This document shows, piece by piece, positions 1-64,000 of a DNA stretch of 64,000 nt. Below the pieces are notes generated by a model. It ran no database searches, was not told the DNA's origin, and was given only the letters and a program-made list of their open reading frames with translations. The DNA is from Trichobilharzia szidati. Its lineage: Eukaryota > Platyhelminthes > Trematoda > Strigeidida > Schistosomatidae. The stretch covers positions 20,467,710-20,531,709 of the forward strand of contig OX235271.1 of the NCBI GenBank assembly GCA_944472155.2, written 5' to 3'. Each line of letters begins with the position of its first letter. Within the stretch, counting starts at the first letter, position 1. Both the position numbers and the translations under genes were made by a program.

Positions 1-180
1 TAAGTAGCTAAATATTCATCTGAATGATTGCCTAACAAAATAGCAAACTAATTAATTCAGCAAATGAGTGAATGACTAACGAACTAGCTAAATATCCAAC
101 TCACTCACTGTCTGACTAGGCAAGTAACTGACTAAATAACGCACTTACTGACTAACGTACTAAGTAACGATATGTATATC
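1..180. repeat. Degenerate ACTAA/CTCA-rich simple repeat
   Basis: Loose tandem of short words such as actaact, actgact and aaatatc without a fixed period. The same kind of array recurs at 18165-18310, 19684-20095, 25336-25480, 26857-27555 and 31620-31955. Non-coding. It begins before the window, so its full length is unknown. Confidence 0.7.
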
Positions 181-299
181 CAAATATCTGAGCTCCCGGC
201 GGACTGGTTGAATGACTGTTTCAAGGTCCGACAATCTATCTTATTGTCGTAATGATTAGTAATATTAGACTTGGTGAAATTAGTTAGAGAGCGCCTTAG

Positions 300-1500
300 A
301 TATTTGTTATGAATATTTATATCAATAAAAGAACAATGCAGATTTCATCTCCACTAACACCATTACCAGCATAGCTAAAACTACACACACCACCTACGCC
401 AGGACCGCAAACAACAATTCCGAAAGCAGATACATTATGACGCTTCATTATGCTTGAAGCAGTTTCACTCAAAACATTCATCATGGAGAACTCCCTCAAC
501 CGTGTGCAACATTCGGAATTCAAAGATCCACTGAAAAAGTGTGTGACAGTCATACATTCATAAAACAGCCCCTAAATATCAAGACAACTCCACAAATCAC
601 CATCACCTGAGAGAATGACAATCCACATACACCTCGACACTTTCTCAAACCATCCTCACATTACTGGGATTAATTGAGTCCGGAAATGACTGTGAATTTC
701 CCCCACCACACACTGCACATTTTGGACAGTTGGAGAGATACAGTAGCACTCACAATGCATCAATCCCTATTCAGTCGTATGTGTGTCGTTGTCAAGGTGG
801 TTAGGACGCTCGTTGTCCATGCACATGATCCGAAGTTTGATTCCCGGTCGACGCATACCTGATATGTGTTCGGTTTGCTAAATTTCAGCTACCTATATAT
901 CACAAGCTGAGAATTACATGGTTGTATCGAAAATTCAGTTTGGAGTCAAACTACGATAAAATCAGACGAAATAACATGAACAAATCTCATCATGCAATAT
1001 TATTTCCTATTTCGTATAATTTCAGCATGAATACTGGGTAGGCAGGAGAACAGAGATGTCGACTGAATACGTATGAGCATGTTCGTATGTTCACCTTCGT
1101 CTAGTGATGATTTCCGTCCATATGAGCGCGTGTGTGCATGGCCGTGTGAGTGAGCATGTGCTTGTGTGAGTGAGCGAGTGAGTGAATTGGAGAAATAAGG
1201 AGAGATAGAGCGAGAGATAATGAGAGATGGAAATGGAATGAAGCGATTATTTATATCCTGCTCGCTAAATAATTAATGCTGTAGTGATGACAGGATTTCA
1301 GGTAATCTTTTATCTCAGTAATAATCAGTTATTCCACGTAGCAATATGTGAATCTGGTGAGCGAGACTGGTGAGGCAGTTTAGTTAGAGGACAGTGTTAC
1401 TGGCAGATGAATATCAGCCTCACCTCACTTCATTCACTCACTCACTAAGCCACTCAATAACCACAATATCGACTGCATTCATCGTCCATTTTACCTGTTT
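300..1500. repeat. Partial copy (D) of the large duplicated unit
   Basis: From about 535 to 1500 this matches the beginning of the units at 12950, 20096 and 28019. It shares the stretch starting cagtcatacattcataaaac, a tRNA-type SINE, the cttcactcactc run and the sequence in between. Compared with the other copies it lacks about 580 bases after position 630. Weaker similarity to 12760-12950 and 27600-27830 reaches left to about 400. Small ORFs in it are not conserved between copies, so I call it non-coding. Confidence 0.75.
781..1000 (+). mobile_element. tRNA-derived SINE (family 1), copy in unit D
   Basis: The head resembles a tRNA gene: ggtggttaggacgctcg resembles an A-box region and gtttgattcccggtcgac a B box. 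A roughly 150-base body follows and ends near tgataaaatcagacgaaa. The same element sits in the same place in the other three unit copies, so it was there before duplication. Two further copies elsewhere (27827-28011 and 44375-44488) define the family independently of the duplication. Confidence 0.65.
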
Positions 1501-2200
1501 GTATTTAATTACTTCTGGTTTCATTTTCGTTAATGAGTTGTTAGTCGACTTTAAGTAATTGAAACGATTGTTTACTTTGTAAATATCTCTTGTTTCATTG
1601 TCATTTGATAACATTAGTCTACTAGTTCTTATGACAGAATGTGTTTATTGATTCAAACAAGTGATCTCCCTTTGTCTGACATTTTGTTTCACCTACTGGG
1701 TATTCAGAATGTTTATTCGTCTAATGAAGTATACTTGCTTAGTCGAGTAAAACAAATTTTGTAAAGTGTTACAGTTCAAATGTATTATTGGTTGGCGAAA
1801 CAATCAGTGATTTACAACAAATATAAAGTGTGATAAAGATCACTGTATTCTTTAAGAAACTAATTTTAATACAACAATAATGATAATAATAACAACATTA
1901 GTAGGAAAAAGAAAATGAAGATGGAACGAGAACAGATCATCTCCCGTATTCTAGAAGTATGATTGCTTTCAACTGAACAGTCTTCCTACTCTCTGTCTGA
2001 CTGTGTGCAGGTTCAAACATGCAGACTTATGGATATTTTTTAAAATAATATTCTATTTATCAGAGAATATGTTGAGACAGGTTGATATTCGACTGTGTAA
2101 TTTACTCGTTTTGACTTTCATTTTGAAGTTCAAAAACAAAAATTTATTAATCACTGTAATTCTAGCTGTCTAATTCAGAAGAGAACATACAAAGTTTTAT
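1500..2200. other. Non-coding AT-rich stretch
   Basis: No ORF with recognisable similarity, no repeat family and no RNA gene seen. Confidence 0.5.
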
Positions 2201-2204
2201 ACTA

Positions 2205-2216
2205 TTAACTGCATTC
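2205..2216 (-). CDS. Weak candidate for the last coding exon of the ENPP gene
   Basis: On the minus strand a good acceptor (a T-rich tract ending gtatag) is followed by GAA TGC AGT TAA. Joined in phase 0 to the exon ending at 4717, this would add three residues and a stop, giving about 426 residues. An AATAAA signal follows on the same strand at 2148-2143. This is inference: many ENPPs carry a longer, hydrophobic C-terminal tail after the catalytic domain, so a different terminal exon may exist that I cannot see. Confidence 0.2.
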   Translation of the reverse strand, partial: ECS

Positions 2217-2574
2217 CTATACAAAAAATAGACAAATTATTAAGCAAGAAAAGTATCTAATTGAGAATGATACATTGACAGAATAAATTATCTAGTGTTA
2301 TGTCTAATAGTCATATGGAAAATTTACATCGATGACAGTGGAATCAAAGCAGTGTGTGACACAAAAATAGATAGAATGATAGCCGCAATGTAAGCTGTGA
2401 TTTGTATTCCTTTTGGGTTGGATCCATTTCTCTGTATTGAAAAGCCGAAATAGAAAACAGTGACATGAACTTACTGATTGCATATATTCGATGTATAATT
2501 TTAAATTAAAGTTAAAAAAGTTAAAAAACAATTATCTCAGTGTAATCAGTCTGCCCGTTCCCTCCTACCACACT

Positions 2575-2800
2575 TTTTGCTGAATATCTGCATTTTAGCA
2601 TTATAGATTTGGTTGGAAGATTTCATCATGAGCTGATATCAGTTAAAGGGGCATTGGAAAATCCACTGGGAGTACTGCACAGCTGTTTCCTGCGTCCTAG
2701 TTTGAGACTGTTCTTCAGTAACCGCCCATCGGAATCCGAACCCAGGATCTTCTAGGTACAAGGCGAGCACGTAGACCATCAAGCCATTATAGATTATAGA
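2575..2800 (-). mobile_element. Hammerhead-type SINE remnant (family 2)
   Basis: Read on the minus strand: a tRNA-like head (tgatggtctacgtgctc, then gttcggattcc), a degenerate hammerhead region (ctgaaga, then aggacgcaggaaac and agctgtgcagtactcc), and a 3' part ending gctcatgatgaaatctt. The same modules in the same order appear on the plus strand at 3500-3735. The hammerhead core is disrupted (extra bases before GAAAC), so self-cleavage is unlikely for this copy. Confidence 0.55.
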
Positions 2801-3360
2801 TTTGTAAAGTACAACTGTTTCCTATCAAATTCCTTCAATGAAATTTTATGTATGACAGGTGGTTTGATCACTGTATTGTGTATACTACCCACCGATGAGG
2901 AAACTACTCCATGTTATCCGAGTGTAGAAGTGAATTTCAATTACTGTACATTACATCACATCACATCACTTCACTTCACATGTGTAAATCAAGTACAGGT
3001 TTCAAGGTCTGGTAAAATCTGAAATACTGGTACGCCCGGACGTGTAAAACACCCTTAGAAGTCAATGAGTTGATGCACTCAGTCTAAACTAGTAGGTGAA
3101 AGGAAAGAACATTTAATGTGAGTGAGATTGAAATTACACTGGAAACATGCAACAGAAACGTCCTATTCAGCAATATCAGACACGCCAATTGTGAAGATTT
3201 CATAATCGAATGGTATCCGCAGTATAAAATTCTCAGACCACAGTGCAATACATATGCATCACATTTCTGAGTAATAACCGACGAGTCTTATCCATTATCA
3301 TTTTGCGGCGTTTCCTTGAAAGTTTCATTGCATTCCCTTCAATTGCTAACAAAACACTAA
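2800..3360. other. Non-coding spacer
   Basis: Contains a short cacatcacatcacttc run near 2950-2985. Nothing else recognised. Confidence 0.45.
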
Positions 3361-3364
3361 ATTT

Positions 3365-3735
3365 CAGGATTTTATCATGAGCTGACATTGTTTAGAGAAC
3401 CACTGGAGCAGGTCAGGTGCGAAGACTAACACTTGCCACCGATGACATTAGCTAGTGGTCACATTATATTGAGAATTGGCAGAAGTTGGAATTCATGGGT
3501 TGGCTATTGGATCACGTCCTAGTGACTTGATGGTCTACCAGCTCTTCTTGTAACCAGACGGTTGTGCGTTCGAGTCTTGGAGTGAATGTGTACTCCTGAG
3601 GGGTCCTAATCCAGGACGAAACAGCTGGCTGTCTGGTACTCCTTCGTGGTTGTCCAATAGTTCTTTAACTGATATTAGCTCACGATGAAATCCTGAAACC
3701 ATTCGAATCCCTGTAAAACAGCACTTGAAAACACT
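3365..3735 (+). mobile_element. Hammerhead-type SINE (family 2), with attached repeat
   Basis: The left part (3420-3500: gacattagctagtggtcaca, gagaattggcagaagt) recurs at 49430-49500. From 3520 there is a tRNA-like head with a B-box-like GTTCGAGTC at 3568-3576, then a hammerhead-like core at 3582-3642, then a body ending agctcacgatgaaatcctg. Length and order match the minus-strand copy at 2575-2800. Confidence 0.55.
3582..3642 (+). ncRNA. Degenerate hammerhead ribozyme motif
   Basis: CTGA at 3596-3599, a stem II formed by gtcc and ggac around a short loop (3602-3617), then GAAAC at 3618-3622. A small self-complementary stem III follows (cagc/gctg) and then a GTC cleavage triplet at 3631-3633. 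The conserved CUGANGA is CUGAGGG here, so the second core adenine is G. Stem I pairs poorly apart from GTAC with GTAC. Schistosome SINEs of the Sm-alpha type are known to carry hammerheads; this copy looks like a decayed relative and is probably inactive. Confidence 0.5.
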
Positions 3736-4390
3736 AAATTCAAAAGTCAAAGAAATTCATCAAGGATTTTATTGTGTAAAATCAATTTGAATTAACTAAG
3801 ATCTGTGTAATAGTTTAAATGCACCAGTTTCACAGAATGATATTTGACTAATAACTTATCATCTGTATTCAAAAGTCAAACATGATTACAATTAGCAGTC
3901 TGTCACTGCGATCCGATCACATACAGATCAATATACAGAATGATTTTAACCAGACAGGAAACCGATTTTATTAGCATTAAATTTTGCTAAACGTGATAAA
4001 ATGTCCACAGTCATTCAGTATGAATTTCTGATGAGTCTTACAGTCAAGTAGTAGTTTGTTGATACTCACTAAAACTAACTTGTCTACACTTCAATAGACT
4101 CGAATTGACACACTAATTGTTCATTAGGAAGCAGCTGATGTCATGTATCTAGTAACTGGTGTTGGTGATGATTGAATCCCATCAGTCAAGTTTACAATGT
4201 GGTCATCATGCCACGTGAATTTCCAACCTGACGCACTCAGTACTGATATTCGATGGTTGGAAGATACCGACAGGAAGCACTGGAACTAAGCTTCTTGCTT
4301 GTTGGTTCTCATCAGCAATGTGTGTGTGTGTGTGCAATCTCAAAAAAGGCTGATGTTCCTTAGGAGAATTGAACACGTGCAACTCAATGA
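3736..4390. other. Non-coding stretch with a (GT)n microsatellite
   Basis: A (GT)n run lies at 4319-4334. No coding signal recognised. If the ENPP gene has a longer tail, its last exon could lie here or further left. Confidence 0.4.
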
Positions 4391-4394
4391 TACA

Positions 4395-4600
4395 CTAGTT
4401 CGAGTAGCTTAGTGGTAATCCCTCTGACTGTTACACAAAGTGAGACGGTTGAAACTGTTTAAGGAGACATAAGTTCTGTCAAGGTTGCAGATACATCTCA
4501 CCTGCAATCGACATCAAGTATACAACCTAGGTCGATGACTTCCTGCTGGCTGCCTGTGGTCATCTAACTTAGAGGCACGAATTAAAAATCAAAGCCATTG
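4395..4600 (+). mobile_element. Degenerate tRNA-derived SINE remnant
   Basis: A box TAGCTTAGTGG at 4405-4415 matches the pol III consensus. It is followed about 30 bases later by a weak B box (ggttgaaactg, 4447-4457). No tRNA-like fold is evident, so I call it a SINE head rather than a tRNA gene. Confidence 0.35.
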
Positions 4601-4716
4601 GAATAAACAGTTACCGGAATGAATTATTACTTGCAAGAATTAATCAATGCATAGTAGCTATAGGATGTTTCAAGACTATCTTTAAAACTATTTTTGTTTT
4701 TGTTTTTATATCTTAC

Positions 4717-7700
4717 CTGAAGGGTCAAGAAAGGAAGAATTCGATGAATACTGCCATTATTTGGTGCTGGTTCTAGATCAAGTAGAAGACAAAGCATGTC
4801 GTATATGTCTACTAGGTGAATATCTCCATCAGATAAATCGGTATAATTGTTTCTCACACGAGGTCCCATAGCCATGAGAAATGAGGACATCTGTTCGTGA
4901 ATTGGATCGTATCCATGACCACCTTTATACTCTGGCAATGAAGAAAATGAAAATAATTCAAATAATCATACGGAACAATGTAATAAGATAAAATCTCTCC
5001 AATGAAATATTACTGTACGACGATGAGTTTAGTGTAAATGAACATTGATCGCCTATTAATGGGTTGTATAGTGAGTTACCACATTTTCGTCAGTGATAAA
5101 GGCATCTCAGGATTAGTAAGACTTCAAATAGAAGAGGCTGGCTAACAAAATACCTCCAGTTATTGTGTAAAATCAGAAGGCAAGACATGAAAGCGAGAGT
5201 ATACTTCGTCAATCATACCACTGTTTATGTATCTATTCAGTTTATATTCGTTAACCAAAAGATGAGTGTGTGATTTTGGATATCAAATATAATGATCAAA
5301 TATGCATAGTATTCGTTTGTTAATGCAGTTGTGAACTGTGGGAATAACATTCCGACTCTAACATCAAATAGAATGTCTCCAACCATCTAATGTCAATAAT
5401 TCTGAGAGCACCGTGATGGCGAACCATCTGGAATGGTAGGCAGATTGCAATCTGACTGATAGAATTCAGTCTACACCAAAACAAAGGAATAGATACATCA
5501 CAGCAGTTACTAACTAGTATCCAATCAAAGACAAACTCACCGATGCTTATGAACTTTAACATTAGGTAGTGAAAAAAAACTGGTTAGTTTTGTTATCATT
5601 ATCTTTGATACACAAATACGAATCAGCATAACTATAGGAGCGGTCAGGATGGAACGTATTTCTGACTAAGAACCTGAACTGAGAAGCAAAGTACCGATAG
5701 AAGATATTATGTCAGGAGTTTACCTACACCTGACTTGTAGGATATTTAAGTCTGGAGGAAAAGAATAAAAACAAACTGAAGGAATTGCCATGCGGTCAAC
5801 AATATCTCCAGCTGTGACATATATATATGTATATGTTTGTTTAAGGATAGGGGGAAAAGTTAGTAGTTGAAATGCTCAGCTCCACCCCTAAAGTGTTATG
5901 GTGGTATGAAATATTTAAATGACAGTGTGAAACAGATAAATAGTAAGTCATACAAGGGAGGCCTTGGCACTTAAGAGTTGCCCTGTTAAATGAGTTAGAA
6001 AGTATGTGAAAAATTATAAGAATGAAAACAATGCGAACATCAAGGGTGACATGAACATTAAACACACTTAAAGATTATGATAAAACCAAGAAGAGAGAAT
6101 TCCAAACAGCACTGTTGCCATTGCAAAGAGGGAACCTCTGAAATCGTACGTAGGATTTATAAGAGGTTGGAGTAAAAGGTGACATTTAAGCGCACAGACT
6201 CATTTAGTAACGAATTGTGTAAGCTGAAGAACGCTTTGGAGCTTATTATACGAAATAGTTCAGTTTACCTGACACCTTTAAGTGGTTGTGAGGCCATATA
6301 CATTGGTCAAAGTAAGTAGACCATAGTAAATTAGATTAGCAGAGCAGAAAATACATAGGAAAATGTAGAATAGTAGATCCTAATAATATAGGGAATTTAG
6401 AAAATAGCTTAGCTACAACACTACGTGCGGTTACACACGACCATACAATAGAATGCGATAAAGTGCCAGTCTTAAAGTCTAATGTGGCAAGCTGGAGGGA
6501 GAGAAACTGATAACTGAAACCTTATTTATCCAATCGATTGTAAAGAAGTATGGTAGGAATGATTGATATATCCAACAAACAAATTAATAAGGAATTACAA
6601 TGTGAAATAACCTGCTATGTGGAAAGTTAACTGAAACCTCTGAACGATTCAACATACACACACACACACAGGGAATTATGCCACTGAGTCGACGTAAAAT
6701 ATCTCAAATAATTTTCAGCATACTGCCATGTCGTGTATTAATAATATTATTCAGTGTTTAGTGAGGTAAATAAACTCATTGATTTTGGAAATATATGATT
6801 TCTGTGTAGAGCTTACGGGGAATGTCAGATGATACAAGACTGATATGGAAAACGGTTTTATCGAATAATTATCAATGGTCATAATGAACTTCAGTTAGAC
6901 AGCTTTTCATTAGGACGCCTATAAATCATGATACCAAGTGATAGTGGTATCATTCTGTCGGTCAGTAATAGTTGGATTCCAGTTTGAATGCTTACGAACT
7001 AATTATTGGATCTGATAGCAGCCACAGGTTCAATCTGAAATCAAATTATGATTTCTCTTACTGATGGAGAGTGATGAAGTAGGATAAATGTGCTTCCAGA
7101 TTATTCTGGTATTCCAGTGGTTCAAATTTCCTTTTCTGTCGTTTATACCAGAAGTAAACAAACTGGAAATTCACCAAAGAACTGGGTACATTACTTCTTC
7201 ACATTCTCGCACAACTAAATGTTTAGATGATCCACAGAAGCTGAAATAACACCACTTGAATAAACTATTTAAGGTGTATTATTTCGGCTTAGCTGCATCA
7301 TGGATTCGTAAATTATGATGTGTAGACACCACTCATACCAACATTATATTCACAACAAGAACCAGAGTGAAATGTCACCACAATACAGGTGTGATGTGGT
7401 GAGCTCGAATCGAGTAATCAAGAGATCCTACATAACGTTTCATACCATCACACCATTCAAGTTATATAGATGCATATATCCTAAATTTTTCGGAATGTTT
7501 TCATGATCTACAAGTAGCCAGAGTTCAAGATGAAATTTCGAACAGAAATCAATAGTTATAGGTATTGGCTATCATTCCCCCACAAAAAACTACTCAATGA
7601 CATGAGATATTGTGGAGATAAATAAATAAATAAATAAGCTGAAGAGAAGGTAGGAAGCACTTACTTAAGACGTTTTGGCTATTTCTTTCAGCCACAATTG

Positions 7701-8753
7701 TCCAGCCCAAATCTGCAAAGACTACCACAGGACCAATACGCCAACTCTTTTCATATTGTAAACGTTTCGGTAGTTTGTTCTTCAGGTACACTTTCATGTA
7801 TTGATGTTTACCTTTGAGTTTCCGATACAAGGATTCTGCGGAACTTCCTGAGAAACTGTCATAAGTAAGCGACACAACTTACCGCTTTTAGGCCACAATG
7901 TCCAAACTACTGAAAATCGTTTATGAGCTGAAATATATTCACTGGATTCTACATAGTCATTCAAATATATTATTCTATCTGCACTGATATTGGCCATTCC
8001 GTGATCACTAGATACAACTAAATTCAGAGAACATTTAAGATTTGGTCGCGACTCGATTGACATTAGCAGATATTCTAATTGATTGTTTATATACTCGATA
8101 GCCTCGAGTACCTGATGACTTCCTGCACCGTGAATATGTCCCACCTTGTCTGGCTGATGGTAGTACAAAAGGCCAAGATTAATTCCTTTATTTTCATACC
8201 AACTCATTAGAAGGTCAATTCGCTGTTTAAATGTGATACTGTCATTATATGGTTTCAAGTAGAAATTCGGTCTGACTCCTTTCACCTCTGCTTCACTTCC
8301 AATCCAATAAACTATCCCAGTCTTATAACCCTGTAGTTGGTTTGTCACCCATATCGGTTCGGCACCAACATCAAAAAACCGAGAATCATTTGACGATTTT
8401 GGATTTCCTATAGAGAATGTGGTATTTATAATTGGATCATAGAACACATTATCGACTATTCCATGACTTTCAGGATACAGTCCAGTCGCCATAGTATAAT
8501 GTGATGGGAAGGTTGAAGATGGGAAGACATTTGTTAACCTGTTTATATAAACACCAGAGTGTTGAATTTTTTTAAATGCTGACAGATTAATATTATTTTG
8601 TTCAGCCAAATCAAAATAGTCGTAGGGAAATCCATCAATAGATAGGAATAGAACTTTTGGATTGCCCGGGCAGTCACCATCACCATAGATACATTTTTGA
8701 TGAAGTTGGAGTAAAGTTAAAGTGATCAAAACAGTGACGATTGTGTAGTTCAT
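4717..8753 (-). CDS. Ectonucleotide pyrophosphatase/phosphodiesterase (ENPP family), three exons seen
   Basis: Predicted to cleave extracellular nucleotides (pyrophosphate or phosphodiester bonds) at the cell surface or outside the cell, using two metal ions. Exons on the minus strand: 8753-7883, 7847-7665 and 4931-4717, with phases 1, 1 and 0. All donors are GTAAG-type and all acceptors AG. Together they give 423 residues. Residues 1-24 form a signal peptide. Catalytic features in order: metal ligand D40 (SIDGF), nucleophile T81 (SSTFPSHY), N102 (DNVFYD), D202 and H206 (PDKVGH), D250-H251 (SSDHGM) and H357 (GGHGYD). The full ENPP metal-binding set is therefore present. N-glycosylation sequons occur, for example NTT and NDS near 110-125. 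ENPPs are usually about 430-460 residues, so only a short C-terminal tail is missing; I could not place its exon firmly. The start is the only Met before the signal peptide. Schistosomes have a surface ENPP that degrades host nucleotides; equating this gene with it is inference. Confidence 0.93.
4932..7664 (-). other. ENPP intron 2 (2.7 kb)
   Basis: Donor GTAAGTG at 7664 and acceptor ttgccag ending at 4932. It holds a Penelope-like remnant on the opposite strand, an (AC)n run at 6656-6670 and a (TAAA)n run at 7619-7636. The rest shows no coding signal. Confidence 0.85.
6080..6560 (+). pseudogene. Penelope-like element remnant (late RT linker and GIY-YIG endonuclease)
   Basis: Translating with stops and frame breaks ignored, the plus strand gives in order: the linker preceding the endonuclease (CHCKEGTSEIVRRIYKRLE), a Tl..eLc.LK block, VYLTPLSGCEAIYIGQS (the GIY-YIG core with its preceding Cys), and THDHTIECDKVPVLKSNVAS followed by WRER. 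These are the characteristic C-terminal blocks of Penelope-like retroelements. Multiple stops make it a dead copy. It lies antisense inside ENPP intron 2. Confidence 0.6.
7848..7882 (-). other. ENPP intron 1, a 35-nt micro-intron
   Basis: GTAAGT at 7882-7877 and tttctcag ending at 7848. The alternative acceptor gacag at 7856 would give a 27-nt intron and the wrong frame. The 35-nt version keeps the ENPP frame (KSG then SSAES). Micro-introns near the 5' end of genes are known in schistosomes. Confidence 0.85.
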
Positions 8754-8798
8754 TGAAGCCTACAATTATTTTATCTGTCTAGCCTATACGGTTTTGTG

Positions 8799-8806
8799 TT
8801 TATATA
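8799..8806 (-). promoter_or_regulatory. Candidate TATA box of the ENPP gene
   Basis: TATATAAA on the minus strand, ending 46 bases upstream of the ATG at 8753. If used, transcription would start near 8770 and the 5' UTR would be very short (about 17 bases). Not tested against trans-splicing. Confidence 0.35.
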
Positions 8807-8819
8807 TGGTTTATTTACG

Positions 8820-9360
8820 GTCGTCTATGTGGTTAGACATAATCTTTGTCAGTCATGTGACAAAGGTGAATATTAATATACAGAATTAATTATATCTTTT
8901 ATTATATTTATACACTTCCGTTGGTTATTAGCATAAATTGTTAATTACGCTTCACCCGCTTCCTCTTCCAACACCATACCTTCTTCCCGAGTATGTATGG
9001 GATGTGGGACAATAAATACTCAATGCATGGATTCCGATATTTCCGAAGATTGCATCAATCAATGGATTTTCTAGGGGAATCGTCGTCCAACCGATGTGTG
9101 TACTCCACACACACACACTTAGGAGAGTGAATTGGAAAATTATCTGACAATCTATCAAATGACGCTCCACTGCACAAATTCGAACAGGTTTTTGTGTGTT
9201 AACAGAAAATCGAATTCCATCACATGCCGGTCAGTCCGGAATTTCACTGGAATGGGACTGCTTTCCACGATTCCCTGATTCTGGAAAACAATATGGTATG
9301 ATTTATGGTGACGCAATGACATGTGTGAGAGATTTGCTGAATTAGTGTTTAGAAGAAGCC
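8820..9360. other. Non-coding upstream region
   Basis: A short (CA)n run lies at 9107-9117. Nothing else recognised. Confidence 0.4.
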
Positions 9361-9365
9361 ACAAG

Positions 9366-9676
9366 CGAAATGAATATTTGAAGCAATATATCAGTAGCTT
9401 CTCCTATTCATTTGGGAAAAATATAATTGTATTTTCATCGACCAGGTGTCCAGCTTTTGATCATTCAAATGACCACGTCATGGTGTTGGGCAAAGAACAT
9501 GTTGAATATTGCTGTCTCGACACAATTCTCAAAAATGAGATAAATAATGCAAGCTGTATTCAATTGTCGGTTGGTCACAATCACATTGAGAAATCCTCAA
9601 GAACTGAACACGTCAGTCTATCAGTTTCCAAATGGCTGAGACTATGTGCTGCCTATAGTGAAATTGTGATCGAACA
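9366..9676 (+). repeat. Left arm of a foldback (inverted repeat) pair
   Basis: The sequence from cgaaatgaatatttgaag to gtgatcgaacaggcag reappears reverse-complemented at 11400-11690 with small indels. Shared blocks include caaaaatgagataaataatg and attgagaaatcctcaagaac. The ORF across it is broken in the other arm, so it is not supported as a gene. Confidence 0.8.
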
Positions 9677-11399
9677 GGCAGATGTCTAATAAGGCATCAG
9701 CCTAATAATTTGGACTATCGCTGGACATCTAAGAAAGTGAATTCTTCAATTGATGTAACGAGGACATAATCAGCATAGCCTCCACAATATTTTTCATGAA
9801 TAGCCTAACTTTATTTACTTGTAAACTTCATTTTGTTAGTCAGTGAGAATGATTACATGCATCAGAGAATTTCTGTATTCCGTGTGAATATGATAATAGT
9901 TCTACTATAATATACGAAGGCCTATCTAGTTGTCTGGCATAAATTGTCTCATTCATAAAGGGAGAATGCAAGAAGAAAGAGGATTTCGAATATGCCATAT
10001 ACCAATATACATAACTGAATAACTAGCTCTACGGGAACTTCGACTTGACCCAAATAATAGTGGTAATAATCATAAGAAATAGCTTTATTGTGGACAGTGT
10101 TCGTCGAATGTAGCACAGTGTTCAGCCGGGTTCATTGCATGATATTTCCTCTTCCTACTGGATCTACAAATAATACGATGGTTGACAGTATATTATGAGA
10201 CAGAATAATGTCTGACGCGTAGTGCAAATCAATCCATGACTCTTCATCGTCTCCGTGGAGAAATGCACTACATTTGGTTGAAAGCTAATGGTGAACAGAG
10301 CGGGATTACAACGTGAGACGGAAGACCATAAGTGAGGAGCATATTTCTCATCAATTGGGACATGTCATCCCACAAAACTATCATTATATTAAAGTTTACT
10401 GCAATGTTTTTACTGGTAGCATGTGAACGATCAGAACAACCAGCAATTGCATACATATCAATGTGAGGCACAAACACAAAATGATACCAGACATCTATTA
10501 CTCAAAGTATCATTCATAAGGGTAGATACAATCATGCATTGTAAGGTGAGACAACAACACGATAACGGAATTCTGTGTATCGAATACCTCGTCGATTAGG
10601 AAGGTGCACAACTGCTACACTAGTTTCTCATCCTTCATCAATCTGCTACCAGAAATACTATCATTTCAACGTCATATCACTTAGAAGTGATGCTGCGTTG
10701 TACCTGGCGAACATGCTTACTCTCGCCTTCCAAACCCTAATGAACTCTGTTCACTCAAATTCCTCTTCATCTACTATATATATTCACGAATTCCGTATTT
10801 CTTTCAGTCGACCATTACGACGTATCTTTGTCCTTCTTCTTTCTGATATTCATAGGCACTGTCTTCCACTTCAGTTCGTCCAGTCGACTAACGATGTAAT
10901 ATTTGTATTTGTTCATTGATGTTTAATGTACTTTGTTCATTTTCAGCGCCTTCGTCCGATGCTCCTTCCTGAATTCCAGTCGATGCTGAATCGTCTGGTT
11001 TGCATTATCGTTAGTCCTTTTGGTTTGTTTGTTTTTGGATAACTCAGAAAACGTCATCAGGGATGATAAGGTGTATTTAAATGTTACATATGATTCCAGT
11101 CATTTCTCGATTCTCATCTATCTGAAGAAACCTTTCGTTTTTCATTTGAAGCCTCCTCGAATTCTTACATGTTCTCAGGCGATAGGGCCTACGACTGTCA
11201 CCGAGGTGGTTATGCAACCGGATTGAATTCTAATAAAATTGTGATCTCTGCATGATCTGTATATTGATTTGTGACTCTCTTTCTGTCTGTCAGTCTCTCT
11301 GAGTAAACCACAAACACTTGAAACTGTGGGTAGCTTCCTAGAAGTGCATTCAGTGACCGTTGAAATGATCGCATAACAGTCATGCAATTACTCCATATT
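9677..11399. other. Spacer between foldback arms
   Basis: 1.7 kb with no recognised protein or repeat family. The ORFs across it show no domain that I can name. Confidence 0.5.
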
Positions 11400-11690
11400 C
11401 GATCACTGTTCCACTGCAGGCAGCATATAGCCTCAGCTATTCAGAAACTGATAGACTGACGTGTCCAGTTCTTGAGGATTTCTCAATGTGATTGTGACGA
11501 ACATCTGAATACAGCTTGCATTATTTATCTCATTTTTGAGAATTGTGCCAAGACAGCAATATTCAACATGTTTTTTGCCCACCATGATCGAACGGGACAC
11601 CTGGTCGATGAAAATACAATTATTTTATCCCAAATGAATAGGGGAAACTACTGATAAATTGCTTCAAATATTCATTTCGTGTCTGGCTTA
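11400..11690 (-). repeat. Right arm of the foldback pair
   Basis: Reverse complement of 9366-9676, with scattered substitutions and short deletions. Confidence 0.8.
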
Positions 11691-12740
11691 TTCTGATGAC
11701 CACTGCTGCATCCAAAACAGCACTCTTAGACACGCCACAGACACAGATCCTAAAAGTATTCTCCCTTGGTTGTTGAGTAGCTTAAAATCCCTTGGCTAGA
11801 AATCTCACTATCAAATATTCAATTGACGCATTCTGGAGAGTGGAAACAAACCACCAGGGAACACAAATATGGAAAATATGACACTGGAGACTTTATGTAA
11901 GGAAACGCATGTAGAGGAAATCATCTTAGCAACTGGTGAATTTAAATGACGGAGCAAAATATTCTCTACGAATCGCTTTGTCTTCTTGTCAGAATAATCT
12001 CGAAATATCATACCTTATTCACGTCTGCATATGCTACGTTTCAAAAGTGGTAATTTCGAGATTACGAACACCAATTCAACAATAGAGCTCCTGACATCCC
12101 TCCTAGTTTTTACGGTACGCAAATGCACATCAATACATTGCATTCTATAAGGATGAAAGAGCAAGTCCTTGATGTAGAACTCACTTTGCACTCACTAGTT
12201 TAATGCAAGTAAAATGCTGACGAACACCTCATAATCAGTTGAATTCAAGATATATATATATATATATATATATAATGTTCAATCTGGTCTAGTTAAAAGG
12301 GAATTATACAGAAATCATTAAACGTTGCATACATTTATTTTATTTTATTTATTTCATCAACTAAACGGAATTATACACAGGTGAATCAGGTATTTAGTGG
12401 AGACCTTCCAGTTTCTGACTAAGTTCTGCCAATCAAGTTTGTAATTTGGTCAGCAAGCGAAGTGACTGTCCACTGCAGTTCATCTTGGAGTGATGTCGAG
12501 TGATGGTGGAGATGTTCAGAGGCTCATTGATCGATGAAGCAAACACCAGTGAAATCTCTTTGTGTGATAGTGTGAGACAATTTCATTGAAGGATACTGAT
12601 AACAGAAGCCTGAAATAGAATTATTGAGGTGTCATGAAGGTAGATTCGTGCATCTCAAATCCAATAATTCTTCAGACTGAGAAATTCGCGCCAGGGATAT
12701 ATTCATCCGAAGCTTCCACTATAAGCGATTTAGCTGAACT
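11691..12740. other. Non-coding stretch with a (TA)n microsatellite
   Basis: (TA)n at about 12250-12275 and an attttattttattt run at 12336-12352. No gene seen. Confidence 0.45.
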
Positions 12741-13743
12741 AGTCAAGGAAGCGTACAGCATGTTAATATCAAGCTAAGCGAAACTGATTCAAAAACGAGG
12801 GCATGTAATTGGAGTGATGTCTCCTTGCTACCAGCAGTAATTTTATTGAAAAAATTCCGCGAGTTTGAAGGAGTATCACTCGATAAATTCATCAAGTGAA
12901 ATTCCCTTAAGCCTGTGGAACGTACGGAAATCGAAACTCCACTGAACAAGTGTGTGACAGTCATACATTCATAAAACAGCCCCTGAATATCAAGACAACT
13001 CCACAAATCACCATCACCTGAGAGAATGACAATCCACACACACACACCTCGACAATAACTCAATTAATTTGGAGACGTCACTGAAAACGACCAGAAGCAA
13101 TATCGAACCCGTGGGAATGGGTGAGGATATTTCTCACTGCAAATCAAACTCACTGTGCTTTCGTCTCAATATCCGTGTACAAATCGAATGGAGGCAGTTA
13201 TTGACGACGTGAATTACCTGAGGTAGTTAATTAAGTATTAGGTGTCTAAGAGAGTGCTGTCATCAAATCACGCCTCACGGTCGCTCAGCTTCAAACCTGT
13301 TGTGTCCAGTAACCTCACACAAATTGAATATCTGCTGCAGACTGTAGAACGCTGTGCGCGAAAATAACTTTGTGATAGACAGCTCCTATCCTCACTTGAT
13401 CACAATAAGTCAAAAAACAGCACAACGAATTCACACCTGAATCGGCACACAACTTGAGAATGCAGATTCAGTCTCATCTGAAATTGAACAGCATCCTAGT
13501 GGAAGTGTGTGGAAACGGTGATAAAATGGTTAGTCATTGAGTCAGTCACTTACTGGCGGTTTCGACTGTGACGTGAATCGCTCACAGTCAATCATCACTG
13601 TGTGTTTTTCAACACACCTTCATATTACTGGGATTAATTGAGTCAGGAAATGTCTGTGAATTTTGTCACACCGAACACTACACACTGTGGACAGTTGGAG
13701 AGATACAGTAGCAATCATAATGCACCAGTCTCCATTCACTCGT

Positions 13744-13965
13744 GTGTGCGTCGGTGTCACGGTGGTAAGGACGCTCGTTGTCCATGCACATGGTCCGGGG
13801 TTTGATTGCCGGTCGACGCATACCTGATATCAGTGTTCGGCCTGCTAAATTTCCGCTACCTGTATCACATACTCACAATTTCATGTTTGTATCGAAAAAA
13901 CTGTGTGTAGTCAAACTATGATAAAATCAGACGAAACAAAAATAATAAATCTCATCATGCAATAT
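13744..13965 (+). mobile_element. tRNA-derived SINE (family 1), copy in unit A
   Basis: Head ggtggtaaggacgctcg with a B-box-like gtttgattgccggtcgac, and the same body and tail as at 781. Orthologous in position to the copies in units B, C and D. Confidence 0.6.
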
Positions 13966-14403
13966 TAATTCCTATTTCATATGGTTAGGGGATGAATACT
14001 GGGTAGGGAGGAGACCAGCGATGGCGATTGAATACGCGTGAGCATGTTCGTATTTTGATCGTCGTCTAGTGATAATTTGCATCCATGTGCGTTGTCGTAC
14101 GTGTGCGTGTGCTATGTGAGTGTGTTCGTTACCATGTGCCTGTGCGTGTGTGACTGATTGAGTCAGTTGGAGAAATAAGAAGAGATGGAGTGAGAGGGCA
14201 TGAGAGATTGAAATGGAATGAGGAGATTATTTATATCCTCCCCACTAAATAATTAATGCTGTAGTGATGACAGGATTGCAGGTAATCTGTCATCTCAGTA
14301 ATAATCAGTTATTCCACGTAGCAATATGTGAATCTGGTTAACAACTCCCGTGTAGCAGTGTGGTTAGATGACAGTTTTTCTGCCAGATGAATATAATCCT
14401 CAC

Positions 14404-14462
14404 TTCACTTCGTTCACTCACTCACTCACTCACTCACTCACTCACTCACTCACTCACTATCT
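14404..14462. repeat. (CTCA)n microsatellite
   Basis: About twelve tandem cact/ctca units. The equivalent sites in units B, C and D are shorter and more broken, so this array changes length between copies. Confidence 0.8.
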
Positions 14463-15521
14463 CACTAACCACAATATCAAGCGCATTCACTGACCAGTTT
14501 ACGGTGCTTTGAATTTGAGCCCACCTAATGCTGCATTCAGAAGACTCAACCAGGCTTCACAAGACAACCGTATCACTATTGATATCTAGAAAATAACGAT
14601 AAAATCACTAGCAATAATAATATCTATAATCACATCGATAATGATTTGGTTAATTGCAAAAGAGTCATTAAGATAGAGAATGGAATTCCAATCATTTCCT
14701 TCAATATCGCTTCTAATTAACTCAGCGACAATAAAATCAAAAGACGTTTAAGATTCCGACATTGGCAGTAACATTAAAGCCAAAATCTATACAAAAATTA
14801 TAAACGATAATAATAATAATAATGACAGTAATGATAACAAGGTGAATAACTAAGATCGCAAGATAATTGAAACGGGGTCACTGTGAATAACAAAGAGGAG
14901 AAGATGAAAGAGTCATTTATTGTGCTATTTACACAGAAAGGCGTATGTGTTACGCTTAAGACTGGAGGGCGAGCCAAATAAGCTGTCGTTGAGATTCTCT
15001 ACTCTGTTTTGAAAGTGATTTATCTTGTATAATGAATTCTAGTCCTACCCAATTGGTTTCAAGGGGCGACATGTGAATGTGGAGGGTGCTGTATTTGGAC
15101 CACTCTTCTCATGAATTCAAGCATCTGTAGATTACCGTATTGATGAGCTGACTGACTGGTAGACTCACTACCCTACTGACAACTATCAATACCCTGTGCA
15201 AAATGACATAGTCCCATCTGACTGAATGGAACAGGAAAGACTCAGGATGAGCGGCGAACAGCAACAGGTAGGACGTGAGAGTTGACGAATAGAAAAGTGG
15301 ATGTTGAGTGACTCTGTTCACGCAGTGAAGCTGGTTGACTGGATGATTGCTTGGCTGATTGTCTCTCCTGGTTATTCTGATCATGGGCTCATGGGAATCT
15401 TTTTTCACAAACTGACGAGATGTGGGATGACTGACGAATGAAGTTCTCGGGATAGAAATATTCCGGGGCATTTCACGCCAGAATGAGTTTCCATCTCACT
15501 ACTGTCTCAGCTATTTTCTAT

Positions 15522-18162
15522 TTTGATTCCTTTGGGTTCCGAATGAAACGACACATCTCCGCCTTGTTCTGCTTTCTCAAGTACTCTTCATTTTGCCATA
15601 AGATTGACCAGACTGTCTCCTCTGTTCTTCACACGATAACCTCCATGTCATCCTAGGACGATCTACTCGTCGCTTCCCATTTGAATTCCACTCGAGCATT
15701 GTGCTAGCGTGCGGTGTCATTCGGATGCCTTCTCTCAATTTACGCTCGATCCTCCTACACTTCCTCCTGCATATTTGTTGAGCAACTATTGGCTGGTTGG
15801 TTTCCACAGTTTCTTGTTGCTTATTCTTTCTGTTCGGCCATTCGATCTTCAGTGTGCAGCCAGCCAGCGAAGTGGGCAGGTTTTGATGAGAGTCTGCAAG
15901 CTGTTGGAAATTCTGTTCGTGACTGACGTGCAGTGCAAGTTTGTGATCTGTTTAGAAGCACTGACCGACTTGACATTGGTGTTGAAAATGTGAAACTTGT
16001 TCAATATGCTGGCTGAGTGTAGACGATTTCCAAACAGATTTCAGGTTGTTGGAGGCGAATCTCACCTTGTCTTTCCGATTCTGACTTTGACATCTTCGTT
16101 TACTCCGTGTGCCTGTAGTTGAAACGATAATCCCTAGCCAGATAAGTGTAAGAGGCAACCTCTGTTGAATCTCTCCTGTTCATGTTGATTGGTGCTGGCT
16201 TCTGTTGCAGTTGACTGGTTATCTTCATCACCTTCGTCTTCTCCATGTTCCCGTACAATCCTGTCTTCGTTGCTGATGATCTCTTCAGCCAGTTTGTTGG
16301 TTTTCGCTTGCAAGTGTTCGAGGTTGTTTAACATTGGACATATATAATCTGCGAAATCCAGATGTTCTAGAGCCTTCTTATCAGTCGTCCAGCATATTCC
16401 TGTCTCCTCTCTGCTGACTCACAATCTGATGCATAATCCAGTCCACCACAATTAAGAATATCATAGGTGAAAATAGGTAGTCAGCTTTGTGTCATGGCTG
16501 TATCCATGATCTGCCTTTCTTTAATCCAGCTTGTTCTGTTGGGGCTGGTGGAGTTCTTTATCCAGTGTATCCCCTATTCTCCCAGAATGAAGCGACTTAG
16601 TATTTTACTTGGCGTTGATAATATATATTTGCATGATTCCACACCAGTTCTTGCACAGTGAGGCCTAAGTCGCCCCTCTTTGTCAGTTTGACGAGGCAGG
16701 CTGCCTTTCTTCCAATCAGTAGGCACCTTTCCGTCTTTCCAAACCTTTTGCTGCAATGGAGTGAGAACATCTTCTGTGATCTCTGGGGCCGTCTTCAGTG
16801 CTTCGAGAGGAATTCCATCTGGTCCCGATGCCTTCCCAGGTCGATGTTCAGTAGCTTGATTGCACTCAGGATTTCTCCTTTCGTTGGAGGAGTGGTGTCC
16901 ACTGCCAGGCATTTCCGTGTGTACTGTTGGTGGTACTTCTGGGTTAGTTGGCGGTGCTGGTGGTGGTGTTGGTGGTAGTGGTCGATTCAAGAGTCCTTTA
17001 AAGTGGTCAGCCCATTGTTTGATTTGTGATCAGGTTCCCTTGAGCATCTTCTATTGGATTCGTCATCTGGGTTGATATCTCCTCGGATAGAGACTTGGTT
17101 ATCTGATATAGTGTCATGATGTCTCTTTTGCCTTCGGCCTGTTCTGCTTCAGTTTCCGCCAGCCATTGTGTCGTAGAATTTTCGTTTGTCTTTGATATTA
17201 CTCTTCTTCACTTTTCTCTTTATTCAATGCAGTGTGGCGTACCTTGAACTCAGCTTCTCCTTCTCTTGTCCACCTTCGTAGTGAGTCATCTTCTCTTTCA
17301 CCATCTTCCTCTCCTCGATCATCTTCCAGGTATTCGTTGAGAGGCATTCCTTGTCTTGTCTCTTCCGTCTTCCTAGAAACTTTGTACTCGTTTCCTTAAA
17401 TACCGATTTCAGAGAGTTCCTATGTTCTTCCACTCAGGTTTCGTCAGTGATGCCACGTAGCGTGTCCTACTTTGCTCTGATATCTCTAAGGACGGCATCC
17501 CTTGTAGTTTTGTCCTTCAGTTTCTGAATGTTGAACTTGAGTTGCAGTGGTCTGTCTCCATTTGATTTCTTGCATTTCAGCTTCACATTGAAGTATATGA
17601 TGATGTCAGCCGACGTCTGCTCCCCTTCTTGACTTCGTATTCAGTAGGCTGACTGCGTCTCCACTTCCTTGAGCAGTATTGATATTGAATCTTCTTGGTT
17701 TGTGGTGTGTCGGTCAGGCGAAATCCATGTTGCTTTGTGTTAGTACACGCTCCCTCTGATCACCAAATCGTTGAAAGAGCAGAAGTCTGAGAATAATTCT
17801 CCGTTCTCGTTCATTTCACCGAGCGAGAGCCTCGCGACCCATGATGAGTTCTCTTCCTGTATTATCTGCTTCCAGTTCGGCTGGCATTCATATCGCTCAT
17901 GAGGATTTTGATGTCTCCATTTGGGATGTTGTCCATTAGTATTTGTAGTTGTCTGTAAAAGTCCTCCTCCTCTTCTTGTTCCACGTTGTCAGTAGCACTA
18001 TGTGTAGCGTTCGATAATTGTGACCTTCCTTACTTGCTTTTGAGTTGAATCGTGATGTCGTGATCCTGCGGGATGAAATTGGTTCCCACTGCAATAGGGC
18101 TACGACTGCAATCGGTGAAATCATTATAGCCACTCATTGCGTCAGAGTGTTCGTGGTTGTCG
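15522..18162 (-). mobile_element. RTE-type LINE, copy A (nearly full length, dead)
   Basis: From the element's 3' end (15522) to part of the endonuclease (about 18160) on the minus strand. Recognisable pieces: endonuclease fragment with LLQWEPISSRR (about 18100-17940), a linker, a pre-RT segment (PGKASGPDGIPLEALK, about 16830), the RT palm (ILSTPSKILSRF, about 16590), the catalytic motif at about 16350 and the C-terminal domain ending in WRLSCEEQRRQ. The catalytic FADD reads FADY here. Stops and frameshifts are frequent. The 5' end is cut off at an ACTAA array. Confidence 0.85.
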
Positions 18163-18164
18163 TC

Positions 18165-18310
18165 TGGGCTAATTAACTAACTAACTCATTAAATATCAAA
18201 CCAACCAGCTGACTAAATAAATAACTTACTGATTGACTAACTAACAAAACAAATAACAAAACTCACTAAATCACTAACTAAATATCCAACCAATTAACAA
18301 ACTAACTTAT
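18165..18310. repeat. ACTAA-type degenerate array
   Basis: Runs of aactaact, aaataac and ccaacc between two RTE elements. The corresponding array in copy B (25336-25480) is nearly identical. Confidence 0.75.
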
Positions 18311-19683
18311 TATTATTTTTGTTCGCTTGGGTTCCTATAGGAACATAGGGCTTCAACTGCACGCCTCCACTTATTTCTGTCTTCTGGTGTACTTTTCACC
18401 TGCATCCATGTTACGCCATACTGTTTCAACTCCTCTTCACACGATGTCCTCCATGTCACCCTTTGACGTCACACTCGCCGCTTCCCTTTCGGGTTCCACT
18501 CGAGCTATGGCCTGCATTGCGCATGATGTCACCTAGCGTCCTCGTCAGCTAGTGTCCAAACCAACTTCACATTCTCGTGGATAGTTGTTAGGCGATTGGT
18601 TCTCGTTTTGTTTGTTCCCATAGTTTCTTGTTGGTGATTCTTTCCGACCATCTGATCTTCAGTTGTCGGCAGTTGTCGATAAAGGTCTGCAACAGGCTGT
18701 TGGAAATATTTTTTTGACCCACTGGCCAAGTTTCTGATCCGTTTAGAAGAAGTCACTGACTAGACGTTTGTATTGAAAGTCCGAATTTTGTTGTTGATGC
18801 AGGCGGAGTGACGAAGATTTCCATATTGGTTTGAGGTTGATGAATGTGTTTCTCGCCTTCCCGATTCTCGCTCGATTTGACATCCTCGTCCGTTCCTTCT
18901 GTAGTTGAGACAATGCTACTTAGATTAGTGAATGAAGTAACCTCTTTCAAATCCCTCCCGTTGATGGTGATTGTCGCTGGATGTTGCTGTTGTTGTTGTT
19001 GTTGTTGAATCTTCTATTTTGTGTGACATCAAACATAAATCATCCACCCGCGAAATCCAGGTCTTCTAGGTTCTTCACGTCGGTCCAGGATATCCCTGTC
19101 TTCTCGTTTCCCACTGTCTGATGCATAATCCAGTCCACCACAATTAGGAATATCATTGGTGATAATAAGCACCCTTGTCTGACTCCTGTGTTTACTCCAA
19201 ACGCCTCGCTGAGTTTTCCGTTGTGGATCACTTGACATGTGCCATTGTCGTATAGCTGTTGAATAAGATTGATGAATATTTGGAGTACGCCGTAGTGCTC
19301 GAGTAGTTGCCAAATTACTCCGCAGTCAACGCTGTCGAAGGCTTTCTTATCGTCTATAAAGTTGAGGTAGAGGTTTGATTGCCATTCCATGCTTTGTTCT
19401 GTGATGATGATGCGTAGAGTTGCAATTTGTTCAGAACATGATTTGCCTTTCGTGAATCCAGCTTGTTCTGGTGGGGCTGGTGGAGTTCTGTATCCAGTGC
19501 GTCCTTTATTCTCTCCAGGATGATGCGACTCAGGATTTTACTTGGCGTCGACAAGAGCATGATTTCTCGCCAGTTCTTGCAGAGTCCAGAGTCGCTTATC
19601 TTTGGTAGTTTCACGAGGTAACCTTTCCTCAAGTCAGTAGGCACCTTTTCCTCCTTCCAGACCTTTTGTGAGAATGGAGCGAA
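18311..19683 (-). mobile_element. RTE-type LINE, copy A2 (5'-truncated)
   Basis: Its 3' end is the ggttcctataggaacatagg segment. RT blocks in order on the minus strand: AFDSVDCGVIWQLLEHYGV, LSEAFGVNTGVRQGCLLSPM, then LEDLDFA followed by a frame break at the catalytic motif (19041-19054), then the C-terminal domain. Truncated upstream within the RT. The catalytic-site break is shared with three other copies. Confidence 0.85.
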
Positions 19684-20095
19684 ACTAACTTAATGACTAA
19701 TTATTTCAGTAACTCGCTAACTAACCACTAGACAAATTAACTAACTAACTAACCAACTAACTAACTCACTCACCAAGTGACGATATAATGAAATAAATAA
19801 CTCAGTGACTAACTCATCGACTCACTAACTAGAAAACTAACTAACCAAATTACCAACTGGTGACAGAAATAACTAACGGAAAATTTAACTAACTCACTCA
19901 ATAACTAAGTGACTAACTGACAGTCAAACTAACTCGCTGACTACTTAAATATTTAAATAAGTAATTCACCAGGCAGCTATCTAGCCAGCTGAATAACTAG
20001 ATATGTGTATAACTAGTGAAATATCTAACTAACTAACTCACTAACTAAATAATAACTAAATATCTAACCAACTCAATCAACAACTGAGTAACAGT
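19684..20095. repeat. ACTAA-type degenerate array
   Basis: About 400 bases of loosely repeated aactaactaac, actcacta and gtgactaa words. It begins directly at the truncated 5' end of RTE A2. Confidence 0.8.
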
Positions 20096-20877
20096 CATAC
20101 ATTCATAAAACAGCCCCTAAATATCAAGACAACTCCACAAATCACCGTCACCTGAGAGAATGACAATCCACACACACACACCTCGACAATAACTCAATTA
20201 ATTTGGAGACGTCACTGAAAACGACCAGAAGCAATAAGAAACGCAGGGGAATGGGTGAGGATATTTCTCACTGCAAATCAAACTCACTGTGCTTTCGTCT
20301 CAATATCCATGTACAAATCGAACGGAGGTGATTATTGACGACGTGAATTACCTCAGGTAGGTAATTTTGTATTAGGTGTCTAAGAGAGTGCTGTCATCAA
20401 ATCACGCCTCACGTTCGCCCAGCTTCAAACCTGTTGTGTCCAGTCACTTCACCCAAATTGAACATCTGCTCCAGACTGTAGAGCGCTATGTGCGAAAATA
20501 ACTTTGTGATAGACAGTTCCTATCCTCACTCGATCACAATAACTCAAAAGACAGCACAACGAATTCACACATGAATCAGCATACACCTTAAGAATGCGGA
20601 TTTCGTCTCATCCGAAATCCAACAACATCCTAGTGGAAGTGTGTGGAAATGAGGGGAAGGTGGTTAGTCAGTGAGTCAGTCACTTACTGTCGGTTTCGAC
20701 TATGACGTGAATCGCTCTCAGACAATCATCACTGTGTCTTTCTCAATACACCTTCATAATAATTCGATGAATGGAGTCAGGAAATGACTGCTAATTTTCC
20801 CCACCACACACTACACACTGTGGGCAGTTGGAGAGATACAGTAGCACTCACAATGCACCGATATCCATTCACTCGTG

Positions 20878-21090
20878 TGTGTGTCGTTGTTTAGATGGTT
20901 AGGAGGATCGTTGTCCATGCAAAAGATCCGGGGTGTGATTCACGGTTGACGCATACTTGATATCAGTGTTCGGCCTGCTAAATTTCCGCTACCTGTATCA
21001 CATACTCACAATTTCATGTTTGTATCGAAAAAACTGTGTGTATTCAAACAATGATAAAATCAGACGAAACAAAAATAATAAATCTCATCA
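20878..21090 (+). mobile_element. tRNA-derived SINE (family 1), copy in unit B
   Basis: Same site and tail as in unit A; the head is more decayed (gatggttaggaggatcg). Confidence 0.55.
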
Positions 21091-22721
21091 TGCAATATTA
21101 ATTCCTATTTCATATGGTTAGGGGATGAATACTGGGTAGGGAGGAGACCAGCGATGGCGATTGAATACGCGTGAGCATGTTCGTATTTTGATCGTCGTCT
21201 AGTGATAATTTGCATCCAATTGTGTTTTCGTGCGTGCGCGTGTGTGAGTGTGTTAGTTACCATATGCCTGTACGTGTGTGACTGATTAAGTAAGTTGGAG
21301 AAATATGAGGAGATGGAGTGAGAGGGCATGAGAGATTGAAATGGAATGAGGAGATTATTGATATCCTCCTCACTAAATAATTAATGCTGTAGTGATGACA
21401 GGATTGCAGGTAATCTGTCATCTCAGTAATAATCAGTTATTCTACGTAGTAATATGTGAATCTGGTTAACAACTCCCGTGTAGCAGTGTGGTTAGATGAC
21501 AGTGTTTCTGCCAGATGAATATCATCCTCACTTCACTTCGTTCACTCACTCACACACACTAACTAACTCACTTCTCTCAGTTACTTAGTAACTCACTAAC
21601 CACAATATCAAGTGCATTCACTGACCAGTTTACGGTGCTTTGAATTTGAGCCCACCTAATGATGCATTCAGAAGAATCGACTAGGCTTTACAAGACAACC
21701 GTGTCACTATTGATATCTAGAAAATTAACGATGAAATCACTAGCAATAATAATATCTATAATAACATCGATAATGATTTGGTTAATTGCAAAAGAGTCAT
21801 TAAGATAGAGAATGGAATTCTAAGCATTTGCTTCAATATCGCTTCTAATTAACTCAACGACAATAAAAACACAAGACGTTTAAGCGCAGGGAAAAGGCAG
21901 TCAGAATTGATGGTAGCAATATTCCGACATTGACAGTAGCATTGAAGACAAAATCTATACAAAAATTGTAAAACTAAAATAACAGTAATAATAATAATAA
22001 TTATGATGGTAATGATAACAAGGTGAATAACTAAGATCGCAAGATAATTGAAACGGGGTCACTCTGAATAACAAAGAGGAGAAGATGAAAGAGTCATTTG
22101 TTGTGCTATTTACACAGTAAGGCGTATGTGTTACGCTTAAGACTGGAGGGCGAGCCAAATAAGCTGTCGTTGAGATTCTCTTCTCTGTTGTGAGAGTGAA
22201 TTATCTTGTATAATGAATTCTAGTCCTACCCAATTGGTTTCAAGGGGCGACCTGTGAATGTGGAGGGTTCTGAGTGTCAGACAACATGGATTTGGACCAC
22301 TCATCTCATGAATTCAAGCATCTGTCGATTACCGTATTGATGAGCTGACTGACTGTTACACTCACTACCCTACTGACAACTATCAATACCCTGTGCAAAA
22401 GTGATATAGTCCCATCTGACTGAATGGCACAGGAAAGACTCATGATGAGCGATGAACAACAACAGGTAGGACGTGAGAGTTGACGAATTGAAAAGTGGAT
22501 GTTAAGCGACCCTGGTCACGCAGTGAAGCTGGTTGACTGGATGATTGCTTGGCTGATTGTCTCTTCTGGTTATTCTGATGAGTATACTGGTGGGAACATT
22601 TTTCCACAAACTGACGAGATGTGGGCTGACTGACGAATGAAGTTCTCGGGATAGAAATATTCCGAGGCATTTCACGCCAGAATACGTTTCCGTATCACTA
22701 CTGTCTCAGCTGTTTTCTATT

Positions 22722-25333
22722 TTGTTTCCTTTGGGTTCCGAATGAAACGACACATCTCCGCCTTATGCTCTTTTCTCAAGTACTCTTCATTTTGCCATTA
22801 GATTGACCAGACTGTGTCCTCTGTTCTTCACACGATAAACTCCATGTCATCCTAGGACGATCTACTCATCGCTTCTCGTTTGTGTTCCACTCGAGCATTG
22901 TGCTAGCGTGCGGTGTCATTCGGCTGCCTTCTCCATGTATGCTCGATCCTCCTACACTTCCTCCTGCATATTTGTTGAGTGGCTATTGGCTGGTTGGTTA
23001 CCACAGATTCTTGTTGCTTATTCTTTCTGTTCGGCCATTCGATCTTCAGTGTGCAGCCAGCCAGCGACTTGGGCAGGTTTTGATGAAAGTCTGCAAGCTG
23101 TTGGAAATTCTTTTCGTGACTGACGTGCAGTGCAAGTTTGTGATCCGTTTAGAAGCATTGACTGACTTGACATTGGTGTTGAAAATGTGAAACTTGTTCA
23201 ATATGCTGGCTGAGTGTAGACGATTTCCAAACTGGTTTCAGGTTGTTGGAGGCGTATCTCGCCTCGCATTTCCGATTCTGACTTTGACATCTTCGTTCAC
23301 TCCGTGTGCCTGTAGTTGAAACGATAATCCCTAGCCGGATAGGTGTAGGAGGCAACCTCCGTTGAATCTCTCCTGTTCATGTTGATTGATTATCTTCATC
23401 ACCTTCGTGTTCTCCATGTTCCCCTGCAATCCTGTCTTCGTTGCTGATGATCTCTTCAGCCAGTTTGTTGGTTTTCGCTCTCAAGTCTTCGAGGTTGTTT
23501 AACATTGGACATATATCATCTGCGAAATCCAGATGTTCTAGAGCCTTCTTATCAGTCGTCCAGCATATTCCTGTGTCCTCTCTGCTGACTCACAGTCTGA
23601 TGCATAATCCAGTTCACCACAATTAAGAATATCATAGGTGAAAATAGGTAGTCAGCTTTGTGTCATGGCTGTATCCATGATCTGCCTTTCTTTAATCCAG
23701 CTTGTTCTGTTGGGGCTGGTGGAGTTCTTTATCCAGTGTATCCCCTATTCTCCCAGAATGAAGCGACTTAGTATTTTACTTGGCGTTGATAATATATATT
23801 TGCATGATTCCACACCAGTTCTTGCACAGTGAGGCCTAAGTCGCCCCTCTTTGTCAGTTTGACGAGGCAGGCTGCCTTTCTTCCAATCAGTAGGCACCTT
23901 TCCGTCTTTCCAAACCTTTTGCTGCAATGGAGTGAGAACATCTTCTGTGATCTCTGGGGCCGTCTTCAGTGCTTCGAGAGGAATTCCATCTGGTCCCGAT
24001 GCCTTCCCAGGTCGATGTTCAGTAGCTTGATTGCACTCAGGATTTCTCCTTTCGTTGGAGGAGTGGTGTCCACTGCCAGGCATTTCCGTGTGTACTGTTG
24101 GTGGTACTTCTGGGTTAGTTGGCGGTGCTGGTGGTGGTGTTGGTGGTAGTGGTCGATTCAAGAGTCCTTTAAAGTGGTCAGCCCATTGTTTGATTTGTGA
24201 TCAGGTTCCCTTGAGCATCTTCTATTGGATTCGTCATCTGGGTTGATATCTCCTCGGATAGAGACTTGGTTATCTGATATAGTGTCTTGATGTCTCTATT
24301 GCCTGCGGCTTGTTCTGCTTCAGTTTCCACCAGCCAGTGTGTCATGGAATTTTCGTTTGTCTTTGATATTACTCTTCTTCACTTTTCTCTTTATTCAATG
24401 CAGTGTGGCGTAACTTGAACACAGCTTCTCCTTCTCTTGTCCACCTTCGTAGTGAGTCATCTTCTCTTTCATCATCCTCCTCTCCTCGATCATCTTCAAG
24501 GTATCCGTTGAGAGGCATTCCTTGTCTTGTCTCTTCCGTCTTCCTAGAAACTTTGTACTCGTTTCCTTAATACCGATTTCAGAGAGTTTCTATGTTCTTC
24601 CACTCAGGTTTCGTCAGTGATGCCATGTGGCGTGTCCTACTTTGCTCTGATATCTCCAACGAAGGCATCCCATGTAGTGTTGTCCTTCAGTTTCTGAATG
24701 TTGAACTTGAGTTGCAGTGGTCTGTCTCCATTTGTTTTCTTGCATTTCAGCTTCACATTGAAGTATATGATGATCTCAGCCCACGTCTGCTCCTCTTCTT
24801 GACTTCGTATTCAGTAGGCTGACTGCGTCTCCACTTTCTTGAGCAGTAATGATATGGAATCTTCTTGGTCTGTGGTATGTCCGTCAGGCGAAATCCATGT
24901 TGCTTTGTGTTAGTACACGCTCCCTCCGATCACCAAGTCGTTGAAAGGGGAGAAGTCTGCGAATAATTCTCCGTTCTCGTTCATTTCTCCGAGCGAGTGC
25001 CTCGCGACCCATGATGAGTTCTCTTCCTGTGTTATCTGCTTCCAGTCCGGCTGGCATTCATATCGCCCATGAGGATTTGGATGTCTCCATTTGGGATGTT
25101 GTCCATTAGTGTTTGTAGTTGTCTGTAAAAATTATCCTCCTCTTCTTGTTCCACGTTGTCAGTAGCACTATGTGTAGCGTTCGATAATTGTGACCTTCCT
25201 TACTTGCTTTTGAGTTGAATCGTGATGTCATGATCCTGCGGGATGAAATTGGTTCCCACTGCAATAGGGCTACGACTGCAATCGGTGAAATCATTATAGC
25301 CACTCATTGCGTCAGAGTGTTCGTGGTTGTCGT
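22722..25333 (-). mobile_element. RTE-type LINE, copy B (nearly full length, dead)
   Basis: Duplicate of the element at 15522-18162. Here the catalytic motif is intact as FADD (about 23525), unlike FADY in copy A. A stretch of about 670 bases (23615-24284) appears identical to 16444-17113, while flanking parts differ at several percent of sites. Frameshifts and stops elsewhere make it non-coding. Confidence 0.85.
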
Positions 25334-25335
25334 CT

Positions 25336-25480
25336 GGGCTAATTAACTAACTAACTCATTAAATATCAAACCAACCAGCTGACTAAATAAATAACTTACT
25401 GATTGACTAACTAACAAAACAAATAACAAAACTCACTAAATCACTAACTAAATATCCAACCGATTAACAAACTAACTTGT
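25336..25480. repeat. ACTAA-type degenerate array
   Basis: Counterpart of 18165-18310. Confidence 0.75.
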
Positions 25481-26856
25481 TATTATTTTTGTTCCCTTGG
25501 GTTCCTAGTGGAACATAGGGCTTCAACTGCACACCTCCACTTGCTTCTGTCTTCTGTTGTACTTTTCACCTGCATCCATGTTACTCCATACTGTTTCAAC
25601 TCCTCTTCACACGATCTCCTCCATGTCACCCTTGCACTGACGTCCCACTCGCCGCTTCCCTTTCGGGTTTCATTCGAGCTATGGCCTGCATTGCGCATGA
25701 TGTCACCTAGCGTCCTCGTCAGCTAGTGTCCAAACCAACTTCACATTCTCGTGGATAGTTGTTAGGCGATTGGTTCTTGTTTTGCTTGTTCCCATAGTTT
25801 CTTGTTGGTGATTCTTTCCGACCATCTGATCTCCAGTTGTCGACAGTTGTCGATAAAGATATGCAACAGGCTGTTGGAAATATTTTTTTGACCCACTGGC
25901 CAAGTTTCTTATCCGCATAGAAGAACTGACTGACTAGACGTTTGTATTGAAAGTCCGAAATTTTTTGTTGATGCAGGCGGAGTGACGAAGATTTCCATAT
26001 TGGTTTGAGGTTGATGAATGTGTTTCTCGCCTTCTCGATTCTCGCTCGATTTGACATCCTCGTCCGTTCCTTCTGTAGTTGAGACAATGCTACTTAGATT
26101 AGTGAATGAAGTAACCTCTTTCAAATCCCTCCCGTTGATGGTGATTGTCGCTGGATGTTGCTGTTGTTGTTGTTGTTGTTGAATCTTCTATTTTGTGTGA
26201 CATCAAACATAAATCATCCACCCGCGAAATCCAGGTCTTCTAGGTTCTTCACGTCGGTCCAGGATATCCCTGTCTTCTCGTTTCCCACTGTCTGATGCAT
26301 AATCCAGTCCGCCACAATTAGGAATATCATTGGTGATAATAAGCACCCTTGTCTGACTCCTGTGTTTACTCCAAACGCCTAGCTGAGTTTTCCGTTGTGG
26401 ATGACTTGACATGTGCCGTTGTCATACAGCTGTTGAATAAGGTTGATGAATATTTTGGGTACGCCGTTGTACTCGAGTAGTTTGCAAATTACTTCGCGGT
26501 CAACGCTGTCGAAGGCCTTCTCAAAGTCTATAAAGTTGAGGTAGAGGTTCGATTGCCATTCCATGCTTTGTTCGATGATGATGATGCGTAGAGTTGCAAT
26601 TTGGTCAGAACATGATTTGCCTTTCGTGAATCCAGCTTGTTCTGGTGTGGCTGGTGGAGTTCTGTATCCAGTGCGTCTTTTATTCTCTCCAGGATGATGC
26701 GACTCAGGATTTTACTTAGCGTCGACAGGAGCATGATTTCTCGCCAGTTCTTGCAGAGTCCTAGGCCGTCCTTCTTTGGTAGTTTCACAAGGTAACCTTC
26801 CCTCGAGTCAGGAGGCACCTTTCCCTCCTTCCAGACCTTTTGCGAGAATGGAGCCT
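25481..26856 (-). mobile_element. RTE-type LINE, copy B2 (5'-truncated)
   Basis: Duplicate of A2. RT blocks include FEKAFDSVDREVICKLLEYN and the same disrupted catalytic motif at about 26213-26226. It has extra stops relative to A2, for example after NGKLS. Confidence 0.85.
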
Positions 26857-27555
26857 AACAACTTTAGTGACTTATTATTTCAGTAACTCGCTAACTAACT
26901 ACTAGACAAATTAACTAACCAACTAACTAACTAACACACTAACTAAGTGAAGAGATAATGAAATAAATAACTCAGTGACTAACTCACCGACTCACTAACT
27001 AGAAAACTAACTAACCAAATAACCAACTGGTGACAGAAATAACTAACGAAAAATTTAACTAACTCACTCAATAACTAAGTGACTAACTGACAGTCAAACT
27101 AACTCGCCTTCTACTTACATATTTAAAGAAATGATTCACCAGCCAGCCAGCTGGCTAGCTAGCTGAATAACCACATATGTGTATAACTAGTGAAATATCT
27201 AACTAACTAACTCACCAACTAAATAATAACTAAATATCTAACCAACTCAATCAACAACTGAGTAACAATCTAAATAACTGACTCACTAACAAACTAACTC
27301 GGTAATTAAGTCACTCAATCTCTCGATAACTGAATAACAAACTATGCAGATATTTCACGCGCACGCCAACTGACAACCTTAATAACTGACCCACTAATTC
27401 ACTCGCTGAGTATCTCCATAAATAATCAGTTGACTAACTAACTCACTCCTTATCCAATTAACTAGCTAACTGACTGACTAACCAAATGAACAGCTAACTA
27501 AGGAACCAAGTGCATGACTAAGTCACCAGCTAACCCAATAACTAAATAACTACCT
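26857..27555. repeat. Long ACTAA-type degenerate array
   Basis: About 700 bases of aactaact-like words, the longest such array in the window. The left half matches 19684-20095; the right half (27260-27555) is additional. Confidence 0.8.
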
Positions 27556-27826
27556 AACTAAGCAAGTGCCCGGAAAATTAACGACTATTGAAATAAGGAC
27601 TAGAATAGTTGATGGTATTTGAGATCTGTGAAGTATATCTACGTCATAATACGGAGGAATACCCCATTGAGGAATAAACCAACGAACATCAACAAATAAA
27701 ATGGCAACAACAACTCGGACAGCGATCTGATTATGACGCTTCATCGAGCCTGAGACATTTTCAATCGATGAATACATCATGCAGAACTCCTTAAAGCGTG
27801 TGGAACGCACGGAACTCAAAGATTGT

Positions 27827-28011
27827 TTTTTTATTTTGGTTACAGCTTGATGGCACACCGTATTTTCAGTACAAGTATGGCATTTTCAGCATGGATTTCG
27901 GTAGCCCAGATTTTGCAGGCCGACCATAGATATCGGGTGTGCGCCGGCAGGGGATCGAACCTCGGACCATGTGTATGGTCGGCGAGAGTCCTAACAACTG
28001 TGCAACCAAAA
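27827..28011 (-). mobile_element. tRNA-derived SINE (family 1), full-length insertion
   Basis: Read on the minus strand: head gttaggactctcgccgaccatac, B box ggttcgatcccctgccg, body with gatatctatggtcggcctgc, tail ggtgtgccatcaagctgtaa and A-rich end. It splits sequence that is continuous in units A and D (gaactcaaagat before, aaagtgtgtgacag after), so it inserted after that sequence was copied. Confidence 0.75.
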
Positions 28012-28018
28012 AAGTGTG

Positions 28019-30625
28019 TGACAGTCATACATTCATAAAACAACCCCTAAATATCAAGACAACTCCACAAATCACCGTCACCTGAGAGAATGACAATCCA
28101 CACACACACACCTCGACAATAACTCAATTAATTTGGAGACGTCACTGAAAACGACCAGAAGCAATAAGAAACGCAGGGGAATGGGTGAGGATATTTCTCA
28201 CTGCAAATCAAACTCACTGTGCTTTCGTCTCAATTTTCGTGTACTAATCGAATGGAGGCAGTTATAGACGACGTGAATTACCTCAGGTAGGTAATTTTGT
28301 ATTAGGTGCCTAAGAGAGTGCTGTCATCAAATCACGCCTCACGTTCGCCCAGCTTCAAACCTGTTGTGTCTAGTAACTTCACACAGATTGAATATCTGCT
28401 GCAGACTGTAGTACGCTGTGTGCGAAAATAATTATGTGATAGACAGTTCCTATTCTCACCCGATCAGAATAACTCACAAGACAGCACGACGTATTCATAC
28501 CTGAATCAGCACACAACTTGAGAATGCGTATTCAGTCTCATCCGAAATAAAACAATATCCTAGTGGAAGTGTGTGGAAATGGTGATAAAATGGTTAGTCA
28601 GTGAGTCAGTTAATTACTGGTGGTTTCGATTGTGACGGAATCGCTCGCAGTCACTAATCACTGTGTCTTTTGCAACACACCTTCACATTACTGGGATTAA
28701 TTGATTCAGGAAATGACTGTTAATTTCCCCCACCACACAGTGCACATTGTGGACAGTTGGAGAGATACAGTAGCACTCACAATGCACCAATCTCCACTCA
28801 CTCGTATTTGTGGCGTTTTCAAGGAGGTTGGGATGCCCGTTGTCTATGCACATGCTCCTGGGTTCAATCGGCGGTCGACGAATACCTGTTATCAGTGTTC
28901 GGTCTGCTTAATCTTCGGCTACCTATATCACATGCTAACAATTTCATGTTTGTATCGAAAAAACTGTGTGGAGTCAAACTATGATAAAATCAGACGAAAC
29001 AAAAATAATAAATCTCATCATGCAATATTATTTCCTATTTCATATGGTTAGGGGATGAATACTGGGTAGGGAGGAGACCAGCGATGGCGATTGAATACGC
29101 GTGATCATGTTCGTATTTTGATCGTCGTCTAGTGATAATTTGCATCCATGTGCGTCGTTGTACGCATGTGCGTGTGCCTATGTGAGTGTGTTCGTTACCA
29201 TGTGCCTGTGCGTGTGTGACTAAGTAAGTAAGTTGGAGAAATAAGAAGAGATGGAGTGAGAGGGAATGAGAGATTGAAATGGAATGAGGAGATTATTTAT
29301 ATCCTCTTCACTAAATAATTAATGCTGTAGTGATGACAGGATTGCAGGTAATCTGTCATGTCAGTAATAATCAGTTATTCCACGTAGCAATATGTGAATC
29401 TGGTGACGAACACTGGTGAAGCAGTTTAGTTAGAAGGCAGTGATTCTGCCAGATGAATATCATCCTCACTTCACTTAGTTCACTCACTCACTCAATCACT
29501 CACTCAGTCACTCACTCATTCACTCACATCACTCAGTCACTCAGTAACTCATTAACCACAATATCAAGTGCATTCACGGACCAGTTTTCTGTTCTTTGAA
29601 TTTGAGCCCACATAATGCTGCATTCAGAAGAATCAACTAGGCTTCACAAAACAACCGTGTCACTATTGATATCTAGAAAAATAACGATAAAATCACCAGC
29701 AATAATAATATCTATAATAACATCGATAATGATTTGTTTTACTGCAAAAGAGTAATTATGAGAGAGAATGGAATTCTAAGCATTTGCTTCAATATCGCAT
29801 CTAATTAACTCAACGACAATAAAAACAAAAGACGTTAAGGCACAGAGAAAAGGCAGTCAGAATTGATGGTAGCAATATTCCGACATTGGCAGTAACACTG
29901 AAGCCAAAATCTATACCAAAATTCTAACACGATAATAACAATAATAATAATAATATTAATGATAGCAAAGTGAATAACTAAGATCGCAAGATAATTGAAA
30001 CGGGGTCACTGTGAATAACAAAGAGGAGAAGATGAAAGAGTCATTTGTTGTGCTATTTACACAGAAAGGCGTATGTGTTACGCTTAAGACTGGAGGGCGA
30101 GCCAAATAAGCTGTCGTTGAGATTCTCTTCTCTGTTGTGAGAGTGAATTATCTTGTATAATGAATTCTAGTCCTACTCAATGGGTTTCAAGGGGCGACCT
30201 GTGAATGTGGAGGGTTCTGAGCGTCAGACAACATGCATTTGGACCACTCATCTCATGAATTCAAGCATCTGTCGATTACCGTATTGATGAGCTGACTGAC
30301 TGTTACACTCACTACCCTACTGACAACTATCAATACCCTGTGCGAAATGACATAGTCCCTTGTGACTGAATGGCACAGGAAAGACTCAGGATGAGTGATG
30401 AAGAACAACAGGTAGGACGTGAGAGTTGACGAATTGAAAAGTGGATGTTGAGTGACTCTGGTCACGCAGTCAAGCTGGCTGGTTGACTGGGTGATTGCTT
30501 GGCTGATTGTCTGTCCTGGTTATTCTGATGAGTACGCTGGTTGGAACATTTTTTCGCAAGCTGACGAGATGTGGGATGTCTGACGAATGGGGTTCTCGGG
30601 ATAGAAATATTCCGAGGCATTTTAC
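28019..30625. repeat. Copy C of the large duplicated unit (without the RTEs)
   Basis: Matches 12950-15475 and 20096-22680 closely, then stops at about 30625, where a CR1-type remnant begins. Confidence 0.85.
28803..29020 (+). mobile_element. tRNA-derived SINE (family 1), copy in unit C
   Basis: Same site and tail as in unit A; head ggaggttgggatgcccgttg, B-box-like ggttcaatcggcggtcgac. Confidence 0.55.
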
Positions 30626-30629
30626 GCCA

Positions 30630-31050
30630 AATTAAATTTCCTCTTGACTTCTTTGTATGTTACAGGCAATTTTTGACAATGGCGGTTCTAGTAAATCAGG
30701 TTTTTGCCTGTAGTTGAAGTTAACTCTCTGACACTTGGAGGGATCCAATGTAAGGCGATTTATCCTGAACCACTGACGTGCTGATATTCGAGACTGCGTT
30801 GCATTATTCCGACATGGACGTGACTTGCAAAGACACAGTCATATCATCAGCGTGTTTGACGAAGTTTGTTTCTTCCTGAAGAGTCGAGTCATGTGTGAAG
30901 GAAAAGAAAAGAGGATGGTACAAAGAAGAGACCGTTCTGACATACTGACTATAATGAGTTAGGCGAAGGAGGATTCGCGTTTCTGAACAGTATAGCGTTT
31001 TCTGTTGGAGAAATGAGAGTGCAACTAGTTAACTGTCCAGGACTCGGTCT
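30630..31050 (-). pseudogene. CR1-type LINE reverse transcriptase remnant
   Basis: The minus strand gives NFVKHADDMTVSLQVTSMSE, the ADD catalytic block of a CR1/jockey-type RT. A frameshift later comes WFRINRLTLDPSKCQRVNF, the next conserved block (W..N.L.LNPSKC). Stops and the shift make it dead. No ends were found. Confidence 0.65.
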
Positions 31051-31619
31051 GTGTCATTGATAGCTGATTCAACGAAAGTCATCTGGATGCAGACTGAAAA
31101 GCAGTTGAGCAGTGAAAGAAGGTACATCGGACATATTTGGCTGCGTTGACTGAAATGGAGACAATATTATGATGTGAGATAGCAGTGGGAACAGCAGCGT
31201 CAGCTTCAGCAGCGGTAGCAGCATTAGCAGCACCATCTAAATTACTCCTGTCCTGTTTATGCGCAATCTGTCTGGGGTCATTGGAACTCTTCAAGTGAGG
31301 GGAAAGGGGGGTCACGGTTGGGTGAGAGTGATGCTTCCATTGATTTCAGAGGAGTAAAAGTAATCACAAAAGGTCTGAATTTACAATTCAAACCAGTAGA
31401 TGATTTAAGTATTGGGATAATCGTCACGACTTCACATGCGCGAGGTTCAATAGTACTGGAGGCCGATGATTTTGAGAATGTATGTAAGGAGAGGAGAATT
31501 GTTGTCTGTAAGTTTTTGTTTACAGGAGTAGTTGGAAGGTTGTAATCGATGCTTCGTTAATGATTCGCAGTCATGAGACATTCGAGATCAGGTGCGGCGA
31601 AAGGATGAAACCAGCTAGC
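31051..31619. other. Non-coding stretch
   Basis: Includes an imperfect gcagcagcg-type trinucleotide run near 31190-31235. ORFs on both strands show no family that I recognise. Confidence 0.4.
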
Positions 31620-31955
31620 TTAACATCTAACAAACAAACTAACTTCGTAAATCACTAACTATAAACTAATGTACTAAATGACCGACTAACTAGCTAAACA
31701 AATATCTGACTCATTAACTAATAAAATTACAAACAAAAAATATCTAGCTAACTAACTAAATTACAAACTCCACAATTGAATTGGTAACTACTCAAATACT
31801 CAATATACAAAATGACTAACTAACTATCTGACAAACTCACTAACTCAATAAGCCACAAACTAAAAAGTTAATTAACTGACTAGCTAAATGACCAAATAAC
31901 TAACCAACTAAATAACCAACTGAATAGGCAACTAATTAACTAAGCAACCAACTTT
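31620..31955. repeat. ACTAA-type degenerate array
   Basis: About 330 bases of aactaact, aaatgacc and actaacc words, directly before the gypsy remnant. Confidence 0.75.
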
Positions 31956-33665
31956 CTGCGCCTTACTATTGACAGCAACGGCAATAGCCCAATGGCTAGT
32001 AAAGTTGAGACGATACTGAACTTTCCAGAGCCACAGACAGTGAAAAGTCTTCGCACTTTTAAAGGCTTGTTAATTTATTATCGACGGTTTATTACCAACT
32101 GTGCTTCTCTGATTCAGCCATTAACAGACCTTTTTTGAGGGAATAACAAGTTCATCAAACTCGACGCGTCTGATCGAAATGCTTTCACGCAAGTTAAAAA
32201 GCTATTACGGATGCCTCACTTCTAATGCATCAGGATCCAACGGCACCGTTAAGTATCTCGGTTGACGCATCAGACACTGCAATCGGTGCAGTTCTGCAAC
32301 GACTAGTTGACAGAGAGTGGCAACCACTCGCCTTTTTCTCGAAGCGCCTTCAATTAGCGGAAACAAAGTACAGTAAATTCGACAGAGAACTTCTGGTTAT
32401 GTCCTGTACTATACGTCATTTTCGACATTCAGTGTTAGGTCGTGAATTCACAATTTTCACTGACTACAAACTTCTGACGTACTCTCTGAACTCAACTTCA
32501 GATAATTGTTCACCCAGAGAATAATGACAACTTATCCCACCCAGGTATTCGAACTACCGTGAAGCTCGTAACCAGTCGGTTTTGTTGGCCTGGTATTAAT
32601 AAGGAAGTAAGGGAGCGGGCACACATGTGCTCAGCTTGCCAAAAGTGCAAAGTAGTAAGATACACCAAAAGCCCCCTTGATACCTTCCTTATTCGTGACG
32701 CTCGTTTCGAACATGTTCATATAGATTTGGTTGGATCCCCTCCAGAATTTTATGGATATACCTATATTTTAACCTGAACCGACTGTTTCGCACGATGGCC
32801 TGAAACAGTAACCCTCAAGTATGTAACTGCTGAAACAGTCAAACGCGTCTTTGTCGAAAGATGGATCGAAAACTATGGATGCCCATCCTCCATAAAAAGT
32901 GATCGCAGGCGGCAATTTGAAAGCGGCTTATTCTTCGCTTCGACTAAAATCATTGCTTGATTGCGTTTAAGAACAACAGCCTACCATCATCAGGCAAATG
33001 GTATGGTAGAGTGTCTACACAGACAGTTGAAAGCTGGGTAATCAGTTGCAAACAATGCACATTGAACTGAATCACTTCCGTTAGTTCTCCTAGGGATACG
33101 AAACGCCTTGAAAACCAATGCTGGTTGTACTACCGCCAAGCTAGTATATGGCACAACACTTCGACTGCCAGGTGAGTTTGCTTCTGCCTCGAGCTTCCTA
33201 CCAGTGGTAGATCACGCCTCATACGTCAGCAGGCTTACAAACGCAATGCTTTCAGTCGAACATGCTCCCCTTCGACCACAGTCCATTGATGTCTTCGTTC
33301 ATTCCTGTTTAAAAACTTCTTCACACTTGTTTGTTCGTCGCGACTCTGTGCGTCGACCTCTGGAACCCCCATACGAAGGACCATATAAAGCCATTAAACG
33401 TATGGATAAATTTTTTATCTTAGACTAAAAAGGCCACGAAGACACCGTCAGCATCCACCGTCTGAAGCCGGCTTACTTGGAAGGCAATCCTATTAGCCTG
33501 GAGCTGAAGGTACCCAATAATTCACAAGTAATTCAATATCCTTTAGTCCCCGAAGAACTCACTAGCATGGCGAACACCACTGAGCCTTCTGTCGAGACCT
33601 CTTACAAAATGCGTTTTGGACGTAACTTAAGATTCCCAGAATATCTTCACTCCTATATAACATAA
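31956..33665 (+). mobile_element. Ty3/gypsy LTR retrotransposon pol remnant
   Basis: Order on the plus strand: the end of the RT (NFPEPQTVKSLRTFKGLLIY, about 32010-32085); RNase H with SVDASDTAIGAVLQ, FDRELL and TDYKLLTYSLN (32225-32524); and the integrase zinc-binding region (HPGIRTT, then CSACQKC) directly after it. Next come the integrase core with HVHIDLVG, SDRRRQFES and YHHQANGMVECLHRQLK, and the GPY/F module (EPPYEGPYKAIKR, about 33365). The end of RNase H and the tether to the integrase are deleted, and stops interrupt the core in several places. Gag, protease and most of the RT are missing. It resembles fluke gypsy elements; the clade is not certain. Confidence 0.85.
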
Positions 33666-34590
33666 CTAAGTGGTGAAATTCACCCAACTCATTCGTTCGT
33701 GGTATTAATTCGTTTTCCTTTTCAAACATATCAATCTTCTTTTATACAGCATCACTAAACACAAATAAAAAAATCTTTATAACCGTACACGTTACATGCA
33801 CTAAACATTTCAATATATACTTTTTTCTTTGTTCTACTTTTCGCATTATTTTACTGTATGGTAGAAGTATTTCATTTTTCAAACGTTATTTTCGGTACCT
33901 CTTCCTCAACATGGTTTTTGGCACTCCTGTTTTCTTTTCCAGGTGTGAAGGGCACTGGGCAAGAAGCAAACGAAGCACGAGGTCCAACGGACAAACATCA
34001 AGGAAGCGATGTACGGACACCCAACTAGCATAGGTAGACGGACAAGTAGGAACCCCACCAAGCAGCTCGTAAGTGATTTTTACCCATAGGGAAAGACCAA
34101 GTCTTTTTTATTCCGGCTGGTTCTGACTTAGGGTCCTCACAATACCACACTTTTTAAGTCGACTTCCTTAGCTGAAGGCTTCCGGTCAAGCATCCATGTC
34201 ATTTGGTACTCCATCGTGTCACGTTCGTGCAAGATCACTAGCCAGCTGAGCATTCATTTAGCCTACGATTTGGTCCCGAAATATATCTCGAAGTTTGGAC
34301 GCATAACTCGTGTCTCTTGTTTTCCAATCGGTCCACGAGGAACGAACACTAGAGAAGTTTTTGCCATTAGATCTTGCGTTAGATTACTCCGTAAAGTACG
34401 CGAACGTCGATATCGTCAGCCTCTTTAAAGCTAATAAATACACGTTGAGGTGACCAAGATAACGCTATGTTGATGATGAAAATCACCTGATTTCAATCAT
34501 ATATTACGTAGTAGGGAATTTAATGACTCAAACATGGGACATGAATGAGACTGCCATAGAAATACAATCACAGATTTGTAGCCACTGAAT
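33666..34590. other. Region after the gypsy pol, possible 3' UTR or LTR remnant
   Basis: Follows the pol reading frame directly. No second copy exists in the window to define an LTR. A 70-codon ORF at 34216-34428 has no recognisable similarity. Confidence 0.3.
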
Positions 34591-34695
34591 TTTTTAGCCT
34601 ATATGCTACTTGTTGAAGACGTTTTGGAAATCATACCAGTATTCATGCTCGTAACTCGGTGACCTCAAGAGACGAGCAGCAACACCACGAATTCC
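34591..34695 (+). repeat. Short inverted match to 43660-43760
   Basis: tagcctatatgctacttgt, gaagacgttttggaaatcat and ccagtattcatg occur here and, reverse-complemented, near 43670-43745. Possibly a further part of the a/a' inverted duplication. Confidence 0.6.
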
Positions 34696-35039
34696 ATCAA
34701 AGCATGTAGCTACATCAGGTGTTACAACTACGAATTAGACATTTTTCTTTCATATCTACCATGATATCATCGAGGATACTATATCACCACATGATGGTCG
34801 TTGAGTGAAATAAACGACGAGATAATGTCACCAATGACAACAAATCAATACTGTATAACATGGGAATTGCTTGTTGCAGAATGGAATGCTGTATTGAGGT
34901 GAATAAAAGATAAAATACTGTGTTGTACAGCGTTGGGAAGGAGAGATAAGCGAAAGACACATATATGGATGATCGATGACCCTCAATCCAAGTCCGGGGA
35001 TGATTGCATGGATGCATAAACCTGTTCAGCCTCAATACA
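34696..35039. other. Non-coding stretch
   Basis: Nothing recognised beyond short ORFs. Confidence 0.35.
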
Positions 35040-36340
35040 AAGGTCTACAGGAAATTCAACACACAAAATTTATATTAAAAATGCAAAATATATGATCAAA
35101 TGCGTCATATTCTTCGCAGAAATCGGAGAGGCGAAATGACACAGCCAGCTGGTGAAAGCTTTCGAGAGGCCAGTCACACATCAGATGTGTCGTCTATCGA
35201 TGAAAGCAAGAGTAAGAATGGGGACGTGGAATGTTCACACAACGTACGAAGCCGGATGCTTTGGCTGCCCACGTAGCCAAAGAAATGCGAAGATATGGCA
35301 TAGAAATGCTGGATATCTGCGAGAGCAGGTGCAATGGATGTGCACTATACAATTTGTCAACTGGTGTGTCAATAATCTACTCCGATCACCAACACCACAA
35401 CCATGAGAATACTGAGTCAGACAGTGGTTATCATGATGTCAGTAGTGGCAGCCGAAACTTCATGCAATGGGAACCAGTTTCATCCAGACTTATGGGAGCA
35501 AGATTCAATTCAGGTGGAAGGAAAGTTACTGAAGGGAAAACCTACAGGCGGTAAATTAACTGCAAATATCAGACGAAAATCTGAGCCATAATGTGGAACC
35601 ACTGTGGAAACCTCCGTGGAAGAATATTGGAACTCTCTGATGGTGATGTTCTAAAAACAACCGTTTTATGCAGAAACTGATGGCAGGAAGGGGAATTCAT
35701 CCCAACGGACACATGTGAGCTGATAGAAAAGGGAAGATGGTGAAAGTGAAGATGGTGAAAGTGAGGATGACTAAATGCAAAGGTGGAAAACAGAAGGAGA
35801 AGCTGAGTTCAGTGTACGTTGCACTATGTAGAGAAGTGAAGAAGAGTGAGAAGGAAGTCAATAGACAATTCCACGACACATTGAAAACTGAAGTAGAACT
35901 GAAGTAGAGGCCGCAGTGAATAAAGAGACCTCAGAATGTTATGACATAGAGGAGATGGTGTGAGGAGAGGATGAGAGAATATTGGAAATCATGTGGTCAG
36001 GTAAGTAGGGCTGAGAAAAATAGAACAAAGTGGAAATGAGTTGTTGAAGCCCTATGTTCCACTTGTAACACAAAGGAACAATAATAATAATAATAGCAAC
36101 ACAATAGAATGTCGAGATACCGAAATCGATTCATCATGTGAAGAATAGACCAAGGCGATGTTGTAGAGTATGACTGTAACATAAAAATAATTGTTTTATC
36201 CGTGGAATCAAATGAGATTCAATTCCACTGAAATGAACATTTATTCTGATAGGGTTGTGAAATAACAGGGAGTGTTGGCATTCATATTACTGCGTATTAG
36301 TAAGTAGTATAACATGCTTGTGTAAGTATTATTGCTCCTT
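35040..36340 (+). repeat. Arm a of an inverted duplication (contains an internally deleted RTE)
   Basis: Matches the reverse complement of 40580-41845 over nearly its whole length. That includes about 250 bases beyond the RTE 3' end (tattctgatagggttgtgaa to gtattagtaagtagtataac). Because flanking sequence is shared, this is a duplication and not two independent insertions. Confidence 0.85.
35110..36090 (+). mobile_element. RTE-type LINE with internal deletion (in arm a)
   Basis: Starts with the endonuclease N-terminus (RVRMGTWNVHTTYEAG, then after a frameshift VAKEMRRYGIEMLDICESR). It lacks the RT and ends with the RTE 3' segment gaagccctatgttccacttg and an (ATA)n tail. Confidence 0.75.
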
Positions 36341-36344
36341 CGGA

Positions 36345-37340
36345 TTTCGATTAAAACAATGGAACGTCCCCATTTTCTCCTCTTCGTATGGTTTCTCGCC
36401 TGGTCGTAAGTTCACATCTCCTCTCCACATTATTTCCTTCATGTGTCCAATCTATCACCATTTTTGGCGTATTTTCTGAGCAACAGGTACTTGATTTGTT
36501 CTTTCCTGGCGTTTCTGGTTGCTAATTCTTTCTGGTCATTTTGACCTTCAATATGAAGTGAAGTCAGCTGCTGAGAAAAATGTGGCAGCCTATTGGAAAT
36601 TCTTCTCATGACGTACGGGCTAATTCTGAGACCTAAATTTTTGAAATCCTGCTAAGCAAAATTTGGAGTTGAATCCATGGATAATTGCAACATATTTATA
36701 TAACCTGTATTTCTGTCTCCCTCATTGATGGGTTCATCTATGCCTTGTGTTCCTTTTTTAAATAGCAAGATGTCCACGTCTGATTAGTTTCCAGTTAGAA
36801 AACCTCTTCCCTCGATGTCATTCATTGGCGTATATAACATCGAGAATGATACAATTTCACAAACAGCATATGGATATTTATCACGTCATTCGATGGCCTC
36901 CTCAACGTACGCCACTTCCATCTCCATGTTCTCCTACAAAGATTTTGAGCGATTGGTTCCTGGTTGGTTTCTTGTCTGAGTTAATTGTTGCTATTTATCT
37001 CTGACAAGCCATTTGATATTCAATATGGTGCAAACGAAGGCTGAAGTTCCTAAAATTCTGTGACCGCTTGTGAATCATTTTCGTGACACGCTGGCCAAGT
37101 ATCTGAGCCGTTTAGGAGAACTGACTGACTTTGCATTTGTGTTCTAAGTTTGAATCTGATGACCTCTTCTATTTCTGTCAGTGCTCTTGCCAGCGACGGT
37201 ACTCCTTGATGAGTTGCAGATAATGATCGATCTAAGTGTCCTTTGAAATGATCAGTCCATTGTTTTATTTGCCTCTTCTCTTGAGTAATCAGGTTGATTG
37301 ACCATCTTTTGTAGGTTTTCTCAGACAAATGAGTCGTTTG
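36345..37340 (-). mobile_element. RTE-type LINE fragments, minus strand
   Basis: 36880-37340 translates on the minus strand to IKQWTDHFKGHLDRS (pre-RT block) and nearby C-terminal pieces. 36360-36600 also resembles the RTE C-terminal region. About 36610-36870 between them is unassigned. All decayed. Confidence 0.5.
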
Positions 37341-37399
37341 AATGTAATATCAGATTATCAGGTCTCCATCTAGAAAGGGGTTAACAAAGAGAATACCTA

Positions 37400-37700
37400 A
37401 AAAATATCGTCAAGGAAACTTAATTACCAAAGAGAATAGGCAAATAAAACAATGGACTGATCACTTCAAAGGACACTAAAATCGATCATTACCTGCAACT
37501 CGCCCAGCGGGACCGCGACTAACAACAGCACTCACAGAAATACCAGAGGTCACCAGTACTCTAACAAAAGGATAAATTTTGAATGCGATCAATATGCTGC
37601 AAGCCAAGAAGGCATTTGATTTGGACAGAATCTCTCTTGAAGAACTGAAAATGTATGTGATATGCCTACGTCATCATTGTCCGTAGTGCATAAGAAGGAA
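37400..37700 (+). mobile_element. RTE-type LINE fragment, plus strand
   Basis: Plus-strand translation gives ENRQIKQWTDHFKGH, a stop, then NRSLPATRPAGPR and FDLDRISLEEL. This is the same pre-RT block as the minus-strand fragment beside it, so the two lie head to head. Confidence 0.6.
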
Positions 37701-37939
37701 GGGTTCACCCAGTACGACAGATTAGTGTAAGTTTGACTATTACCACGAAGTTTTACTTGAAAGCAGTCACCTGAAATTGCGAAACTGACCACTGAGCGAA
37801 TTCAGACGTGAGCAATACCAGCAAATATGGCACGGTAAAATATTTGTTCAATCCATTATTTAGTCAACCAACACTATGTCAGTCAAGAGTGTTTTATTTC
37901 CTTGTGAATACTTGGATGGGTACTATTCATGAAGTGAGT

Positions 37940-40560
37940 GATATTCAAGATATACACCCCGTGGTTTCTGCTTCAATAACCGAAGAAGGCGCCACAACAC
38001 AACCACAATCGACTAGTAGGTGTGACGAATGAATCTCAAAATTTACTCCTTTGTGTAACACACATTTGAAAACATTTTGCCGATGCCTTATTCCAAACAG
38101 ATCATTCACAATTCGGCGTACAGTCTATGCGCCTTCAACTGTCTCTTAACGATATGACGTTTTCACCACAGGAATATTCATAGCACTTCTCACTCATCAA
38201 ACATGTCTACTTGGTTTTACATTTATGGCTGATAATTGTGCTGAAACGCTCGATATCTCATCCATCGAATCAGCTTAGCGATGTTCAAAACATGCTGCAT
38301 CTCATTACATCTTCATTATTTCGTTGTGTTCTCAACTCTGCTGAGAACAATGGGACATCATTCTCCCTTATTTTCACTATTAGAATGTGACTCATGATCG
38401 GGGCTCATATCTGGTACTCTGAATGCCCCATCTTTTCCGTTTGTGAGCTGAATAATCCTAGATGATTGTTCTGCTCAGATGAAGACTAATGATATCAATT
38501 GGGCGCTGTCTGAGTTCTGATAACGTCAATTCCACTCCAATCTGCAGGTCTGTATGTACCCCTCCACCAATGATCCTGTCATGTCATTAACTCAGGCTTG
38601 TAACGCTCAGATGAAATACACAAGAAGCTACGAGAAGCTTCCAGCTAACCAAATCAAACACGTCAACTCATAACAAGCTAACCATAACGTGGAGAGACAT
38701 AGTTCAGATTTCAGAACACAACATTCAGCAGAGAGGTGCATTTCAAGAGGTATATTGTCAAGCTGTACTGTCGTATATAGTTGTGATTTTGAGAAAACAT
38801 ATCTCGCAGTGAAATGAAAACAGTAGATTTGAACACCACTGAGACTTCTGCTACTACTAATACTAGTAGTAATGCTGTGAACTGTCATGAAAATCAGAGT
38901 TGAGTGCGAATCGATGAATCATGCAATTCAATATATCAAATAATTCCTAGATTGTATGGACCATAGAAGTGGCTGTTAAATTATGAGGCTTCGAAATGGG
39001 AACCGCTGGACAATAAGAAACATAAAAGTTCATTGGAGGATATTCTCTAGTCTAAAAGTAGCTTCAACCTACCGTCGTTCTTTGCATGTTGTAATTCCTT
39101 TCGCCAACGACTACAAATATCTCAATCTTAAAAATAATAAAAGTTGAGGTTGAAGACTTCGATCAGTTTTCTTCTAAGTATGAGGTTGAATAACTCGAAT
39201 AGGTGCATAATCAAATCGCTTTTATGTGAAGATCACAGAAATAACATAATATATATAAAGTAGTGGTTCACCATGACAACAATAACAACAACAACTTCGT
39301 CTATGTAACTGTTTTTACTAATCAAGATGCAACAACCCTCAGTCAATGCCTGAAAGCACTGTTTAGACCACGATGAGGATACAGTGCATTTGCACTACGC
39401 CTTCATATTGTACCACAGTTAGATGTGTATACTAATGCTGTGATTACGGCTCTCACCATTCATTACCTACATTTAATTGTACATCAGTATAAGCTTCACA
39501 CACACCAAGTGTAAGTGAGTGAGGACAACATATATTCTGATAGAGCCACTTACAATGAAATTATGTGTGTATAATTAATTATATTTTGCTTAAGTGATAA
39601 ACAACATATGATGCACTCTTTCTCTCCACAAACCTATTCAGAATAATTTGGACTGAAAGAGATGAACCTCAGTGCACACTGTTCTCATGATTAAGGGTAC
39701 TTCTCTCCGTCGATGTGTTTAATTTATTTTATGTTTAAGGTCACGTAATTTGCCAAGAATGGATTATACCATGGTGTGTGTATTACTACTACTACTACTA
39801 CTACTACTACAGATTAAGTAGTATAGAAAATAATCACACTTGTAAATGATAAGTAATTCCAGCACATCCGTCCATCACACACTTCGTTGTGGTGCACAGT
39901 AAGTAGTGCATTGATCGTGAAATCAACTGCAATATGGGCTTCCATTGCATACTGTAATCGTACATTAAGTGGAAATGAATTTATATCTTCATTTTCCAAA
40001 TAAATTCAACAAGCATGTTCTGTCATTCAGCAGAATGAGATTCAGGAAATTTCGGTGCACAGAACCTACTTAATCAAGATAGTCAGGCAGTACAAGAATT
40101 ATCTAGACAATAGGGAATCCGAGATTTTAGGTGCAAAGATTGATTTGATCGTTTGAATTTTTACAGATATGAAAAGAAGACAGTGACAGAGGAGTCGAAT
40201 TAACATTCCAATTAACATATAGACCACATAAGAGAATCTATGTCACTGGATAAAGATTATATTGGTAGCAGTGAGTGAAAGGATACAGACACTGAGGACG
40301 AAAAGAAGAGAATTTGAAGGAATGACGAGGAATTGATTGGCATCCTGACGACTGCAGTAAACGTGAATAACATGAAAATCCATAGTTGGCGGCTATCTTA
40401 ATAAGACTTGGATGATGTTAGCAAATGTTAGCATGTCTACAAAACTCTGAATCTATTAATCTATCCTTGAGGATTGTATGAGTTGAATAAACACTGAATT
40501 CTATCACATGTCGAATGATCGCACAAATAAGGAACTCCGATTCAATTTGCAAAAGACATG
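37940..40560 (+). repeat. Arm b of a second inverted duplication
   Basis: Matches the reverse complement of 45545-48310 over about 2.6 kb with scattered differences. Shared marks include ccgaagaaggcgccacaac, the ctactactaatactagtag run and the tac/gta trinucleotide repeat. No conserved reading frame: the ORFs in the two arms are not maintained equally and show no known domain. Confidence 0.85.
39784..39812. repeat. (TAC)n microsatellite in arm b
   Basis: About nine units. The matching site in arm b' (about 46281-46293) has only about five. Confidence 0.85.
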
Positions 40561-40579
40561 CTGTCGCGTCTGCCTACTT

Positions 40580-41845
40580 CTACGTGCAATAATACTCATA
40601 CAGAAATGTTATACTACTTACTAATACGCAGTAATATGAATGCCAACACTCCCTGTTATTTCACAACCCTATCAGAATAAATGCTCATTTCAGTGGAATT
40701 GAATCTCATTTGATTCCACGGATAAAACAATTATTTCTATGTTACAGTCATACTCTACAACATCGCCTTGGTCTATTCTTCACATGATGAATCGATTTCG
40801 GTATCTCGACATTCTATTGTGTTGCTATTATTATTATTATTGTTCCTTTGTGTTACAAGTGGAACATAGGGCTTCAACAACTCATTTCCACTTTGTTCTA
40901 TTTTTCTCAGCCCTACTTACCTGACCACATGATTTTCAATATTCTCTCATCCTCTCCTCACACCATCTCCTCTATGTCATAACATTCTGAGGTCTCTTTA
41001 TTCACTGCGGCCTCTCTGTTCCACTTCAGTTTTCAATGTGTCGTGGAATTGTCTATTGACTTCCTTCGCACTCTTCTTCACTTCTTTACATTGTGCAACG
41101 TACACTGAACTCAGCTTCTCCTTCTGTTTTCCACCTTTGCATTTAGTCATCTTCCCTTTCACCATCTTCCCTCTTCTATCAGCTCACATGTGTCCGTTGG
41201 GATGAATTCCCCATCCTGCGATCAGTTTCAGCATAAAACGGTTGTTTTTACAACATCACCATCAGAGAGTTCCAGTGTTTTTCCACGGAGGTTTACACAT
41301 TGGTTCCACATTATGGCTCAGATTTTTGTCTGATATTTGCAGTTAATTTACCGCCTGTAGGTTTTCCCCTCAGTAACTTTCCTTCCACTTGAATTGAATC
41401 TTGCTCCCATAAGTCTGGATGAAACTGGTTCCCATTGCCTGAAGTTTCGGCTGCTACTGCTGACATCATGATAGCCACTGTCTGACTCAGTATGCTCATG
41501 GTTGTGGTGTTGGTGACCGGAGTAGATTATTGACACACCAGTTGACAATTTCTATAGTGCACATCCATTGCACCTGCTCTCGCAGATATCCAGCATTTCT
41601 ATGCCATATCTTCGCATTTCTTTGGCTACGTGGGCAGCCTAACCAGCCGGCTTCGTACGTTGTGTGAACATTCCACGTCCCCATTCTTACTCTTGCTTTC
41701 ATCGATAGACGACACATCTGATGTGTGACTGGCCTCTCGAAAGCTTCCACTAGCTGGCTGTGTCATTTCGCCTCTCCGATTCCTGCGAACAATAAGACCA
41801 TTTTTCCTGTCATTTATTTGCATTTTCAATATAAATTTTTTGTGT
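40580..41845 (-). repeat. Arm a' of the inverted duplication
   Basis: Reverse complement of 35040-36340. It starts only about 20 bases after arm b ends. Confidence 0.85.
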
Positions 41846-41915
41846 TGAATTTTATGTAGACGTTTGACTGACTTTGTGAAGTAGGGTGGCCAGCCTCATG
41901 CCGAACCCTTGCTCT
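40840..41915 (-). mobile_element. RTE-type LINE with internal deletion (in arm a'), with 5' UTR
   Basis: Same structure as 35110-36090. On this side the element can be followed further 5', to gggttcggcatgaggctggc at about 41910-41890. That is probably the RTE 5' UTR, and a related string lies in the SINE at 56605. Confidence 0.7.
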
Positions 41916-43655
41916 TTGTTCTGGCTTGAGAGTAGCTATAGAAGTCAAGAGTTAGTGAATTAGGTGAGGTCCAACTTTCATTTGAGACTAAAATCATAAT
42001 CACCATGCAAATTAATTAGAAAATATAAACATTAGATCATGTGAAATAATAGAAAGACGACTGCATCAAAGAATATTTCCATTGCGTTGAAGTCATGAAC
42101 TAGGATATACATTCGTCTTTTCATACTGAATGGGTGCGCCAGTTCGAGAACTTTTTCAGGTGAAGAGGCAAATTATTTAAATTTCAGATAGAGATTCAAC
42201 TGTAATCATAAACATGAAGGTCGTACAAAAATATTCGAATTATAGCTGCTGTCTTTTCGTTCAATCAGGAATCAAGCATATTCAAAGCAAAGTTGACATG
42301 ATGTTGGGATAACAGAGCAGAGAGGTACAACTGGGAAATCAATCAACGTAATATTATCAGAAATAAATGGTAATATTAAATAAGAAACGTAATGGGGTAA
42401 TAAGTATTGAGGGAGTTCATTTTATATAATCATCATTTTAAAAAGTATAGCTGGACGTATTTTTTCGAGTACATGTATATATATATGTATATATATCATG
42501 GACTTGAACATTTTGATTGCAAGTGCCCCAGCTATGCTGAGTTGTCTTGATCTCACTGCCTTTGAGAAGTTTGGTAGAATCTAATATTTGACATGGAAGG
42601 AATCTTCAATTGGATTTAGATTTTCAGGGCACACCAGATGTTCTGTTACCAAAATATATAAATTTTCGCCTTCTTCCTGCGCTAGCCATCGTGCCTTGTG
42701 TTTCCGAGAGTGTTTCACAATTGGACGCTCATACAGCCCCTGAGCAGTAGGTGAAGTGGCACTTGCATTTTGCACTTGTCTTGTTCCACTCACTCTCTTT
42801 CTCTGTCTCTATCTCTCTAGATCTATGTTAATTCTAAGCCATTTTTTCGTGATTTAGATTACCACTTCCTCTTGTCATCACCGACTATTTTATTGACAAA
42901 TATCTACCTTTTAATTTGATTAGAGAGTGTGGGGTATAATAGAACCGCCAAAAGCTTAGAAACTTTACCAGTTTCAGGTTGCATAATCTCACTCTTTCTT
43001 TTTACATAAATTTATATCAGTAATAAGTTCTGGATTCTGCATCGTTAGTTTTGGACGAATGAATATTGAATTTGTATTCGCCGTTCTTGATTTCTATGAT
43101 AAATTCTACGCAGGATATCTTCTAGACAAATGGTGCTGTTGAGTGCTTCTCTCATCTGACACTTGTAGTCAGAAAGGACTAGCAGAAAAGCTCATGTTAC
43201 GCTTATCCAAACACTATCAGCAGGTGTTTACACGTGGCCACCAATTTCTCCGTTTCAAAAAGGGTGGAGAAGTGAGCAAGAACGTCTGTTTTGGCTGGGG
43301 AGAAGCGATGACATACAAAACAGGAAAGGAGATAGAGGTGGCTATGTGAATTTCCAAGTCTCACGACAGCTGTATGTTTTTCGTATCAAAGCTGTATTGA
43401 GAAGTGTCAATCAACCCACTTGGTGAATGGCATAACTCGAGGCTCATAAACTTATGGGAAAAGTTGTGACATCTGATTGGATCAACTTGTTCACAGCTGG
43501 GTCGTTCGAAGAATAGTATGACGCTTCTCTCTCTGGAGTTGTGATTTTTAATTACTCAAAATCCGCTATCGACTCCTGACGAAATATTCACTTACATTTA
43601 TGGTTTCGTTTGAGATTCTCAATTAAAAGTGAGAAATAACACAGAAAACTATTGG
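41916..43655. other. Non-coding stretch
   Basis: A (TA)n-like run lies at 42475-42496. ORFs at 42581-42793 (minus) and 43143-43349 (plus) have no similarity that I can name. Confidence 0.4.
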
Positions 43656-43659
43656 AACT

Positions 43660-43760
43660 ATGCATGGAGGTCACAGATTTGCAAACATGAATACTGGAAT
43701 GATTTCCAAAACGTCTTCGACAAGTAGCATATAGGCTACTCTTTCATGGTTTGAAAAGAT
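43660..43760 (-). repeat. Short inverted match to 34591-34695
   Basis: See the partner at 34591. Confidence 0.6.
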
Positions 43761-43989
43761 GCAGTGAATTTAAAGAAGCATAAGAGCATTTCCGATGGAT
43801 AGGTTGAGATATGAGCATTCCAGTGATATGTCATTTTCAGTTTTAGTATTTCAATGCTCACAAACGCTTTCAAAGGAAGTTGAAGAAGTTTCAAGGTTCA
43901 CATTGTATTTAGAGAACGCGTACTGCAGGAAACCTAAAAGATTCAGTGGCTACAAGTATTTAACGAATGCTTGCAAGCAATAAAATCCA

Positions 43990-44690
43990 CTCTAGAAACG
44001 GAAAACGAGTCCGAAGTAGGCTTTATTGATGTGGAATAAACAAGACGGTCCTACGGAAACTAAAGAAGGTTATCTCATAGGAGACCAACCTTAAAAATGT
44101 CAATTAACAAGATTCTGCAGTTGGGTGGCTGTAGAACGAAAACGAAGTCTAATTAAATGCCTTGCCACTCGGGTCCCACGGATCTGTAGTGCTGAAACAA
44201 ACCACCATCCACAAGAGATATCTCAGAGATTCATGGACAAGAATATCAGACCAATAGTTCAGACGGACGAAACATTACTTGTTCCGGAAAACAAACTTCC
44301 CATGAACCAGGATTCCAAAGGAGACTTGGCTTGCGATATACTTAAGAGGAGAATTTCATGGTTTTATTTATTTTTTTTATTATTTTGATTTACTGCTTGA
44401 TTCCACACCGTATTTTCAGTACAAGTATGGAACTTTCATCATGGATATCGGTAGCCCAAATTCAGGCCGACCATAGATATCGGGTATGTTTGAGAACATT
44501 CCTAGCAGCAACTCTACAAGTAGTCCTCACCTATCGTCCATTGGTATGCAAAAGTCTTAAGGGCAAAATCTCACATCTGACCACTTCTGTGTATATATCA
44601 GTTCATCTGTTGCTGCACAACCAGGTATACTGGTCGTTCGACACATATCCTGTCCAAAAGGATTCGAGAACACTTTCGACTTATTTTTTC
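43990..44690 (+). pseudogene. Penelope-like element remnant interrupted by a SINE
   Basis: Plus strand: KRSLIKCLATRVPRICSAET (44134-44193) is the block after the RT palm. After a SINE insertion at 44375-44488 come RTFLAATLQVVLTYRPLVCK and, in a shifted frame, CIYQFICCCTTRYTGRSTH then LSKRIREH, the GIY-YIG endonuclease start. Frame breaks make it dead. Confidence 0.65.
44375..44488 (-). mobile_element. tRNA-derived SINE (family 1), 5'-truncated
   Basis: On the minus strand it matches the body and tail of the SINE at 27827-28011 (gatatctatggtcggcctg to ggtgtggaatcaagcagtaa and an A-rich end) but lacks the tRNA-like head. Confidence 0.7.
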
Positions 44691-45544
44691 TTTTATTCTT
44701 TTTCATTTGTCGTAGGAGTAGTAGAATTTTCCAGATGTCCGGGTGAATGGGTGTTGAATCATAACTATTCCACGTGTTCGCAGTTGATTCGATATACAAA
44801 ACCTCCCTTCACTTTGCCGTCACATTAGTTTCAAAACTGTCATCTTATTCCATCCATCCTATTGTATGGTTGTGTGTAATTGCATGTACTGCTATAGCTG
44901 AACCATTGTTCATATTGCTTACCCTGTTATGGAAGTCAAGCGATCTAGATTTTACAAGGGTTTTGTGCTTCGCTAGTCAGACTGACTCTGTTCTACTACT
45001 CTGACCTATGTATTTGACCTAACAATCATTGCAGGTAGGATATTGGGTAAAGTATATTGTTTTCTTTAACTGGCTTCACAGGATCCCTTGGACCACGATG
45101 CTTGTTTCTTATCGAGTTTTTGCGTTTGAATGTCACTTTCACTACTGCCTTGTTTAGAATTCTGCATGAGGTTTCCTATGTCTCATTATTGACAGTCCCT
45201 ATTGATGACTCGGTGCGAAGTAATAATCTTCAGAATTATCAATGCGCTATCATACAGATTCTATGTCAGACGGCCTCATCGCCTTTCGACTAGTTCCTGC
45301 CCACAAAGATCACATAATGAAGATTTCTGCCCCTTTTCTAACTCCCACACATTCACCCTCCTAGGCTGCACTTTACATTGCGTAACACGCTTTTCGAAGT
45401 AACATTTACCGGCATCTGATAAGCTTCATGATTTCTTAGTTCAAAATAACCACTAATGTGCAGCTCATGAAAGTGAAACCTCGAAGAGAAACTTTTCTCC
45501 ACTGTTTATGTCTGATGATTATGTTCTCAAAAGACTGAAGCACA
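44691..45544. other. Non-coding stretch
   Basis: Several plus-strand ORFs of 60-80 codons; none has a domain that I can name. Confidence 0.35.
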
Positions 45545-48310
45545 TTGAATCGGAGTTCCTTATTTGTGCGATCAGTCGACATGTGATAGAATTGAGTGTT
45601 TATTCAACTCATACAATCCTCAAGGATAGATTAATAGATTTGCAGTTTTGTAGACATGCTAACATTTGCTAACATAATCCAAGTCTTATTAAGATAGCCG
45701 CCACCTATGGATTTTGATGTTATTCACGTTTACTGCAGTCGTCAGGATGCCAATCAATTCCTCGTCATTCCTTCAAATTCTCTTCTTTTCGTCCTCAGAG
45801 TCTGTATCCTCTCACTCACTGCTACCAATATAATCTTTATCGTGTGACATAGAATCTCTTTTGTGGTCCATATGTTAATTGGAATGTTAATTGGACTCCT
45901 CTGTCACTGTCTTCTTTTCATATCTGTAAAAATTCAAACGATCAAATCAATCTTTGCACCTAAAATCTCGGATTCCCTATTGTCTAGATAATTCTTGTAC
46001 TGCCTGACTATCTTGATTAACTAGGTTCTGTGCACCGAAATATCCTGAATCTCATTCTGCTGAATGACAGAACATGCTTGTTGAATTTATTTGGAAAATG
46101 AAGAGTTAATTGATTTCCACCTAATGTACGATTACAGTATGCAATGGAAGCCCATATTGCAGTTGATTTCACGATCAATACACTACTTACTGTGCACCAC
46201 AACGAAGTGTGTGATGGAGGGATGTCCTGGAATTACTTATCATTTACAAGTGTGATTATTTTCTATACTACTTAATCTGTAGTAGTAGTAGTAATACACA
46301 CACCATGGTATAATCCATTCTTGGCAAATTACGTGACCTTAAACATAAAATAAATTGTACACATCGACGGAGAGAAGTACCCTTAATCATGAGAACAATG
46401 TGCACTGAGGTTCATCTCTTTCAGTCCAAATTATTCTGGATAGGTTTGTGGAGGGAAAGAGTACATCATATGTTGTTTATCACTGAAGCAAAATATAATG
46501 AATTATACACACATAATTTCATTGTAAGTGGCTCTATCAGAATATATGTTGTCCTCACTCACTTACACTTGGTGTGTGTGAAGCTTGTACTCATGTACAA
46601 TTGAATGTAGGTAATGAATGGTGAGAGCCGTAATCACAGCATTAGTATACACATCTAACTGTGGCACAATATGAAGGCGTAGTGCAAATGCAGTGTATCT
46701 TCATCGAGGTCTCAACAGTGCTTTTAGACATTGACTGAGGGTTGTTGCATCTTGATTAGTAAGAACAGTTACATAGACGAAGTTGTTGTTGTTGTTGCTG
46801 TCATGGTGAACCAATACTTTATATATATTATGTTATTTCTGTGATCTTCACATAAAAGCGATTTGATTATGCACCTATTCGAGTTATTCAACCTCATACT
46901 TAGAAGAAGACTGATCGAAGTCTTCATCTCAACTTTTATTATCTTTAAGATTGAGATATTTATAGTCGTTGGCGAAAGGAACTACAACATGCAAAGAACG
47001 ACGGTAGGTTGAAGCTACTTTTAGACTAGAGAATATCCTCCAATGAACTTTTATGCTTCTTATTGTCCAACAGTTCCCATTTCGACGGAATTCTAGGGCC
47101 ATCACAATTAGTGAATTGTGATTATAATCAGTGGTGACGGCTATGCGATAAAACATGTTATTTAATCTATGAAATTATTCTTACAGTGTTCAGATCTCGG
47201 CGGTGTTTGTAATCCTCGGTTCACTTGCCATTGTATAACGAGTCACTGTAACCGTCGAATCCTCATAATTTTACATCCACTTCTATGGTCCATACAATCT
47301 AGGAATGATTTTGTATATTGAATGATTTGATTTATCGATTCGCACTCAACTTTGATTATCATGACAATTCACAGCATTACTACTAGTATTAGTAGTAGCA
47401 GAAGTCTCAGTGTTGTTCAAATCTACTGTTTTCATTTCACTGCGAGATATGTTTTCTCAAAATCACAACTATATACGACAGTACAGCTTGACAATATACC
47501 TCTTGAAATGCGCCTCTCTGCTGAATGTTGTGTTCTGAAATCTGAAATATGTCTCTCCATGTTATGGTTAGCTTGTTATGAGTTGACGTGTTTGATTTGG
47601 TTACCTGGAAGCTTCTCGTAGCTTCTTGTGTATTTCATCTGAGCGTTACAAGCCTGAGTTAATGACATGACAGGATCATTGGTAGAGGGGTACATACAGA
47701 CCTGCAGATTGGAGTGGAATTGACAACATAAGAACTCAGACAGCGCCCAACTGATATCATTAGTCTTCATCTGAGCAGAACAATCATCTAGGATTATTCA
47801 ACCCACAAACGGAGGTGATGAGGCATTCAGAGTACCAGATATGAGGCCCGATCATGAGTCACATTCTAATAGTGAAAATAAGGGAGAATGATGTCCCATT
47901 GTTCTCAGCAGAGTTGAGAACACAACGAAATAATGAAGATGTAATGAGATGCAGCATGTTTTGAACATCGCTAAGCTGATTCGATGGATGAGATATCAAG
48001 CGTTTCAGCACAAACATCAGCCATAAATGTAAAACCAAGTAGACATGTTTGATGAGTGGGAAGTGCTATGAATGTTGCTGTGGTGAAAAAGTCATATCGT
48101 TAAGAGACAGTTGAAGGCGCACAGACTGTTCGCCGAGTTGTGAATGATCTGTTTGGAATAAAGCATCGGCAAAATGTTTTCAAGTGTGTGTTACGCAAAG
48201 GAGTAAAATTTGAGATTCATTCGTCACACCTACTAGTGGACTGTGGTTGTGTTGTGGCGCCTTCTTCGGTGTTTGAAGCAGAAACTACGGGGTGTATCAC
48301 TTATATTTCA
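45545..48310 (-). repeat. Arm b' of the second inverted duplication
   Basis: Reverse complement of 37940-40560. It is slightly longer because of small insertions, for example near 47080-47240. Confidence 0.85.
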
Positions 48311-48660
48311 CTCACTTTGCGAATAGTTGGCGGCCTGCTTAAATGTTGTGCTACCAAAATTTCCATCCAAAATATATTGCGTCTATTTGCTCGGATATAT
48401 TTTATTTTAATCATTCAGTTATGTGTCCTTATCTTGTTGTTTACTCTCGCGGTTATTTAAAACGTTCACAACCGGCTGTTTTACTAGTTTCTGACAAACT
48501 TAAGAAAAAGCCTCAAGGTGGAATGAAGTAAGCTTTAAAGCCTACTCCAATGCATTTGATGACTGTTCCTGTGGTTATGAGCACAAATTGCAGATCTCTA
48601 CCAAACAAGATTAATCACTTGTATTCTTTATTACAGTTTACAGTTTGCAATTTATTTAGG
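48311..48660. other. Non-coding stretch
   Basis: Nothing recognised. Confidence 0.35.
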
Positions 48661-48681
48661 ATAGTAGGCTATATGCCTGTG

Positions 48682-49190
48682 TTAATCCTTTCGATTTGTT
48701 ACACACAGGATGTCTAATCTCGCCTTGAATGAATCAACGGATGGCGCTGATACGACGTGTTCCGGTAGGGAGTTCCAATGGTTCACAATTAGATGCGAAA
48801 AGCGGATCTCCAGACGCAGACGATTCGACCGTTGTTTTTGAACCTTGAGGTGATGTCCTCGCAATTGGTTGGTGCTAGAAGGAAGAAATAAATTAGATAA
48901 ATTTGCTCCAAAATCATTTCTTAGGATACGGTGTGCTAGTATTAGGTCACCCCTAAGTCGTCTGTACGACAGTGGAAATAAACTCAGTCGACTTAACCTC
49001 TCCTCATATGAGAGGGTTGGTTTGCGCTTCACGTCACGCAGCAGTTTTTCACATGGTCTACCTAAACGTGAAATTCTGTTTGAAAAACCCTTGATAAAGA
49101 GAGAATTTCATTTAATAAACTATGTTGAAAATGTTGAACAATGTATAAACGATGTACAAAATAAAGCTATTTTACTAACTGTTATTATTA
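48682..49190 (-). mobile_element. CR1/jockey-type LINE, 3' end of the RT ORF (5'-truncated)
   Basis: Minus strand: RLGRPCEKLLRDVKRKP, YEERLSRLSLFPLSYRRLRG, DLILAHRILRNDFG, LRGHHLKVQKQRSNRLRLEI, RFSHLIVNHWNSLPEHVV and SAPSVDSFKARLD, then a stop. This is the standard C-terminal block of CR1/jockey-type LINE ORF2. About 116 codons are open, so the copy is relatively young. The 5' end is lost near 49190. Confidence 0.85.
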
Positions 49191-49329
49191 TTATTTCGAA
49201 TGATGCAGAAATGCTCATTCTATGGACAGGTAACTTTGTGCTCTCAAAAATCCATCTTCAAGTAATTTCTATTAAATGCACTTTCATTGCACTGAGTACA
49301 GTTTCTCCAAACCAGTAACTGGATATCAT

Positions 49330-49510
49330 TGGGATGCTCGTTAATGACTGGCCCTATTCAGGTAGGTGGTTACCTGGGTTCTAGTGGGAAATTGTGAGCA
49401 TCAGGGAGCAGCAGGTTAGGTGTGAGGACAAATACTCGCCGAAGACATTGGCTAGCGGTCACGCTATATCGTGAACTGGCAGAAGTGAGAATTAATGGAA
49501 TGGCATGGAA
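49330..49510 (+). repeat. Repeat related to 3400-3500
   Basis: gacattggctagcggtcacg and gaactggcagaagtgagaat match the left part of the hammerhead-type SINE at 3365-3735. Confidence 0.55.
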
Positions 49511-50888
49511 GTGAAGGCCGTGTTTGGTGAATTGATTTATCAGAAACGCATAATTCTCAAATTTTCATCGTACCACAATGTTTATTGGTCCCAGTGCACA
49601 CCTTCGTGTCAAACACACTCACCTCAACGTTTGCCGACCTAAGTGTCATTCAGCAAATGAACCTGCTTCTTCTCAGGGTTATTGATGACTATCGTAACCA
49701 AACGAAGGCATTTACTGACTGACTCATCTCAGCATTTATTTCCATATACGTGAATGTCAGTTGTATATCTGGGTGAATCGAGTCGAAACTAGTCACTTCT
49801 TCGTGTATAATGCTGGATGTCCATCCAGCACGACTTTTACTTTATCACTTTCATTCAGTAGGCATGCGGAGATTGACGTTTAAGAACCTAGAATCAAGGA
49901 GGAAACTTTGAAATATGACTTACTTTATTCAACCACAGCGTCCAGTTACTTCTAATCTAAAATATTTTACACGCACGAGGACAATAACTTTCTTTGTTCT
50001 GTTGTGCATAAATCTATTTTGGCATCATAGTTAGACATACCATTAATCTATTTTTTTTTCTTACCTCAACATATGGTCTGGAATTCAAAGATAAACAAGG
50101 CTTAAGCTTCTCAGCTTAATTGGCCTTTATGACTGTGTATGGAAATCTAAATCTTTTCCATGCCTTCATATCCTGTAACCATTGCATTCGCAGTTGATAA
50201 TGTTCATTGAAGGAAGGCATCGCTGGAAATACCAGTTAGAATTTATGTTTTACGTCTTAGCGATGATCTAATGCCGAATAATAAACCCAAGCTTTCTGAA
50301 GTCTCAGAATGATTTTGTTGATTCACTTTAGTTTCAAAAATCACCGTAATTCAGATGTACTGCGTTTGAGCGTGATTAGACGTTTTGAAGTAGTAATAAA
50401 TATTTGTCTCTCATCGGCCTGTCGCCTTGGTTTGCCGAACACGATGGATTCATTACCAGGCATTAGTGAGATGATACTACATCACCTGCCGATTTGCTGT
50501 AACCTGCATCAATGAGTCAACACAAGTCTTTTCCTAAAATGTGTAATGAAATATTTATCGGAAGCTTAAGTGAAGAAACCGTCAGAACCAGAAACTTGGT
50601 CTCAGGAGGGGATTCAACCGAATTAACTGACCAATTAGAGAGATCTATGCGTGATTTTAGTGATGAATGACAATAAGCGAAGTTATTCAGTCGTATTTCT
50701 GTCAACTTTCAATTATGCATAAATTGTGCAGCCCATTAAATATGCGTGATAATATATATTCAGGCATTTACGAAGAGACCTGACACCTGTGTAAAAGAAA
50801 AGAATCTTGTTTAACCGTAGCTGTCAGTATTTCAAATTTCAGACCTTATTATTTTATTCACCCTCTAAATCATTTGAGAAATTGATAT
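49511..50888. other. Non-coding stretch
   Basis: No coding or repeat signal recognised. Confidence 0.4.
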
Positions 50889-50897
50889 GTTGCTAAT

Positions 50898-51745
50898 TAT
50901 TATTATTGTTGTTCCCTTGGGTTCCTAGTGGAACATAGGGCTTCAACTGCACGCCTCCACTTGCTTCTGTCTTCTGCTGTACTTTTCACTTGCATCCATG
51001 TTAATCCATACTGTTTCGACTCCTCTTCACACGATCTCCTCCATGTCACCATAGGACGTCCCACTCGCCGCTTCATTTTCGGGTTCCACTCGACCACTGG
51101 CCTGACGCACGATGTCACCCAGCGGCCTCCTCAGCGGGTGTACAATCCATCTCCACTTTCTCCTGCATATTTGTTGAGCGATTGGTTCTTGTTTTGTTTG
51201 TTCCCATAGTTTCTTGTTGGTGATTCTTTCCGGCCAACTAATCTTGAGTATAGAACGAATACAGTTGTTGATAAAGGTCTGAAACCTGTTGGAAATATTA
51301 TTTGTGACCCTCCAAGTTTCTGATCCGTATAGAAGAAGTGACTTGACGTTTGTATTGAAAATCCGAATTTTGTTGTTGATGTAGGCTGAGTGACGAAGAT
51401 CTCCGGATTGGTTTCAGGTTGATGAATATGTTTCTCGCCTTCCCGATTCTCGATTTGACATCTTCTTCCGTTCCTCCTGTGGTTGAGACAATGCTCCCTA
51501 GATAAGTGAAAGAAGTAACCTCTTTCAAATCCTTCCCGTTGATGGTGATTGGCACTGGATGTTGCTGCTGTCGTTGTAATTGGTTGGTTGGTTATTTTCA
51601 TAACCTCCGTCTTGTTTATGCTTACCTGGAGTCCTGTCTTTGCTGCTTCTTCGACCAGTTTGTCGGTTTTCGCTTGTAAGTCTTCGATTTTGTGTGACAT
51701 CAAACACAAATCATCTGCGAAATCCAGGTCTTCTAGGTTCTTCGC
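50898..51745 (-). mobile_element. RTE-type LINE, 5'-truncated copy D
   Basis: Flanked by GTTGCTAA on both sides (50890-50897 and 51746-51753), a probable 8-bp target-site duplication. It holds the RT catalytic motif (intact FADD at about 51710) and the C-terminal domain with several frameshifts, and ends in the RTE 3' segment with an (ATA)n tail. Confidence 0.85.
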
Positions 51746-51753
51746 GTTGCTAA

Positions 51754-52096
51754 ACTGTTCCTTAACGAATCCATTACGCTTCAGAGTTTTTCATGTTGGC
51801 AGTATTTTCATATGTGCAAATCATCGAAAACTATCTATATACCTTTAGAAATTTATGTAAAATTCCTAATGTACGGTGATTGGAATCACCTCATCTATTC
51901 TTTGTTAAGCTAGTATTCTTTGATTCCGGTGACCTTAGAAATAAATAAAAAACAAAACATAAACAGATATATGATTATAACTGTAATTATTATCATACCA
52001 CACACAAAAAGAAACGTGATGTACTTTGGATTATATTCTAGAAAGCGTAATGGTGTTCTTATACGTGGCAAGTGCAAATTAGGTCACAGAATAGAC
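51754..52096. other. Upstream region of the candidate micro-exon gene
   Basis: Unique AT-rich sequence. No repeat or gene recognised. Presumed promoter-proximal DNA. Confidence 0.4.
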
Positions 52097-52105
52097 TATA
52101 TAAAG
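52097..52105 (+). promoter_or_regulatory. TATA box of the candidate micro-exon gene
   Basis: TATATAAAG, a strong TATA match, 54 bases before the ATG at 52159. A start site 25-32 bases downstream (about 52127-52135) would give a 5' UTR of about 30 bases rich in AAG. Confidence 0.55.
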
Positions 52106-52158
52106 ACATGTTTCTATTTGCTCACACGTTTACGGCAAAGAAGAAGAAGAAGAAAAAG

Positions 52159-52237
52159 ATGATGATGATGAAGACGTTCTGTGCACTGTTGCTGATTGTT
52201 CAAGCGCTTACAATATTCATCAAGCCAAGCGAAGCAA
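52159..52237 (+). CDS. Micro-exon gene, exon 1 (signal peptide)
   Basis: Four in-frame ATGs, then KTFCALLLIVQALTIFI and KPSEA: 26 codons with a charged start, a hydrophobic core and a small-residue cleavage site after SEA. The exon ends in phase 1 before a perfect GTAAGT donor at 52238. The TATA box lies just upstream. A first exon that encodes little more than a signal peptide, followed by symmetric micro-exons, is the layout of schistosome MEGs, whose products are secreted. I do not recognise which MEG this is. In-frame upstream ATGs (52072, 52108) lie before the expected transcription start. No transcript evidence is available, and the downstream exons are inferred. Confidence 0.6.
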
Positions 52238-54343
52238 GTAAGTACAATCTTGTTTCAAATAGAATTTGACATATTCAAAACAGTTTACTCTCATTGGCGT
52301 ACCACATTTTAAATGTATTTATCACTTTATAAAAACCACAATCATGTCAAAGTTAATCTGATTCACATAAGTTATATTGAGTTGTGTAATTTAAGTACAC
52401 AGATATGTCTTTCCGATTTATTCGATGAAATTTCTTCATTATGACAACAGCAGACATTGTAGACATTATTATTATTATTGTTCCCTTGGGTTCCTAGTGG
52501 AACATAGGGCTTCAACTGCACGTCTCCACTTGCTTCTGTCTTCTGCTGTTCTTTTCACTTGCGTCCATGTTATTCCATACTGTTTCATCTCCTCCTCACA
52601 CGATCTCCTCCATGTCACCCTTGGACGTCCCACTCGATGCTTCCCTTTCGGGTTCCACTCGAGGGCTTGACGCGCGATGTCACTCAACGGCCTCCTCAGC
52701 GAGTGTCCAATCCATCTCCACTTCCTCCTGCATATTTGTTGGGCGATTGGTTCCTGTTTCGTTTGTTCCCATAGCTTCTTGTTTGTGATTCTTTCTGGCC
52801 ATCGAATCTTCAGTATGGAGCGAAGACAGTTGTTGATAAAGGTCTGCAACAGGCTGTTGGAAATATTCTTGGTGACCCGCCAAGTTTCTGATCCGTAAAG
52901 CAAAATTGACTTGACGTTTGTATTGAAAATCCGAATTTTGTTGTTGATGGTGAGTGACGAAGATTTCCAGATTGGTTTCAGGTTGATGAATGTGTTTCTC
53001 GCCTTCCCGATTCTCGAATTGACATCCTCGTCCGTTCCTCCTGTAGTTGAGACAATGCTCCCCAGATAGGTGAAAGAATTAACCTCTTTCAAATCCCTCC
53101 CGTTGATGGTGATTGGCACTGGATGTTGCTGCTGCTGTTGTTGGTTGGTTATTTTCATAACCTCCGTCTTGTCTATGTTCACCTGGAGTCCTGTCTTTGC
53201 TGCTTCTTCGACCAGTTTGTCGGTTTTCGCTTGTAAGTCTTCGATTTTGTGTGACATCAAACATAAATCATCCACGCGCGAAATCCAGGTCTTCTAGGTT
53301 CTTCACGTCGGTCCAGGATATCCCTGTCTTCTCGTTTCCCACTGTCTGACGCATAATCCAGTCCACCACAATTACGAATATCATTGGTGATAGTAAGCAC
53401 CCTTGTCTGACTCCTTTGTTTACTCCAAACGCTTCGCTGAGTTTTCCGTTGTGGATCAGTTGACATGTGCCGTTGTCGTACAGTTGTTGAATAAGGTTGA
53501 TGAATATTTGCGGTACACCGTAGTACTCGAGTAGTTTCCAAATTACTTCGCGGTCTTTTATTGTAGACATTAGGAATACTCAAATGGAAACAACTCAAGA
53601 CAAACTTACAATATTCCACTGAATTATCGAAACATCACGAACATATATATATATATATATATACAACAGAGACTGATAAAAGAATTTTCACGTTATCCAA
53701 TGCACTGCCCAATAAATAATGAAATATTCAATAGGCCTTACCACTAAAATTGAGAAGAAGAGGGCAAAATGCAACTGCAAACAACTGATATCATTGCTAG
53801 GAAAAAAATTCAATATCTAGTTGAACAGCGCCAAACACAGGTTGTGGGCAAAAACCGGTGTTATAATCCACACTAAGCATATTGGCAGACATGGTTATAA
53901 TAATTGCTGAAATTCCGTCTGATTCTCAAGCCCCGACATAACAAAAATTATACCAGAGAATTAAACGACGAAATCAGTCGCATAAAATCGATCACAATCT
54001 TTCATAGTAGACACGAAAATTCATTGCAAAGAAATACAAACGTCACAAAAAAAAGACAGTGTTATACGTTACAGAACACAGTGTTTCAAATCACCATTCG
54101 TAAATGAAATTCAATACGTGTACAGAACCGATCTGGATAGGCACAACAAATTATGAAAACCTTGTGCAATGACACAAACTAGTATTGTGAAGAAGTGGTA
54201 TTCGGTGTATGGTTATGTCCTCACAGAGAAAGAATGAACGTGCAAGTGATTTGTTATGTTTCCAATGTATTAACATAAATACGCAGTTGTTTAATTCAAA
54301 TCAATTACAAATATCTTCATTACTATTTTCACTGAATTAAAAG
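52238..54343 (+). other. Candidate intron 1 of the micro-exon gene
   Basis: Runs from the GTAAGT donor to the acceptor before micro-exon 1. It contains a recent RTE insertion (52469-53559) and a (TA)n run at 53643-53664. No other exon candidate with AG and GTRAGT borders was seen in it. Confidence 0.45.
52469..53559 (-). mobile_element. RTE-type LINE, 5'-truncated copy E
   Basis: Bounded by a perfect 13-bp target-site duplication attgtagacatta (52456-52468 and 53560-53572). A 266-codon open stretch runs from DDLCLMSHKIEDL to the end of the ORF (STRNPREQ), with SILLYGSETW, KIRWPERITNKKLWEQ and CRRKWRWIGHSLRRPL. Just upstream, at the catalytic motif, a frame break separates it from LSEAFGVNKGVRQGCLLSPM. 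It is the best preserved RTE here and a recent arrival in the intron. Confidence 0.9.
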
Positions 54344-54355
54344 ATTATTACCCAA
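54344..54355 (+). CDS. Candidate micro-exon 1 (12 nt)
   Basis: ATTATTACCCAA between the acceptor gaattaaaag and a perfect GTAAGT donor. In the phase left by exon 1 it reads N-Y-Y-P. It shares only 3 of 12 bases with the exon in the next repeat copy, although the surrounding sequence is about 90% alike. Confidence 0.5.
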
Positions 54356-54762
54356 GTAAGTATCATTGATGAATGTATTCTGTTTATTATCAAGTCACAT
54401 AGTAGAATTTGGAAGAATATAAGTGTCAGCATTATGAAGATTTGACACGAATAACTACGCACTTTTTTATTTGAAATTTCTTTCAAATATCTTTTTTTAT
54501 TTAAAATAATTTAACAGGGTTTGGACACAAACAAATTGATGATTACTGACATGAATAAATGGAAAGAATAAATCAAATTAACTAGGCAGATACAACATAA
54601 ACAGGCATCAGAGTGGGGAATTTTAAATATGTTGAATATGAGGATACAGATAAGGTGTGAAATAACATTCAGCACATGCTGAGTAAACTCAAACTGTGCC
54701 GTTCCAAATAAATCGGGTAGGCGTAACTCTCCGTGCCCATAATGGAACAACTGATTTCTCAG

Positions 54763-54768
54763 TAGATT
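54763..54768 (+). CDS. Very weak candidate 6-nt micro-exon (TAGATT)
   Basis: ctgatttctcag, TAGATT, gtaatg. It recurs in the same place in the other copies (near 55771, 57031 and 59916), with a poorer donor in one. The length is a multiple of three and phase 1 avoids the TAG. Unlike the 12-15 nt exons it does not vary, so it may be chance. Confidence 0.12.
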
Positions 54769-55349
54769 GTAATGCAAGCGATTTGTGGAAGTCAGTTCGA
54801 TGGAGATCAGAATTGAAATGAACCAACCAAACAGTGTTAGCAGAAATCAGTGTTGCGCTGCACAGTCAGCATACTGTCAGACGTGCTTGTAATCACTCCT
54901 AGGTTGTCGTGTCCTTCTCAAACCCAGACGTCACCTCCTGCAGTCGAGAATTGAGGCTTCTGTCTTCTTTCCTCTTCAATCTCTCGTCCATCTTGTCAGT
55001 AGACAACCACGCACATCAATCACAGATAGAAGCAATCAATCATCACAAAGACTCTGAGGATGTTACTGGTTTCTGAACAGAGTGTTTCAATTCAATTCAC
55101 CATTCGTAAATGAAATTCAATACGTGTAAAGAACCGATCTGCATAGGCACAACATATTATGAAAACGTTGTGCAATGACACAAACTAGTATTGTGAAGAA
55201 GTGGTATTCGGTGTATGGTTATGTCCTCACAGAGAAAGAATGAACGTGCAAGTGATTTGTTATGTTTCCAATGTATTGACATAAGTACGCAGTTGTTTAA
55301 TTCAAATCACTTACAAATATCTTCATTACTATTTCTACTGAATTAACAG

Positions 55350-55361
55350 CGTTTCGTGATA
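55350..55361 (+). CDS. Candidate micro-exon 2 (12 nt)
   Basis: CGTTTCGTGATA between gaattaacag and GTGAGT, after a pyrimidine-rich tract. Reads T-F-R-D in phase 1. Confidence 0.5.
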
Positions 55362-56355
55362 GTGAGTATCATTGATGAAAGCATTTTGTTCATTATAAAG
55401 TCAATTAGTAGAATTTGGAAAAATATAATTATCAGCATTATGAAGATTTGACACGCATAAAAACGCAGCTGTTTATTTGAAATTTCTTTCAAATACCATT
55501 TTTTATTTAAAATAATTTAACAGGGTTTGGACACAAACAAATTGATGAATACTGACATGAATAAATGGAAAGAATAAATCAAATTAACCAGGAAGATACA
55601 CTATAAACAGGCATCAGAGTGGGGAATTTTAAATATGTTGAATATGAGGATACAGATAAGGTGTGAAATAACATTCAGCACATGCTGAGTAAACTCAAAC
55701 TGTGCCTTTCCAAATAGATCAGGTAGGCGTAACTCTCAGTGCCCATAAGGGAACAACTGATTTCTCAGTAGATTGTAATGCAAGCGATTTGTGGAAGTCA
55801 GTTCGATGGAGATCAGAATTCAAATGAGCCAACCACACAGTGTTGGCAGAAATCAGTGTTGCGCTGCACAGTCAGCATACTGTCAGACGTGCTTGTAATC
55901 ACTCCTAGGTTGTCGTGTCCTTCTCAAACCCAGACGTCACCTCCTGCAGTCGAGAATTAAGGCTTCTGTCTTCTTTCCTCTTCAATCTCTCGTCCATCTT
56001 GTCAGTAGACAACCACGCACATCAATCACAGATAGAAGCAATCAATCATCACAAAGACTCTGAGGATGGTACTGGTTTCTGAACAGAGTGTTTCAATTCA
56101 ATTCACCATTCGTAAATGAAATTCAATACGTGTACAGAACCGATCTGCATAGGCACAACATATTATGAAAACGTTGTGCAATGACACAAACTAGTATTGT
56201 GAAGAAGTGATATTCGGTGTATGGTTATGACCTCACAGAGAAAGAATGAACGGGCAAGTGATTTGTTATGTTTCCAATGTATTTACATAAATACGCAGTT
56301 GTTTAATTCAAATCACTTGCAAATGTCTTCATTACTATTTCTACTGAATTAACAG

Positions 56356-56367
56356 CGTATCGTGATA
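56356..56367 (+). CDS. Candidate micro-exon 3 (12 nt)
   Basis: CGTATCGTGATA between gaattaacag and GTGAGT. Reads T-Y-R-D in phase 1. Differs from micro-exon 2 by one base, a Phe to Tyr change. Confidence 0.5.
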
Positions 56368-56604
56368 GTGAGTATCATTGATGAAAGCATTTTGTTCATT
56401 ATAAAGTCAATTAGTAGAATTTGGAAAAATATAATTATCAGCATTATGAAGATTTGACACGCATAAATACGCAGTTGTTTATTTGAAATTTCTTTCAAAT
56501 ATTTTTTTTAATTTAAAATAATTTAACAGGGTTTGGACATAAACAAATTGATGAATACTGACATGAATAAATAGAAAGAATAAATCAAATTAACTAGGCA
56601 GATA

Positions 56605-56843
56605 GTGCGTCGGTGGCATAGCGGTTAGGACGCTCGCCGACCATGCACATGGTCCAGGGTTCGATCCCCGGCCGGCGCACTCCTTTACCTCGCTAAGCCA
56701 GAAATAAAAAGCTGGTGAAGAGGAAAGGTTGGGCATGAGGCTAGCAACCCCATCCTGTAAAAATAAACACTGCTACTGAAACTTCAAGCCTCTAGCTTGA
56801 AGCCCTATGTTCCACTGGGAACGTGAAGGAATAAAAAAAAAAA
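56605..56843 (+). mobile_element. tRNA-derived SINE (family 3) with RTE-like body and tail
   Basis: Perfect 13-bp target-site duplication aactaggcagata (56592-56604 and 56844-56856). Head: acceptor-stem-like pairing of gtgcgtc with ggcgcac, A box TGGCATAGCGG at 56614-56624, B box GGTTCGATCCC at 56658-56668. The middle (gggcatgaggctagcaac) resembles the RTE 5' UTR and the tail (ttgaagccctatgttccact) matches the RTE 3' end, followed by a long A-tract. The intact structure and duplication make it the youngest element in the array. Confidence 0.9.
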
Positions 56844-57613
56844 AACTAGGCAGATACAACATAAACTGGCATCAGAGTGGGGAATTTTAAATATGTTGAA
56901 TATGAGGATACAGATAAGGTGTGAAATAACATTCACCACATGCTGAGTAAACTCAAACTGTGCCGTTCCAAATAAATCGGGTAGGCGTGACTCTCAGTGG
57001 CCATAAGGCAACACCTGATTTCTCAGTAGATTGTTATGCAAGCGATTTGTGGAAGTCAGTTCGATGGAGATCAGAATTCAAATTAGCCAACCACATAGTG
57101 TTAGCAGAAACCAGTGTTGCGCTGCACAGTCAGAATACTGTCAGACGTGCTTGTAATCACTCCTAGGTTGTCGTGTCCTTCTCAAACCCAGACGTCACCT
57201 CCTGCAGTCGAGAATTAAGGCTTCTGTCTTCTTTCCTCTTCAATCTCTCGTCCATCTTGTCAGTAGACAACCACGCACATCAATCACAGATAGAAGCAAT
57301 CAATCATCACAAAGACTCTGAGGATGGTACTGGTTTCTGAACAGAGTGTTTCAATTCAATTCACCATTCGTAAATGAAATTCAATACGTGTACAGAACCG
57401 ATCTGCATAGGCACAACATATTATGAAAACGTTGTGCAATGACACAAACTAGTATTGTGAAGAAGTGATATTCGGTGTATGGTTATGACCTCACAGAGAA
57501 AGAATGAACGGGCAAGTGATTTGTTATGTTTCCAATGTATTTACATAAATACGCAGTTGTTTAATTCAAATCACTTGCAAATGTCTTCATTACTATTTCT
57601 ACTGAATTAACAG

Positions 57614-57625
57614 CGTATCGTGATA
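57614..57625 (+). CDS. Candidate micro-exon 4 (12 nt)
   Basis: CGTATCGTGATA, identical to micro-exon 3, between gaattaacag and GTGAGT. It lies in the last full-similarity part of the array. Confidence 0.5.
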
Positions 57626-57789
57626 GTGAGTATCATTGATGAAAGCATTTTGTTCATTATAAAGTCAATTAGTAGAATTTGGAAAAATATAATTATCAGC
57701 ATTATGAAGATTTGACACGCATAAATACGCAGTTGTTTATTTGAAATTTCTTTCAAATATCTTTTTTTTTATTTAAAATATTTTAACAG

Positions 57790-57801
57790 GGTTTGAACCG
57801 T
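57790..57801 (+). CDS. Candidate micro-exon 5 (12 nt)
   Basis: GGTTTGAACCGT between a T-rich tract ending ttttaacag and a perfect GTAAGT donor. Reads R-F-E-P in phase 1. The intron after it resembles the intron after the other micro-exons (taggatttggaaatatataa; gatgaggatttgacac). In repeat copies 1-3 the same acceptor is present (54517, 55523, 56527) but the donor is not, because the copy junction lies there. Confidence 0.5.
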
Positions 57802-57809
57802 GTAAGTTT

Positions 57810-58001
57810 TTAGTTCTGTAAACATTTTGTATTATATAATTTTTCACAGTAGGATTTGGAAATATATAATTATCCGCATGATGAGGATTTGACACTCCAT
57901 TTAATGCCTCTTGATATCTGAACATGGATTCGACTAATTTATTTTCAACAAAGTTATTGTGGATAACAACCGATATATTGCAGATTGAATGATGGGTGAA
58001 T
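57810..58001. other. Intron-like sequence after micro-exon 5
   Basis: Resembles 60515-60690, the sequence after micro-exon 6, for example gtattgcctc/aatgcctctt and aacaaagttattgtggataa. Confidence 0.5.
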
Positions 58002-58200
58002 TTTTGTGCATTGGTAGCACTGTGGTTAAGATTCTAGGCGACCATTCACATGGTCCTGGGGTTTTTCTGCTGTCGACGCACACTTTGTAACTATCATCGC
58101 TCTGCTAATTTTGCGCTACCGATATCATATGCTGGAATTTCCATACATATACCAAAAATACTGTGCGGTTTCTATCTATAATCAAATTAATCAGTATCTT
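58002..58200 (+). mobile_element. tRNA-derived SINE (family 1), decayed copy
   Basis: gtgcattggtagcactgtgg head and gaccattcacatggtcctgg, with the B box badly mutated. The body has ctgctaattttgcgctaccg and a tail like the other family 1 copies. Confidence 0.55.
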
Positions 58201-58605
58201 CATGCAATGACAAATATACAGCTGATAAAATGAATATTCCTAGGATGAACGTTTATGCACATCTTTCAACATGAAAATTAATAATTTTGATGAAGCAATA
58301 TGAAGTCATAATGTGCCTGTATCGTATAATTATTTTTGCGCGACTCATACCGAAGTATCTGATAACCATGGACTTTGCATAGGAATATATTTGTTATTTT
58401 TATAAAGTGTGAAGTGTTAATGAAATAGATTCAGGTCAAGTTGAAACGATATATTCAATGTCAAAATTACAATAAAATCCACTTAATCAAATAGCAAAGG
58501 TTATAGTACATCTGCTATGGTATCAAAACCAAAAATTTACGAAAAATTGTTGAATTTGATGACGAATTGCATTTAAACACCGACAAGTGGTGTAAACTCT
58601 CTAAA
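58201..58605. other. Non-coding AT-rich stretch
   Basis: Nothing recognised. Confidence 0.4.
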
Positions 58606-59265
58606 TGCTAGTGCTTACTTTTACTTTACTTCGGCTATCTCTTACGGAAGGATGAGCCGGCTTCATGAACTTCTCAAATCATCGCTACCCAGGCGCAGCG
58701 ATCTGATGAAGAGAGTTTACGAAGTTTCATGGGAATTTGGTACGAGTGATGTCCCCAGAACCACTCGGCCTTTTGTTTGAGAGTGAAGCTCTAGCCTTTA
58801 CACAACCAAGTGTGACCTACAAGGCAGTAGGAGTGGAGTACGGAGTCAACTATCCATTGGCAGCCGGTGACCGGAGTTCGGTTCATACGCCTTTTTGAAT
58901 GGGGCCAGACATGCAGGACATCCAACAAGCCCTTTGTCCATACGTCTGCCGGTGAGCTCCAGTGAGCTTCATACGCCAGTCGTTGGAGGTTTGGAATCAG
59001 GGTTTAGCCATCTCCCCTAGACTGTCATCCAATGGACAGTCAACCCGGTGAAGAGCGCCGGGCATCCGCTTTCGCCCTCTCACTTTGGTGAAAAACACCT
59101 CCGCCACGTGAAGGCAGTGAATAGGACTTCCTCAGGAGAGGCTATGTAAGACGCCCGGTCATATGGGAGCATTTCAAGAGGTGTGCGGAGGGGTGGCACA
59201 CCCGCAGCGCAAGGCACCCACCCCCGACCATCCTGAGGCTTTAGAGGCCTAGTGTTTACACAAAA
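58606..59265. mobile_element. GC-rich inserted element, unidentified
   Basis: About 650 bases clearly richer in G+C than the flanks. Near-identical 10-mers ctagtgctta and ctagtgttta stand at its two ends and may be a target-site duplication. No long ORF. It could be the 5' UTR or non-coding part of a retroelement. Confidence 0.4.
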
Positions 59266-59684
59266 TTAAAGATACGCCGCAAACATGGTTTACTGGGCAT
59301 CACTGTTATTTTTACAATAAATACCTCCTTTTCACTTAAAATAAGTCTATATTCTCACACATAGAAACTCTTCATTAAATTCATAAATATTCCAATGAAA
59401 AATGCATTTGTCATGGAATTGTTCGAAAAGAGTTCCATAGAATATTGAAATACACAAAATAATAATATTGTAGAATTGATATATATTTCAAAATATATAA
59501 CAAACAAATGCTATTGAATTAAAAATGATTTCATGTTGAAAATAAGTCAATAAATGTTTTCATCCCAATGCATGAAGTATAAAAGTCAGTTCTCTCGAAA
59601 TGTGTTCACTAAATACATATTATAAAATTACGGAGAGTCAGGATACACCCAAGAGAAAATGTTTCAACCGAAGTGACATAAAAA
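59266..59684. other. Non-coding AT-rich stretch
   Basis: Nothing recognised. It leads into the sequence (aaattgatgaatactgacat) that is also found at the junctions inside the tandem array. Confidence 0.4.
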
Positions 59685-60480
59685 AATTGATGAATACTGA
59701 CATAAAATATGCAAAGAATAAATCAAATTAACTAGGCAGATACAACATAAACAGGCATCAGAGCGGGGAATTTTAAATATGTTGAATATGAGGATACAGA
59801 TAAGGTGTGAAATAACATTCACCACATGCTGAGTAAACTCAAACTGTGCCTTTCAAATAAATCGGGTAGGCGTAACTCTCCGTGCCCATAAGGGAACAAC
59901 TGATTTCTCAGTAGATTGTAATGAAAGCGATTTGTGGAAGTCAGTTCGATGGAGATCAGAATTGAAATGAACCAACCACACAGTGTTAGCAGAAATCAGT
60001 GTTGCGCTGCACAGTCAGCATACTGTCAGACGTGGTTGTTATCACTACTAGGTTGTCGTGTCCTTCTCAAACCCAGACGTCACCTCCTGCAGTCGAGAAT
60101 TAAGGCTTCTGTCTTCTTTCCTCTTCAATCTCTCGTCCATCTTGTCAGTAGACAACCACGCACATCAATCACAGATAGAAGCAATCAATCATCACAAAGA
60201 CTCTGAGGATGGTACTGGTTTCTGAACAGAGTGTTTCAATTCAATTCACCATTCGTAAATGAAATTCAATACGTGTAAAGAACCGATCTGCATAGGCACA
60301 ACAAATTATGAAAACGTTGTGCAATGACACAAACTAGTATTGTGAAGAAGTGATATTCGGTGTATGGTTATGTCCTCACAGAGAAAGAATGAACGGGCAA
60401 GTGATTTGTTATGTTTCCAATGTATTTACATAAATACGCAGTTGTTTAATTCAAATCACTTACAAATATCTTCATTACAA
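59685..60480 (+). repeat. Tandem repeat, copy 5
   Basis: Repeats the second part of the unit (aaattgatgaatactgac to gaacagagtgtttc) and the next marker at about 60247. After 60480 it diverges from copies 1-4. Confidence 0.85.
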
Positions 60481-60494
60481 TTTTGATTCAATAG

Positions 60495-60509
60495 CCGAGA
60501 CAAGATTTA
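60495..60509 (+). CDS. Candidate micro-exon 6 (15 nt)
   Basis: CCGAGACAAGATTTA between gattcaatag and GTGAGT. Reads S-E-T-R-F after micro-exon 5 and keeps the frame (15 = 5 codons). It is at the same place in the repeat as micro-exons 1-4 but unlike them in sequence and one codon longer. Confidence 0.5.
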
Positions 60510-60805
60510 GTGAGTGTCACTGATAAAAGCATTTTGTTCATTATAAATTACACAGTAGAATTTGCAATAGATATAATTAACAGCATGATGAAGATTTGAC
60601 ACTTCAGGTATTGCCTCATGGAGTCTGAACATGGATCCGACTAATTTATTTCAACAAAGTTATTGTGGATAACAACCGATAAACCGCTGGTGCGATTATG
60701 AGTAAACAAGTATCACCATGCAATGACAAATATACAGCTAATAAAATGAAAATACACAGGATGAATTTTTGTGCACATTTTTCAACATATGCATTCATAA
60801 TTTTT

Positions 60806-62668
60806 ATTATTGTATTATTGTTCCTTTGGGTTCCTAGTGGAACATAGTGATTTAACCACACCTCTCCACTTGTTTCTCTCTTCTGCTCTAGTTTCCACCT
60901 GCATCCATGTTACTCCATACTGTTTCAGCTCCTCTTCACACGATCTCCTCCATGTCACTCTTGCACTGACGTCCCACTCGCCGCTTCATTTTCGGGTTCC
61001 ACTCGACCACTGGCCTGACTCACGATGTCACCCAGCGGCCTCCTCAGCGGGTGTACAATCCATCTCCACTTTCTCCTGCACATTTGTTGAGCGATTGGTT
61101 CTTGTTTTGTTTGTTCCCATAGTTTCTTGTTGGTGATTCTGTCCGGCCATCTGATCTTGAGTACAGAACGAAGACAGCTTTTGATAAAGGTCTGCAACAT
61201 GTTGGAAATATTCTTCTGACCCGCCAAGTTTCTGATCGGTATAGAAGAACTGACTGACTTGACGTTTGTATTGAAAGTCCGAATTTTGTTGTTTATGCAG
61301 GCTGAGTGAGTGACGAAGATCTCCGGATTGGTTTCAGGTTGATGAATGTGTTTCTCGCCTTCTCGATTCTCGCTCGATTTGACATCCTCGTCCGTTCCTC
61401 CTGTAGTTGAGACAATGCTCCCTAGATAAGTGAAAGAAGTAACCTCTTTCAAATCCCTTCCGTTGATGGTGATCGGCGCTGGATGTTGCTGTTGTTGTTG
61501 TTGTTAAGTCTTCGATTTTGTGTGACAGCAAACATAAATCATCCACGCGCGAAATCCAGGTCTTCTAGGTTCTTCACGTCGGTCCAGGATATCCCTGTCC
61601 TCTCGTTTCCCACTGTCTGATGCATAATCCAGTCCACCACAATTAGGAATATCATTGGTGATAATAAGCACCCTTGTCTGACTCCTGTGTTTACTCCAAA
61701 CGCCTCGCCGAGTTTTCTGTTGTGGATCACTTGACATGTGCCGTTGTCGTATAGCTGTTGAATAAGGTTGATGAATATTTGGGTACGCCGTAGTACTCGA
61801 GTAGTTTCCAAATTACTTCGCGGTCAACGCTGTCGAAGGCCTTCTCAAAGTCTATAAAGTTGAGGTAGAGGTTTGATTGCCATTCCATGCTTTGTTCTGT
61901 GATGATGATGCGTATAGTTGCAATTTGGTCAGAACATGATTTGCCTTTCGTGAATCCAGCTTGTTCTGGTGGGGCTGGTGGAGTTCTGTATCCAGTGCGT
62001 CCTTTATTCTCTCCAGAATGATGCGACACAGGATTTTACTTGGCATCGACAGGAGCATGATTTCTCGCCAGTTCTTGCAGACTCCTAGGTCGTCCTTCTT
62101 TAGTAGTTTCACGAGGTAACCTTTCCTTCAGTCAGTAGGAACTTTTCCCTCCTTCCAGACCTTTCGCAATAATGGAGTCTGCATATCTGCTGTCGTCTCT
62201 GGGTCCGCTTTCAGTGCTTCAGGGGGTATTCTATCCGGTCAAGCTGCTTTTCCAGCTATCAGAAGCTTGACTGCATTCAAGACTTCAGCTTTCATTGGAG
62301 GATTGGTGTCAACTTGCAGTTGTGTACGTGCTGTTGTTGGTATTTCTGGACGAGTTGCAGGTGGTGGTCTGTTCAAGAGTCCTTTGAAGTGGTCCGCCCA
62401 TTGTTTAATCTGTCTTTCTTGCTTGGTAGTTTGGTCCCCTTGGCTGTCTTTTATAGGTTTCACTTGTGTTGGTCTCTTCCCGGATAGAGAATTGGTTATC
62501 TGGTATAATGTCCTCAGAACCATTTCGCCTGTCACCTTCTCAGCTTCAGAGGACAGGCTGTCGTAGAAATGAAAATTCTATTACCTGGAACTCTTCTTCA
62601 CTTCATTGGTCAGTGCTGTGTAACCTGAGCTCAGCGACTCTTTCTCTAGTCCCTCCTTAACTCATTTA
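60806..62668 (-). mobile_element. RTE-type LINE, copy F
   Basis: From the RTE 3' segment at 60806 to the pre-RT region (QERQIKQWADHFKGLLNRPP, about 62395-62430) and a short piece of linker beyond. Holds the RT palm (FEKAFDSVDREVIWKLLEYY), LGEAFGVNTGVRQGCLLSPM, the disrupted catalytic motif (about 61540-61555) and the C-terminal domain. Several frameshifts. It splits a copy of the tandem repeat. Confidence 0.85.
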
Positions 62669-62689
62669 TTTATCATGAAAATAAGTCAA

Positions 62690-63260
62690 AATGTGCCTCA
62701 ATCCCAAAGGATGCAGTATCAAAGTCAGTTCGCTGGAGACCAGAATTCAAATGAGCAAAACACAGAGTGTTAGGAGAAATCAGTGTTGCGCTGCACAGTC
62801 AGCATACTGTCAGACGTGCTTGTAATCACTCCTAGGTTGTCGTGTCCTTCTCAAACCCAGACGTCACCTCCTGCAGTCGAGAATTAAGGCTTCTGTCTTC
62901 TTTCCTCTTCAATCTCTCGTCCATCTTGTCAGTAGACAACCACGCACATCAATCACAGATAGAAGCAATCAATCATCACAAAGACTCTGAGGATGGTACT
63001 GGTTTCTGAACAGAGTGTTTCAATTCAATTCACCATTCGTAAATGAAATTCAATACGTGTAAAGAACCGATCTGCATAGGCACAACAAATTATGAAAACG
63101 TTGTGCAATGACACAAACTAGTATTGTGAAGAAGTGATATTCGGTTTATGGTTATGTCCTCACAGAGAAAGAATGAACGGGCAAGTGATTTGTTATGTTT
63201 CCAATGTATTTACATAAATACGCAGTTGTTTAATTCAAATCACTTACAAATAACTTCATT
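62690..63260 (+). repeat. Tandem repeat, copy 6 (5'-shortened)
   Basis: Starts within the unit (aaagtcagttcgctggagac) and includes the conserved ctcctgcagtcgagaattaa block and the marker at about 63027. Confidence 0.85.
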
Positions 63261-63281
63261 ATTATTTTGATTTGAAAAAAG

Positions 63282-63293
63282 GGAAACACCATA
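63282..63293 (+). CDS. Candidate micro-exon 7 (12 nt)
   Basis: GGAAACACCATA between tttgaaaaaag and GTGAGT. Reads R-K-H-H in phase 1. The acceptor is purine-rich just before the AG, so it is weaker than the others. Confidence 0.4.
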
Positions 63294-63300
63294 GTGAGTG

Positions 63301-63690
63301 TCCCTGATGAAAATATTTATTTAACTTTCAAATTCATTGTATTCTGCTCAGTGAATAAATTTGTTTTCAACAACTTCATATTCATGCCTTACCGTCATGT
63401 TTATATTTCTGAAAGTTTTATTAAGTGGCACTAAATAATTGCTCTGGCAATATAATCATATGTGATAAGAATTACGATAATTAAAATGTTTAAAGCTGTA
63501 GTGCTGAAGTGGATAAATTACAAAATTATTATAGATTGTTTTATAAGTGAATTGAAATCAGAAATGTTTTTCAAATGTCAAGTGTTGTCTGAACATTTTA
63601 AAAATTTAGGAGTGCGATTGCGATAAGAATGAAGATGTGAAGTGAAGTGGAAAGAATTCAAGTGGTAAAATAAAATGGAAACTAGAAAGA
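63301..63690. other. Non-coding AT-rich stretch
   Basis: Presumed intron. No terminal exon of the micro-exon gene was found here, so it may end outside the window. Confidence 0.4.
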
Positions 63691-63696
63691 ACATTA

Positions 63697-64000
63697 CTAT
63701 GACCAAGGTAAAGAAAAGGGTTTGACTAAACGTTTTTGAACATATAATTTAGGTTTCTGTTCATGTATAGCTAAGGCTTCGGCTATGCATAAGTGAAGAA
63801 AACGTAAACCCTTGGATCGATTCGATTTTGCCATGTAGATGACTTTGAAAGATGAATCACGTGGGGCTAAATGACCTGACTCTAACAGGTGATCACAGAT
63901 AGACGACTTCGGAGTTCTACGTTCGCCTTTCACTAACCAGACTGGATAGTGTTCAGCTACACGTTTTCGGAGATTACGCTTACAACGTCCAATATAAACA
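63697..64000 (-). mobile_element. Penelope-like element, GIY-YIG endonuclease end (runs off the window)
   Basis: Open on the minus strand to the window edge. VYIGRCKRNLRKRVAEHYPV is the GIY-YIG core with the catalytic Arg and the EH pair, followed by KGERRTPKSSICDHLLESGH and the stop after FSLPWS. No stop or shift within the visible about 100 codons, so this copy may be the youngest Penelope-like element here. Confidence 0.8.

What the first reader, a model, noticed from the sequence alone, without database searches (positions are those of the whole stretch)
52097..63293. A previously unannotated-looking micro-exon gene on the plus strand
Seen: a TATA box, a signal-peptide exon ending at GTAAGT, then seven sites where an AG and a GTAAGT/GTGAGT are separated by exactly 12, 12, 12, 12, 12, 15 and 12 bases. 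Known: schistosome MEGs combine a signal-peptide exon with many short exons whose lengths are multiples of three, and use them to vary secreted proteins. Inference: this is such a gene, with terminal exons outside the window or not recognised.
Basis: partly seen in the sequence, partly recalled or inferred. Interest (0 to 1): 0.92.

Follow-up and report, generated by a model that had tools for sequence, protein, structure and literature searches.

The report
Micro-exon gene in a bird blood fluke
This stretch of the bird blood fluke Trichobilharzia szidati very likely carries a gene for a secreted protein built from tiny coding pieces of 12 to 15 letters, one of about fifty related copies, in which the coding pieces have changed more than much of the repeated DNA between them.

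Summary
In detail: TATA box (52097), a phase-1 signal-peptide exon (52159-52237) and seven AG-N12/15-GTRAGT sites exist as described. Six of the seven lie in copies of one ~1-kb tandem repeat, so they are not independent. Contig lengths identify the organism as Trichobilharzia szidati, an avian schistosome. Comparison between copies supports a real micro-exon gene. Promoter and signal exon recur at 40 scored loci, all 40 with open frame, TATA and donor, and at 47 loci by protein search at E <= 0.05. Of 34 homologous unit sequences compared, 30 keep AG-12/15-GTRAGT although exon letters differ widely. In a paralogue on C5, the first 28 mature residues of an annotated protein can be read off five phase-1 micro-exons of 12-21 nt. 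The gene is duplicated 83 kb downstream; an eighth micro-exon lies beyond the window. No annotated protein for this locus turned up, no terminal exon was identified, and no RNA was available. Best reading: a new, apparently Trichobilharzia-restricted family of the known MEG class.

The parts
52097..52105 (+). TATA box of the gene
   Evidence: TATATAAAG; an ATATAAAG box kept in 40 of 40 aligned loci
52159..52237 (+). exon 1: 26 codons of a hydrophobic signal peptide plus one base (phase 1), followed by GTAAGT
   Evidence: open in 40 of 40 loci, pN/pS 0.37 over 17 haplotypes
52469..53560 (-). reverse-transcriptase-like repeat inserted in intron 1 (ends approximate); empty site in paralogues, including the duplicate gene
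   Evidence: similarity stops at 52468 and resumes at 53560; frame 52478-53293 matches DUF6451 at E 1.4e-16 and RVT_1 at E 3.3e-5, the latter below its curated cut-off; flanking repeat TTGTAGACATTA at 52457 and 53561
54344..54355 (+). micro-exon 1 (12 nt, phase 1-1)
   Evidence: identical in the duplicate gene
55350..55361 (+). micro-exon 2 (12 nt)
56356..56367 (+). micro-exon 3 (12 nt)
56605..56844 (+). SINE-like insertion in the intron between micro-exons 3 and 4, making that unit 1258 instead of 1006 bp
   Evidence: spacing; flanking repeat ACTAGGCAGATA at 56593 and 56845; SINE nature is my reading of the sequence
57614..57625 (+). micro-exon 4 (12 nt), identical to micro-exon 3
57790..57801 (+). 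micro-exon 5 (12 nt), older copy of the unit
   Evidence: one substitution in the duplicate gene
60495..60509 (+). micro-exon 6 (15 nt)
   Evidence: identical in the duplicate gene
63282..63293 (+). micro-exon 7 (12 nt); micro-exon 8 follows outside the window at L001:3777-3788
   Evidence: identical in the duplicate gene and in a third copy at C1:21.04 Mb
54085..63323 (+). array of repeated intron units, each carrying one micro-exon
   Evidence: families D1-D8

Best explanation
It is the 5' part of a micro-exon gene of a family so far seen only in Trichobilharzia. Shown from sequence: a TATA promoter and a conserved signal-peptide exon are followed by at least eight predicted symmetric phase-1 micro-exons of 12 or 15 nt, each in its own copy of a ~1-kb repeated intron unit, and the whole gene is duplicated 83 kb downstream with a different set of cassettes. 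Inferred: the primary transcript is cis-spliced from exon 1 through the micro-exons to an unrecognised terminal exon, giving a short secreted peptide made of blocks of four or five residues. Because every micro-exon is symmetric, any can be skipped, added by unit duplication or lost without shifting the frame. Much of each intron unit stays alike through recent duplication or gene conversion while the exon letters change, probably under diversifying pressure. Inferred from the MEG class only: the product is released at the host interface.
For: Signal exon, TATA and donor intact in 40 of 40 scored loci, pN/pS 0.37, gap fraction 0.003 in the coding core against 0.10 in the intron. 39 of 43 unit hits lie 0.7-20.1 kb downstream, on the same strand, of a signal-exon hit. 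AG-12/15-GTRAGT in 30 of 34 unit sequences compared. Annotated T. szidati protein P0006 agrees with micro-exons of 18, 18, 15, 21 and 12 nt in locus L081 over 28 residues; P0005 differs at one of them (the fifth exon alone). P0003 and P0004 of T. regenti differ by five residues just after the signal peptide, as inclusion of a 15-nt exon would give. Gene A against gene B: exon 1 and the five corresponding cassettes differ at 2 of 141 bases, flanks at 2.9%; the difference is not significant by itself.
Against: No RNA evidence. No terminal exon or polyadenylation site convincingly found in 32 kb downstream. Acceptors are weak by a generic matrix, and the forward strand is not enriched. In 4 of 34 units compared the 12/15-nt cassette is absent or altered (L063, L070, L079, L080), and the tail units of genes A and B at window-relative 72015 and 151635, left out of the 34, lack it too. 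Exon openness does not single out phase 1: 14 of 14 distinct exons are open in phase 1 and 14 of 14 in phase 0, 7 of 14 in phase 2. None of the 9 database proteins returned has this locus's signal variant. The signal-exon constraint is moderate: distance 0.120 against 0.147 in intron 1, and differences by codon position are 243, 458 and 479, so second positions vary nearly as much as third.
Confidence: 0.85

Rival explanations
1. The unit is a dispersed repeat or transposon whose AG and GTRAGT spacing was copied by amplification and is never spliced.
For: Units are repeats and the region is rich in reverse-transcriptase-like fragments.
Against: 39 of 43 unit hits lie just downstream, same strand, of a signal-exon hit; the other four form one cluster (the hit list is a lower bound). 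Splice sites and exon length persist in divergent units while the letters between them differ. An annotated protein agrees with the same kind of exon in L081.
Confidence: 0.05
2. The locus is a recently dead or silent member of a real micro-exon family: signal exon and cassettes are intact but it lacks a working 3' end or is not expressed.
For: No terminal exon found; insertions in intron 1 and intron 4; a tail unit without a good acceptor in three copies; another copy has lost its acceptor (L070); no annotated protein for the locus was returned.
Against: Exon 1 and all eight cassettes of gene A are open. The five cassettes that have a counterpart in gene B differ at 1 base in total. The two insertions noted lie inside introns.
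Confidence: 0.1

Closest known systems
Schistosome micro-exon genes (MEG class; reviewed in PMC10526429, parts 1-3 of 5 read)
   Same: Signal peptide, many symmetric exons of a few codons, long introns, clustered gene copies, transposable elements nearby
   Different: The two protein searches returned no Schistosoma protein at E up to 10. One signal exon is shared by about 47 loci in one species; that review counts 35 S. mansoni genes in 23 numbered families
MEG transcripts of Trichobilharzia szidati and T. regenti (PMC6362228, passages read; MEG-4, MEG-8/9 and MEG-26 relatives in T. regenti, PMC5825161, passages and section 23 read)
   Same: Same genus; PMC6362228 reports 10 T. szidati MEG transcripts, some not close to S. 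mansoni MEGs
   Different: Those were found by similarity to Schistosoma references; whether any belongs to this family could not be checked
Hymenolepis microstoma MEG cluster with a shared N-terminal motif (PMC7653826, passages read)
   Same: Ten MEGs in one region share a conserved motif and expanded by tandem duplication
   Different: Tapeworm family with another motif; repeated intron units with changed exons are not described in the passages read
MEG-26 with repeated exon length pattern (PMC5825161, passages read)
   Same: Internal duplication of a block of micro-exons
   Different: There a protein motif is repeated; here the exon letters of the repeated units mostly differ. The same paper (section 23) already suggests new MEGs by duplication and shuffling of micro-exons

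Membership tests
MEG class (working definition in PMC7653826) | micro-exons under 70 nt and divisible by three | tested here: met
   12 or 15 nt at eight predicted exons; 12-21 nt in paralogue L081, agreeing with annotated protein P0006
MEG class (working definition in PMC7653826) | at least seven exons, at least half of them micro-exons, run of at least four | tested here: inconclusive
   nine predicted exons, eight of them consecutive micro-exons, but splicing is not shown and the 3' end is unknown
MEG class | signal peptide in the first coding exon | tested here: met
   hydrophobic N-terminal exon open in 40 of 40 loci; no signal-peptide program was run
MEG class | symmetric exon phases | tested here: met
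   the listed micro-exons are multiples of three and follow a phase-1 exon; 14 of 14 distinct ones are open in phase 1, but also in phase 0; phase 1 agrees with annotated P0006 in L081
MEG class | protein variants by exon skipping | not testable with these tools
   no RNA; P0003/P0004 of T. regenti differ by five residues, which is only suggestive
MEG class | expression in glands or host-exposed tissue | not testable with these tools
   no expression data on hand
numbered MEG families of Schistosoma | sequence similarity to a named family | tested here: not met
   6 and 9 proteins returned by two searches, Trichobilharzia only; sensitivity is limited to shared five-residue words and to a length range, and no MEG family profile was run

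The most novel reading that the evidence does not exclude
The locus is a diversifying array: one intron unit with one micro-exon is copied in tandem, much of the intron is kept alike by recent copying or gene conversion, and the exon cassette, held between fixed splice sites at 12-21 nt, is driven to new letters. Peptide variety would thus be made by cassette turnover, in a family of about fifty loci that share one promoter and signal exon.
Probability: 0.4. Interest if true: 0.72.

Novelty: new member of a known kind. Interest (0 to 1): 0.52.

Why it matters
How micro-exon genes gain and change their exons is hard to trace, because exons of 12 nt hold too little sequence; duplication and shuffling of micro-exons has been suggested (PMC5825161 section 23). 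Here the repeated introns supply the trace: which unit came from which can be read from about 1 kb of intron, so changes in the exon can be counted. In the most telling pair, micro-exons 1 and 2 differ at 9 of 12 bases while their flanks differ at 18 of 230. The family also looks under-annotated: the two searches returned 4 T. szidati entries standing for 8 sequences, against 47 signal-exon loci, with the reservation that those searches see only certain lengths and shared words.

Tried and rejected
A typed acceptor-exon-donor pattern on the whole genome gave no match; it was too specific to mean anything. Generic splice matrix scan: not enriched on the plus strand, 18 forward against 28 reverse candidates in gene A and 20 against 29 in gene B. 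Terminal exon by acceptor plus short phase-1 frame with a downstream AATAAA, kept between genes A and B: 12 candidates, none convincing. The tail unit at window-relative 72262 (in L001/L002 territory) could encode eight residues and a stop, but its AAG acceptor proves nothing. Finding the mature part of T. regenti P0004 or T. szidati P0001 in the genome by protein search: 60 of 61 matches in each search fell on the signal part; the last was weak (E 7.2 and 8.95). Rfam on the window: no match. Pfam on nine related proteins: nothing above a curated cut-off. A simple claim that divergence is confined to exons was given up: between C1 units the 20-120 bp downstream also diverge (13-41% in most pairs), 6 of 21 testable pairs show no exon excess, and in the C5 gene the peak spans about -64 to +127. 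The gene A profile was not used beyond about 250 bp, where it runs into unique sequence and the SINE-like insertion.
Full report
Check of the finding. Six AG-N12-GTRAGT in 11.6 kb compare with a shuffle mean of 0.37, and 0 of the remaining 32 plus-strand GTRAGT of the window have that spacing; the 15-nt spacing alone is not unusual. The sites are not independent. Direct repeats of about 1006 bp carry six of them at the same position, 84-92% identical to the reference copy over 300 bp around the exon and 95-97% identical over the aligned mid-intron part; the seventh aligns as an older copy.

Where it is. The window is 20467710-20531709 of contig C1 in an assembly of 1.11 Gb and 907 contigs. Protein searches returned proteins named as Trichobilharzia szidati on contigs of 216,928,370 and 68,640,173 bp, the lengths of C1 and C5. 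So the organism is T. szidati, a schistosomatid (lineage); that it is a bird parasite is stated in PMC6362228 (abstract in the listing).

The gene and its duplicate. The promoter and exon 1 recur 83 kb downstream at 97% identity, within a broken block of similarity from at least 48.0-99.4 kb to 131.9-176.2 kb. Gene A has predicted micro-exons encoding, exon by exon, NYYP, TFRD, TYRD, TYRD, RFEP, TETRF, RKHH and, outside the window, RTHY. Gene B has NYYP, RYND, RLEP, TETRF, RKHH and RTHY. So the copies differ in number and content of cassettes. Exon 1 (78 of its 79 bases compared) and the five corresponding cassettes differ at 2 of 141 bases, flanks at 2.9%, which is too little to prove constraint. 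Part of a third copy lies at C1:21.04 Mb on the minus strand; its two comparable micro-exons are identical to gene A's while its flanks differ by about 5 to 13%. No signal-exon hit lies within 25 kb upstream of it.

The family. A DNA search with promoter and exon 1 scored 40 of 55 candidates; all 40 have E <= 4.5e-27 and lie on C1, C2, C5, C6, C7 and four small contigs. All 40 have an open frame from ATG to a phase-1 GTAAGT and an ATATAAAG box. The last 66 coding bases give 17 haplotypes with pN/pS 0.37. Indels are nearly absent there (gap fraction 0.003 against 0.10 in the intron), but substitution is only a little lower than in the intron (0.120 against 0.147), and second codon positions vary nearly as much as third (458 and 479 differences). 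A protein search with P0001 gave 61 matches: 47 have E <= 0.05 and include the 40; 13 on C2 are weak signal-like matches; one is probably noise. A search with P0004 gave 61 matches, 60 on the signal part. The tool calls such counts lower bounds.

The cassette. A search with one unit gave 43 matches, with 40 of 51 candidates scored. Of the 43, 39 lie 0.7-20.1 kb downstream, on the same strand, of a signal-exon hit; the other four are the third copy. I compared 34 unit sequences: 14 from genes A and B and the 20 small stretches fetched; further hits were not fetched, and the tail units of genes A and B (72015 and 151635), which lack a cassette, were left out. Of the 34, 28 have AG-N12-GTRAGT and 2 have AG-N15-GTRAGT. 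The others are L063 (no cassette), L070 (acceptor AG lost), L079 (donor changed) and L080 (18 nt). Twelve representatives, chosen among those with a 12-nt cassette, have 36% mean identity in the exon against 76% in the intron 25-100 bp upstream and 66% downstream; for six C1 units 52% against 95% upstream and 67% downstream. The 100% identity of AG in that table follows from the choice and is not evidence. Micro-exons 1 and 2 of gene A differ at 9 of 12 bases with 18 of 230 in the flanks (binomial P 1.9e-8, uncorrected). Of 28 pairs among eight C1 units, 21 have equal exon length and could be tested; 15 reach P < 0.05 and six do not (A2-A3, A2-A4, A3-A4, A7-A8, A7-B2, A8-B2). The pairs share units and are not independent.

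Check in a paralogue. The C5 gene starting at 29246410 has the signal exon of the annotated proteins P0005 and P0006. In the 9 kb after it (L081) the mature sequence begins in micro-exons of 18, 18, 15 and 21 nt, all phase 1; the scan finds these and a fifth of 12 nt that fits the next residues, 28 residues in all for P0006, with P0005 differing at one. The scan also gives two overlapping candidates that match nothing. The exons are about 1.29 kb apart, in units 85-92% alike over stretches of 1 kb or more, and the divergence among four units peaks at the exon (0.53 from -64 to +127, 0.00-0.33 elsewhere). I do not know whether that annotation used RNA reads. A C6 gene (L082) has three 12-nt candidates in units, two of them 1.66 kb apart and identical.

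Relation to what is known. Micro-exon genes are a known class: small symmetric exons, signal peptide, host-exposed products (PMC10526429 parts 1-3 of 5; PMC4350168 abstract, sections 9 and 12 and passages). PMC4350168 reports higher dN/dS in mature parts than in signal peptides and species-specific expansions. T. szidati MEG transcripts are reported in PMC6362228 (passages), and T. regenti relatives of MEG-4, MEG-8/9 and MEG-26 in PMC5825161 (passages and section 23). A tapeworm MEG cluster with a shared motif is reported in PMC7653826 (passages). A role of one MEG, MEG-8.2, in lysing host cells is reported in PMC12998952 (abstract and passages); nothing links this family to it. Searches for Trichobilharzia with micro-exon or microexon gave 7 and 5 papers, and for micro-exon, schistosom, tandem and intron 10 papers. 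In those listings and the passages read I saw no account of this signal-exon family or of repeated intron units with changed exons. The original MEG paper (PMC2909574) is not held and could not be checked.

Mechanism. Shown from sequence: architecture, family conservation, cassette turnover, and agreement with an annotated protein in a paralogue. Inferred: transcription from the TATA box, cis-splicing, secretion, free skipping of symmetric exons, and a role at the host interface. A plausible course is unit duplication, homogenisation or recent copying of introns, and selection for new exon letters. Relaxed constraint alone would not make exons diverge faster than introns, but replacement of short exons by recombination would, and the data do not separate this from point substitution.

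Noticed in passing
window 7797-8759, minus strand: Open frame with a strong type I phosphodiesterase/nucleotide pyrophosphatase match (PF01663, E 5.2e-63); a frame at 4630-4965 on the same strand gave no Pfam match.
   Followed up: partly
window 12935-30632: Large tandem duplications (for example 14750-20093 against 21918-27267 at 94%), with a reverse-transcriptase fragment (19043-19537) and CTAA-type simple repeats.
   Followed up: no
window 35038-48327: Inverted pairs of 1.0-1.6 kb at about 94-96% identity, such as 38991-40550 against 47085-45540.
   Followed up: no
T. szidati C2:33.86-34.17 and C2:49.78-50.08 Mb: Weak signal-exon-like matches, some in close head-on pairs; perhaps an older branch of the family.
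   Followed up: no
P0001, P0005, P0006, P0009: These annotated family members are rich in cysteine, unlike the cassettes of the window's gene; Pfam gave no match at E 1 for three of them and one sub-threshold match for P0006.
   Followed up: partly
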